64,000 nt of DNA, taken from contig NC_056052.1 in the NCBI RefSeq assembly GCF_004379255.2, positions 5,270,001 through 5,334,000 on the forward strand, in the 5' to 3' direction. Positions 1 through 64,000 of the stretch are shown here, one piece after another (position 1 is the first letter of the stretch; each line of letters begins with the position of its first letter). This DNA comes from Salvia splendens. Its lineage: Eukaryota > Streptophyta > Magnoliopsida > Lamiales > Lamiaceae. The translations under genes and the position numbers were made by a program. The notes below the pieces were generated by a model that was given only the letters and a program-made list of their open reading frames with translations, was not told the DNA's origin and ran no database searches.

Positions 1-345
1 GATACTCCATAAACAAACCAAAAAAGATTAATTTAAATTTAAAAAAAAGGTATAAAGAGAGTACAAATCCACACCACATAAACTGCACGAAGTTAGCCAA
101 CTCAAAATGAGTTTGATGCAACTGGCCATCGACAAGAAGAAAAGCACAGACTTTTTTATGCAATCACACAAAATATAGTAGACAATATATAATAGAAAAA
201 AAACATTTTCCAAGCTACGACCCGTTTTCTTACAACATCACTCACATTTGTTCCTTTCCTCTTGTGTGAATCTGCTACCTCAGATTAAAAGCAGTGAACT
301 AAAACACCCAAAACAAAGTGTGAAATAGAAACCATAATTAATTAA
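1..345. other. Intergenic flank, no gene seen
   Basis: AT-rich sequence downstream of the gamma-COP-like gene. I see no conserved coding segment or repeat end; it may contain the 3' untranslated region of that gene. Confidence 0.4.
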
Positions 346-2648
346 TTATACATTGTGCCTACGCATGAGGTTGCAGTGATGAGTTGAAGCTTCCTTGACT
401 GCAAATGATTGAGATTTAATGATTTGAGATACATGTTCAGCTTCAGGCTCATCATCCTGCATGTTACAAAAATAAACACACATTAACTAAGGCTTAGGCT
501 TATGGTTATAAATAAATATGCAGATTTGAGATTACTTACACGATGGTTGAATTCCTCCATATATAACTTAGAGGAACCCATTAATCTATGATCCTCTGGA
601 GTTATGCATTCCACATTGTGCACAATCCTCGCCTGCTACATCAAATATTAAATAATTCATTAGTACTAAACAAAGATTTAGTAGATCAAAGTATAGTATG
701 CCTTAAGAATATAGCAATAACCTTCTGCAATGCCCTGTAAGCACTAAACCTCACCACAGGCTTGTGAGAACGAAGCATTCGGCGCATAACATCTATGCTA
801 TCTTTAAGTTGAAAACCAGGCATGATGTACACCCCTACGTCCACCCCTCCTAGTGACCGGAATCCTTCTATTGCCAACATTTTATCTTTACCATTGATAC
901 AAGACCATATGAGTTCGAAGATACCACCAGCCCCGTAGCGAGTCCGATCTCGTGTTAACTACATATCTCAATCTATATATATCAGCACTTGAGACAACCA
1001 TCCCAACCATACACATTATTTTTAGACTACCAACGATGCAATACCTGACGAATACAGCGAATCAGGATGCAAGTCCCCAATGGCGAAGAACACCAAGAGC
1101 AAAGCCTAGTTAATTTTGACCATATTTTGTGGTAATGATAACGGCGTACTTCTACCGTAGGATTTACTTCTCCCGTACGACGTACTTCTCCCATCTGCAT
1201 GCTCTTGTAACTTGTAAATCCAACCGGCATACAACATAAATGATGCATGATGTATTTGTGTATATAGACATGAAAATGAACAACAAATCAAGAATAGTGT
1301 CATCATCTAACACCCCATGGAAAACATCTTTTCTTACCACAAATTCTAGATACATGGCATGGAACTGAACGTGTTTTCCTTTATCGTAAAAAGAGGTCTC
1401 GGGGTATACTTGATCGAGTGTGATGGCCATCCTTGGATCTCTCTATAAGAATATACAATTATAAAAATTATAAATACTTCAACTGGCTAGGTAGTAATAC
1501 TTTTGTAATTCTTCAAATATGATGTAATAATAATACCTTTACCAAATTGATTGAACACACAAGGGAAGCAATTTGAAGAGTAGGATTGTCATCACAAAGA
1601 TCCTCATAGAGGAATTTCACAACTTTGTTTAAGGATGCGTCATTTGTAATATGACAAAGCAAACGAATAGCATTCGCCCGATATGCAACATTACCGGTGT
1701 TGACGTCTTTAAGTAAGGCACTAGTAACTAGAGAAACCTTGTTAGCAAAAAATAAAAAAAAAATTAGCCCCTAATAGGTAGAAGAGAAACATGTAAATGT
1801 GAAAATAGAAGAAATATGAACTTCATCTGCAATAGGGCAAAGATCCCTTGCAATTAGATGAAACATTCTTCTCAAATGAGCATCTTGAAACCGATACAGA
1901 TTAACCGCTGAAGAAAGTATAGCAGCAGCTTCACTCTACAAAACATATTACACTAAATGTCAAATACTATCCAAGTCCTAACACATGCCACTTTCTTACG
2001 AATATATATGAAAATTGTAAACCTCTACTCGATTGGAATATCGTGTGCATATAGATATGTAACACTGTTATAAATAGTTACTGAGGTTCATAAATATCAA
2101 TTGCCCAATAACAAAATGGAACTGACTCAAATACCAAAGTTGAGAGAGTGACCTTTGTGAATATTTCACCTTGATTGAGAAGATACAGAAGCCTTTTAAT
2201 GATCTAAAGAAGACAAAAACCGAAATAATTATATAATATTTTAGCTAAAAACTGTTGTAGTTATATTTGACGTTGCAGAAAAAAGTACCTTCAAACATCT
2301 TGTTTTATCAATATGTGGATCACTAAAACCCCTCACTTCAGTTAAAACAGCATGTTTCTCAATCACCACAATCCAAGAGCAATCTGGGAAATATTAACAA
2401 GTTCAAAATTTAGTATTTCTATTTCAATATAAAATGAACAAAATCAAAACAATATATTATGGAAGTATTCGACCTTTGTTAGTAGAGAGATCATGATCTC
2501 TCTTCACACACTGCCACTGCATTGTATTCAACGTATACTGACACTCACAGAAAACAAGGCCAAAACATACATCCAAGTTGTATGGGTACAATCTGTCACT
2601 TCTCTCCAAGGGCACGTTTGAAACTTTTCGAGAGTTGAAACGGATCAA
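346..2648 (-). CDS. Truncated, divergent gamma-COP-like (coatomer gamma) gene, multi-exon
   Basis: Gamma-COP is the large HEAT-repeat subunit of the COPI coat, which acts in Golgi-ER retrograde vesicle traffic. On the minus strand I see exons at about 2474-2648, 2289-2383, 2153-2203, 1822-1935, 1537-1737, 1338-1442, 1045-1105, 722-958, 540-632 and 346-456. Diagnostic stretches are VIEKHAVLTEVRGFSDP, LLYLLNQGEIFTK, YRANAIRLLC, VQFHAM, SPLGTCILIR and RSHKPVVRFSAYRALQK. They follow the N-terminal order of plant gamma-COP. Most junctions have GT-AG ends and keep frame. The exception is the join between 1338 and 1105, where the obvious sites change phase, so either a small exon is missed or the gene is broken there. 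The product would be roughly 330-350 aa against about 885 aa for true gamma-COP. It ends in an unrelated acidic tail (exons 632-540 and 456-346) and lacks the appendage domain. The start at 2648 is tentative; an ATG lies nearer the conserved part. It is a paralogue or decaying duplicate, not the housekeeping copy. Confidence 0.7.
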
Positions 2649-3899
2649 AGAAAGTAAATTGATTCAAAATTTGAACAACCCTCCACCTATTCTCAGGATA
2701 TTGATCAGATCCTACAAAAAAATCAACTTGATAACTAGTAAATACTAATACCTTGAGGAGATAAACACAAGAAACTCAATTAGAGCTTAATCTCATAGGA
2801 AGATAAACTTACGCATGATATTTTGATGAGATAAACACAATAAATCAAAATGATATAAACACAACATCTTGAGGAAATAAACACAAGGAATCTGATTATA
2901 CAAGAAACTAAAAAGATAAAACCTAAATAACAGATAATGACATTTGGTTGTTGATCAAGAATCTCACCATAGATAAAAAATCGAAGAACCAAATCACAAA
3001 TGCATGAGTAAAGCTAAAATCGAAGAACCAAAACACAAATGCATGAGTAAAGCTATGTTAAAACACCAAGAGCAAAGCTTAGGCCCCTGAGTAATATAGT
3101 AATTTATATAAACAATAAATTCATAGAAAGAATAGTGCCTCAAGATCATCTTTGGAGAATGGAGATTTTACTTAATGTGCACTGACTGACAAGTTAGGCT
3201 GCCACAGCAACCATTAGTTCATCACAACTGTTGGGAGCATCATGACATTTACCAAAAGAAACAACATGGCCAGCTCCCCGTGTAAAATCTGAGAAAACGA
3301 TGGCAACTGCTGGAGCTCAATAACTCTGATGCATCTGTTTCTTGGCCCAACTTCATGCCATATAGTGAAACATTCTACATGTTTAACATCAAAACAATTA
3401 GACTATTAGGAAAAAACCACAAATTTCGACTAAGGAAATATAGGCAGGACTAAGAAGCTATCTGTGTAGCAGGAAGACATGTTCCCTAAGTTAATTTCCC
3501 CCTCAAAACAAGATGTCAAGAAACAAAATGATTCAGGACATTATACATAGATACATATGAACAAAAGAGCAAGAGAGATCAGATGGTAACATGATCCAAA
3601 AAACATCATCCATAATTCCACATATAGAATTGGTGTTTGGGTAAGTATCACTACACCTCTCCTTGCAATTCTTGCATTTTTTCCATAAGAAATAGATCAA
3701 GGCAAAAATATTTGTATTTATCATTTTATCTCCAGAATTTTTACATAAGCAATACTTGGGCAATCAAAAAAATTATAAGTGAGCATCAAAAGTAGTAACT
3801 CTTCATTTTTTACTATATTAGCTCATATTCACTTAGTGCCATCTGGTACAATTTGATCATAAATGACGATAAAAAAATACAGAGTATAAACAAATCAAA
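2649..3899. other. Intergenic, weak unrecognised coding-like tail
   Basis: Mostly AT-rich sequence with short direct repeats such as ATAAACACAA near 2760-2885 and a repeated segment near 2965-3055. On the minus strand around 3205-3310 a short open stretch ends in CDELMVAVAA followed by a stop and looks coding-like, but I do not recognise it. Nothing else is supported. Confidence 0.3.
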
Positions 3900-3901
3900 G
3901 A

Positions 3902-4165
3902 TACCTGACCAAGTATAACGAGAGTGTCACTACTTTTCAAATCTGGAGCAAGATTTCTTCAGTCCAGATGCCCATTATACCACCAAACAAATTCTCTAGC
4001 AGAGTGTGTACCAGCCAAGTCCTGCATTACAAGAAAATACACATATTCTGAGCAAACAAAACCTTATTAAAGAATTTTCAACACAAGAGAAGGTAACAAT
4101 GGGCCATGGCATTATAAAATGTTCTACATACCTCCTTTGGTTTGCCTAGAGACCACCTGCCACAG
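3902..4165 (-). pseudogene. Two-exon fragment of mitochondrial NADPH:adrenodoxin (ferredoxin) oxidoreductase, dead
   Basis: The mitochondrial adrenodoxin-reductase homologue (MFDR in Arabidopsis) is an FAD/NADPH flavoprotein that reduces mitochondrial ferredoxin. Two adjacent minus-strand segments match it: a short exon at about 4137-4165 reading WSLGKPKE, and one at about 3904-4022 reading DLAGTHSAREFVWWYNGH, then NLAPDLKSSDT and VILGQ. GT follows both segments on the minus strand. In the second, the codon expected after HLD is TGA, an in-frame stop just before RNLAPDL. The upstream FAD-binding exons and the remaining NADP domain are not found nearby, so this is a remnant of a duplicated gene. 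Confidence 0.72.
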
Positions 4166-4245
4166 TACAAACATAAATTTCCGCATGAGTAAACAGAAAC
4201 AATAAAATAACTAATTTATGTCCACAAACTTCAAGAAACGTAGTA

Positions 4246-4533
4246 CTCCCTCCGTCCCTGATTAAGAGTCACACTTTGACCGGCCACGAGTTTTAAGAAA
4301 TGTAAATAAAAGTTGGTTGAAAAAGTTAGTGGAATGTGAGACCCATTTTTTATATTGGTTTTATAATAAAATGTGAGTGAATTGAGTCAGTGGAATGTGG
4401 GACCTACTTCCTATTTATGATAAAAATGAAGTGTGACTCTTAATTGGGGACAGACCGAAATGGAAAAGTGTGACTCTTAATTGGGGACCGACCGAAATGG
4501 AAAAGTGTGACTCTTAATCGGGGACGGAGGGAG
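4246..4533. mobile_element. Stowaway-type MITE with duplicated 3' end
   Basis: It has the inverted ends CTCCCTCCGTCCC and GGGACGGAGGGAG flanked by TA on both sides (4244-4245 and 4534-4535), the hallmark of Stowaway Tc1/mariner MITEs. It is 288 bp with no coding capacity. The terminal segment GTGTGACTCTTAATtGGGGAC with the following GACCGAAATGGAAAA is tandemly repeated, so the right end appears three times. Confidence 0.85.
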
Positions 4534-4535
4534 TA

Positions 4536-5399
4536 GTTCACACAGATGAGAAATCGTAGAACACTAATCACATGCACAATCCTCCATCCAATAAAAGATC
4601 CAAACATAAGCAAATAATGAGTGAACACCATTACATTAAATTTAAAATGGAGTCACAGAAACCAAGGAAGAACACAAAAATGAACTAGCTCACAACGGTT
4701 TCAATCAATTCATAACCTAATGCAAATGATTTATAGATACTATAAACACAAAAGGTATTATAGATGCCATAAACATATAGCTCAAATTATCCTCAATTAC
4801 CGCTCCATTTAGATTCTGAATTTGAATACAGTATAAAGCAAAACAGATGAATTTTTTCCGATGCAGATGCTATTTTAAACGAAATATTATCTTAAACTGA
4901 TTACCAGTGAGATATAAACGGCCAGCGGTATTGAGGTGGAAGGCGATGGCGCCGCTGGATCCAGTACGAATGGAGTGAACGACGGTAGCTGAAGCCAACG
5001 ACGGTGGCCGGATGCGATTAGCTGTCGCTGGAGGCGGATGAAGGTATGAAGTTTATGCTAGGGTTTCTTTAGGCTGTGATCGGTATCACGAAATTCAGAT
5101 CTTGGAAATGAAATTGGGGCCTCGAATTCCAATTTGATTGTGGCCTCGAAATTAAGACCTCGAATTCCAATGAAATCGGGGCCTCGAAATTCAGACCTTG
5201 GAAATGAAATTGAGACCCCCATTCTCCTACGGTTTTTTAGTGTTCTATTTTATTCCTTCTATAAATATTTTCTTTTTAAAAGCATTGCCATGAAAAACTT
5301 GTTAGAGTTTCTATACTATAATTCACATGAATACTGTAAAAATTGTTATTTTATTTTTTAAGGAATAAAATTGATTAATTTTGTTATAATGTTGTTATG
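4536..5399. other. Intergenic with a small imperfect direct-repeat patch
   Basis: No gene recognised. Between about 5089 and 5218 the phrases GAAATTCAGA, CCTTGGAAATGAAATTG and GGCCTCGAATTCCAA recur several times in direct orientation, forming a short imperfect repeat patch. The rest is AT-rich unique-looking sequence. Confidence 0.45.
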
Positions 5400-5429
5400 T
5401 TTTACATTTAATAAGTATTAATTGCATAT

Positions 5430-6600
5430 TTACATGTATAAGTAACTTAACAAAGTCTAAGTCTCTGTTTTAGTATATCAGTTGTGGGCGACGTTCACTT
5501 TAAGGTAACACGGTCAGTTCTGAACAAAGAAAATAAATAATTTCACAACCCAGATAGGCCTAGACTACCTATCGTGAAAGGTTGCAATGTCATTCCGCAT
5601 ATTTCTAAGTCTTACTGAAATAAGATGACATTGGTGTGGTAGAGCACTGAACGGATCTAACACTGAGACAAGGTCTTTATGCTATCTACTGAAAGACGAG
5701 CTTTTGATAAATGTTTACTTCTTAATCAATGTACGTTAGCATTGAGCATACGATATTGATTATGCACTACGTTGACTTATCAAATAGTGCGGGTTTTTCG
5801 CAACCCAATATTCCTGATATATTGGGTTATGGTGATTAATATCTAACGGTGCTATGAATATTATTATGTTGAATCGTGTGCGAGGTGAGTCTCGTTTGAT
5901 AATGTCCCCAATAGGAGCGCGAAACCAGGTTTTATTATTCGGAACCTAGCTAGTTGGAGTTTGATTACTCTATGAATAATAAATAAGTGTTTCATGCTAA
6001 GTCCACTCTTGGAATTAATAAGATGCTAATTAATTAAGTTCATAACAAACATTAATTAATTAGTGGACATTTATATCTTAAGCGCGAGAAATGAACAATA
6101 ACACGTAAACCCGGATTACTTGTAATTTCGGATTCGGATGTGCAGTGCAATATTACTTTTGTAGTGGTTGCTCGTAATATTCCAATATAAGCTTATATTA
6201 AATTGAGATTCAATTTAATTAGTAAAAAGCTAATTGGGGGAGGTCATATCCAAAACCTTCCATAGATCCATGTTTGGGCTCAATATGAACTTAATATAAA
6301 TAGGAGAATAAATGAGACAGAAAATACGCTTTTACTTTACTCAAAATTTTAGTCCCCCTCTCCTTTAGCTCATCTCCGTGAGATTGAATTTTACTGTCCT
6401 ATTTATTCAAGTCCTTGTATACCGGTGAAATCAGCCCATATTGATATCGGAATACTGTTCGGGAACCAGCCAGAAGATCTGTGGTCTAGTACTCGACATC
6501 TTCACGAGGAGAAGTAGCGAGCTATTGTCGATTCTTTGGAGAATTATCAAGGTATTATTTTTACTCCGTAGAAAAGCATGTTTTAGGTTTCAATTATACT
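5430..6600 (+). mobile_element. Probable Ty1/copia LTR or leader remnant
   Basis: About 1.1 kb resembles plant copia LTR and leader sequence in style: long stem-forming stretches, a short TATA-containing promoter-like region near 6290-6300 (ATATAAATAGGAG), and a leader-like tail ending near AAAAGCATGTTTTAGG. I found neither a target-site duplication nor an adjacent primer-binding site or gag, so the boundaries and the class are tentative. Confidence 0.35.
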
Positions 6601-7512
6601 TAAAGCATGTTTAATTCAAGTTATGAGCATGATACATGTACAAATTACGCGAATAGAGTTTGTCTAAACAATCTGCTAAATAGATCGCAATTATTATCTA
6701 ATTTAATTGATGCACGCTTCTACTGTCAACCCCTTCAAAACTCGGCCTTGATCCTATTTTTCAATTGTTATGTCAACTTTTGTCATTTCAATTCCAACAC
6801 CTACAATGCAGCCATCCACATTTCAACCTCATTTTCAGCCACAACTTAGTTTCACACTTATCATTTAAAAAATGAATATACTTGAAAATAGAAAATTACC
6901 TTAATTCAATTTCAAAAATTAATTTTTTTTCTCGAGTTTCCGTAGCAACTGGATCTTTCTTCTGAATAATCCAAGTTTACACAATGTGTGGATCCCACCC
7001 CAATGCGTATGCATATTTTACGAACGTTGTTTGAGTTTTCCGATTCATTTCCGACAATTTTAAAGACACAAAAATTGGAAGTATGAAAAATTTGAAGAAA
7101 ATTTGGGTCTTTATAGATATAAGTAATATATTAAATTGATAAAAACAAAAGGAAGGTAAATAAATATATGAGTCGTGCGACCACTACGACGGCTGCAATG
7201 CAGCCCAAGCACCGCTCGACGGCTGGCGTTTTAACCGAGCGGCCTTGAAGAGAATGGAGACGCAATGCAGTCCCGTCAAACGACCACCCTTAATAGGACT
7301 GCATTGTGAATGCTCTTAATTATCTAAATATTAGTATTTTCTTAAATTTTGTGTTCAAAAGAAACTTCTTGCTTATGATAGACTCCCTTCGTCCGCCATA
7401 AGGTGTCCCGATTTACCATTTAGTCCGTACGTGATTAGGAGACCTCGTTCTTTTTATTATAAATGATAGGTATGCCTCCACATTCCACTCACTTTTTATT
7501 ATAAAATTAATA
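6601..7512. other. Intergenic, including a small GC-rich MITE-like patch
   Basis: No gene seen. Around 7160-7320 a GC-richer patch with GGCTGCAATGCAG and its near-inverse forms ends in a GAATGCTC-type terminus, suggesting a short MITE of the PIF or hAT sort without a clear partner end. A truncated CTCCCTTCGTCCG-type MITE end lies at about 7382. Confidence 0.35.
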
Positions 7513-7836
7513 CTCCCCCGTCCTAGTTTAGGAGTGCAATTTAGTTAAGGCACATGTTTTAGGAAATTGTTGGAGTGTGTAATAATTAAAGTGGGGTGGT
7601 GGTTATTGGAGACTATAATAATTGAAGTGATGTAGTGGAAAGTGAGACCCTTTGACTTTTTGTATGTTTAGGATTTTGTTTTGTTTTATTTTTATAAAAT
7701 TAATAGCATTTGAGTGTAAATTACATCAACAATGAGGTTAAATTTTATGTCCAAATATGGTAAATTCTAAATGAGACTCTTAAAACTTGGATGGACGGAA
7801 TGACAAAACAAGACTCTTAAACTGGGACGGAGGGAG
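7513..7836. mobile_element. Stowaway-type MITE
   Basis: Left end CTCCCCCGTCCTAGTTTA and right end TAAACTGGGACGGAGGGAG form inverted termini, and TA flanks both (7511-7512 and 7837-7838). It is about 324 bp and non-coding. It appears inserted into or beside an older degenerate MITE that starts near 7382. Confidence 0.75.
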
Positions 7837-8020
7837 TACTATATAAAATGAGTCTCACAATCCACCATCTTTTTCCACCCGCTTTCCTTAATACTCCTTT
7901 CATCTGCTATTAGGAATCTCAGTTTACCATTTTAGTTTATCCGCAATTAGGAGCTTCGTTTCACTTTTTAATATAAATGGTTGGTTAGATCTCAAATTTC
8001 ACTCACATTTTATTATAGTA

Positions 8021-8120
8021 CTCCCTCCGTCCCATTAAAGATGACTCACTTTCCCTTTTGATTTATCCCAAACAAGATAACTCATTACTAAAAATGGAAG
8101 CACCTTTATGTGGATCGGAG
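8021..8120. mobile_element. Short or truncated Stowaway-like MITE
   Basis: It begins CTCCCTCCGTCCCATT after TA and ends GGATCGGAG before TA, about 100 bp. The termini match only over the outer bases, so it may be an internally deleted copy. A related degenerate end (ACTCCTTTCATCTGC) lies just upstream at about 7890. Confidence 0.45.
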
Positions 8121-10602
8121 TAGTATCTTCTAATGGGACTTTTAGAACATTACTTAATAACTAGTATCACACCTGGGCATGCTAAAATTAACATATTTTA
8201 AAACATTAATTTGAAATTTTAGTTAATTAAATGAAATTAAAACAATACCATTATATAAAAATCGTAAACAAAATAACTACTTATACAACTAAAATATACC
8301 ATAAACTCAAAATTATTAATTATAAATTATCAAAATTTGGAGAGCTCTGATTCATCATCCATGAATGGAAACATTTAAAATATTATTTGATTAAGCTCTA
8401 CATCACGTATAACAAAAAATTCCAATTATGTATACAACATTAATTTAATGCTCAAATAAATATAATATAATAATTAAAGGTAACATATTAGAATCAATCG
8501 AAACATACAACGATTATAAACCTTTATAACCTAAATCAATATATTAACAAAGTACAACATAAATAAACCAAATACTCAATCATTCATTCAGTACAAACAC
8601 AATTCATCTTCCTTCCGATTTCTACATATCACCATTATACATAATCAATTTCAGCCGGAAAACATCAAACGGATTCTCTACAACGGATTATATAACCTCC
8701 AACGTCACACATCAGAATTTTATCAAAATTGACGACATTCTCTCTCCTTATAGATCCTGCATCAATGTATTCACAATACTTGTGGCATTTCTATTGTAAT
8801 ACTATCACATATTTATAGCAAAAAAATGTAAAGATAGATTGAATTAAATTTATACTAAATTATTATTTATACAATTCTCTACACTATATACTATCTAATT
8901 TAATAGGGACAATTATTGCTCCGTTTCTTCCTTGGCCAATTTAAACGGTTTTTTGCATTTAAGTTTGTTGGGATTATAGCCCTAAATTGTGGCACCACAC
9001 GTTTTATAATCATGGTGCAATTGATTCCATGGTTGAATTACATGCTAGTATTAAACTAATTAGTGTAACCGAACGAATATTACTATCCCACCTCACAAAA
9101 ATTGATAATTTAAATGATTTTTATAATTGGCGATTAGATTGTAACGATTATAATAATGAATTGAATTTTAATAGGCCAACTAAAATTAAATAGATATATT
9201 TTTTAAAATTGCATTTATATCCTTAATATAAAATAATTATTTAAAATAATCCAAAACTCGCCTGTTGTATAGATAGATTTAATTGATTTTATCGTTTAAA
9301 TAACCCTTGACCAGCAATGACGGAGAAAGATACAAAATGCAGGGAAATTATAAGTATTTTAAATGGTTGAATATAAACGAATTGATATTATGAATATGTA
9401 ACGGCCACGAGCATGGATGTGGATGTTGTGCTATTGCCAAAGAGTAGGGAGTAAAAAATAAATAAAAGTGGGTCCGGACACGCATTCATGCATGGATATA
9501 GATGCTCTTATAACGATATTATAACAAAAGTTACATTCGTCTGTGGATACTTTTAAGAAATAGGGACCACATTTATATTACTGCATAGTTCAGAAACTAA
9601 ATTTATTTCTCTCTCTCAAAATATTGTGTTGATTCACCTATAATGTAAAAAAAAAAGAATTGGTGGTATTATAAATTTAAAATATTACATTAAAATCAAT
9701 GTATTCACAGTAAAAGTAACTATACTCGAAATATTTAAATGTAAATTTTCGTTTATTATGTGATACACTCGAAATTTTTCGTTGTAATCATCTAAGAATA
9801 TACATCTATCGTGATTCTCTTGAAAATGATTCTACATTTTTATTTCAACTATAAAATTTATAATTCTCATTACATAGGAGTACCAAAGTAAATCAAGGGT
9901 CTTCCCTCATAAAAACTCTCCTACGGTTTTGCAATATACTGTATAGAGATAGAACGAAAAAGTGAAGTGTTGTTTGTGAAAAATATGATTTATCTTATAA
10001 GCAAGGAACTTATTAAAAATAGACGTGAATTAATTTGATAGGACGAATTAGAATATGACAAATGAAAAAGACTACTACTGTCTACACGGATGGAGTATTA
10101 TTTGAAAGTTGGTCACAATAATATAATTATATTAAAAAATTGCTATAAATAACATAGCTCAATAAAACAGACATTTATTTAGAAATATTGAGCTCGCCAA
10201 ATTTAGAGACATGAGTTTATGTCATTATCACATTGCGCATATATAATTAATTAATACTAATAAATTCAAGCAAAGCAGAAATATTGGGCTCGACATTGCA
10301 CCTTGTAATTATTTATAGGAGTACTCAATGTAAGCAAAAATTGCTTACATTGAGTATTATGAATATTACTTTATTTCTAATATTATTACTTTATTTGTTT
10401 GCGAATTTTTGCGATTATAGAAATTGTAAACGAATTTGAGGCCATCCACATCCATGTCTCAATAATGTTTCATCCCTTCACTATTCATGGATCCCACTGC
10501 ATCCATCCATCTCTTAATCATCTCAACCCTTAACTATTCATTCAATTTTATTTTTTATTTTTAATTTCAACGAATTCAATTAATAAAAACACACTTCATT
10601 AA
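8121..10602. other. AT-rich intergenic region, no gene seen
   Basis: Low-complexity AT-rich sequence with many stops in all frames. A small patch at about 9403-9515 (GAGCATGGATGTGGATG to ATGGATATAGATGCTC) may be a short MITE. No conserved coding segment is visible. Confidence 0.45.
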
Positions 10603-11018
10603 GAGCATCTCCAAGGGGAGAGGTAAATAGAGGGGTAAAGTCATATAACTACCATATTTACCTTTTCTCCAAGAAAAATTATTCTCCAAGGGGAAAGGTA
10701 TTTGAGAAGGTATTATACCTTTCCTAATTTGAAAATGTATCTTTACCCCTCCATCAATGGAGAGGTAAAATCATATAACCACCATATTTGCTTTTTTTCA
10801 TACAAATCATTCTCCAAGTGGGAAGGTATTTGAGAAGATATTACACTTTATGTTTTTTAATGCATTTTTACTATTATTTTATTTTTTTAAATGATATACC
10901 TTTCTATATACCTTTTTCCTTTGGAATGTATTACTTTTTGAAAGGGTATATTTTACTTTTTGAGAAGGTAAATAGATGATATACCTCTTTCATTTACCTT
11001 TCCTTGTTGGAGATGCTC
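10603..11018. mobile_element. Tourist/PIF-Harbinger-type MITE
   Basis: Inverted ends GAGCATCTCCAA and TTGGAGATGCTC are flanked by a perfect TAA duplication (10600-10602 and 11019-11021). The TAA/TTA target and the GAGCATC terminus fit the PIF/Harbinger superfamily. At 416 bp it is non-coding and contains internal direct repeats of the phrase ATTCTCCAAGnGGnAAGGTATTTGAGAAG. Confidence 0.82.
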
Positions 11019-11299
11019 TAAATAAAAGAAAATTACAATTTGAAATTCTAAAAAAACAAAAAAACACATAATTAAAATCTTTAAAAAATAATAAAAAGAC
11101 ATAATTTAAAATACTAGTAGAAATTTAAAATTGCACACTTAAATTATAATAGGGTTTGTGAGAGTGTTGTGTTTGTGCGTAGAAAAAATGGTGGGGGAAT
11201 TGAGTTATTTATAGATGAATGTGAGAAAAAAATATCTGGAAAAAAATCGGTAAAAAAACGGCCGAAAAAAGGTCAATTTTTAATTTTTTTATTTTTCAG

Positions 11300-11535
11300 A
11301 TTTAAACAAAAAAGTTAAAAATAGCCTAAAATCGACGCCCACTCGCAGAGCCGGCGAGCGCGCGTCACGCCCCAACCGCTGCTTGCCATGTGGCCGATGC
11401 GCGTGGCGAGACAGCCCGCCAACCACCCCTCCCCCGAGCTACGAGACGCGACGACAGACCCGCAATGGCATCCCTTAACCATCTCTTCTTGGCGGGACAA
11501 GTCCGAGATGGTTAAGGGATGCCGCTGCTGATGCT
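11300..11535. repeat. GC-rich island ending in a 19-bp perfect inverted repeat
   Basis: A GC-rich block in AT-rich surroundings contains GGCATCCCTTAACCATCTC at 11467-11485 and its exact reverse complement at 11505-11523, separated by 19 bases. It is followed by GCTGATGCTC, the type of terminus seen in local PIF-like MITEs. It is probably the right part of a Harbinger-type non-autonomous element whose left end is not certain. Confidence 0.6.
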
Positions 11536-13508
11536 CTGACGGTGTTTCTAGATTTGTGATTGCACATTTAGAATATAATTTGATTCATTGCATGGTTGTT
11601 ATTTAATTAACTATATTGAATTTGTGTGCTTAAATTTATAAGATATGTAGGCATAGTATTTACATTTCATATATTATGTTTATTATTTTGGGGAAAATGC
11701 ATTAAAATACATGATTTTAAGATAATTTTAGTTTTGGACATAAACTATAAATCCATATACAAATACAATCATTTTTAGTATTTTTCAATTTTAACATGGC
11801 TAACAATTTCCTCATAATTTAAGGTGAGGGAGAGACTCGGATGTTCATAACGCTTAAATAATTGATGGTACTAAATGGCATAGTTTGATTACAAGCAAAA
11901 TGGAGTATTATTTATTTAACGTGTAGAATTAACTAAAATTTTATCAAAATTTTGGAACAGTACCTTAGCCTATTAATAAAAACAAAATTTTGGGTCGATG
12001 AAGTATTAATTAGCTAGTAACCTTTTGCCAAGAATACCTATGAAGTGTGATATATATTTGCATATGAAGTAATTTGAAAGCAATTGCATAAATACAAAAA
12101 AAAGAGGGATCGTTTTCATATTTTATTTTTGGTTATATTAGCATATAGCAATCTCAAATATAGATAAGTATTGGAATAATTTGTTACTTATAAATCCACA
12201 CACTGCAAAAATTATTTTTTAAGGTAGTAGCATAGGGTTAATTAACGTCAAACACATCCATTTTCAATCATCTGATAGCGTGTGGAAACACGCAGTTAAT
12301 TGACGTTAAAATACATCCATTTTTAATCCTATTTGATAGACTCATAATAATCGTTCTTTTAATTAATCTTATTTGTTCCCAGCATAAACTCTTTTTTAAT
12401 AATTGGTTGGTAGAATTATTATACATGAAAAATCTTGAAGGTCAACTTATTTAATTGCTGACATTCCATTATTTGTAACACGACAAACACAAAATCCATG
12501 AGGCTGCCAACAAGTGCCATCAAAGAAAACAAAATAAAAATATCAATCTGTGAGAATTCAGCTGAACAATTTTTTCATTATAATAATGAAAAGTAATTAT
12601 ATGGTATGTCCAGATGTCCTGTTTTCATATCGTTGATTCTGATATCAAAATTCTCCACATCTTATTCCAAAAAATAACTTCCAGATAAAATAAAAATTAT
12701 GGGACTATTCTCTTAAAAGAATATTACTAGTATAACTCTAGCTGTAATTAAGTGGCTAACATTTTAGATAAGTTCCCCCATTTTTTGTGTACTTTTAATT
12801 TTAGCTTTTACCAATAAAATAATTCAACTTATGTCTTCAAGTTTAATTGTGTGTTACTACCTCATAAGATATTCTTTTGCTTAGAATTTTAAATTATTTT
12901 GTGATTTATTTTACCGAAAACATTGGACCCTAATATTGCACGGTCTTATTCCGTCCAATTTTCCTTTCCAAATAAGATATAAGTATGTTCGACTTGAATA
13001 AGATATAAAAAAAAATCAGTTTTATTAAATATAGCTTATAAAATCATATGATGGTTTAAGAATATCTGTTCCAAAACTTCTATACCAAACGCAACATTAA
13101 GTATATATTGACATAATAAAATTTTTATTCGACAAATCATCATAAATCGGTTAAGAAAGTCAGTATCCCATTAATTTAATAGATTAATAGTTGTTTTCAA
13201 GATTGTTTTATCCTTCTATGTGCCAGCTCATGACTGTTTAGAGAACCTAATAGCATAATTAAAGTGAAAATAAACAACTCTCTTATTTATAAGATAATAA
13301 TATATATCAATATATATGTATAAACCTAGAAAATTATAGTGGAAATAACAATCATACTTACTTCCTCCGTCCCACGTTAAATGTCACATTTAATGTGGGC
13401 ACAGATTTTAAAAAAAGTAAAGAAAAATGTTGAATAAGTTAGTGGATTATAAGTCTCACAATAAGAATAATATTTTGTCATTTCGGTCCGACCCATTTGA
13501 CACCGGTA
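11536..13508. other. AT-rich intergenic region
   Basis: No gene recognised. A near-direct repeat of TTAATTAACGTCAAACACATCCATTTT type occurs at about 12238 and 12295. A truncated Stowaway-like end (CTTCCTCCGTCCCACG) lies near 13363. Confidence 0.4.
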
Positions 13509-13762
13509 GTCCCTCCGTCCCTGATTAATTGTCACTCTTTGACCGAGCACGAATTTTAAGAAATGTAAAGAAAAGTTGGTTGAAAAAATTGGTGAAATGT
13601 GAGACCTACTTTTTTATATTGGTTTTATAATAAAATGTGAAAGAAGTGAGTTAGTGGAATATGAGACATATTTACTATTTATGGTAAAAATAAAGTGTGA
13701 TAATTATTGAGGGACGAACCGAAATGGAAAAGAATGACAATTAATTGGGGATGGAGATGGAG
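13509..13762. mobile_element. Stowaway-type MITE, degenerate
   Basis: Left end CCCTCCGTCCCTGATTAATT and right end AATTAATTGGGGATGGAG are inverted copies followed by TA. It shares internal sequence (GTGAGACCTACTTTTTTATATTGG) with the MITE at 4246-4533, so both belong to one family. About 254 bp. Confidence 0.7.
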
Positions 13763-15456
13763 TATATAAATAGTCTTTATTAGGAGAATGAAATCACAAT
13801 CATTGCTTTCGACTCATAATGCGCGTGCACTGACCGGGTCCCACTATCATATGAATAAATATATAAACTGCCCTATATATTCGAGGAGCTTACTATATTA
13901 TATAGTTGAAGTAAGCAATATTCTTATTAGTTCAACTTCATCTCGACTATTCTAAAACAAATAAATTTAATTCATGCTTTGTGCTTCACTAGATAGGGAC
14001 AACGACCAAGGAGCACCAAACGAATTTTCAATTCAATTTTTGGGCATATTTTTGTTAATATTATATAACTCCATGTCATGCTTTTGCTATAGTTTATCGT
14101 ATCTATAAATTTAATAATCTAATTAATAACTTAATAACATACTTCTACCTAACATCCACGCTAGTTCTGAAATAGTAGTAATCACACTGAGTAGTATTAT
14201 ATTGCTATAGCACAATAAACATCAGCGTTAGTCTTACAAAAACATTTATACACCCCATGATTAATAAATGCACACCTTTACATATAGTTTTTAACATAAA
14301 TGTTTTGAAGAAAATAGATGGAAAAATCATTAGAATATGAGTAATACTTTACATATTAATTAGTTTGTTAAAATTGTAAGTGAAATGGGTTTATAAAATA
14401 TGAGATCCAATTAATAAAAATAGTAAAAGTAGGAGTATGAAATATTTAGTAGAAAATATTCGAAGCTAATAATATGCGACAGCGACATTTAAATATTGAC
14501 TAAAGAAAGAAGTAGTATGGAGTATTGTGTAATCGAATGCATATCCTCACTTGGTGATCAAATATTTTATCATCACATGTTTTTCTATATCTATTTTTTC
14601 CAAAACTATATATGAGGTTCTCAAGTTAAGATAATCTTTAAGCTGTTCAAATAAGAATAAAATATATAACGGTCTGATCAAATTTAACAAAAGAAACATA
14701 TATATGAGGTGAGCTTTTGGAATTTGACCCTATTCTAACCTTCGATTTAATTCTTTATAAGTTAAGTAATCCATTAATTACTTCTTCAATAATTGCTTGA
14801 AAATTCTTAAAGATGATATCTACCAACCTTAAATTGGCACCCAAACACATGCCGACATGCGTGATATACTATCAAATACAGGTAATTCTCACACGCTAGT
14901 CAACCCTGTAAAATTTTTATTTGTCAAAGTCATCTGCAACAAATGTATACAATCACATATATATAGTGGAAAATGTTTAACTCGAGAAGCGTTTTAAAAT
15001 ACGATTTTCTAGTTTTCCCACAATGTCAGTGGGCGACTTAATAATATAAAGGCCAGATTTCCAAATGTTGATCATTCTTCCGATAAGAACGTGTAGGATG
15101 TAATTTTTTTTGGCTTGGTTGTTGGGTGTGAGTGATTAGTAGTTTTGTTATTGTAGCAGAATTTTATCGATTGTCTTGTTGAACTCTCATGTACTATTTT
15201 TATCACTTTTAGCATTTTTAATGCATAAAAATGAATCGTCATTTTGATGAACTCTGACCTCACAATTTGTTGATCTTAGGTTATTATGATTTCGAGGCTC
15301 CCGACTAAATCAACAAAATTTTTGTACTCCCTTCGTACCCTTGAGGTACTTTTGGACCAACCCTATATTCATAGTTGTAAATAACACTATTAGCGGAGTA
15401 ATTCTTGACGAAATCTATTATTGGCCGTCGCAAAATGCCAAAAATTCACAAATATC
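13763..15456. other. AT-rich intergenic region
   Basis: I see no conserved coding sequence, RNA gene or clear repeat end in this stretch. Confidence 0.4.
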
Positions 15457-15645
15457 TGTGGTGAAGCAAACCATATCCCACATCGGAGAATGAACAAGAG
15501 TTGCAAGCATATAAATGGGCTACCCAACTCCATTAGTATGAGGCCTTTTGGGGAGTATCCCAAGAGCAAAACCGTGAGGGCTTTGCCCAAAGCGGACAAT
15601 ATCATACTAATGTGGAGTTCGGGTGTGCACCACCGGGACCCAACA
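15457..15645. mobile_element. Solo LTR of a TRIM-like miniature retrotransposon
   Basis: A 189-bp block begins TGTGG and ends CCCAACA, with a perfect 5-bp duplication ATATC on each side (15452-15456 and 15646-15650). It holds the phrases CCCACATCGGAGAATGA and GAGGCCTTTTGGGGAGTA, which recur widely in plant genomes. TG/CA ends, small size and TSD fit a solo LTR of a TRIM. No internal region or second LTR is present. Confidence 0.72.
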
Positions 15646-15650
15646 ATATC

Positions 15651-16345
15651 CTAATCGTGAATTAAAGAATAAAATAGTAGAATTATTTTTTGTTTAATAT
15701 TTTTATATCAAAACACAGTTTAGCTTTACTATTTTAAAATAACTATTTTATTAGTTAATTTATTTATAAAATTCAAAAAACTAATTAGGTAAGGGCCGGG
15801 TATTGAGTGTTGACATACAATTTGTTGCTAGCAGTAATATAAAAAAGATAAATACCATATTGTACTAAAGCATGTCCGCATAATAAAGTAGGGTTTAACA
15901 ACAAGAATAAGTGATTACCATTATAAATTGTCTGAAATCTTGAAAGTAAAGTGAGTAAAAGAAGGTGAAATTTCCATTTCGTCCCTAAAATCAATATCAG
16001 CCGCAGAATTTTCTTAACTAGTGAAAAAGGTGCAAACATTCGTACCCCATCAAACCATATTCCTTTGTTCATAAGCGACCCACAAAATATTTAAATCACC
16101 ACACAAAAATACAAAACTAAACACATTAATTAGGGACATTAATAAAATAAAATAATAATAATCATTGCATACGATAAAGAAGTTTATTTCTACCAAATTT
16201 CCTTTTTTTAGTATAACAAAACTTTTTAGTTGTCTCATAGTAATTCTAATCACAATCTCTTCCAATGTCAACCACATTCCTTAATCTATTTCACTCACTT
16301 TTCTTTTATAAATTTTTTAATTTCCACAAATAGAAAAACGTATCA
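15651..16345. other. Intergenic upstream of the bHLH gene
   Basis: AT-rich sequence with no recognisable gene. It should include the upstream regulatory region of the bHLH gene, but no specific site can be supported beyond the TATA box listed separately. Confidence 0.4.
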
Positions 16346-16350
16346 TAGCA

Positions 16351-16366
16351 CACATATATATATACA
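16351..16366 (+). promoter_or_regulatory. Probable TATA box of the bHLH gene
   Basis: An ATATATATATACAC tract lies about 135-150 bases before the chosen start codon and about 60-80 bases before a CT/CAAC-rich leader (16400-16460), a plausible plant core promoter. It is inferred from position only. Confidence 0.45.
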
Positions 16367-16498
16367 CAATTACATCCACTAAAATCCATTTTCATATCCC
16401 ATCTCAAAACCAAAACTACTTCTCATCTCCTACACAAAAGTTGAACAACAACAACAATCAAAGTTGAAAATTTGAAAACACAACTTTTAGCAAGAATC

Positions 16499-19400
16499 AT
16501 GGAAGAAGAATTCCAATCGGTAGTTTGTGGAGGAAATTGGTGGAACTCTTCAAGAAATCTTTTCGCTTCATCGCCGTGCTCCGCCGCAGTCAACGACTCC
16601 GGCTGCCTGAACCCTAGCCTCGTCAAAACCGCAAAGTCCATCAGCAACCACTCCACCGGCTCCGGCAGCTCCGTCGTCCTCCAAGAAGCTCCAGAACCAC
16701 AAAACATGCCGATTGATTCAACTTTTCACATGATTGCCGACGATTGGAATCAAGATTTGATGTAAGAAATATTTCTCACATAATTATTTTAATTTCTCTC
16801 AAATCTCCAATTTCATAAAATCCCTAATAAATGGTCCAAAATTTCAGTAGCTGCCCTAAAAAAAGGTGTGTTTTTTCGACTTGTAACAAATGCAAAAAGG
16901 CAAACCAACTTGATCAATCAAACTCACACTTATCTTCTTGTCCTCTTGCAGCCATGATAGCGCAATATCACAACAAAATTATTCTTACATGAACAATCTC
17001 GAGCTAACGAATTCCGTCGCAAACACAGCCACGAGCTTCCCGCTAAATACGACGTCGTACAGCTACACTTCTTCGCTACTGCACACGCTGTTCGAGGCCG
17101 ATGATACTCAGCCTCTTCTCGAAAATCCGGCGACTAATTTTGCTTCGCCGCCTAATTTGAGGCCCTCTTTTCCTAAGCAGCAGCAGATTGCTAGCAATTT
17201 TCAGCTCATCAACAACGCTGCTTTCTGGAATGCGACGGTCGGAGCGAGCTTTCTCCCGTCGTCGACGCCACAGCTCATTCCCTCAGCTCTTACTAAGCCG
17301 AAACTCAATCACCAGAGCTTCGGTTCAAAGGTAATTGCATCAACATGTTAAATTGCATGTGTTTAGATATTTTATCTTAATTTGTCAAGCTGAGTTTTAG
17401 TATGAATTTCTTGAATTAAGTTTTTACTATTTGGTGTTTAAATTAAGTTTTGAGGTTTTGAACTTTTCTAGGTTTAGTTTTCTAGTAGATAATTAAAACC
17501 TAATTTGAGAAAGAATAAATTTTGTATATTTTAGAATGTTAACCGGAAGGCAGCGGGAGCAGACGCGGCGGAGTTGAAAGATGGGAATGAACCTTCATTA
17601 AAGCGTGCAATAATTGAAACTCCATCGCCAACTTTTAAGGTAAGTTTATTTTTAGCTTTTTATTGAAAAAAATTATAATGTGTGTTAGAAAATGGAGCGA
17701 TAAAATTTTAGACTTTCTTCAATAGGTCCGAAAAGAGAAGCTGGGGGACCGAGTTACTGCGCTCCAGCAGTTGGTTTCACCCTTTGGAAAGGTAAAAAAT
17801 CCAGAATTTTAATTTCTTGCCTTCAAATCCAGAATTTATAGTAAATTATTTTAGAGTTAATTTCATGCCTTCAAATTCATAAAATTTTACTCATGTTGGT
17901 TCTACTTCTATAGTTTTCAATTTTTTCTGAATTATACTATCATTTCTACAACATGTAGCTGTAAATTTAGGGTTAATTGTGTGAAAAAAATACAAACTTT
18001 TGCTCGTTTTGGTCATGCACTATAATATTCTTTTTATTAATTAAATTGCTCTGATTTAAAGTTTATATTTGTTGCAATATACGCTAATTTAGAGTTTGTG
18101 AACTTGACGAATTTTTTTTTGAAACTTCTTGTGAAGAGCTAAAAATGTTCCAAAATTGTGTATTTTGAAGGCAATTGACCACAATTTTTGAACTTGAAAT
18201 GTTTCATAATAAAATGTGATTTAATGTTGTTACAGACTGATACCGCGTCAGTTCTCCATGAAGCGATAGACTATATTAAATTGCTCCACGATCAAGTCAA
18301 TGTAAGTTAATAGTATGTCCTAATTATCCCACTGAAATTATTTTGATTTCTAAATTAAATCTTGGTGTATATTTTATATTTTTTGCTTGCTTTTAGGTAC
18401 TAAGCACTCCTTATTTGAAGAATGGACCGCCTCCATTGCAACGCCAACAGGTATGACCTAAATTGCTTTCATTTCAATTGCATCCACGAACAAATTAAAA
18501 ATTTACTATAGTATTTTGCAAATCACTTGGGCCATGTTTGGTTGACGAGAAAGTAAAGTTGGCAAGGAAAATGATTCATGGGAAAATGAATCTCGGGAAT
18601 ATGATTTCTAATAACTTTACTTTCCCGTGTTTGGAAAATATCAAGATTTGAAAGTATATATTTGATTTAAACACTAAGCTAAAAATATACTTATCATTTT
18701 TTATTTATAAAAAATAATAATACATATTATTTAATAAATTATTAATTACAAATGATAATAATTATATTATTTTATTTATTATTACGATGGATAGTTTAAA
18801 TATGGATTATACATCATAATATATAATATAATAATAAATAAGATTATTGTTATTATTATCATTATATTTACTTAATTTTTAATTGAATAAATTTAATAAT
18901 TTAAAATTTCACTACAATTTTATTGTTAATTACTAATCTATAAATTAATAATTATTATATTATTATATAATTATAATTATATTTAATTATTTAATAAATT
19001 ATTATTATTATTATGATAATAAAAATGAAAATAAATATTAATAATATAGTTATAATTATGATAATTTGAATTATAGTTATTTATTATCCTGAAATTAAAT
19101 ATGGTTTATACTTTTAAATTATTTTAAAACATTGTAATAAATAATAATGATGATGATGAACTGTATTATATTGCATTTAAGAATCCTAAAATTGGGAAAA
19201 GAATACCTAAGAAAAGTTAGGATTCAGAATCCTAGAAAGTTGTACTAACTTTCCTTGTTTCAAGATTTTGATTACTTTCTCAGTTTGATTAAAAACGAAA
19301 ACAAACACAGGAATTTAAAATTTAAGAAATCAGATTACTTTCCCAGACAGAATCCTGATAACCAAACATGGCCTTGATGTAATATAAGCTTAAAGGAAAT

Positions 19401-19859
19401 ACTTATGGAGTCGTAGACGGTGCCATTTCACACGGAACATGTTGACGCTTTTTGCCCAGTTTTGGCCCACGACACCATGTGCTAAGGGATGGTGCACACG
19501 AAAATGTTTTAAATTTCAAATAATAGTTCAAAATCAACATCAATATGCCTAGTAAATATCTAAAAATGATTTACTAATTTTTTATGTAACGTATGTGACT
19601 ATTGTCTTTAACCTTTTGTATCTTTCTGGCTCATTTTTTTTACAATTAAAAACAAAAAGAATATTTTGATATGTTAACTCAAATATTTATGTAAAGTTAT
19701 TACTCGTAGGCTCCCGACAAAATTAAGGAGCAAGAAGAGCCAATAAAGGACCTAAAGAGCAGGGGCCTTTGCCTCGTGCCGATATCAAGCACTTTTCCGG
19801 TGGCTACTGAGACTACCCCCGATTTCTGGACGCCTACATTCGGAGGGACCTTCAGGTAG
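16499..19859 (+). CDS. Basic helix-loop-helix transcription factor, bHLH123/bHLH112/bHLH68 type
   Basis: Seven exons, all with GT-AG ends and consistent phase: 16499-16761, 16952-17330, 17535-17639, 17726-17791, 18236-18301, 18397-18450 and 19710-19859, giving 360 aa. The start at 16499 gives MEEEFQ followed by CGGNWWN, the usual N-terminus of this subgroup; an ATG at 16472 would add nine residues. The bHLH region spans about residues 230-300 over short exons: VRKEKLGDRVTALQQLVSP, FGKTDTASVLHEAIDYIK, LLHDQVNVLSTPYLK. The basic part is atypical, which is common in this clade, so E-box binding may be altered. The C-terminus SRGLCLVPISSTFPVA and DFWTPTFGGTFR is a clade signature. Residues between the N-terminal motif and the bHLH are Ser/Thr/Asn-rich and probably disordered. 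A nuclear DNA-binding dimer is expected. The gene looks intact; intron 6 carries a MITE. Which Arabidopsis member is orthologous is not decided. Confidence 0.92.
18530..19373. mobile_element. MITE in intron 6 of the bHLH gene
   Basis: Termini GGCCATGTTTGGTT and AACCAAACATGGCC are perfect 14-bp inverted repeats, with TTG on both sides (18527-18529 and 19374-19376). At 844 bp it is extremely AT-rich inside and non-coding. The 3-bp duplication and the TGTTTGGTT terminus suggest a PIF/Harbinger-like origin. It accounts for most of the 1.26-kb intron. Confidence 0.78.
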
Positions 19860-20110
19860 AAAAAAAAAGAAAAATATAACAGAAAAAGAAAAAGCAAAAA
19901 AAAAAAGAGAGAGAGAGAGAGAAGGGAAAAGCATTGGTTTAAACTTATCTAGTCCAAGAAAAAGGATGATATAGAGAGAGAAGAGAGAGACTTGTGTGTT
20001 GCAGAATTGGAGGCCACATTGTTGTTTCAGTATTGATGAAAAGCAAGACAAGGGAAAGGATGGGGGAAAAGAGAAAAGGAGAGAAGACAGCCAATCTGGG
20101 CCATATGTAT
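19860..20110 (+). repeat. Purine-rich tract with a (GA)n microsatellite in the bHLH 3' region
   Basis: Directly after the stop codon the plus strand is almost pure A/G to about 19930, including a GA dinucleotide run near 19907-19922, and stays purine-rich to about 20090. It is probably within the 3' untranslated region. Confidence 0.6.
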
Positions 20111-21575
20111 CATCATGAAGGTTAGCAAATGATTAAGAAACACAAAAATACAATAAATAAATTGTTTTAATTAATTTGTTGATGAGGAACGGGAACAAGT
20201 GCTAAATTTAGCTTTAGGTTCGATTAGTTTAGGAGATCTGATTAATTATATGCATACATGTTTATGCTTTAATTATCAGTTTTAATTTCAGCTGAATTTA
20301 GCAGCTTGTATGGTGGTTTTGTTCCTGTTTCTAAGTACAACTCATTTTCATATTATATTGTCCACCGACTCTTATTTTATTTATGCTTAAAGTTGGAAAA
20401 TATTGAGATAGGTTTGTGTTATTTATTTGGAGATGTTACCTACATAACTTTTAATTTAATTTTGGAATTATGAAGGTTTTAGTGGAGTTGGCTTTTAGGG
20501 TTTGTTGTATATTGATGAGTGGGTGGTGTTGTTTTGTTACTTACGCGTGTGCGTACGGAAGCCCCACTGCATGATTACATTTTTTTATATAAATTTTGGA
20601 TTTTTATTGGTTAATTTTGTATTCATTAGTTTATAAATTGTTGCATTATAGGATATAATGCCTATAGGTGAATGTATAGTATAAAAGTGGCATGGTTTTT
20701 TTTTGAATAATATATGGAAAAGATATCTTTTGGAATTCAAAGTTGCCAACATTGATCAATTTTCGATTTTGTGCAAAAAAATGTATTGAGTTTTTAATAA
20801 GCAAACCACTACACAATCGCACATGATGGAAAAAAAATGCTCGCATGCACGTGGACTGCATGAATCCAAAACCCAATGCTAAGCACCTTTGTATTAGGAG
20901 TACAAAACTTGTGAGGTTTGATCTAGTCGAATCAAATGAAAATACTAGTGCCTACTTAAATAAAACAAAAGTTTGATTTTTCAATCAAGAAAAATATTAT
21001 TGTTGAAAGAAACTAGGATACGATTCGGTACACGAAATTGGAATTGCATTGGTTAAAATTATGTGGAATTGAATTATAATTTAGTTTTAAATCATTTGTT
21101 CGTTACATGATGTCCAGTAATAATTCGATACATGAAACTGAATTCGAAGAAATTATATATGTCCAGTAATGATGTTCATCAAATTATGAGGGGCAGATAT
21201 TCACTTTATTTTGTAAAAATTTTGAAAAACAATTTAACACTATACTTACTTTATTTTGAAAGTAAAATTGTAGTACAATGTAGGATGTATTTGCATTCAT
21301 AATGTGCTGAATGTATGAACTATGTGCAGCGTAACTTAGTAGTATAAGTTTTTTTTTCCTTGAGAAGGGTTCACCATCCTAGTACTACTCTCGTCCAATC
21401 ACGCTTAATTTTATAGTTCTGATGGCAATGCAAATGCTTTCGCACTCTCATTTTCAAAAGATAAATCAACCATATATATATTTTATGCTTTGTTTTGCTA
21501 GACATTACAAAAATACATTCATTACTTTTTTAAATATACATTGTTTAAATAACTAAAATAATGAAAAAAATATTA
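20111..21575. other. Intergenic, no gene seen
   Basis: AT-rich sequence downstream of the bHLH gene. A short direct repeat around ACACGAAATTGGAATTG and ACATGAAACTGAATTCG (about 21030-21150) suggests a small duplication. Nothing else is supported. Confidence 0.4.
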
Positions 21576-21582
21576 TGAAAAA

Positions 21583-21660
21583 AGGTGTTGGAGGTGTTGG
21601 GATTTGAACCCTCATAGCTTCAACCAAAAGAAACATCTCCTACCACTAAACTAAGAGTAT
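21583..21660 (-). other. tRNA-like sequence with A and B boxes (tRNA relic or SINE head)
   Basis: Read on the minus strand it contains TTAGTTTAGTGGTAGGAG, matching the tRNA D-arm/A box, and GGGTTCAAATCCCAACA, matching the T-arm/B box, at tRNA-like spacing. The T stem pairs only over GGG/CCC and the anticodon loop appears one base too long. I therefore read it as a decayed tRNA or the head of a tRNA-derived SINE, not a working tRNA gene. Confidence 0.5.
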
Positions 21661-21777
21661 AATATTTCCTATATAAATTAAACACAACTATTTATATACT
21701 TAAATTATTAAAAAATAAATAAAATTGATACCATCGTGCCCTTAAGCGTCAATGCGTGTAAGCACCTAGTGGCTAGA

Positions 21778-23367
21778 TGATGAGTCTCGTTCTCGGCCTT
21801 GGTTACTGGTCAGTATAAGGTGCTTTATTGGATAATATCTGCAAAATAGCTGCTAAAGTGTGCAGGTTGAAGTACTAAATCAGGAGGAAAGGTTCAGAAG
21901 GAATTCGAGTGAAAAAAGCTGCGAAAAGTGTGCAAACTGGTTAGTATGAGCAGAAAATACGCAAACAGGTCAGGATGGATGCTATAGACCTGGACACGAG
22001 AAGGAAGGATTTGCTTGGAATAATCACCTATCTAAAGAAGGGCAAAATTGTCATTCCACATGAAGAGAAAGCCCTAGACATTAGGGCAAGCCACCCTATA
22101 AATAAGAGCTGAACATAAAGAAGGAGGAATTTTTTTACACCATTTCACTTAGGACTTATCATCACTACTACATCACTTTTGAGGAGAATAGCTCCACTAG
22201 CTCTTAGTTCCATCTAAATCCAGCAGCCTGACTTGAAGATTCCGGCCACCTGCCGATGAGGAGCATCTGCCTGATTCATTCCAGCCGCCGTAGTTCCAGA
22301 AATTCCTCCAGTTTCAGTTTCCGATGAGCCAAACAATCTTTTACTTGCTTTGTTTTTAAGATTTCTTAGTTTAAGTACTTGTTTTTGCTTGCCTTTGACT
22401 TGGATTCCAGTAGATACTTAGTTGGAACATCTTTTGGGTGATAATCTTGAATGCAATGAAGTTTATTGTGATTTTATTTTGTGTTTCAGCTTGCTTATTA
22501 TTTCTTTCTGCCTAGTAGCTAGATCTGGTAGTTTTACGTTGATTTCTGTTGTTTAAGTGCTTGAATCTGCTTTGCTTAGTTAGATCTAGGTTTTCTTGGA
22601 GTGTTTACAAGTTTTAATCGGGTTAAGTTCCTCAAAAAATGCATGGGAATCGTTCCTGCTTGCTTCTGTCACCTTGTCCCGCTGACCAGTTTGCGTAGAT
22701 CTCAGTTTTCTTAGCTTTCGTTCTCGATTTCAAGTTAAATATTGCATTTACGAATTTTCAAGCTTGATCATTCATCAATGGAGTTTGTTAGATCTTGTTT
22801 GTTTAGCTTGGTGAAGAAGATAATGTCACAATCAAAGAATGAGACCACTTGTGTTGCTTTTGTTGCTTTTTGCTTTTGTAATTGCACTTTTTCAGCTTTT
22901 CTGCACACCTAGGAACCAGTCTGCCAGCATGTCCTTTGATTCTCTTTACCTTTTGTCTAGCCATTTTTAGTAAGTTTCATCTAGTAGCTTCTCACATGCA
23001 CACTCGTACCCTAATTTACACACGCACTTTAATTTCTTTTAGCACACAACATTTAGAGCCCACCCTGACCTACAGGTCAGGAGGGGTATAGGTTCCATTT
23101 CATTTTCTGACTAGGTAAAACTCAACCCAAAAAAAACATGGTAGCTAACCAACCGCTCCCAGAATGTCATCGCAAGTGTATCTCGCCTACATCCATCTCT
23201 GTGGGATTCGACCCTTACTCCACTATACTAGCCAGTAGAAGTGGGTTGAGGTATTTTTTTGTTGATAGGGAAGATAGACACAGACCCAACGACACAGCTG
23301 GGTCTAGGTACCCTCCTGGCCAGTTGACACACACACAGAGTCATAGTCTCATCTTTTCCCTCTCTCA
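21778..23367 (+). mobile_element. Solo LTR, probably Ty3/gypsy type
   Basis: A 1,590-bp block starts TGATGAGTC and ends CTCTCTCA, flanked by a perfect CTAGA duplication (21773-21777 and 23368-23372). It contains a TATAAATAAG promoter box near 22098 and the phrase CTGTGGGATTCGACCC near 23200, which resembles the CTGTGGTTCGACAC phrase of the LTRs at 56-60 kb. No internal domain or second LTR is present, so recombination between two LTRs is likely. Orientation is inferred from the TATA box. Confidence 0.65.
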
Positions 23368-23372
23368 CTAGA

Positions 23373-24653
23373 CAAAAGATGTCATACTTGTTAGACACTA
23401 CGATATTTTAGGAAGTTTTGTTTTGTGTTAGGTGGAAAGAGAAAAATATAATAGTTATATTATTGTGAGAGAGAACTATTTCTAAAAATAGAAATGTGAC
23501 ATCTTTAATGGGACAAACTAAAAAAAAAGTGTAACATTTTTTATGGGATGGAGGGAGTATATATTTTTGAAGTATTTAATTATCGTAGACTTTCAAATAT
23601 TAAATTCTATAAATATTATAATATTTTGTTAGAGTACTACTACCACCACAAGCTTGGAATTTTATAATCTCACTTTGGAAGAATGAAGACTATGCCAATT
23701 ACAGTTCCCCTTGTTCCTCGTCTTTTTGTAAAAAAATGTACGAAATACTATATGATTTTTATGCTAAGAGGATGACGAGGGAAGAACTGATTGAATACAC
23801 TAGAAAGTAAAAGCATCTTTTGCCAAATGATGAATTTCATATAATTCCTTCACCTAAAATATTTGCTATGATACTCTATACGCTACTTTGCTTTAATTAT
23901 CATGTCAATTGCCAAACATTTCACTATACTTCCCTTTGAAGCTTAACAAAATCGAAAAAGTGTTATGCTTTATCAACATCACCGCATGTATATTGACATG
24001 CAATAATTATATTTACAATTTACTTTCTTTGGATAAACATATCATTTAGTTCCTAATATTATATCATTTCCCTTTTACACACACTCACACACATAGTATA
24101 TACTAATCGGATGATATACTAAATGCTTTTCTAATTTATTTGAAAGGTTAAGCTCAAAAAAGATATTAACGTTGCCCTGTGTTTAAATAAATATTTTTTT
24201 ATATAAATACTAAAAGTGTTCTAAATTATACTAAAACTAAATTAGTTATAATATTTCATGCGTCCATTTTGTGGCTCCCAAAATCTTTATGCAATTCACC
24301 GATGATATTGTACGGAGTATAATTTTATTTTTGACGAGTTATATCAAAATCGTGAGGAAAAAAAAGAGATATTTCTTTTTCGGTATGAAAATTTTATGCA
24401 ATATTGTTTAATGTATTAGTGGAGAATATAAAGTAGTGAAAATGAACGAAGATAATAAAATAAGAAAATATAGGGGTGTTTGGTTGGTGGTATTAGACAG
24501 ACACAGACTACTTGATTTTTAAATATATTGTTGGATTAATTTACTTGGATTGATACTTAAGAAAATATTAAGTAAGATTATTCTGGAAAAGTAACTTTTT
24601 AGATATTTTCTTACCAATGCAATCTCATTAATTTTTTAGCCTTCGTTATCCTA
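23373..24653. other. Intergenic with MITE fragments
   Basis: No gene. A right-hand Stowaway-like end (GGGATGGAGGGAGTA) is at about 23546-23560. TAGGGGTGTTTGGTTGG at about 24472 looks like a lone PIF-type terminus without a partner. Confidence 0.45.
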
Positions 24654-25473
24654 TAAGGACGCGTTTTATGGAGTGGAATACATAGGGTTGGAAAAGATAT
24701 CCACCATATTTTGGCCGTTTTATAGAATGGAAAAATAATCCCGGTAAACTGGGATTCACTCCTTTGACCCGAAAAAAATTACTGTTTGTTATGGAAAGTG
24801 GTTGAAATTAAACCTCCCAACTGTAGTGGGTTTAGATTCACTCCTCGGGGCTTGTACCCGAATAGGGGATTACATTTCCCTCAATACCCCTCCATTTATC
24901 TATTTCGGAGAAGAAAATCTGAGAAAGAAGGGTTTTGAAAGTAGTGGGTTTATAAAGAAGCTGGAAGGAAGGCGACGCTGTCTAGATACTCTCCGACCAG
25001 CGGGTCAGGCGTCTTGACGACACTCTTCTCCGGCTAGCAGCTCGCCAGCGTGCCTCATTTCAGGTTACATACGCAATTTTTTGCTTCAAAAAACATATAG
25101 GTTGCACAATTGCGTACTATATTTGACCCGATTCCGGCAGTTGAAGGTCGATTTGCTAAATTTGGTTGTATGTGTTGCCGATTACTTGTTGTATTATGTC
25201 GGAAAATATGTAGATTTGACTGCATTGATGCTGAATGCTCAAACGTCGTAGGTTCTTCCTAGAAATTCCTAAATACCCCAATGTTGAAACTCTAATCACT
25301 ATTTTCATTTTATGATTTAAATGTATTTCCAAAAAATTATGTGAAAATTTGCCCATATGGAATTGGTTTTATGTCTTTTTTTTCGGATCTCTAGAATACT
25401 ATTATTGTGTCAATTGTTGTACACATAAGCTAATCAAAGTTGGTATATTAAAATCAGATATTGTGTTGGGTCC

Positions 25474-26857
25474 ATGGCTGATTCAGCTTCGACGAATGCG
25501 AATGTGATTCAGTTGGTAGAGGATGTTGTGCGTAACTACCGATTTGATACTATTTGTGTGATACTGATTACACTTCGCCACCTAGCACGAACCCGGCGCA
25601 TGAATCGAAGATGAAGTAGAGCCACATTCACACGCCTAGGTCGGGTACCCGATCAAGTAAGACACATTAATCGGCTTGTCGGAGTAAGTGATGTTGCTTG
25701 CTTGGAAAATCTTAGGATGGACCGCAACACCTTCGAGAGGCTTTGTATAATGCTGCGTCAAACAAGGGACTTAGATGATGGGGAGTATGTGATGGTGGAA
25801 GAACAAGTCGCAATGTTCTTGAGTATTTTAGCACATCATAAGAAGATTCGGGTTGTTAAGTTTAATTTTTATGAGATCAAGCTTTACAGTTTCCCACTAT
25901 GTACACGTTGTCTTGCCAGCCGTGCTCAAGCTTCATGCATCTTTCTTGGTAACACCCGAACCCGTGCCTGATGATTGTGATGATAACAGGTGGAAGTGGT
26001 TCAAGGTACGAAACCTTGTGTTCTCTTTTGTGCAATACTCAATCTTAGATTTCTTTGCAAATTTGTGTGTCTAACCTCCATCATATATTATCCAATTGTA
26101 GGGGTGCCTTGGGGCAATTGACGGGACATACATCAACGTACATGTGCCAAATGCCGATAAGCCTAGGTATTGATCCAGGAAGGGTCAAATTTTTACCAGT
26201 ACATTGGTCGCGTGTGATAGACGACTGAGGTTTACTTATGTCTTGGCTGGGTGGGAGGGCTCGACCACTGATGCTAGGGTTTTGCGTAACGCCATCACTC
26301 GATCAAACGGCTTCAAAGTACCTAAAGGTGATTTTTTTAAAATAACTTAAACCATGCACACCTAATTTGCTAGTAAAGATCTAACTTTTTTATTACATAG
26401 AATAGCATTGAATGAGGATGTGATTTCAAGCAACTACTACTTATGCGACAACGACTACTCTAATTGCGATGGTTTCCTAGCTCCATATAAAAGTGTTCGC
26501 TACCATCTCAAAGAGTGGGGTCCAGCCACAGAAGCACCACAAAATGCACGCGAAATCTTTAATATGCGGCATACAAGAGCTCGAAATGTCATTGAACGAG
26601 CTTTCGCTGTATTGAAGATGCGTTGGGGCATTCTACGAACTGCCTCATATTATCCTGTGAAGATTCAGACATGGTTGATCACAGCTTGCTTTCTACTCCA
26701 CAACTATATAAGATCAGAGATGCCTACAGATCCAATCGAAATGAGTGAGAATGATGAGTTCACTGATAATGAGGAGGCAGAGGATGATGGTGTCCTCGGG
26801 GAATTTGTTAATAGGGTGGAGCCTTTGAGATACTCTTCACCTCTTGAATATGTGTAG
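25474..26857 (+). pseudogene. PIF/Harbinger DDE transposase (HARBI1/ALP1-like), inactivated
   Basis: Harbinger transposases are RNase H-fold DDE enzymes that cut and rejoin DNA and need the partner ORF1 protein. From ATG 25474 the frame opens, meets an in-frame TGA at 25612-25614, continues through RMDRNTFERLC and EEQVAMFLSILAHH, then shifts by one base in the T-run near 25866. The shifted frame reads LKLHASFLV and DDNRWKWFK, then an intron (about 26006-26101). The next exon gives GCLGAIDGTYINVHVP (first Asp), a TGA at 26171-26173, then AGWEGSTTDARVL (second Asp). After a second intron-like gap come NVIERAFAVLKMRWG (the Glu) and the acidic C-terminus to 26857. All three catalytic positions are still visible, so decay is by two stops and one frameshift. 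Confidence 0.88.
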
Positions 26858-27587
26858 ATTCAAATTAATTTTACTCTTCCATCTGTTATATGCATTATGG
26901 TGTTGTTACTTACCCAAACTTATGGTCTTTTGTTTCCATCAATTCCTGTAGTGGGCGAATCAAGTTCTATGAGGACTCAAACTGTTTGATGTTGTGTGTT
27001 GCTGAGATGTGGAGACTTGTTATGAGGAAGCTCGAGCACCCTATGCATTTGTAGTGTTTATTTCGATTAATCTCTAGTTTTTAATGGGAAAATTATTTTG
27101 ATCCCAGATTTTCTGCCTTTTAAACTGACATTGTCGACTTTCTTGGAATATTGATGCACATATTTACGTATAATCAGTGGCGAACCCATAAAAAATTCTT
27201 AAAAAGGTCTTAACCATGTAATACTCCTTCCATCACAACAAAATTGAGTCATATTTCTTTACGGGTAATTTATTAATAAGTTGAATTATTTTCGTTTTGA
27301 CAAAAAAGAAATGTTAACCCCTAATATTTTAAAGTCAAACAAAATAAGCATAAATCAATCATTTTTTTCCTTTGTGTATAATAGCAATATCTATTAATTA
27401 ATATGGATTATTACTGGAGCAACATTATAGTTCACTTTCTTTTTTACTTCTTATACATAATTTATAGTATTTGATTCATAAGCAGGTACTTGATGAGAAT
27501 AAATACATTATCATTAACTTCATATGGTTAAGAGCCTACATATCGAATACTTGATGAGCTAAATATATTTACATAAACTTAATATGA

Positions 27588-27830
27588 TTAAGAGCTTACA
27601 TATCGATTACAGCCAGTGACAGATGCAACGTGCCACATATAAAGCACAATCTCGTTGCATCTGACACTACATAGTGCCCAAAATACAACAAAAAAACAAA
27701 AAAAGGCTGTCGAAGTCGGACATAAAGGGAAGCACCCATCTTTTGTTGTAGTCCTCTCGCAGTCGGACATAAAGGGAAGCTTTGTAATAACTGCATAATA
27801 CATTACTCTTCATTTTTTGGTCATACATAG
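27588..27830 (+). pseudogene. 5' piece of a B3-domain gene fragment
   Basis: Plus-strand HPSFVVVLSQSDIKGSFV at about 27732-27785 resembles the start of a B3 DNA-binding domain. It contains a direct repeat of TCGGACATAAAGGGAAGC (27715 and 27761). It stops at the CATAG target site of the LTR retrotransposon, and the B3 sequence resumes after the other LTR at 33891. The match is short, so it is tentative on its own. Confidence 0.4.
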
Positions 27831-28117
27831 TGATACGAGAATATCTCTACGAATATCCTATATATCTATTATTTAGTTTAGTATTGATTTAGCATATCTT
27901 TCCAAATATTCTTAGTATCTTTATTTCTTATTCCCTAAGTCAGAGTAGTCTTATAAATAGGAGATATTGTATTCTTCTATTTCAATCAAGAAATATGAAA
28001 TTATCTTTTTAGCTTTTATCGTATTTTATCTTTTTGCAATCCTAAATTTTGGTTTGATCGACCGGCAAAGCTCCGACGACTGCCTTTTATCGTGTTAAGG
28101 GAACTTCACCCTTAACA

Positions 28118-28838
28118 ATTGGTGCTTCATCGGATCTCATCCTCCGGATTACCACCATTTCGACAGCCACGTCATGTATTGTCGCAACTAACAATATCAG
28201 CCATGGGCGACACCGCGAACAGAAACTGTCCTTGACGCGGAGATGCCATATGCACAGCCGGCCTACCAGGCCTGACAGCCCACCTGCTGGGACCCGCCAT
28301 GGCTATGCGATCAGTCGCCGCTCCCGTTCGTAGATGGACCAGTTCCTCAACAAAATCCTAATGCCGGGTATCCGGGGTTACACCACCAGCCTCATAATGT
28401 CCGCGCCGAGCAGCCCCGTCAACCCTCATGTTGGTACCCACCCAGCTACCGCTGCCCACTGACCTTCCACACCGGTTATCAACAATGGCAGCCGATTCAC
28501 CACCCGCCTGGAGTCCTGCATATGCAGCCTACGTACCAGCCATCGCAGTTCGACCGATCACTGAGTCCCGGCACAGCGTTGCTGCCTGCTGTTGCCCAGC
28601 CACGATCTGGCTCCACGCTCCTGCCTCAACAGTCGCGGGAGTTTATTGATTCGGGGCAGCCGCGTGGTCTCAACAATATTACCAACCTCATGGTTCGATC
28701 GCCCTCCCCTGCCCAACTAGCCGCCGTAAACGATTACAACGAGAAGTTACGTGTGTATAGATTGGACCAAGCCGCCCTGCTCGCCCGTGTGACCGCTCGG
28801 TTTGAGGAGAACATTGATGATGAAAATATAGCTGTGGA
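28118..28838 (+). pseudogene. Internal open frame of the LTR element, left half
   Basis: A GC-rich stretch with a plus-strand open frame from about 28522, rich in Pro, Gln and Ser, then NEKLRVYRLDQAALLARV. It may be a reduced gag-like protein but no zinc knuckle or known gag fold is recognisable. The frame runs up to the hAT target site at 28831-28838 and continues on the far side at 33071, so one open frame was split by that insertion. Confidence 0.45.
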
Positions 28839-28857
28839 TAGGCATGCACAAGGGTCG

Positions 28858-29040
28858 TAAACCGCCGGTTCCGGGCCCGAACCGGCGGTTCAAGGGTCGA
28901 GATATTCACGAACCTGAACCGGCCCGCCTAGCTTCGGACGGTTCCGGTTCAGGTTCAAAAAACCGGCGGGTTACCCGGCGGTTCAAAACCGCCGGTTTTC
29001 GGCTTGAACCGCCGGTTCCGGGCCGGTTCGCCGGTTCCAC
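28858..29040. repeat. hAT subterminal palindrome array, left side
   Basis: Repeated ACCGCCGGTT, ACCGGCGGTT and GGTTCCGG-type motifs in both orientations, very GC-rich compared with the neighbouring poly-T. Subterminal repeats of this kind are transposase-binding sites in Ac-like hAT elements; that role is inferred here. Confidence 0.8.
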
Positions 29041-29741
29041 GATTTTTTTTTTTTTTTGCATTTTTCAACTTTTGAATTTTAATCAAATTACATTACACTT
29101 TTCAAGTTTGTTTTTGTATGCAATGTGAGTAAATAAAATTGAAAAAAATACGGCTAAAGTTGCAATTTTATTGAAATTGCATGTTTACAAATTACACGTT
29201 ACAAGTTACAACAATTACAAATTGAAAACATATGGCGGTCTTGAAGTGTTAAACAAAATTTAAATACAAATGAGACTACTAGTGAAGAACTAATTACAAA
29301 TGACAAGAAACGACGTTGAAGTTCTTAAACGTATAAGTGTATTATATATATACTCTTAACCGGCGAAGAAGATCTTTCTACATAACTAAATTAAGGACGC
29401 CTTTAGCAATTCAACTTTAAATGTTGAGTTTCGTCTAACAATCAACAATTATAGTAGAATTGTCAAAAGTTTCCCTCATTTAGCCGTATAGAGAAATATA
29501 CTTCATCGACTAGAGTATACACAAATACAATTATGTAATTGTATTTGCATATTTTTAAAGTATGAATTAATGGGAAAAAAAAGAAATAAAAGAAAAATGA
29601 CTTGAGCTCAACTTAAATTAAAAATTTAAGTTGAGGTGCCTACGTATCCCAATTGCTCATTTGCATTAGGGAATCAAAGTCCACGTAGTTCTCTTACCTT
29701 ACTTACCTATTTGGCTTGGCCGGCGGCGGTTGACGGTTGGC

Positions 29742-32277
29742 CTAATCTTCATCCCCGGTGAATTCATCTTGTGATCCCTCTTGATGATCATTCCAATAAT
29801 TTTCTTGTTCTCGGACGTCAGCTTTGGCCCAATCATCAAGTAACATCACGGCTTCCATATTTTTCGCCGAGAGCTTACTTCTTGATTCTTCCAAAACGCG
29901 CGAGCCAACACTAAAAGCGGACTCGACGGCGACGGTGGAAGCCGGAACAGAAAAAATCTCCTTGGCCATTGAAGCAAGGATGGGAAAATCTTTCTCGTGG
30001 GTTCCCCACCAATCGAGGACGTCGATTTGGGCGGGAGGAGTAGGACCTTCATCACCAAAGGAAAAGAGTGATTCAAAATATAAATCTAATTCACTGACCA
30101 TACCTGAGGACCTTCCTCCGGTGCTGTAGTTGTATAGGTCGGCTAGTTGGGATTGCGCGTCGGGGTCATCATAATCGGCTTGAAATGCAAAGCCATAGTT
30201 ATGTTGTGGAGGAGGGGGTCTTCTGACTTGGTGAGTGGTGTTATACTTGGTTTCATATTCGGTGTAGAGAGAGCGCAAGTTATACTCGAGGTATTGTTGC
30301 ACAACTGACCGGTCCGGGAGGTTTATTTGAAAGGTTTCTGAGAGGTCGACTCCAAATTCGTCACTGGTATCCGATTGGATTGCTTGAAGGGGACCAAGAT
30401 CAATTGAACTCAAATTGTTATAATAAAAATCTAAAATTCTCGTGGTACCTGCTAATTTCCATTTTGGATCCAATACCTTTGCAATCAAAAACACGTTAGG
30501 AATCTCACTGAAATACTTGAGCCATTTTTCAATCATATAATACAAAACGCACATTAACTCGGGAGAAGAGGAAGCAATTTTCATTGCAGTTTTAAAACCA
30601 AGGGATATGTACATGCAATGCTCCAAAACACGAACAGCAGTGCAATAATAAACACCCGACAATTCAACAGTAGCATTTTTGAAATATTTGAACAATTTAA
30701 ATAAAGCCAAACAGTTATCCCAACAACTATGCGAAAGATATAAATCACGGTAGGGGTTAGTTCTATAAAAATCACATAAAGCATCTTTATGTGTCAAAGT
30801 AGAATTCAGACAATCATATGTCGAATTCCATCTATGAGACACATCCATAGTAAAATTCGTGTATCTGACATTCTTTTGATGGCAATATTTCTTCCATGCT
30901 TTGCCAATAGCTGGCTTTTGATGGATTAATCTAACTGCATTTCTAATAGGAGAAACATGCTTTTGCCATAATTCAAGCGCATCCTGTACACATAAATTTA
31001 AAATATGGCAAATGCATCTTTGATGAAAATACTTACCTCCAATTACCGGTGTACAAGCCACAATCAAATCGGCAATACTTGCGGTGTTGGCAGTTGCATT
31101 ATCAAAACCAATAGAAAATATCTTGTTGCATAACTGAAACTCATTCAACACTTATATAATCAAAGAAGCAATTTCGGGTGCAGTGTGTGGACTTTCAAAT
31201 TCTCTAAAACCAATTAAACGCTTGTTCAAAGTCCAACTGTTGTCTACAAAGTGAACCGTAATACCCATGTATGAATGACGGTTAAAACAATCCGTCCAAA
31301 CATCTGAGCAAATGTTCACCCTGTGGCCCATGTTAACTAAATAACGTGATAATTCTACCTTTTTCTCCAAGCACTACCGAACGGTAGATCGTTGCACGGT
31401 CATTCTACCTATTCTTTTGATTGCTACATTCAACCCACTTTGCATAGTAACCTCAAAACTTTTGTCATCAAAAACATTAAAGGGCATATGCTTCATAGCC
31501 GCCCATCTAGTCATTGAATCATCAAAATTCTTTTTTTCATATTTAAATAGAGGCGCACCTGACGAACCCGAGCCGGCGGGTTGGAAGTTTAGTTGGCTTT
31601 GGGTAGAGGCAGTGCCGCATTCTACCGATTGCTTTGCCACTAAATGGCGACGGAGGGTGCCATATCCACCACCGGCGGTCCATTTGTACACTTTATCGCA
31701 ATAGTTGCAGTAAACATGAAAGTCCGAAGTCTCTTTTTGAGAGTTCGGATCGTGAGGACTTGGAATCACCACCGGGACCCTCTTGTAGTGTTTGACAAAA
31801 ATGTCCGATTTCAAAGCTTTTGTCGGGTTAGCGGGTGCAGGGAGAGCAGGCATCTCCTCATTTCCTCCGGTGCTAGAAGGAATACGAGAATGCGATCTAT
31901 CCTCGTTGTTGTCCGAGTCCGACGATATAGTAACGTCGAACTCCTCATCTTGTTGGGAACGACCTCCCCTACCCCCACCTTGTTGCATTTCAGCAAGTAG
32001 CATGGCGGTCCTTTGATCTTCTTCCATCTACAAATATTATGTACGTAGAAGTTAAAAGTATGAACGCAAAAAAAGTTTAATGAAATTTTGTGCATGTGAA
32101 TTGGAAAACAAATTTTTCATTACTTACTTGCATGCGTTCGGCTGCCAATCGGGAAACCTCTTCCATAACATCTCGACGACTAGGTCGTCGAGATTTTGAG
32201 GGACGCGTAGTGCTTTGATCTTGGGCTATTCCCTTTCCCCGGTCACCACGTCCCGATCCACCACGAGAAGAAGACAT
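29742..32277 (-). pseudogene. hAT transposase (BED finger, RNase H-like core, hATC dimerisation), two in-frame stops
   Basis: Exon 1 is about 32128-32277 and ends at CAA|GTAAGT; exon 2 starts at 32027 after TTTGTAG. The product would be about 810 aa, normal for Ac-like hAT. The BED-type zinc finger includes YCNYCDKVYKWTAGGG and TLRRHL. The RNase H-like core includes ICSDVWTD and GFDNATANT, and then RCICHILNLCVQD and VSHRWNSTYDCL. The C-terminal hATC region is clear: WWGTHEKDFPILASMAKEIF, then VPASTVAVESAFSVGSRVL. The frame is intact except for TAG at 31374-31376 and TAA at 31152-31154, after which it continues without shift. The transposase cannot be made whole from this copy, but the decay looks recent. 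It lies antisense to the retrotransposon that hosts it. Confidence 0.92.
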
Positions 32278-32569
32278 ATTGAATATATTGATAAATGAAA
32301 AGTAATATGGACTTGGAATGAAATATGTATTAAGACGTATAAAAGAAGTGGTAAATTATGAGCACAACAAATATAGTAGTGACTAGTGAGTAGAAAGTGT
32401 AGAATTAAACTTGCGCAATTAGAGAGAATGAGGAGAGAATAGAGAAATGGAGATTGAGAATGAAATTCCGAAAATTCAAGGAATGAGGCAAGGAATAATG
32501 AAGGAGAAGTGGGGGTATTTATAGGAGTAAAATTGGATGAAAAAAAAATTTTTGAAATTTTGAAATCTG

Positions 32570-33055
32570 CCGTAAACCGCCGGTTTACCACCGAAACCGG
32601 CGGTTCAACCCTAAACCGGCGGGTTGGTCACGGGTTGCGTCAGAAAACCACCGGTTTCTGACCGAAAACCGGCGGTTTACGACCGGTTTTGCAGGCCTAA
32701 TCACTGACCCTACGACCTAGCCTCTGAAAAGTGGCCGGAACCGGCGGAAACCGGCTCCCGAACCGCCGGTTTACCCCTTAAACCGGCGGTTTACCCCGCA
32801 AACCGCCGGTTCCAATGGCTATCCTCAACCCCTACGCGAACCCTACGAACCCCTAACCTACGAAACACTGTTCGACCCTTTGAACCGGCGGTTCGAACCG
32901 CCGAACCGCCGGTTCAAAGGTTGAGATATTCACGAACCTGAACCGGCCCTTCCGACCCTTCAACCCGCCTACCGGTTCAAACCGCCGGTTCCGGGTCCGG
33001 TTCCGGTTCATGAACCGGTGGGCCTGAACCGGCGGTTAACCGGCGGGCCGGGTCG
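32570..33055. repeat. hAT subterminal palindrome array, right side
   Basis: More than a dozen AACCGCCGGTTT / AAACCGGCGGTT units, often paired head to head, spread over about 480 bp between the transposase 5' region and the right inverted repeat. It mirrors the left array, but it is longer. Confidence 0.8.
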
Positions 33056-33070
33056 GTTTGTGCATGCCTA

Positions 33071-33598
33071 GCTATGGAGAATATTGATAATACTCCCACA
33101 ATGGTATTGAGTGAGGATATTCCTGAGGACATTAAAGATGTTTCCAACAATGCAACTCGCAATAATAATGGTGTTACTCTTGATGTTCTAGACGACGAGT
33201 CCTGCAAAGTGATCCTCAGGAATGACAATATGAGGCCTCAATTGCTCGTTGAGTCATATGATGACAAAAATGGGGATGGAATTATTGTTCCAACACATCA
33301 TGAATTGAGAATAAAATATGATATAGAGGCTTTGCTTAAGGAGAATGTTGTCGGTTGTGCAGATAACTTTATTCTAGTTAAGAGCCTATCTAATAGTAGA
33401 TTTATTGGAGCAACAAAGCTTATGTTCACCGGCATAATTGAGTCATGGTGTCGATCTAGTATACAAAGTTTGTTCCTTTATCGGCACCGACCGTTTGATC
33501 CAGGAGGGGAGGTCTCGCCAAAGCTTATGTTCGCGACACTCTTGGTTATGTCGTGGTTCTCACCTTGAGGACAAGGTGGATTTTAACCGTGGGGGAGT
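33071..33598 (+). pseudogene. Internal open frame of the LTR element, right half
   Basis: The open frame resumes at the hAT target duplication with MENIDNTPTMVL and continues to a stop near 33566, just before the polypurine tract. It contains an acidic stretch (SEDIPEDIKDV) and no recognised domain. The final part (HLEDKVDFNRGGV in another frame) resembles the end region of plant gypsy-like elements. Confidence 0.45.
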
Positions 33599-33890
33599 TG
33601 ATACGAGAATATCTCTACGAATATCCTATATATCTATTATTTAGTTTAGTATTGATTTAGCATATCTTTCCATATATTCTTAGTATCTTTATTTCTTATT
33701 CCCTAAGTCAGAGTAGTCTTATAAATAGGAGATATTGTATTCTTCTATTTCAATCAAGAAATATGAAATTATCTTTTTAGGTTTTATCGTATTTTATCTT
33801 TTTGCAATCCTAAATTTTGGTTTGATCGACCGGCAAAGCTCCAACAACTGCCTTTTATCGTGTTAAGGGAACTTCACCCTTAACACATAG

Positions 33891-34182
33891 TTTGTCAGAT
33901 TAATATTTTGAAAGATGTTTTGCACTCAGGATTTGCCGTAAGGATTCTGGGACGAACACATTGGCCTTGACTCCTTACAAGGCATCGTTTTTTTCATGGT
34001 TGACTAGAAGATCTGGAAGGTCAAGGTAACCAAGCACAATGACAAGATTCGCGTCACCCAGGGTTGGTCTCGGTTCGTGAGAGACAACAAACTTGCAGAG
34101 GGAAACTGTTGTCACTTTCGTTTGGTTGATGTCACACTTGTCCACTTCTGTATCTCGATCGAGCGTGAAGAAGCACTGTCTA
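33891..34182 (+). pseudogene. B3 DNA-binding-domain fragment inside the Harbinger element
   Basis: B3 domains are plant-specific DNA-binding folds (REM, ARF, LAV families). Plus-strand GFWDEHIGLDS, then KIWKVKVTKHNDKIRV, GWSRFVRDNKLAEG and CCHFRLVDVTLVHFCIS follow the B3 pattern, with the typical W-x-V and G-W-x-x-F-x-x-x-N-x-L. It has a TAA just before GFWDEH and a TAG at about 34006-34008. It ends at a splice donor, CTAG|GTAAGG. With the piece at 27.7 kb it forms one B3 copy cut by the LTR element. It lies between the two Harbinger genes, so a captured host gene fragment is likely. Confidence 0.72.
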
Positions 34183-34374
34183 GGTAAGGATATCTACTAG
34201 TACTAGTTCTCCTATATTTTGTGTTTGTGTTCAACTTCTACTAATGACTCAGTAGCCTAACTTTGGTGAAACTCTCACTTTAAATTTAGGAATGTGCATG
34301 TAATCCATCTATGTTTTAGTTTCCTTATCTGGGTTTTGTGGGGAAATTTTTTTTGGTATTGTACTACCTTGCTC

Positions 34375-34376
<2 letters not shown>

Positions 34377-34451
<75 letters not shown>
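34377..34451. repeat. (TA)n microsatellite
   Basis: An uninterrupted TA dinucleotide run of about 75 bp. The open frames across it on both strands are artefacts of the repeat. Confidence 0.97.
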
Positions 34452-34454
<3 letters not shown>

Positions 34455-34843
34455 AACTGCATTAAACAACATAGATTTTACAAAAGTAATAGGGTTTTTA
34501 TAAGCCATCTTTCATACAAAAAAGTAGCACTCTATAAGGTGCTAAACTTGATGGCTTAATGCAAAAAAGTAGCACACGATTAGGTGCTGTAGTTAGATAG
34601 GAGACATGAAGTTCATAATATTAAACTAGCCACCATAAACTAGACCTATTACCCATAAACTATATGCTTCATAACTTGAACTTCGAGCAATTTAGTTGTT
34701 GTACTTTTCCAAGGCACACCGCACATAAGCTTCCCTTGCTCTTGGAGGAAGGCTCATGAAGTAGTTGAGCCTCTCTATCTTCTCAAGTATGACATCAGAT
34801 GCATCAAACACTTGTCCAAGAGTGAGCCGATGGATAACTCCAA

Positions 34844-35710
34844 TTAGCTCAAACAGCTGCTTCTGTGCTTTCTCGACATCGAATTCATAGCCGATGCGAC
34901 TTGCCAGATGCTCGAGACGAGCGTTTGTGTCATGTGCATCTTCGTAATAACATCCACTAGTCCTTCTATTGGATCATCCATCTTGCGCTTCTTAGCGGAA
35001 TGAGTTGTTGACTGGCTTTCCCTCCTAGAGCTGTTAATACTTTCTCCAGCCGCATTAGGTGGCTCATTGTATGCTCGTGGATCTTCTCCAAATAGGTCTT
35101 CGTGACTCACAGTCAAAGGACTCTCCCTGCCAGGGTTTGTGGATGGTGGACCAGAACCAAATTCATTTGGAATGTTGCCTGTATCTCGGCCCTTATCACC
35201 GGTGGCTCTGTTCTTTCCAAACACAATCTTCCAATCATTGTAGAGTGGCCATGCCTTATTACGTAGTAAGCGAGCACTATTGTCAGCCTGTCAAAAGGAC
35301 ACATAAATTAGCAACAGTGGATAAGTGAGTGTAGGGCAAGTTATGAGTTCTACCTTGATAATCTGATCCCATTGTTTTTATCACAATCGATTTTGTAGTC
35401 GTTATGAACATTAAATCCGACCCCACTCCTGGCTAGGACTAGTGAAAGAGCTCCATATGATTTCTTCCAAATGTGGATCTTGGATTGGATATGTGGATTA
35501 GCTTTCAAATCGCTCCGAGGGAACTCCTGACGCAATGAATCTTCTAACTTCTGAAGGTAACCAGATCTAAAACATTGTCGGACTTCCAGCCTGTCGCGAC
35601 CAGTTCCTTCAGTGTGGCGAGTAGAAATGCCTCCTCTCGGTCGGTCCAACCGCGGCGTGTGCGGTCAGTTTTGTTCTATTTCCGTCCTACACCGTCAACA
35701 TAAGTTATAA
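34844..35710 (-). pseudogene. Harbinger ORF1, MYB/SANT-like DNA-binding protein, frameshifted
   Basis: ORF1 proteins of PIF/Harbinger elements carry a MYB/SANT-like domain that binds element ends and recruits the transposase. On the minus strand the frame starts with RTRRGWTDREEAFLLATLKE and TGWKSDN, slips one base near 35575 into FRSGYLQKLEDSL and IQSKIHIWKKSYGALS, then slips again in the A-run near 35382 so that QWDQIIK ends the exon at a GT. The next exon (about 35288 downward) gives ADNSARLL and WPLYNDWKIVFGKNRATG, then a Ser-rich tail, KKRKMDD and an amphipathic C-terminus ending at 34844. It is convergent with the transposase gene, the usual PIF layout allowing for inserted material. 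Confidence 0.82.
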
Positions 35711-35953
35711 CAAGGATGCACAAGGTAAATAGTTCACAACATCGCACAGCGTACCTCATTTTTTACACAGAACATACATGGATGTGAAGATATTATACTC
35801 ACCTTGGTTTCCGAAACCCGCTTGGCTCCCTCCGTTCGTGCGCATTGACTTTTCCATCACAAATGAACTGAAAATTACACAATCTATGCAGCTTGCAGCG
35901 TGAATCGAAAAAGATACCACTCCTTAAAAACTAAACTATGAATAAAAAATGAA

Positions 35954-37073
35954 GAGTAAAGGCCAAAATTGGTCCTGAACATATAGTCATTTTACGATTT
36001 TGGTCCTAAACATTATCTTTTGGATTTTTTGGTCCTGCACATATGGACATTTGATCATTTTGGTCCTGCACATATGGAAATTTGATCATTTTGGTCCTCC
36101 GTCAACATTTTCGTTAAAAACTAACGGTCAACATTATCTTTTGGATTTTTTGGTCCTGCACATATGGATATTTGATCATTTTGGTCCTGCACATATGGAA
36201 TTTTGATCATTTTGGTCCTCCGTCAACATTTTCGTTAAAAACTAACGGTCAACAGCCGATTTTTGACTAAAACAATGGGTTGGGTCAGGTCGTGTTTGGG
36301 TCGGGTTTGGGTTACACGTTAAGAAAAAAAATAATTATTTTTTATTAATTAAAAAATTATAAAACTTTAATTTTTAGTTATTTTTGTTGATTAAAAATAT
36401 TATAACGACTAAAAACATGATGTTATTATACGATTTAAACATGATATTACACGATAAAATAAAAAATTACCAAATTAAAATAATCATTTTTTAATCAAAA
36501 CAATAAAATTAAAGTATACTAATATTAAATCTATATAATAAAATTAAATAATTAAAAAATTATTTTTAATAAAATCTAAGCATAATATTTTCTTCAAATT
36601 CATGAAAAAATTAATTAAAAAATACTATACTTTAATTTTATTAATTAAAAAATATTAATTAATTTTTTAAGAATATTATGCTTAGATTTTAACGAAAATA
36701 TTATGCTTAGATTTTAAGAAAATATTATTTTTTTCTTAACGTGTAACCCAAACCCGACCCAAACACGACCCGACCCAACCCATTGTTTTAGTCAAAAATC
36801 GACCGTTGACCGTTAGTTTTTAACGAAAATATTGACGGAGGACCAAAATGATCAAAATTCCATATGTGCAGGACCAAAATGATCAAATGTCCATATGTGC
36901 AGGACCAAAAAATCCAAAAGATAATGTTGACCGTTAGTTTTTAACGGAAATATTGACGGAGGACCAAAATGATCAAATGTCCATATGTGCAGGACCAAAA
37001 AATCCAAAAGATAATGTTTAGGACCAAAATCGTAAAATGGCTATATGTTCAGGACCAATTTTGGCCTTTACTC
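35954..37073. mobile_element. Mutator-like non-autonomous element with long terminal inverted repeats
   Basis: Ends GAGTAAAGGCCAAAATTGG and CCAATTTTGGCCTTTACTC are perfect inverted repeats. A perfect 9-bp duplication AAAAATGAA flanks the element (35945-35953 and 37074-37082), diagnostic of Mutator. The inverted arms extend inward for roughly 350-380 bp each, to TAACGTGTAACCC on the right, around an AT-only core. Each arm carries a tandem duplication of about 121 bp. There is no coding capacity; the open frame seen in the left arm is repeat-derived. Confidence 0.92.
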
Positions 37074-37882
37074 AAAAATGAATAAATTCGAACATATTAA
37101 ACTAAAAATAAACCAAAATTCTTCAACAAGATGCTATCATAAAGAACAATACTTAAAACTAACATGATTAGAAAAAAAATAAAATTGAAAAAAAACTGAC
37201 CTTTGCCGTCTTGGGTGTTTCTCAAGGATGCCAAGAGTTAGTAGGCGGGAATTGTGAATTGTTAGGGGGTGAATTTTGGTGCTAAATAGGGTTTGGTTTC
37301 ATCTCATTGAGGACAATTTAGGAATAACAATATTTTAGCTAGGACAGATTGGTCATTACAGAATATATCCACATAGGGGATTACATGTATAAAACGTGTG
37401 TTAGACTAAACTAGTCCATTAACCCTTTCTATAAAACACATGGTATGATTGGATGCTAACATATGTAATCCACATTTATAATCCATATTATAATCCACGG
37501 CACACAAATCCAAACCACTCCATAAAACAAAACACATTGTAAAACAAAACCACGCCCTAACTTAAATTGTCACGTTTAAAAGTACCACAAGCCGAATTAT
37601 TGATGGCCCAAGATAGTTATATTTGGATTCATCATTCATCTAAGTGATAGAGTTATTCTAAAACAAAACACATTGTAATATTAAATGTGTAACCAAATGC
37701 ATCAATCTCAATATATAGTTCTACACAAATAGGATAGCCAAATATAATACACCATTATGATATATCTATGACATACACTTCAAAAACTCAAATAGCATAA
37801 TTTTAAAAATCAAAGCAGAAATTGGATGAAATACAAATAAAATTGTAGAGATGCATATTCTGGTATGACGACATTAGGCAAC

Positions 37883-39396
37883 TTATTTGAGCTTCTTTGT
37901 AATTCCTGCAAAGTATTTCCCTTGATGGAAAGCTTGTCCGAGCTCGATTTCTGAAGGCTGCCTCATCCCATCTCCTGCGTACGTCCCCGCGCCGTAAGGG
38001 CTGCCACCCTTAATCTTCTCCATCTCGAACATGCCACCACCAAACGTGTACCCAATTGGCACAAATAACATGCCGTGATGGGTGAGCTGCGTGACCGCGG
38101 TCAATCTACACGTACAAGATAGTGGCAGAGTCAGAATTATCGATAATTTAAAAATTCTTGAAAATAAGAGTCTTGTGCGAGACAGTCTCATAAATCAAGA
38201 TCTTGACCAGTTAGTCGAACGGTCAACGCTAACAATCATAGACATTTATAATCCCTACAAACACTTTTTAAGGCCATCAAACATGTTCACAAAAACGACA
38301 TGATATCAATAACTCACGCTGTAGTCTCTTGTCCGCCTCCCTGGGACCCGGTGCTGAAGAAGATCCCGGCCGGCTTGCCAGCCAGAGCCTGGGTCTTCCA
38401 CAGACCACCGGTCGCGTCAAAGAACGCCTTGAATTGAGCAGCCATCATCCCAAACCTAGTTGGGAAGCCAAATATAATGCCATCAGCCTCAGTTAGCTCA
38501 TTTGGGGTGATCACCGCCACATCACTTCTTCCCGGGGCTCCCATCTTTGCGAGAACCTCCTCAGAAAGAGTCTCGGGGACCTGTTCGATTACACAAAAAA
38601 ATCTTCACCTCACTTGCAAATTCAAAATTCGAGCTAGAAAAATCTTCAAACCTGCCACAATTTGGCCTCCACTCCTTCCACGGATTCAACGCCTTTCTTG
38701 ATCTCGTGTGCCAACTTCTCGACATGGCCGTACATGGAATAGTAGCTATACGGTAACATATGAGTTTTCTAATTGTATATTTTTATAACTCAGAAACTTC
38801 TTAGCTATAGGCAATAATCATTATTATGTCACAAGAATTGGACTACTAAATTTGGTCAAAATGCCCAGATTAATAAGTAGAAGTTGGATTATACTTATAT
38901 GGAAAAATATGATTGTTTGATTGGACATAGAATGCAAGAAAACCAACAAGTTGGACCAATAACCCAATTTTGTCCTATGACATTTAACTAAACTTGAATT
39001 AAAATCCAGATTTGCCTAAAAATAGTACATATCTGTTTAATTGAAATCGGAGGACTCCCAATTCCTAACACAATCACATGATCATTTAAAAAAGATAGCA
39101 GATTTAATGAAGATTTGGAAATACTTAAAAATACAAGTTTCCCACTATGTAAAAGGATGGTGAAAATGGTATAATCAAGAAACAGGGGACTGTAGCAACT
39201 TCCAAGAAACAGTAAATTTACTGCAGATTTCTTTGAAAGAAACACAGAAAAAAAACAATGGATCATGTCAACACTTGATACAAACTAAAGTATGTAACAT
39301 GTTCAAATAGTATGAATATTATGATGGGCACAATTAATTGAAAAAAAAAAGATTATGAAAAAATCAGATAACATACACTATGTAGATTTTGGCCAT
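37883..39396 (-). CDS. FQR1-like: FQR1/WrbA-type NAD(P)H:quinone oxidoreductase, four exons
   Basis: This family of flavodoxin-like FMN proteins carries out two-electron reduction of quinones with NAD(P)H, protecting against semiquinone radicals; Arabidopsis FQR1 is auxin-induced and associated with the plasma membrane or cytosol. The exons are 39377-39396, 38652-38745, 38318-38580 and 37883-38105. Their phases fit exactly and give 199 aa, the family length. The start [19 protein letters not shown] holds the FMN phosphate loop. Then come [19 protein letters not shown] (FMN-binding), [34 protein letters not shown] and the C-terminal [13 protein letters not shown]. Every conserved block is intact and there is no frameshift, so I regard it as functional. 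The 630-bp first intron is AT-rich. No specific promoter site can be assigned in the 39.4-39.5 kb upstream region. Confidence 0.95.
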
Positions 39397-40691
39397 TGCA
39401 ATGAAGGGAGTTTCTCTCTCTTGTGTGAAGTAGTAGGTGGATGAATGTAATGTTGCAATGGTGGAGAGTGGGATGTACCATTTAAATATATTGCCCACAT
39501 TGGAGAGAGAAGATTTGACTAATATGTGGTGACTTGATTAGCTGTCTAGAAATTGTAATTAGCTTTAAAATTTATCAATTTCTGAGGTAAATATTATTCT
39601 AGATGGTTTGGTAGTTGAGGTCATGCTTATCATCATCATTTGAGTAATAATTAGTGATTATAGTCTTTAACTAATATGATGTCAATAGTTCTGTTATTTG
39701 GTTTGCTAACGAAATCAAAGTGGTTGCTTAAACTGATTGTAATTAGTTGGGTTGCTCTATCACCATAATGGAATAACAGATCAAATAATAGAATATTACA
39801 ATTTAATCAGATGAATTATTATATTTTTACTTAGGGGAGGGAAATGCTAGATCTGAATCCAAACTTAATTACTTATAGACTAATTAAAGTATGTAACTAA
39901 TTAATTCATCAAATCGAGTACTAATTTTTTATTAGTTATGGCAGTATTTATGCACTATGAAAAAAATGGTGAACTAATTTCTATATTGTAAAGAATTTTA
40001 ACTTGAAAATACTTGACCCAATATTTAAAGCATGAATTTTTTATTCGAAGTATTAAAAAATTGAGAAAATAGAAAATTACGTATTTGAAGGATAATTAAT
40101 GTACAACAAAAGGCATAGAATTATTAAATTCTTTCTTTTATAGATAATGCTAACCTTTTCTTTAAATGAAGTGTCGTCCACAAAAGTTGACATAGACCAT
40201 CTTATAGTCAGCATTCGAGAAAATAAAAGGTTAGAATATCTCTAAATTCATGATTTTTAATTGTGGTAAAAGGGTGAATATGCTTGATTCAAATAAGTTC
40301 AACAAGTGGGCAACATTCAAGTGAACCAAGTTTTACAAATGCAAATCAAATTTAATAGACTCGACTAAAAGATATTTCTTGTTTAAATCTGTAAATTCGA
40401 ATTTGAAACATTTAAAATCAGATAATACTTATATCGCTAGGTCATCTTAAAGATAATTTTTATGATTATTTTGCCAAACCATGTACTTACATTAGTAAAC
40501 GAAACCTATGTAACGAGTCATTAAAATTAACAATGTACTTATAATACCCTAATATCTTGTTTGCTTCAATACACAAATATCTTTATAAATACATAAGTAG
40601 AGATGTGATCATATGATAACCCATATTTATAGTGATAACCTAATAGCCTATCATTTTATAGATGAAATATATCATTTTTGCTAAAATAATA
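39397..40691. other. Upstream and intergenic sequence of the quinone reductase gene
   Basis: A CT-rich leader-like segment is just upstream (about 39405-39425 on the plus strand as its complement). The rest is AT-rich sequence without a recognised gene or repeat end. Confidence 0.4.
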
Positions 40692-40907
40692 CTCTCTCCG
40701 TCCCCAAAGAATATGCACTTTGGGTTCGACACGAGTTTTAATGCAAAATTAGTAAAGTAAGAGAGAGGTAGAGAGAAAAAATAATTAGAGTATTTTAGTG
40801 GGGAATGGGCACCTCATTAGAGATAAAAGAGTTTCCAAAATTGGAAAGCGCATATTCTTGTGGGACGGACTAAAAAGGAAAGAGTGCATATTCTTGAGGG
40901 ACGGATG
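40692..40907. mobile_element. Stowaway-like MITE
   Basis: Left end CTCTCTCCGTCCCCAAAGAA and right end TTCTTGAGGGACGGATG are imperfect inverted repeats flanked by TA. About 216 bp, of a different subfamily from those at 4.2 and 13.5 kb (shared internal phrase GCATATTCTT). Confidence 0.72.
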
Positions 40908-41950
40908 TAATATTTATACACAATAAAAGATATTCTTTTAGCAAGTATAAAATGGTACTTGTAATCAATAAAATGATTTTCTATTTGTATAAAATGATTA
41001 TGTTCTATAAAATGATATTTTGTATGTATAAAAATGATGTCAATGTAAATGATATTCTGCCCGTAGAAAATGATATTTTAGTAAAAATGATATATTTCAT
41101 CCATAAAATAATAGTACGAGGTTACTAGGTTATCACACTAAATATGAGTTGTCAACGCACCCCTACGCACGTATATATTATACATAATACTTATTATACA
41201 CATGATACTTATTATACATAACACAAATAAATTTATATGTGCCATGTAGATTTGTGTAGTCCACGTTTCAGGTGATACACATAATACTTATTATACATAA
41301 CACAAATCAATTTATTTAGACTTAAACTATTCTAATCACGTTAATTAAACTGAAAAAATGCATTCAATTAGTGCCTAATTTTGGATCCCCAAATTTAGGC
41401 TCCATTATTAAAAATGTTGTACCTTCTAACGTTGGACACAAACAAAAACGTCCACATTTGTGGAAAGAGAAGCATTTTCCAAACATCTGAAATAATTAGG
41501 GTGGTGGAACTTGACTAGCTGTAATAGACACAATAGGTTACTGTCATTAACGTGTTTCAACTTTTCGTGATTATGACGATTAGTGCCGTCACCAAATCGT
41601 AAGAATTAACCGACTATTAATTAATTATCTAATGTCAGTACAGTAATGTTATAACTACTACTAGTAACACATTTGATCATTATTTATTTACTTTATAATT
41701 TTATTTTACTTTTGATGACAGTTGTATATTTTTGGGGCCCACAAGGATCAAATACAGTTTGTAAAATGAAATCCACAAATATTGCTGTGAGCAATCTGAA
41801 TTTGATTTGCTTGGGATGTGCACAATTTATTCTAACCTGTAAAGTTTAAAACTCTCGTCAACTATTAATTTATTATGTATATTATAGTTTGATAGAATAC
41901 TTATATAGTACATCACTATTAGACATTAATCAATATAGCGCAACATTATA
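40908..41950. other. AT-rich intergenic region
   Basis: It contains imperfect direct repeats of AAAATGATATTTT type (40930-41100) and a repeat of ATACTTATTATACATAACACAAAT (about 41205 and 41285). No gene is seen. Confidence 0.4.
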
Positions 41951-41955
41951 GTCAA

Positions 41956-42614
41956 TGATGGGGTACGTACTAAACAAGCCCAATAGCAGTGACGGCCCAT
42001 CAGCCCAAAGCCCAAGGAAGAGTATCAGTTCGGCATTACCAAAGAGTTCGGCCCCAGCCTACAGCTCGGTAAAAGCCGACCAATCAAGCTCTACTCTCAG
42101 ATCGGCAAAAGCTGCTCGGCAATAGTTCAGCAGTTCGGTCTCAGTATTCGACCGAACTGGGAGATAGTGGACTCATGCAGAACCTCCACGACCTCCGCTA
42201 CACGATCTATTTAGTGGTGTCAACTTATGCAGGATCTCATGCAGGATAGCGGACCAAACAAAGAGATAGTGGACCCATGCAGGATCTCATGACCTCCACG
42301 ACATCCACTACCTAGTTAGTGGTGATGCAAGCCACGACCTAGTTAGTGGTGATGCAAGCCACGATCTTAGTTCAATGTATAAATAGAACTTAGATCAGAT
42401 AGACCAGGGAAAAAAGAGCTCTCTAGACATCAAATATCATATAGCAAGTCTGTATTTGTAAGCTGTAAACCAGATCAAGCAATACAATCTTGCCCTCCTT
42501 TCTTCCCGTGGACGTAGATTTACCTCAGTAAATCGAACCACGTAATTCCTTGTGTCGTGATCTATATTTTCTTTTACCCGCATTTATTACTATCAAAAAT
42601 TCGTCCAACCATCA
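41956..42614 (+). repeat. Left LTR of the Tat element
   Basis: TATAAATA at about 42378-42385 is the likely promoter box. The LTR carries internal direct repeats of GGTGATGCAAGCCACGA and of the TCATGCAGGATCTCATG phrase. Confidence 0.95.
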
Positions 42615-42688
42615 CTGGCGCCGTCTGTGGGAAACAGAGAACCAAATCTGTGATAAAAGCGAGTTTTTGATCCTCTTCCACCAAAAAA

Positions 42689-43894
42689 ATGCATACCAGA
42701 TCACATAATACCCGTGCTTCCGTCCGTGATAACCATGAGGAAGCTAGTCCAGCCCGCAGGTCTGGAAAACAGCCTCGGGAGAAATCTACTTCCAGTTCTC
42801 ACGGAGAAGGAACAAGCCGCTCAAAGACTCATCGCACCGAGTCTTCCCAGCAGCCCGATTTGAACGAGGCTGTCAAGTTGTTTTTGGCCGAGAAGCAGGA
42901 AGAGTTCTTAATTTTCCTGCAAAAGGGCCAAAAGCCGGAGACGAAAACGGTGGATTCTCCCTCCTCATCCAGACATGAAAGTCACTACCGCAGTAGTGCC
43001 GTGTCTTCCAGGAAGAAGAATCCTCAACCCCGACATGTTCCTGTTCCTCCTCGGTACCGGAATCACAGGAGAACTCCATCTCCTCCATACCGAAGAGATG
43101 TCGGGTTCGCCATGTACGGAGCATTGAAGACTCCGTTCTCGGACGATATCACCCGAACTCCCTTGCCACAGAACTACCGAACTCCGTCAATGACTTATGA
43201 CGGGTTAGTGAATCCTCATGACTTCCTGGGACGCTATCAGTATAACATGGCGAATCAGGGTCTCAATGAGGTCCATATGTGCAAGCTGTTTCCCGAGCTG
43301 CTTATCGGGAACGCAAGAAGGTGGTTCGATAGCCTCCCCCAAGGCAGCATTAGATCTTACCGAGATCTAATGGATGCTTTCCACAGGAGGTTCTTTCAGA
43401 AAGCGGAAGCCCGAATCACTTCGGCTCAGCTGCTTTCTATACGTCAAGATCGCGACGAAAAGATCAGCGACTTTATGACGAGATTCCACAAGGAATGCCT
43501 ACAAGTAGATGATCTCAATGATCTACTTGTCATTTCGGCATTCCAAAATGGAATCCTGCCCGGAGCTCTCTACAGAAAGCTCGTGGAATGCAGTCCGCAA
43601 ACAGCTCAAGAGATGTGGGACATTGCGGACCAGTTCTCCCGTGCCTATGAGGCAGACCGTCGCAAACGGTCTTTAGACAGCTCATCCCGAGGAGACAGGA
43701 GGAAGCCCGATCATAGCGATCAGGGACATCCTCGCCGAACTCCTTTTGGCGATCAGGGACATCCTCGCCGAACTCCTTTTGAAAGGATTCAAAGGACTCC
43801 GGTGCAAGACCGATTGGGGCCACGTCTCAATCTTGAGAAACCGCCCGCTCAGTTCGTACCATTGAACAACCGGACTGCTGGAGTGGATTCGTAG
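42689..43894 (+). CDS. gag of the Tat element
   Basis: An intact 401-aa frame that begins 75 bases after the LTR. The N-terminal third is basic and Ser-rich (disordered). The retrotransposon gag core spans about residues 165-320 with PHDFLGRYQYNMANQGLNE, ELLIGNARRWFDSLPQGSI, FHRRFFQKAEARITSAQLL and SDFMTRFHKECLQV. A 30-base direct repeat near 43718-43777 duplicates the segment around GHPRRTPF. The end of the frame passes into an out-of-place junction with pol, so the usual C-terminal zinc knuckle and protease are missing. It would form the particle shell of a non-autonomous element mobilised in trans. Confidence 0.92.
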   Translation: MHTRSHNTRASVRDNHEEASPARRSGKQPREKSTSSSHGEGTSRSKTHRTESSQQPDLNEAVKLFLAEKQEEFLIFLQKGQKPETKTVDSPSSSRHESHYRSSAVSSRKKNPQPRHVPVPPRYRNHRRTPSPPYRRDVGFAMYGALKTPFSDDITRTPLPQNYRTPSMTYDGLVNPHDFLGRYQYNMANQGLNEVHMCKLFPELLIGNARRWFDSLPQGSIRSYRDLMDAFHRRFFQKAEARITSAQLLSIRQDRDEKISDFMTRFHKECLQVDDLNDLLVISAFQNGILPGALYRKLVECSPQTAQEMWDIADQFSRAYEADRRKRSLDSSSRGDRRKPDHSDQGHPRRTPFGDQGHPRRTPFERIQRTPVQDRLGPRLNLEKPPAQFVPLNNRTAGVDS

Positions 43895-44505
43895 ATGGAG
43901 CTTCGAATAAGACGGGAAGTGGAGCTGGTATTCTACTCATCGCTCCCGACGGACAAACGGAGGTAACAAACCGTATCTTGGTGAAAGGGTTAAAAGCTCG
44001 GTTAGAACAAGCCAAAGGACAATGGGTAGAAAATCTCCCTCAAGTCCTATGGTCCTACCGAACTACACCCAAAATCTCCAACGGTGAAACTCCGTACAGT
44101 CTGGTGTACGGCACTGAAGCCGTGATTCCGGTTGAGATCGGCGTACCCAGTCCCCGAACTCTAAATTTCTCCTCAGAAATGAATGATGACGGACTGAGAG
44201 CCGAACTAGATCTTGCCGAAGAAAGAAGAGATTTGGCCTGCATAAAAGCAGCCAAGTACAAGGAGCAAGTAGCCCGGTATTATAACCAAAGGGTGAAAAA
44301 GCTGCAATTTCAAGTGGGAGATCTCGTCTTGAGAAACAATGAAGTAAGCCGAGCAGAAAAGCTGGGCAAACTCAAACCCACATGGGAAGGTCCATATCGG
44401 GTGTCAGAAGTCCTCGGCAAAGGGTCTTATAAATTGACTCACATGTCAGGAGAACAAGTACCCCGAACATGGCACATTTCCAACCTCAAGAAGTTCCATT
44501 TGTAA
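43860..44505 (+). pseudogene. pol remnant: RNase H start fused to integrase C-terminal region
   Basis: In the frame shifted from gag, FVDGASNKTGSGAGILL is the start of an RNase H domain. It is followed directly by TEVTNRILVKGLKARLEQ, the distal integrase region, and then WSYRTTPKISNGETPYSLVY, ARYYNQRVKKLQFQVGDLVL and PRTWHISNLKKFHL with a stop at 44505. Protease, reverse transcriptase, most of RNase H and the integrase catalytic core are absent, so a deletion of several kilobases is inferred. The join lies near GACGGACAAACGGAG at about 43946-43960. The element can move only with enzymes from elsewhere. Confidence 0.88.
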
Positions 44506-44878
44506 GAGACAGTCCGGTCAGTCAGTCTTGTGTCTAGTTCGGTCCTAGGGGTATGTGCTTTCTTTGTCTTTTACTTGTTTTTCATGTTTGTCTATGTGCG
44601 TTTTGTCTGTCTATGTGCGTGTCGTCTCTTACAAATGTTACTGAGGTATCTTGTTCTTCGAAGGCTGATCCCCTTTTTAGAACATATATAAGCCAACGAT
44701 TGTGAGTCCAAGCTTCTAAGGAGGATACAAGACCACAATTCAGCTTAAGAAACAAGCAGTTCGTCTGAAACGAACTGCAACAAAGGGAAAGTCCGATCCA
44801 CGCGATAAAACTCCCCAAATTAGGACAAGGGAAAGTCCGATCCGAGCGATAAAACTCGCCAAATTAGGACACAAGCTT

Positions 44879-45275
44879 AGTCCGGTCAAAGAAATTTACT
44901 TCATAAGACCAAAGACGAGTCCGGTCAAAGAAGTTTACTTCATAAGACCAAAGACGAGTCCGGTCAAAGAAGTTTATTTCATAAGACCGAGGACCAAGTC
45001 CGGTCAAAGAAGTTTACTTCATAAGACCAAAGACGAGTCCGGTCAAAGAAGTTTATTTCATAAGACCGAGGACCAAGTCCGGTCAAAGAAGTTTACTTCA
45101 TAAGACCAAAGACGAGTCCGGTCAAAGAAGTTTATTTCATAAGACCGAGGACCAAGTCCGGTCAAAGAAGTTTACTTCATAAGACCAAAGACGAGTCTGG
45201 TCAAAGAAGCTTACTTCATAAGACCGAGGACGAGTCCGGTCAAAGAAGTTTACTTCATAAGACCGAGGACGAGCA
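44879..45275 (+). repeat. Tandem array of 39/40-bp units in the Tat element
   Basis: About ten copies of a unit beginning AGTCCGGTCAAAGAAGTTTA. Two unit types, ending ACCAAAGACG and ACCGAGGACCA, often alternate and give a higher-order period near 79 bp. It lies between the pol remnant and the 3' end of the antisense gene. Confidence 0.92.
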
Positions 45276-45407
45276 CGATGAAATTTTTTCGCTGAGCTGT
45301 AAATACGCAGTGATAGAAGCGAAATGAAAATTTCATTTATTAAATCTTGTTCGGCATATAATTCTGCTGCCCTACGAGAAGGCGTTACGCCATTACAAAG
45401 GACTATT

Positions 45408-48256
45408 CTACTGTCCATGGTTGCTAAAGTTGAGCCATCTATTCACAAAATCCTCGTGAAGCCGAGTTCGGCCATTCCGGGCAGCTGAAGAATAAGCAGG
45501 TCGACGAGATGCTCTAATCGACCTACCGCCTCTTCCCTGAGCCCGGGAAGCTCTAGCACCTCGGCGGCGAAGAGTCTCTTCACGAATCATTTGCCGATCT
45601 TGCTCACTCATAGTCACCGCTCCTCTGCGAACTTCAGTCCGTCCTCGTCTTGACGTCTCCGGCTGTTCCTGAGTTCGTTGCTGACTTGGAGTAGGGTTTT
45701 GAGCAAGTGAATCAGAGGTTTGAGCTGGAGTGCGACCATCTGTTGGCGGGAAATGCCTAAGGAATCTCTCGATTGAGGGACGCCGGGAAAGAATGATGTC
45801 GTACCGAGAAGCCCAGCGCCGCAATGATTTCACGACTTGTTGGCAAGCCGAGCTCTCCAGCGCATTGTTCCTCCGGAGTACATGATATTCCTCCCACAGT
45901 TCGTCAACTCGTTCCTGAACTTCAGAGATGGTCATTCCCCCGCGCCTGCAGATGAAATCCTCATACGCAGTCCTCTCAGCGACGGCAGTGTTCAGCTCGG
46001 CCTCCAGATCTTTCTTTTCGGACTCTAAGTCCTTATTGTCGGCCTCCAGCTTCACTAAACAAACCAAGAGTTCGTCATTCTTCATCTGGTCAGCTATGGC
46101 TTTTTTCTCAGCTTCGTCTAAAGCGGAAGAGTACAGCCGCTTCCAGTGAAGTACCTCCAGCTCCTTAAGAGTTAAGAATACAAAGCAGCTATGTCAGTTC
46201 GGCATTTCATTTTACTGAGCAGGTAGTAAACCACAACAGGAGTAAAAGAGAGTATGAAAAGCTATACGAAGACACAAGTGTAGAAAGAAGAATTTTTTCA
46301 TTCATAAGAAAAAAATTTTTTACACAAGGAGGGCTTCAAGGCCATTTTACAAGAAGGAAGAAACTAAACTAAGAGAAGGGAGACGAAATCATACTCCGCC
46401 AGCTTCCTCTCCGGCTCCTCGGTGAGGTTCAGCTTCCTTCTCCTTGTCTGCCTCAGCTTCAGCCTCAGCCTCCCTGCTCCCCCCAGCCTGCTCGGTGCCC
46501 CCATCACCGATCAGCAGCACCTCTTGCTCGGCCTGCCTGTCTCCGGTCTGCTGATCAGGCTGCTCGGTCTCACCCTCTCCGTGGAAAATTGGAGCGGGTG
46601 AAACTGGCCCTAAGGAGGCAAAGATAGCCTCCATATTCTCGTCCCGGTCAGCTCGGCAACTACGAACTCGGTCAGCAGAAAGCAGGACCGAGGACGAAGC
46701 AAGCTCCTCAAGGAGCGGCAGACTCTGGAGACGAGCTGCTATCTCTCGGCCGTACAGCGGCAGGACGACTTCGGGCCCCTGCTCGGCATTATCGGTCATC
46801 AGTTTCAGCAGATCACCGACAAAGGCCGAAAATTGATTGCTCAGAAAGAGTTTCTCCGCGAAAGCACGGAGAACCTCCCCTTGGGCAACCACGGCGGCAG
46901 CATCCCTCCGTTTCGTCTGCTCTCGCTGGATGACGAGCTGGTTTTTGGCAAACTGGGCTTCATCCTGGGCCGAGATCCTAGCAGCTCTGGCCTTCTCAAA
47001 GTCTGCCTTAGCCTGTTCGGCCTGGTGACGAGCAGCCGCCAACTTCCTCTGCATCTCAGCATAGTCGCTGGACGCTTTAGAGAGTTCGACTGCGACGAGC
47101 TTGCTGAGCATGCTATTCCTCTGAAAATGGAAAAAGGAAAGAGTCAACAGAGGGGCCACCAAAAAAACATAGGAAAGAAGCAAAGCCAAAGAATCAAGAA
47201 GAGAAGTTACCTCGGCAAAGTCCGTTGGCCATGCAAAAGGCTCACAGACATGCTCCGAAGGGGGCGCCAAGACGATGTCTCTCTCCGGCGCTCTTGGGGG
47301 CTTCTGGGTCTTCCCCTTCCCCTTTGCCGAAGTGGACTCCGGCTTTTTTGGATCCGAAGAAGAGGTCTTCTGCCTCTTCGGATTCTTCTCGGCATCAGGC
47401 GCCGAGCTGGTAGCCTTCTGTTTCTCCGGCTCCTTAAGCTCGGAGGATTTGCGGCTAATCTTATTTAGCAAGTTCACTGCCAAAAAGCAAGAAAGCAAGG
47501 TTAGTTTTCGCCACAAAAGCAGTAAGGCACAAAAAAGAAGTCCTCACCCTCAGTCTCTTCGTCCGAAGACGAGGAGTCGAACACGAAGTCGCCCTTGACG
47601 AGCTCAGACTCCAGGTACTGCTTCCTAATCATAGGAATCTTATTGAGCTCGCCCTCGAGCTCGTTCAACGGTTCTAACCGAGGATGAGGAATCACGGACT
47701 TCGGCCCTCTCCAGGGAAAGCCCGGAGCCGCTGTCCTATTATAAAAAAAGAAGCGATGTTGCCACTTTGGCCACTTGGTTTTGCAGAAGGCCCTAAAAGG
47801 CTGTAAAGGGATCAAGTAAAACCAAGATCCTTTTCTCTTAAACTGGAAAAAATTAAGGATTGCCCTCAGAGACAGATCCTTATCTAGCCTACGCAGTTCG
47901 GCAGCAAAGGCCGATAAGTGCCTCCAAGAATTCGGAGTCACCTGACCTAAAGGGAGTTGGAAAAAATCAAGCAGCTCTACAAAGGCAGGGGGAAGAGGGA
48001 AATGAAGCCCGCATTCCAAGCCGGCTTCATAAACGGTGGCGTAACCCTCCGGCGGCGAGTCAGCCCTATGAAGGTCGTCGGGAATCGCAACCTTCCCCCC
48101 AGGAAAAAAATATTTTTCGTGTAGGGATATCACAGTATCCTTACTCAAGATGCTGTGAAAATACTCTACGGTCTTCTCCCCGGATTCTTTCCGGCTAGAA
48201 GACCCCTTACCCCCTTTCCTACCGCTACCTGACTCAGAAGAAGAAGAAGAAGACAT
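45408..48256 (-). CDS. Antisense accessory gene of the Tat element (putative gypsy-type transposon domain), four exons
   Basis: Tat-lineage elements such as Grande are known to carry extra antisense genes of unknown role. Here four minus-strand exons join in frame: 47548-48256, 47211-47476, 46395-47120 and 45408-46163, giving about 818 aa. Donors are GTGAGG, GTAACT and GTATGA; acceptors are GGCAG, TTCAG and CTTAAG. Exon 1 holds a Ser-rich start, then SILSKDTVISLHEKYFFPGG and LHFPLPPAFVELLDFFQLP, typical of the putative gypsy-type transposon domain. Exon 2 is basic and Lys/Pro-rich. Exon 3 is a long Ala/Glu/Lys coiled coil. Exon 4 adds another coiled coil and an Arg-rich tail. If exon 3 is not spliced, a TGA at 46389-46391 ends the protein at about 568 aa. 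All frames are open, which argues for selection or recency. Function is unknown. Confidence 0.72.
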
Positions 48257-48380
48257 GGTTCTTACTCTTTGAAAGTCTGAAGAAATTCTGAAGAAATTCT
48301 TGAAAGCGGAAGGAAATTTTTACGCAAAAGAGAGAGAATGCAGAAGAAGCAATAGCAAAAGTGTTCAAATGATGAAGAAA

Positions 48381-48394
48381 TGACGTATTTATCA
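48381..48394 (-). promoter_or_regulatory. TATA-like box for the antisense gene
   Basis: The minus strand reads TGATAAATACGTCA about 125-140 bases before the antisense ATG at 48256 and outside the right LTR. This suggests that the antisense gene has its own promoter in the internal region. Confidence 0.4.
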
Positions 48395-48595
48395 GATTCG
48401 GAGAAGATTTCAAAATCATCGCACCGTTTCGAATCCCACCTTTTCAGGATTCAACGGCCGGATTTTACTGTCGCATTTAATGCAGTCACGCGCAAGGCAC
48501 GTCCCCTAACGTCAGCCTCCCCCGTACCTTTATCCAGAATGCCGAAGTGACTCGCTTCGCCGAAGTGATTCACTTCGCTTTTCGGGGGGGGGTAG

Positions 48596-49254
48596 TGATG
48601 GGGTACGTACTAAACAAGCCCAATAGCAGTGACGGCCCATCAGCCCAAAGCCCAAGGAAGAGTATCAGTTCGGCATTACCAAAGAGTTCGGCCCCAGCCT
48701 ACAGCTCGGTAAAAGCCGACCAATCAAGCTCTACTCTCAGATCGGCAAAAGCTGCTCGGCAATAGTTCAGCAGTTCGGTCTCAGTATTCGACCGAACTGG
48801 GAGATAGTGGACTCATGCAGAACCTCCACGACCTCCACTACACGATCTATTTAGTGGTGTCAACTCATGCAGGATCTCATGCAGGATAGCGGACCAAACA
48901 AAGAGATAGTGGACCCATGCAGGATCTCATGACCTCCACGACATCCACTACCTAGTTAGTGGTGATGCAAGCCACGACCTAGTTAGTGGTGATGCAAGCC
49001 ACGATCTTAGTTCAATGTATAAATAGAACTTAGATCAGATAGACCAGGGAAAAAAGAGCTCTCTAGACATCAAATATCATATAGCAAGTCTGTATTTGTA
49101 AGCTGTAAACCAGATCAAGCAATACAATCTTGCCCTCCTTTCTTCCCGTGGACGTAGATTTACCTCAGTAAATCGAACCACGTAATTCCTTGTGTCGTGA
49201 TCTATATTTTCTTTTACCCGCATTTATTACTATCAAAAATTCGTCCAACCATCA
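48596..49254 (+). repeat. Right LTR of the Tat element
   Basis: Near-identical to the left LTR; differences seen are G/A in CCTCC(G/A)CTACACG and T/C in TCAACT(T/C)ATGC. Confidence 0.95.
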
Positions 49255-49526
49255 GTCAACGAAATAATGTCATATTATATTGAATTCAATTAAAGTTTTT
49301 GAACTCGTCCTCTTCCCCAATTGAAACAAACTTGAAAATAACTTTAGAATTTTATAGAAATATATATAATGAAACCTTCAGCAACACATCACACACTAAA
49401 GTTTTGTAAGAAAAAGTTTGGATTTGTTGGCTAAACAAATAGTTTACAAAGTCGATGTCAAATTGAGCTGCCCCAAAATATATACTACTACCACTACAAT
49501 TAAATTACTCTCTGATCAATGTACAG

Positions 49527-50115
49527 TTACATTCCTCTAATCCCTGTCTTGACCTCTAAGAGAGCCTTTTTCACCGCCACAAACAGCCTTTTTTCAAATA
49601 TATTAGCAATGACTTCAACTAGAAATGTAATAAGTATTAAACAAGAAACTTGTTGATTACCTTTGGGTTTGAGCTTTGGGCAAATATAGCAGAAGCAAAA
49701 ACATGAGATAAGTAGCACAGAAGCAATGGACGCAATTAAGAGCCACAATAATCAGGAATCAGGATTCTAGTGTGTGCATTATGAGATGATTCTGTTCTGA
49801 TATAAATATCGAACCCAACAGAAGTATTTGATGTGGTTTCCAAAGCCAACAAATCACCCACCCGTATACCACAAACACGCTCTTTTAGTATCGTAGGCAT
49901 AAGCCGAACATGAGCAATCTCTTGAGTAATGGTTTGTGGAATTAGGCGGAGAGAAGAATCCCAACTCAAATATCCTTCTCTTGAAAACTAAGGTTAGGTT
50001 TTGACAACACAGATATAAGGTGTCCAATCCATAAACCAAACCCGAGTAAAATACAAACATCAAAGCAAACAAATATCTCATCATAATAAACTCCTCTCCT
50101 GCTTGCAAATTACAA
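49527..50115 (-). pseudogene. Rearranged relic of a G-type lectin S-receptor-like kinase
   Basis: Read on the minus strand it joins pieces of one receptor kinase out of their normal spacing. First comes a signal-peptide-like start, MMRYLFALMFVFYSGLVYG. Next is a B-lectin piece, RRIFELGFFSPPNST. It jumps straight to the PAN end, CSCSAYAYDTKRACLWYTGG, then ETTSNTSVGFDIYIRTESS, a transmembrane remnant and a corrupted kinase start (FVAVKKALLEV). The lectin core, S-locus domain, most of PAN and the kinase are gone, and frames change between pieces. It is very similar to the gene at 53.8-55.7 kb, so it is a local duplicate that lost its middle. Confidence 0.82.
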
Positions 50116-50185
50116 TGATGTTGGTTTGGTGATTAATAATGGTAGTCCTGTTGCTGCAACACTTTTTGGTCAACTTAATACAATA

Positions 50186-51530
50186 CTATTAGAGCATCCA
50201 CAGTGGGACAGATGTCCCAACAGACTTCCCAAAAACACCTCCTGCCACGTCATAAGGACATCCTACTACACTACCACGTTATAAGGACATCCCACTGCAT
50301 AATGACGGACATCCCGACGGAAATCCCGACGGACATCCACAATAATAAAAATTCATAAATTCACAAAATTAAACAATTTACAGAATTAAAGTTTCGACAC
50401 GAATACGGAGAAAATGGAACCACTTTATTTAAAACAAAAAACATACATAATTATTAAAAAAAATACATAGTTACAAAAAATAACGTCAAGCTTCGACAAA
50501 TGTTGCCCCCGTCTCACTCCTCGTCGTCCCCGTCGTCAGTCCCGGCGCCACTATCGGGCAGGGGTGTCATCCCCAAATCGCGTCTCATAGTGTCGATGAC
50601 ATCATTCAACATGATCTTGTATAAGGGATCAGTCGCTGCATACCACTTGTCCATGATGTCGAGCATACTCTGCATTAGATGCACACGGGTGAGATTGTTG
50701 AGCTCGGGAGTGACCATGGACGGAGATTCCGATTGGACCTCGTGGGACTCGCCGGCGCTTCCCCTAGCCATCCGCATCGCGGTCTTTTGCCCAACCAGGC
50801 GACGGCGACGGGAAGACGATTGAGGGGTCGGGAACTCTGCCTCGGCGTCAGGGAGTTCGTGGGAACCGGCACTGTTGCTGTACTCCCTGGAGGCGTTGAT
50901 CTTCGTCCGCTTCGGCCAGCCAGCTTCAACACCTGCACTAAACTTGGCGGAAGTCTGCACCACAAGATAGACCTCCCAATATTTGAACTCCCCGAAACCC
51001 AATTCACTGCCGGGGTACTGCTGGTGAGACAAAAGCTTCACATCATCAGCGGACATGCCGCTTGATGCAGTGCGGAGGTTGTTTTGGTAGATGCTGGCAA
51101 ATCGGCTAAGCTGCCTCATCAGCCGCTCTCATTATTTCTGGCATTGCTCTCCATCGTGAGGCTTCCCACCTGGCGTTTTGAATTGGAGGTAGCTTTGGCT
51201 AATGTGCCACCACATTCTGTCGATGTGCTGGTTAGCCCCGACGTAGGGATCATCGACTACACCGACCCAGGCCTTCGCCAGCGCGACACATTCCCCTATG
51301 CTCCAGATAGTCCTTTTTCTCCCGCTGGCTTCTTCCCCCACCCCCTCGGCCCCCGCCCCACCCTCGTTCCCCGCACGCGAGGACGAGGTAGTGCCCTTGC
51401 CCTTCCCTCTCCCCTGCTTCCGCGTCCTCCCTGCCGCCGGTTGCATCTCAGTGGGAGACTTTGTGATCGAAGATAGTCCCAACTCCCCAAAAGAGAAAGT
51501 CTCGATGCCTGTGAAAAAGTTTAGAATTTT
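50186..51530 (-). pseudogene. PIF/Harbinger ORF1 (MYB/SANT protein) fragment, two adjacent stops
   Basis: The minus strand from about 51507 reads ETFSFGELGLSSITKSPTEM, a GC-rich Gly/Ser/Arg linker, and the SANT-like domain WSIGECVALAKAWVGVVDDP and VGANQHIDRMWWHISQSY. It continues EQCQK, then two consecutive stops TAA TGA (51130-51135), then in the same frame ERLMRQLSRFASIYQ, a Ser/Arg-rich segment (SSRRRRLVGQKTAMRMA) and a C-terminal helix, ending at 50514. Relatives have an Arg-Trp at the stop pair. An element end GAGCATCCACAGTGGGACA is at 50192. No transposase or right terminus is present, so this is a broken element. Confidence 0.8.
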
Positions 51531-52350
51531 AATAAAAGATTATTACTAATATTCACATATATACATAAGAAGTGAGTTTATTAATATAATAATTGGGTAT
51601 TAATAGAGAAATGAAAATAGAAATTGTACTCCTAGTTTATTGATTACTCCATTTGTACTCCTAGTTTATTGATTACTCCAATTTTCACAATGACACCGTG
51701 CAACACGCAATATGTCGATCCAAATCAAGTTAATAGATTCAATTCGGCTCGAGCAACACGCAATATGTCCATCAAAAAAATCAAGTTAATTGATTCCATT
51801 CGGCTAGAGAATTTCACATCATAAAAGTGAAAAATATATCATCCGCTAACAAATTTTATGTTAAAAGACTAAGGAAGAGAATTCATCCAAAAAGACTAGT
51901 CTACTATAGAATACATTTAGTCTATAAACCCATATTGATTGTTCTCCCCATTAAGGCCATCTTTATAAGCAACAACTCAACCCAACCTAACACAATCATT
52001 TATTTTTTTAATATTTAATTAATTTTTATTTCATTCACATCATCTTCCACATCATCAATATTTATCCAACCAGCGGTGGATGTAGAAATGAACGTAAGTA
52101 GAGGCTAAATTTTTAAAATTTTATTTAAAAATAAATTTATTAGGTAATTTAGAATATTAATAGGGACTTTATATAATGATATGTACTCCATCCGTTCCAT
52201 AATAGTAGAGACATTTCTTTCCGGCACGGAGATTTGAGAAAAATTGTGTTAAGTGAATTAAGTAAAAGAAAAATAAAGTAGGAAATGAAAAAGATAGAAG
52301 ATAAAGAGAGAATAAAGTAAAAGAGAGAATAAAGTAAAAGAGAAATAATA
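51531..52350. other. Intergenic with duplicated short segments
   Basis: GTACTCCTAGTTTATTGATTACTCCA occurs twice in tandem near 51630-51680. TCAAGTTAATnGATTC with CATTCGGCT recurs near 51725-51810. A degenerate MITE end (CTCCATCCGTTCCATAATAG) lies at about 52187. No gene is seen. Confidence 0.45.
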
Positions 52351-52612
52351 CTCCCTCCATCCATGATTAAATGTCTCATATTTGACCAACACGGATTTTA
52401 AAAAATTATTTGACTTTATGTAATAAAGTGGGTAAAAAGGTTAATGGAATGTTGGGTCTACTTTTATATATTGTTTTTATAATAAAATGTATGTGAAATG
52501 AGTTAGTGGAATGTAAGATTCACTTACCAAATATAGTAAAAGTGAAATGAGATATTTTTTGGCGAACGAACAAAAAAAGTAAAATGAGACATTTATTGGC
52601 GGACGAAGGGAG
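52351..52612. mobile_element. Stowaway-type MITE
   Basis: Left end CTCCCTCCATCCATGATTAA and right end GGCGGACGAAGGGAG are imperfect inverted repeats flanked by TA on both sides. About 262 bp. It shares internal phrases with the MITEs at 4.2 and 13.5 kb and sits beside an older MITE end at 52187. Confidence 0.72.
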
Positions 52613-53225
52613 TATTATTTCAAAATTATCTTCTTCTTTCCTTTGCCATCCTTCACTTTGTTTTTTTATTTTAATATTAAATTTAATTTTATAAAATTAA
52701 ATTTAAAATATATATTTTTAAATATTAATATATTATTTTTAATTAAAATTATTAAATTATGTATTATATTATAAAAGAGTTTTGTGTGAACTGGCTGCAT
52801 AATTTTATTTATATACATAGCTGTGAGTCAAGAAAGAATACATAAATTAATAATTTTAATTAAAGTAATTTATTGATATTTAAAAATTTTAATTTAATTT
52901 TATAAAATTAAATTTAATATTTAAAAAATAAAATAAAATAAAGGAATGCAAATAAAAGCTGAAGATAATTTTAAAATAATATCATAGTATTAGATAAAAA
53001 AGTTAAAAAGAATTTGAAACGAAATTGTGGAAGTTGGTCTGTTCTAGCCTTGTAGGAGGCACCGGGTCTCAGTCAGAAAAAATCAGAAAGTCGACACTCG
53101 ACTACTGTTTTACTAATTTCCAGTCAGAAACTCGAAAGTGATGGGAAGCGCACTATTTTATTTTTTATAAAATGTGTTTTGCGTAAAATGCACTGTGAAA
53201 AGACTTGACTCTCAATCAGCACAAG
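52613..53225. other. AT-rich intergenic sequence
   Basis: It contains near-inverted and direct copies of AATTTAATTTTATAAAATTAAATTT (about 52678 and 52890). No gene is seen. Confidence 0.4.
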
Positions 53226-53277
53226 TGTGATTTTTAGTATGGAATACAATCTTGTTGATTTTCATTTAAGGATTCGG

Positions 53278-53530
53278 ATGGCTTTCAAGTTTATTACTAC
53301 GTATTTGTTATTATTTCTTTGGAGTAGATTTTGCAGAGAGAGCATCAGATACCATTTCAGCAGGCCAATCTCTGTTTCCAAACCAGATCATAATCTCCAA
53401 AGGGGGCAGGTTTGAGCAGAAGTATTTGATGGGGTTTCCATACCCAACACGTGAGCACGAGCAATTTTTCGAGCATGCTAAACTGCATAAATCACGACTT
53501 GAAGCTGTTAAATCTGTCAATGAATTAGAT
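53278..53530. pseudogene. Head-to-head relic of S-receptor-like kinase pieces
   Basis: The plus strand has a signal peptide, MAFKFITTYLLLFLW, then after a one-base shift DFAERASDTISAGQSL and IIISKGGRFE, the start of a B-lectin domain. At about 53405 the sequence joins material that is coding on the minus strand: ASSRDLCSLACSKNCSCS, part of a PAN domain. Two pieces of the same gene family thus lie in opposite orientation, side by side, which implies an inversion or a rearranged repair event. Confidence 0.68.
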
Positions 53531-53760
53531 CATATTCATATTTCTAGACAAACTCTTAAATCATTTATGTGCCTTTCTCCTGTCATTTTAGGACTTAAGA
53601 GTTGCAACAAAAGCTTTCAAACAAACAGATAGAGTTTCCAGGCACCAGAACATCATTAATACAGATTGGGAAATAAGGGAAAAAACATGCAAGAAACTAG
53701 GACAAGTGTTGATGTGAACTGAATAGGCAAGGGTGCAGCGACGATGTTGCTTTCAAATAT

Positions 53761-55712
<1,952 letters not shown>

Positions 55713-56150
55713 GCTTTTGAGCTCACTATCCATATTTATCCTACCTCATCCCTAGCCCCATTACAACCTTGAAATAAGACCTTGGACCTTTTCGTTGATG
55801 CATTGTGAATGTTTTGTAAATAGCTTGGTAGAGTTAATGAAGTTTGATTTGAAATCCGCGAGTCTATGTGATAAGTAATGCTTGACGAGTCAATGATGAC
55901 GGTTTGAGTTGTATGATCACATGTTTGGACTTACTTTGAAATGCACCTTGACTTGAAGTTCTAGGTTGATAAGTGATGGTTTTCGAGAGTGGGAAATCCT
56001 GATTGGAATTGTTGGGGGTTTAGATTTTGTCATTAACGTCCTTACTTGATACTTTGTGATGAAAACTTTTTGTGGGTTAGAATTTGTTGAGTTATTGTGC
56101 TTAAAGTTCATCTTGCTCGAGGGCGAGCAAGAACTCAAGTTTGGGGGTAT

Positions 56151-57526
56151 TTGATGCGAAACATATTTCCTATATTTTTCCCCTTAGACTACACATTTTT
56201 ATGTAAACTATAACTCATCAAATCGTGCTTTTGTTGTAGTTTAGGATGTTAGAAGCTGGAAGTTCGTCGGAAGTGCTCACTTGAGGAGTCCAGAAAGTTC
56301 GCCCGGTCGGGCGATTCTTTACGACATAATTCGCCCGGTCGGGCGTTTCCCCGCGAGCCATCCAGAGTCTTTCGCCCGGTCGGGCGATGTGCTCCTCTAT
56401 TTTCGCCCGGTCGGGCTATTTCGTAATGCGTAGTGATTCCAGTTTCTTCGCCCGGTCGGGCGACTTTGTGTTTCTAATTCGCCCGGTCGGGCGTTTGGCC
56501 CCCCAACCGCAAATGGGCAGTTTTCTTGTCAGTTTTGCTGTGGAGTTGGGGGAATTAAAAGGAGAAGAGAAGGACGTGACAGGAGGACGGCTGAGGAAGA
56601 AATAAGGAGAAGGAAGAAGAGGAAGGGAGGATCCATACTCCATCCCGGAGGAGATCATCCATCATCTAGAGTTGGAGAACACCACGGAGTTCACGGTTCA
56701 CGGTTCTTTTGGTGTAATTCATTTTAGTATGTTTGGCTAGATTTCCTTCGTTGCTCCGAATATGTTGTAGGGTGAATTGTTGGATACTTTGATGATTATT
56801 ATGGTTTGATTTACGTGTGATTCTTGTTTATGAATTGTTTAATTATTCTACTAATCTTGAGACGTCTAGATAGGTAGAACTTTGTAGCCAATATTCTATT
56901 GCCTCTTTAGCATAGATTTTGGTCGTACTCATATGCAAGGAACTCGAGATTTGATACTTGTTCAGGGAGATAATCTCGAGTGGATCGATAGTTTTCTTCT
57001 ATATATTTGGTTTAGTGTCTGCTGCGCTTCCGCGTGGGCATTAAGTTAAAATGAGCTAATTATCGTGTTTGACAATCATAGAAGCTAAACTAAAGCTTAC
57101 TGCGCGACCTAGCAGGAGTGATAGGTTAGTGACTAGAACTTGGGAGACGTGTTCAGCTTATCCTAGGTATACAATTCTCTTGAAGTGTTCAGCGGATAGG
57201 GAGCGTAAAACAAACTTAATCCTCTTAAGCATAGTCTTGATCGTAGTAATCCATCGAAGTATCCCAATTCGTATGCCCAAGACATATAGGAGCAATGATT
57301 TCTTCTTATCCTATTTTCTAGTTTTGTATTTTATTTATCTTTGTTTGTTTTATCCTTTCTTTATTTTTATCTTTCTCTAATTAAATAACCTACGCCTCCC
57401 TGTGGTTCGACACTCTTTTACTACAACTACATCTGTACTCTTGCAGAAAGTTGTAATTTTAGAGCTATTTTATTAAGCTTGTGTGTAAGTAATTCATTGA
57501 TATAAAGGCTCGAAAATTACACATCA
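56151..57526 (+). repeat. First LTR of the tandem element
   Basis: It contains six copies of the palindrome CGCCCGGTCGGGCG (one ending GGGCT) between about 56300 and 56495. It also has the phrase CCCTGTGGTTCGACAC near its end (57400). Confidence 0.85.
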
Positions 57527-59306
57527 AGTTTTGGCGCCGTTGCCGGGGAGGCAACTGGTTATTTAATTTAGGATCCTTTTTGTTTTTTATTTTTGTATAG
57601 TTTTCTAACATTTTATTTTCTTGTTTCAGAGTTGTAGCTAGAAGGCTAAGTCGAGCCAACGACTTTAAACAAAGGCGCTAGTTGGGAGGCAACCCAATGA
57701 GTTTTTAGTTTTTTATTTTCTCTTAATAAATCGAGGGTTTTGTTCGCTCAATTCTTTCCTTCGATGTATTTTTATGAATTGAGTATTTTTGTTTTCTTTT
57801 TGTTGTTTTAATTTTTCTTTTTGTAGGAGCAACATGGAGATATGATTCACATTCGAGCTTATGAGGAAGCACACCTACAAAGGAAAATACACCCGCCCTC
57901 CCACCCGAATGCACTATGGATATCATGCCAAGTTTGGGGGAGTATTCTTTCCCTTTACTTTTTATGTTCTTCTTTGCTTGCATTGAGGACAATGAAGCAT
58001 TCAAGTTTGGGGGGGTTGTGATTGATTTGTTATGCATTATGCACGTTTATTGGGTGTATTTTATGCTAAAGTGTTGTGAATCATGTAATTGACGGGTGCA
58101 TGCTATATCTTCGGCTTTCTGGTTGGGAAATCTTGCTTGATTTTACTTGATCTTTGAAGCTTAGGATGGATAGAATTTGTGCATGTATTTATTTGAAAGA
58201 GCATGTTGTGACTACATCCGATTTCTTGAGTTGAGGAGAGTATGAAAGTCATATGTCTTGTGGAAATTATCTTGGATTGATTTGCTTTATCGAGTGAACC
58301 GCTTGTATTCATTTGTGTCAATGATTTGGGAGGATAAGGCACTAGGATGAACTCCATGGCCAAATGATCACATGCCTAGTCCATCTAATGATCCCCTAGA
58401 AGCCACTTTGAGCTTAATTCCCTATCATTTGTGTAAACACTTAGCCAATCACTTAGTTACTTAAATAAGCCTCATTTTAGCCTCATCAATGGACCTTGCT
58501 ACTATTTGGGTGCTAAATGCAAGTTTGAGCTTGGTGGTTGAGTGTTGAGTGTGGGTGGTGAATTGTAAAAGGGTAGACATCTTTTTAGACTTGATGTAAT
58601 GCATACGTGAAAAGAATGAAGTTCTTGAAAAAAAAAAAAAAGAGACGACCTCCAAATTTGCAAAAGTCGAGGTCTTATCTAAAAAAAAAAAAAGAAAAGA
58701 AAGAAGAAAAAAGTTTGTGAAATAAAGTTAGAGCTTCTATTTGTTGTAAGATGTAATCTTGTCTAGAATGATCTCAAGTTTGGGGGAGTGAGAGTTTGGT
58801 TGTAAAATTTTGTTGTTTGATCTTTGGAAGGAAGTGTAGGGGGGAAGAATTTGGCACTCAAATGTGTAGCTTTTGAGCTCACTATCCATATTTATCCTAC
58901 CTCATCCCTAGCCCCATTACAACCTTGAAATAAAACCTTGGACCTTTTCGTTGATGCATTGTGAATGTTTTGTAAATAGCTTGGTAGAGTTAATGAAGTT
59001 TGATTTGAAATCCGCGAGTCTATGTGATAAGTAATGCTTGACGAGTCAATGATGACGGTTTGAGTTGTATGATCACATGTTTGGACTTACTTTGAAATGC
59101 ACCTTGACTTGAAGTTCTAGGTTGATAAGTGATGGTTTTCGAGAGTGGGAAATCCTGATTGGAATTGTTGGGGGTTTAGATTTTGTCATTAACGTCCTTA
59201 CTTGATACTTTGTGATGAAAACTTTTTGTGGGTTAGAATTTGTTGAGTTATTGTGCTTAAAGTTCATCTTGCTCGAGGGCGAGCAAGAACTCAAGTTTGG
59301 GGGTAT
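57527..59306 (+). other. Non-coding interior of the tandem element
   Basis: It starts with the primer-binding site and has the phrase GTTGGGAGGCAACCCAA (about 57679). It shows several polypurine-like runs of AAGTTTGGGGG type (57938, 58000, 58770, 59293). Poly-A-rich patches lie near 58630 and 58680. No retroviral-type domain is recognisable in any frame. Confidence 0.7.
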
Positions 59307-60682
59307 TTGATGCGAAGCATATTTCCTATATTTTTCCCCTTAGACTACACATTTTTATGTAAACTATAACTCATCAAATCGTGCTTTTGTTGTAGTTTAG
59401 GATGTTAGAAGCTGGAAGTTCGTCGGAAGTGCTCACTTGAGGAGTCCAGAAAGTTCGCCCGGTCGGGCGATTCTTTACGACATAATTCGCCCGGTCGGGC
59501 GTTTCCCCGCGAGCCATCCAGAGTCTTTCGCCCGGTCGGGCGATGTGCTCCTCTATTTTCGCCCGGTCGGGCTATTTCGTAATGCGTAGTGATTCCAGTT
59601 TCTTCGCCCGGTCGGGCGACTTTGTGTTTCTAATTCGCCCGGTCGGGCGTTTGGCCCCCCAACCGCAAATGGGCAGTTTTCTTGTCAGTTTTGCTGTGGA
59701 GTTGGGGGAATTAAAAGGAGAAGAGAAGGACGAGACAGGAGGACGGCTGAGGAAGAAATAAGGAGAAGGAAGAAGAGGAAGGGAGGATCCATACTCCATC
59801 CCGGAGGAGATCATCCATCATCTAGAGTTGGAGAACACCACGGAGTTCACGGTTCACGGTTCTTTTGGTGTAATTCATTTTAGTATGTTTGGCTAGATTT
59901 CCTTCGTTGCTCCGAATATGTTGTAGGGTGAATTGTTGGATACTTTGATGATTATTATGGTTTGATTTACGTGTGATTCTTGTTTATGAATTGTTTAATT
60001 ATTCTACTAATCTTGAGACGTCTAGATAGGTAGAACTTTGTAGCCAATATTCTATTGCCTCTTTAGCATAGATTTTGGTCGTACTCATATGCAAGGAACT
60101 CGAGATTTGATACTTGTTCAGGGAGATAATCTCGAGTGGATCGATAGTTTTCTTCTATATATTTGGTTTAGTGTCTGTTGCGCTTCCGCGTGGGCATTAA
60201 GTTAAAATGAGCTAATTATCGTGTTTGACAATCATAGAAGCTAAACTAAAGCTTACTGCGCGACCTAGCAGGAGTGATAGGTTAGTGACTAGAACTTGGG
60301 AGACGTGTTCAGCTTATCCTAGGTATACAATTCTCTTGAAGTGTTCAGCGGATAGGGAGCGTAAAACAAACTTAATCCTCTTAAGCATAGTCTTGATCGT
60401 AGTAATCCATCGAAGTATCCCAATTCGTATGCCCAAGACATATAGGAGCAATGATTTCTTCTTATCCTATTTTCTAGTTTTGTATTTTATTTATCTTTGT
60501 TTGTTTTATCCTTTCTTTATTTTTATCTTTCTCTAATTAAATAACCTACGCCTCCCTGTGGTTCGACACTCTTTTACTACAACTACATCTGTACTCTTGC
60601 AGAAAGTTGTAATTTTAGAGCTATTTTATTAAGCTTGTGTGTAAGTAATTCATTGATATAAAGGCTCGAAAATTACACATCA
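59307..60682 (+). repeat. Second LTR of the tandem element
   Basis: It repeats the first LTR with only a few substitutions (for example gacgTgac/gacgAgac and gtctgCtg/gtctgTtg) and has the same six palindromes (about 59456-59651). Confidence 0.85.
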
Positions 60683-61380
60683 AAAGAATATGGGCAAAGC
60701 AGCAAGAAATATTGATAACATTATGGTCATCAAGTTAGATTGATAGTGGAAATTCGAACTAGTATCTTCTTTTTCTGAGAAAAGAGCTACGATGACTCCG
60801 AGTAAGTCAATGTGATGAAATTCGTAATATACTATACGTCTACAGTTGATCTATTCCTTGTTGAATCTTTCAACTATAATTATAATTATTCTTGTGGAGT
60901 GATGAAATAAATGACTAATCAGTAATTGTTCTTATGGGTTAATTTCTCAGCTTCACTGCCTTGATAATGGTACAATCTTGCCAACCGAACGCCTCCAAAA
61001 TGTACACACAATACATGCACTACACGACACAACCCACATATTCACATTGGACACACACACTTAGACATATAGACACATTGAATACACATGCAAGGCCTAA
61101 CAAATGCAGGGCCTAAAGGCGACTCCGGAGATGATTCTGATTTCGGATCCCTCGTCAATCTGTTTTAGCACAGATTTCGATTTTAATTTATTTGTCAACG
61201 AATTTTGTTATGACATAGACATTATTGGTGTTCTGTGTAAGAATATTTATATTCTTATGTGACATGTGTGTCTATTGGTTTACTTTTAAAGTTCAAGTTC
61301 ATAATATTGAAGGTTAAAAATGATTCTAATATTAAAGACGATACCGTGATGGACCGGTTTCGATTAAAGAATTAGAATCG
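60683..61380. other. Flank between two retroelements
   Basis: No gene seen; it does not contain the missing 5' part of the receptor kinase. A short ACACA-rich patch is near 61000-61090. Part of it may belong to the copia LTR that follows, whose start is not resolved. Confidence 0.4.
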
Positions 61381-62749
61381 GGTGTATGGATAACCCCTCC
61401 TCTCTTACCTTATATTAGAATATCATATATACATGAAAAGATAATATATGTATATATAATAATGAATTATAAATATGCATATATATTAAAGTAGTGACTA
61501 TATATGTGTAATGCCGTGGATTGAGTTGGCGGTTGGCTTATGGTATGGAAAAGTAGTTATTTCAATATAACTTCTATTTGGTTATTATTTTGGAAAGTCA
61601 CGTCCCTTGAATTGTTAGTTAATGGTATCGGTTGATTATCTATAAATAGATGGAGATACCATGCTAATGAGATACGAGAAAAATCATATGCATGCAAAGT
61701 GATATGCATAAAAGTATAGCATTATCAAATGCATGAGAAAAGTACAACATCTCTCGGCAATTTACCTACGTAAATATATAGTCCATATATATACATACTT
61801 ATATGTATAGTAAAACTTATTGATTCTTTATCCATTAAAAGAATCATTAAAAGCTAGAGGTTAAAGAGGGGATAACATCAATTGGAGAATCCAGTTAAAT
61901 AAGACAAACATCAAATGGTGGATTTCAACCTCTACATCAAATGAAGAAAGCATGGATGGAGGTTGGTGATAATATCTCCACTCAAGTATAAATATGTGGT
62001 TGAAATTCAAATCTAGAATTAGATTTCATTTTCGAAATCATTAAAGCATAGAAATATGGCTTACAGTTGGTATCAGAGCCAATCTAGATTTGATTAATTC
62101 ACCATTTATATGATTTCAAATTCAAAATTTGAATGGTCATGGATTTTTCGATTTTGGTTAATATGCTTCCGCTTGTGTGTTGGGTAATTGGTTTTATGAA
62201 ATGTTAAAACAATATTAGGATATTCTACCCATTAAAGATTTTAATATTTAAATAATATATAATGTGTTTATCACCAAAGTGGTCTTACTATATTGCGTTT
62301 ATTTATTGAAAATGATAAATGTTAATTAATTGATCATGATTATAGAGATGCTATAAATGACATAAGAGTTTGATTGATCAATTATTTTATTATCTATATA
62401 TTGGGAGATCACCCAAAGGTGGATCATTGTATATAGTTAATAAATACGAAGTGGATTAATCATTTATTCATGTGTCATTTAGTATGTATACCCAAAGGTA
62501 ACATGCTTATTTGATATATGTTTAGTTTGATTAATTGTTAAAGTATATATTTAGCATCGCTGAAAGTACATGTGCTTAAGTATTACCCAAAGGTTACTTG
62601 AATGCATGTTATTTAAAGTTTTATTATTGTTTATGAATCTGTGTTAAAGAACTAAAGCACGTACATATAAGCATGTATAAATGTTGCAGCTTTATAAAAC
62701 TTGTATGCATATGCTAACTCTGTCATTAAATTAATGGGCAAAAATTATG

Positions 62750-63480
62750 GAGAATGGTCTGAATAGATTCGGCTAACGCTGGGTGTAAAGATATTGGACC
62801 ATATCATACTAACGGAAGATGAATCCTCAACCATTATAGATGTCACTCTGTAAATAAAAATCTCAATGTGAGACTTGAGAGTGATCAAATAGGTTGACCC
62901 TTACGAGAATGACGATGGCAGAAAATTTAAAGTCATCTTTGCACATGACATAAATGCAAGGAAATTCATTAAGAAAATTAAAGAGTGTTTCAATCGGGTT
63001 TGGCTGATAAGTCAATTGTAGGAAGCATAATGGATGAGCTGACTACAAAGAAGTTTGACTGGTCTCAGCAAATTACGATCATGTGACAAACATGTTTTAC
63101 TTGGCAGTAAAGTTAACGACCTTGAGAATGGAGGTTCTTGAGCAATTCTCGGCCCAATTTATCATGAACTTCCTACATGTTGAATTTAGACAGTTCCAGA
63201 TGAATTATTATACCATTAAAGACAAATGGGACGTTTAAAGAATCAAAGGCTATGTTAGTTTAAAAGGAAGTGAGATTAAAGAAGATAAATTATAAAATTG
63301 TGAATCTCATAGTTTTCGGAGGTGTTGGCACCAGTAAAAGGAAAACTAAGTAGATAGGACAAATGGAAGGATAAATCTTTTCCCTAAGGTCCGGAAAAGT
63401 GAATCCATAAGGGAAAGAAGTGTTTCTTTCATAAGAAAATAGAACAATTCAGGAAAGATTGTCCTAAAAGGAAGGCTTGG
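62750..63480 (+). pseudogene. copia gag remnant
   Basis: Pieces of the copia gag domain are visible with stops and shifts between them: MDELTTKKFDWSQQ, then RMEVLEQFSAQFIMNFLHV and FRQFQMNYYTIKDKWDV. Near 63420 a degenerate zinc knuckle (CFFHKKIEQFRKDCPKRKAW) has lost its second cysteine. It is clearly non-functional. Confidence 0.72.
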
Positions 63481-63519
63481 TTCGATAAGAAAGTTAAACA
63501 TAACAGTTTGTTTAATTTA

Positions 63520-64000
63520 AATTGAACTTTATAGAAATGCCTAATAATACTCGGTGGTTAGTTTTTTGGTGCTACAACTCATATGTCTTATATTAAACAT
63601 GGTTTCAGTTTGATCCAATCTATAAAAGGAGTTGAACAGTATTTGTTCATGGAAAACATGATGAACGCATTGAACAGAGGCATTGAGACTTACATATTGA
63701 TCTTAGACATCGGATATCATATAGATCTTAAAGATTATCTCTATGTGCCTGAATGTGCTATAAATATTATTTTGTAAGTGGATTCGATAACTTAAGTTTT
63801 AATATCTAGATTGGATATGGTGTATCCACATCGTACCAAAATGATTACTATTATGGTAATGGTACATTATTTGATTCACTTAATAGATACAATCTTGATG
63901 CAAAGTTTTATGAATCCTTATTTAATATTGAAAGTCGAGGCGTTAAGCGTTGTTCGTCAAGTAAAAGTTTGGCGTTCTTGTGGCATTAAAGATTAGGTCC
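63520..64000 (+). pseudogene. copia pol remnant (protease and GAG-pre-integrase region), partial
   Basis: The plus strand has GATTHMSYIKHGFSLIQSIK, then YILILDIGYHIDLKDYLYVP, matching the protease and pre-integrase region of plant copia polyproteins. The aspartic protease DSG before GATTH is lost. A stop follows at about 63776, with further broken frames to the end of the window. Confidence 0.75.

Follow-up and report, generated by a model that had tools for sequence, protein, structure and literature searches.

A PIF/Harbinger lineage in Salvia splendens that probably long retained captured transcription-factor genes

We find that a dead transposon in the genome of Salvia splendens is an internally deleted member of a multi-gene PIF/Harbinger lineage, the fuller members of which carry four or five genes between their ends. 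On the best reading of the evidence, which we hold with good confidence, this lineage has long retained captured transcription-factor genes. The usual description gives PIF/Harbinger elements two genes, and most accounts of gene capture by plant transposons concern the shuffling of gene fragments. PIF/Harbinger elements that also hold B3 and second Myb genes form a kind of plant jumping gene that has drawn little notice; literature searches on B3 or other additional genes in Harbinger elements returned no description of them. The element lies in a 64,000-nucleotide stretch of contig NC_056052.1 (positions 5,270,001 to 5,334,000), hereafter the window, and all genome searches covered one plant genome, that of S. 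splendens.

Results

The dead element hosts a nest of insertions. A preliminary description of this DNA had proposed four insertions with readable target duplications. The nest is real: all four elements and all four duplications are present at the proposed positions, and the identifications hold except for 'gypsy'. The features are given below in window positions.

24654..24656, no strand: TAA, 5' copy of the Harbinger target duplication, present once in the empty site L049
24657..37557, plus strand: PIF/Harbinger element, 12901 bp long with its insertions and 5712 bp once the LTR and Mutator-like units are taken out
25474..26857, plus strand: broken transposase gene with DDE_Tnp_4 domain and in-frame stops; start approximate
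27712..27729, plus strand: templated filler of 18 bp at the internal deletion junction, common to sibling L012; edges approximate
27733..27783, plus strand: B3 gene exon remnant left of the LTR element, HPSFVVVLSQSDIKGSF, then a GT donor
27826..27830 and 33886..33890, no strand: CATAG on either side of the LTR element, its target duplication
27831..33885, plus strand: LTR retrotransposon with the hAT element inside; LTRs 27831-28117 and 33599-33885
28831..28838 and 33071-33078, no strand: target duplication of 8 bp around the hAT element, left GCTGTGGA, right GCTATGGA, one mismatch
28839..33070, minus strand: hAT element, 4232 bp, with broken transposase
33915..34187, plus strand: last B3 gene exon remnant, second B3 domain to stop codon, with two in-frame stops
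34695..35675, minus strand: broken Myb/SANT-like ORF1 (PF12776, E 5e-4)
35945..35953 and 37074-37082, no strand: left and right 9-bp target duplication AAAAATGAA/AAAAATGAA of the Mutator-like element
35954..37073, no strand: Mutator-like element with long inverted arms; empty site in siblings
37529..37557, no strand: private 29-bp 3' end replacing the family end GCGTCC
37558..37560, no strand: TAA, 3' copy of the Harbinger target duplication

The nest had been called four-layered, which is too many: the Mutator-like element sits beside the LTR element within the same Harbinger host, and the depth is three (Harbinger, LTR element, hAT). The proposed order of insertion, Harbinger followed by the LTR element followed by hAT, stands. 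The two 287-bp LTRs differ at four sites (98.6% identity), whereas Harbinger sibling copies are about 95% identical to one another (L013, at about 91%, is the exception), which fits an LTR element younger than its host. The Mutator-like element was likewise correctly described as a separate insertion with a perfect 9-bp duplication. Empty sites were found for the Harbinger element (on contig C22), for the LTR element (uninterrupted target in three of three usable siblings, L009, L013 and L014, the other three fetched copies lacking that stretch) and for the Mutator-like element (five of the five siblings with the site: L009, L011, L012, L013 and L014; L010 is without it). Among random position pairs within the window, from which we estimated the chance of a duplication alone, 3-bp matches occurred in 7856/400000, 5-bp matches in 669/400000, 8-bp matches with at most one mismatch in 320/400000 and 9-bp matches in 6/400000.

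The inserted elements differ in how closely they can be classified. The hAT insertion is called from its ends and 8-bp duplication only: the ends form a short, perfect 13-bp terminal repeat, and seven of the eight duplicated bases match. Clusters of AACCGSCGGTT are subterminal. Its transposase is 69% identical to a 771-aa relative across the whole query and contains a dimerisation region (Dimer_Tnp_hAT, E 2.8e-21) and a BED finger scoring 20.5 bits, just under the cutoff of 20.6. The Mutator-like element combines its 9-bp duplication with long inverted arms (388 and 355 bp, 89% in alignment), and holds no open frame of at least 120 aa within 35954-37073. The LTR element has LTRs and a 5-bp duplication, as Ty3/gypsy elements do, but 'gypsy-like' is not borne out: the element measures 1815 bp without hAT, and Pfam, at E up to 1, gave no family for either of its two long open pieces. 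It is apparently non-autonomous.

The outer boundaries are fixed to the base by a clean empty site. On C22, the locus corresponding to the left flank has the sequence CATCCTATAACTTAAATCATC, in which TAA stands once and no insert is present; C22 is probably the homoeologous chromosome of C21, the contig that carries the nest. A chance pairing of ends is thereby ruled out; the terminal 60-mers of the window element have a 14-bp match in common, equalled by 6/5000 random pairs. Copies of the family ending elsewhere had been named as evidence against the boundaries. This is partly the case: of six siblings, the five that were readable at the 3' end have CCACTCCATAAAACGCGTCC or a close variant, whereas the window element has 29 other bases after CCACTCCATAAAAC. 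Yet the right boundary is not wrong, since the empty site is exact; the window element has replaced its family end with 29 bases of its own. Twenty bases at 37523-37542 recur at 37659-37678. Intact copies missing one of the two usual genes, the other finding that would have counted against the description, did not occur among the copies read.

Several features place the element in the PIF/Harbinger superfamily. The Harbinger-type DDE_Tnp_4 match spans 26366-26854 (E 2.3e-10; 3.5e-20 in family A), and short terminal inverted repeats are flanked by 3-bp duplications (TAA/TAA in the window; CAA, TAA and TTA in siblings). Myb/SANT ORF1 is present, scoring 21.4 bits in the window, below the PF12776 cutoff of 23.6, and E 3e-7, above the cutoff, in family A. 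The last-exon remnant matches the B3 domain (PF02362, E 1e-11). Subtracting the insertions was expected to return a normal 5.7-kb PIF element. Instead, the 5712 bp are a deletion derivative that lacks about 2 kb of sibling L014 and retains a B3 remnant, and the LTR element sits in the B3 gene intron of this derivative. On our reading, the element landed on C21 with about 2 kb of cargo already missing; the LTR element then entered the remaining B3 intron, and hAT the LTR element. The Mutator-like element entered the 3' part of the Harbinger element at a time not ranked against the LTR entry.

Fuller copies reveal a common gene order: transposase (plus strand), a second Myb/SANT gene (minus), one or two tandem double-B3 genes (plus) and Myb/SANT ORF1 (minus). 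We saw this order in four families, namely the window family (as sibling L014), A/B, C and D, although no Myb1 was found in family D. L014 spans 7793 bp between TTA/TTA duplications and contains transposase, Myb2 (PF12776, E 6e-8), a double-B3 gene with predicted protein P0033 (PF02362, E 2.4e-21) and Myb1. Other siblings are flanked by CAA/CAA (the C11 copy) or TAA/TAA (L012), and in L013 the left TTA and the right TAA differ at one base. In family A/B, where five proteins were run against Pfam, the two copies (9219 and 9222 bp) have the window-family type of order and are 99.7% identical, with different target duplications, GTA on C12 and CTA on C7, the mark of a recent move by one element. 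Family C is flanked by TTA/TTA. In the window family, A/B and C, the element genes thus move as one unit between matching ends. The 'two genes only' of the usual description does not apply to L014 or to families A, C and D.

The association of B3 and Harbinger genes extends across the genome. Harbinger gene matches lie in the 1.5-kb flanks of 26 of 30 B3 loci, which include several near-identical copies and are not independent; a small control, the 50 kb of the window outside the nest, contains no such match. Among the four remaining loci, L042 is explained by family D, L040 is its 99.7% twin, and L026 and L036 are unexplained. Among the matches listed, 70 of 150 transposase places lie no more than 10 kb from a listed B3 match, against 2.7 on average and at most 6 in 1000 random trials. 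The other 80 have no listed B3 match within that distance; both lists are truncated, but Harbinger elements without B3 probably exist. The nearest B3 lies on the strand opposite the transposase in 39 of the 70 places, which indicates that a second arrangement exists.

Codon comparisons between families show that the extra genes are under purifying selection. We compared families A, C and D pairwise, at dS 0.46-1.05, and obtained dN/dS values of 0.15-0.17 for transposase, 0.13 for Myb1 (A-C only), 0.23-0.29 for Myb2, 0.18-0.25 for B3a and 0.19-0.20 for B3b. Selection appears to have kept the transcription-factor-like genes working. Inside the window family, constraint on B3 is weak or absent: dN/dS is 0.92 for L014-L009 and 3.0 for L014-window (one synonymous and 11 other changes), and the lowest of ten pairs are L014-L013 (0.38) and L009-L012 (0.44). 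Transposase values there range from 0.47 to 1.34 in 15 pairs. Selection is therefore visible between families and not clearly among decaying copies.

Discussion

We infer that the B3 and second Myb genes stem from an ancient capture out of a plant host and then became part of the element. A protein search gave four matches and no close donor: P0031 and P0033 are copies inside elements, the locus of P0034 has Harbinger genes, and P0035 is from chia (Salvia hispanica). Among the genome B3 matches listed there was likewise no close donor, the best outside the window family being 56% identical. P0031 and P0033, considered as donor genes, were ruled out as both lie inside sibling elements, and a single recent capture was dropped given the like cargo in families A, C and D and the lack of a close donor among the matches listed.

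Ordinary transduplication, in which a PIF element took a host B3 fragment as passive cargo that decays with it, as in Pack-PIFs and Pifvine-3, is an unlikely account. Gene capture by PIF elements is documented in parts of PMC8903248 and PMC2528002, and the window-family B3 copies, with their stops and mostly near-neutral dN/dS, look like such decay. This account is strained by the selection result, dN/dS of about 0.2 at dS near 1 between families A, C and D. It also has to accommodate the same cargo and order in family A, whose B3 pieces of at least 75 residues are only 26-39% identical to those of the window family, as well as in C and D, and the lack of a close donor among proteins or the genome B3 matches listed.

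Selection could instead have acted on a host Myb2-B3 block captured repeatedly and independently by several Harbinger families. The opposite-strand B3 matches near many transposase places would suit this idea, and P0035, which reaches 41-45% identity with element B3 in the best rows shown, might be a host gene. Yet A, C and D are alike in the order and orientation of the genes found, transposase included; dS values for equal pairs are of similar size in transposase (0.62-0.82) and B3 (0.46-1.05); and, L026 and L036 aside, no Harbinger-free host block occurs among the 30 best B3 loci. We consider repeated capture quite improbable. Spread of a host gene cluster by segmental duplication, with the Harbinger genes accidental, would draw on the tetraploidy of S. 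splendens and the many duplications between its homoeologous chromosomes reported in sections of PMC8408255, but it has next to no credibility and is already refuted for the copies read, as A/B identity ends within about 10 bases of the terminal repeats next to differing triplets, every one of the window, C11, C2 and C14 copies lies in flanks of its own with an exact triplet, and the empty site is clean.

We lean towards the view that this clade permanently recruited the second Myb/SANT and double-B3 genes as its own machinery, for example for gene activation or escape from silencing, and that some annotated 'B3 transcription factors' are transposon genes. Self-activation is our leading guess for a candidate role: the B3 and Myb2 proteins might attach to the element and activate the genes it carries, possibly in reproductive tissue or to counter silencing. 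VANDAL elements of the Mutator superfamily encode VANC, a DNA-binding anti-silencing protein that acts on its own element. By analogy, VANC may serve as a model for a transposon protein acting on its element, although the superfamily differs from that of the lineage described here and the protein is unrelated.

The lineage resembles standard PIF/Harbinger elements in its DDE_Tnp_4 transposase, Myb/SANT ORF1, short terminal repeats starting from GGGC or GGAC and 3-bp duplication. It differs in what lies between the usual two genes, namely a second Myb/SANT gene and one or two genes with paired B3 domains, at lengths of 7.8 kb (L014) and 9.2 kb (A, B). Like the Pack-PIFs of maize and rice (Gisby and Catoni 2022, PMC8903248), it has PIF-type ends around gene-derived sequence. 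Pack-PIFs, as presented in parts of that paper, are non-autonomous, and the pipeline there counts any element with a transposase match as autonomous; here, in contrast, transposase accompanies the cargo, which appears to be selected between families. Pifvine-3 of grapevine is described as transduplications in the relevant part of PMC2528002, which makes no claim of long-term selection. KAONASHI MULEs and CACTA-ULP, treated in the same source, offer a parallel, a once-cellular domain recurring as an extra gene in cut-and-paste transposons, but they belong to other superfamilies and carry a ULP1 protease rather than DNA-binding proteins.

Captured-looking transcription-factor genes that keep their position across element families and, on these comparisons, stay under selection make it testable whether a cut-and-paste transposon gains by carrying a host regulator. 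The consequences reach into annotation. The search for named B3 proteins of S. splendens gave three, P0031, P0033 and P0034, all from loci with Harbinger genes; the annotated B3 proteins SASPL_130781, SASPL_137349 and LOC121753190 are encoded at Harbinger-gene loci, two of them inside elements that we read. B3 proteins at transposon loci would distort gene-family counts and expression studies.

Structure of the transposon nest

The preliminary description had placed four elements and their target duplications in this stretch; all are confirmed, and a B3 gene remnant in the Harbinger element had been overlooked. The elements are as follows.

24657-37557, outer PIF/Harbinger element, flanked by TAA triplets; 12901 bp in total
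27831-33885, LTR element between CATAG copies; 287-bp LTRs with 4 differences
28839-33070, hAT element; both ends TAGGCATGCACAA, adjoining duplication GCTGTGGA/GCTATGGA
35954-37073, Mutator-like element, flanked by AAAAATGAA copies

Once the LTR and Mutator-like units are subtracted, the Harbinger element measures 5712 bp; the LTR element measures 1815 bp when the hAT unit is left out. The LTRs differ by 1.4% and the Harbinger copies by about 5%, so the burst of Harbinger copies probably preceded the LTR element. This divergence, together with the nesting of the hAT element inside the LTR element, agrees with the order proposed earlier (Harbinger, LTR element, hAT). Subterminal motifs are dense in the hAT element: AACCGGCGGTT and its reverse complement AACCGCCGGTT occur 14 times in the 64-kb window, always within 28839-33070 and in two clusters, one per terminus; they are possibly transposase-binding sites.

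In the published S. splendens assembly, homoeologues among the 22 pseudochromosomes carry consecutive numbers, chr21 beside chr22 (PMC8408255), and contig C22 was therefore taken as the homoeologue of the window's contig, C21. Besides the window itself, the best match to the 300 bases left of the Harbinger element is C22:4004352-4004634 (70%). This locus, L049, runs via CATCCTATAACTTAAATCATC into a match of the window's right flank, with a single TAA and no insert. The insertion thus comprises exactly 24657-37557 plus one TAA; it either followed the homoeologue split or was cleanly lost from C22. Among sibling Harbinger copies, the LTR target is uninterrupted in all three that hold the stretch (L009, L013, L014), and the Mutator target in all five that hold the site (L009, L011, L012, L013, L014).

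Elsewhere in the window, 42671-44505 holds remains of another LTR element: a gag region (Retrotrans_gag, E = 3.4e-17) overlaps a frame whose weak match to a Tf2-1-like SH3 domain (7.9e-7) falls narrowly short of the cutoff, as if most of pol had been deleted. A Transposase_28 'putative gypsy type transposon' match lies at 47504-48319 (-) (E = 4.9e-10). Two adjoining open frames at 50514-51539 (-) have no Pfam match; in type they are similar to ORF1 of other Harbinger elements. An open piece at 55250-55735 (-) has a PAN domain (E = 3.7e-10) and is perhaps part of a receptor-kinase-like gene.

Sibling copies and the deleted genes

With the first 844 bases of the Harbinger element as query, seven matches were obtained, with six places outside the window; all six form the sibling set (L009-L014), and two of them were read further outward. 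Identity among copies is about 95% (about 91% for L013). The first base is present in five siblings, the 5' end of L011 being eroded. Exact triplets flank both ends of L012 (TAA), L014 (TTA) and L009, the copy on contig C11 (CAA); L013 has TTA on the left and TAA on the right. The 3' end reads CCACTCCATAAAACGCGTCC in L011, L012 and L014, with a close variant in L009 and L013; it was looked for in the sequence of L010 and not found. The window copy ends in CCACTCCATAAAAC followed by 29 bases differing from the siblings. Since 20 bases (37523-37542) reaching into this private end (37529-37557) recur in the flank at 37659-37678, 136 bases away, these bases were likely copied locally from the flank during repair. 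The C11 copy (L009/L015) also has a 3.7-kb insertion in a TA repeat, the same repeat as window 34377-34452.

Immediately to the right of the LTR element lies coding sequence (33915-34184, +) for the second part of a B3 domain (PF02362; E = 1.3e-9 as an open piece, 1e-11 with X in place of stops), and 27733-27783, on the left side of the LTR element, encodes the domain start. Over the covered parts, both align to the S. splendens B3 proteins P0031 (70%) and P0033 (63%). The LTR element thus lies within a B3 intron, with GT at 27784 and AG at 33913-33914 as read from the sequence; retention of this intron argues for a genomic rather than a cDNA origin of the fragment. That P0031 and P0033 come from donor genes was rejected, as their coding loci were found to be parts of siblings L009 and L014.

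Sibling L014 (7793 bp) carries, in order, a transposase gene (+), a second Myb/SANT gene, Myb2 (-; PF12776, E = 6e-8), the double-B3 gene that encodes P0033 (+; PF02362, E = 2.4e-21) and the usual Myb ORF1, Myb1 (-). It is damaged by an insertion of about 344 bp in the second B3 domain and a stop in the same exon. A deletion of about 2 kb, common to the window copy and L012, removed Myb2 and the first B3 domain; at the junction both have an identical 18-bp filler that was copied from adjacent sequence. The 5.7-kb element, previously called a normal PIF element, is therefore a deletion derivative, and one that moved in this deleted form.

B3 genes accompany diverged Harbinger families

Against the protein collection, P0033 gave four hits: itself, P0031, P0034 (S. 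splendens, 38%) and P0035 (S. hispanica, 38%). Against the genome it gave at least 158 matches (best 150 of 421 candidates scored); among those listed, many are 45-56% identical to P0033, and B3 matches often come in pairs spaced by about 1.5 kb, such pairs scoring equally on different chromosomes. A match to a Harbinger gene (transposase, Myb1 or Myb2) lies within 1.5 kb of 26 of the 30 best B3 loci, two of which are one element, six rows the window's own family and several near-identical to each other. As a control, 50 kb of the window outside the nest was searched for the same three genes, with no match. Nor was any of them matched within 1.5 kb at L026, L036, L040 and L042; L042 lies within family D, where transposase and Myb2 are further out, and L040 is 99.7% identical to L042. 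The coding locus of P0034 is L023 (100% except for the first exon, 92.6%), where Myb1 and Myb2 adjoin.

The genome was also scanned with a family A transposase exon (151 aa; best 150 of 8025 candidates); 70 of the 150 best transposase places have one of the 150 listed P0033 matches (B3 rows) within 10 kb. In 1000 random relocations of the B3 rows, with contig extents approximated by the largest coordinate observed, the mean was 2.7 and the maximum 6. Conversely, 86 of the 150 B3 rows have a listed transposase within 10 kb; with the rows merged into 124 loci, 69 do. By rank, 61 of the first 99 transposase places and 9 of the last 51 are linked. Of the linked places, 31 have their closest B3 on the same strand as the transposase and 39 on the opposite one, so a second gene arrangement exists. 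Eight same-score places share the same 205-aa open frame (C1:5100389, C1:14922937, C12:6211516, C14:2669262, C18:1418657, C18:10649812, C21:23248011, C620:8911) and are perhaps a recently active family.

Family A (C12, 9219 bp) and its twin B (C7, 9222 bp) are 99.7% identical, end in GGGCTCGTTTGGTTGGCATG/CATGCCAACCAAACGAGCCC and are flanked by GTA and CTA, respectively. Both carry, in this order, transposase, Myb2, two tandem double-B3 genes (B3a, B3b) and Myb1. The family A proteins match DDE_Tnp_4 (3.5e-20), PF12776 (3e-7 and 6.8e-8) and PF02362 (3.9e-19 and 2e-20). Because each of the five predicted genes has its conserved parts within long open pieces, and all three introns inspected are GT-AG, family A may be autonomous. 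Family C (C19) repeats this gene order, with TTA at both sides and a 3' end with four mismatches to that of A. Family D (C11) has the order of A for the genes found; Myb1 and the 3' end were sought at the C11 locus and neither was identified. Between family A and the window family, identity is 45-72% for transposase pieces, 39% for Myb1, 38-47% for Myb2 and 26-39% for B3 pieces of at least 75 residues. A single recent B3 capture was rejected, given the many diverged genome matches and the same gene order in families A, C and D.

Selection and possible role of the additional genes

Nei-Gojobori dN/dS between families A, C and D (gap and stop codons dropped, 0-2 stops per pair; dS 0.46-1.05) is 0.15-0.17 for transposase (three pairs), 0.13 for Myb1 (one pair), and 0.23-0.29 for Myb2, 0.18-0.25 for B3a and 0.19-0.20 for B3b (three pairs each). 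Across further loci, B3b gave 0.16-0.32 (21 loci given, 9 with a minus-strand match left out; pairs at dS 0.03-1.6, 0-3 stops dropped per pair). Against these low values stand higher ones inside the window family: for B3, on few changes, 0.92 (L014-L009), 0.38 (L014-L013), 0.71 (L009-L013) and 0.44-3.0 (remaining seven pairs); for transposase, 0.47-1.34 (15 pairs).

The basic machinery, in which transposase and a Myb ORF1 act on short ends and the target duplication is 3 bp, is the same as in known PIF/Harbinger elements. Gene capture by PIF elements is already published (PMC8903248; PMC2528002), as is a recurrent captured domain, ULP1, in other superfamilies (PMC2528002). No precedent for Harbinger elements with B3 or other additional genes was found in the literature searched, which lay mostly outside subscription journals.

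By family assignment, the predicted Myb2 and double-B3 proteins are DNA-binding proteins. Alternatives for their role are binding of the element ends, manipulation of the host, or residual cargo. Given that the genes move together with the element and show conservation, their products would, on the simplest view, act on the DNA of their own element. We put this forward tentatively, as a leading guess with less than even odds: Myb2 and the double-B3 proteins would raise the element's own expression or counter its silencing.
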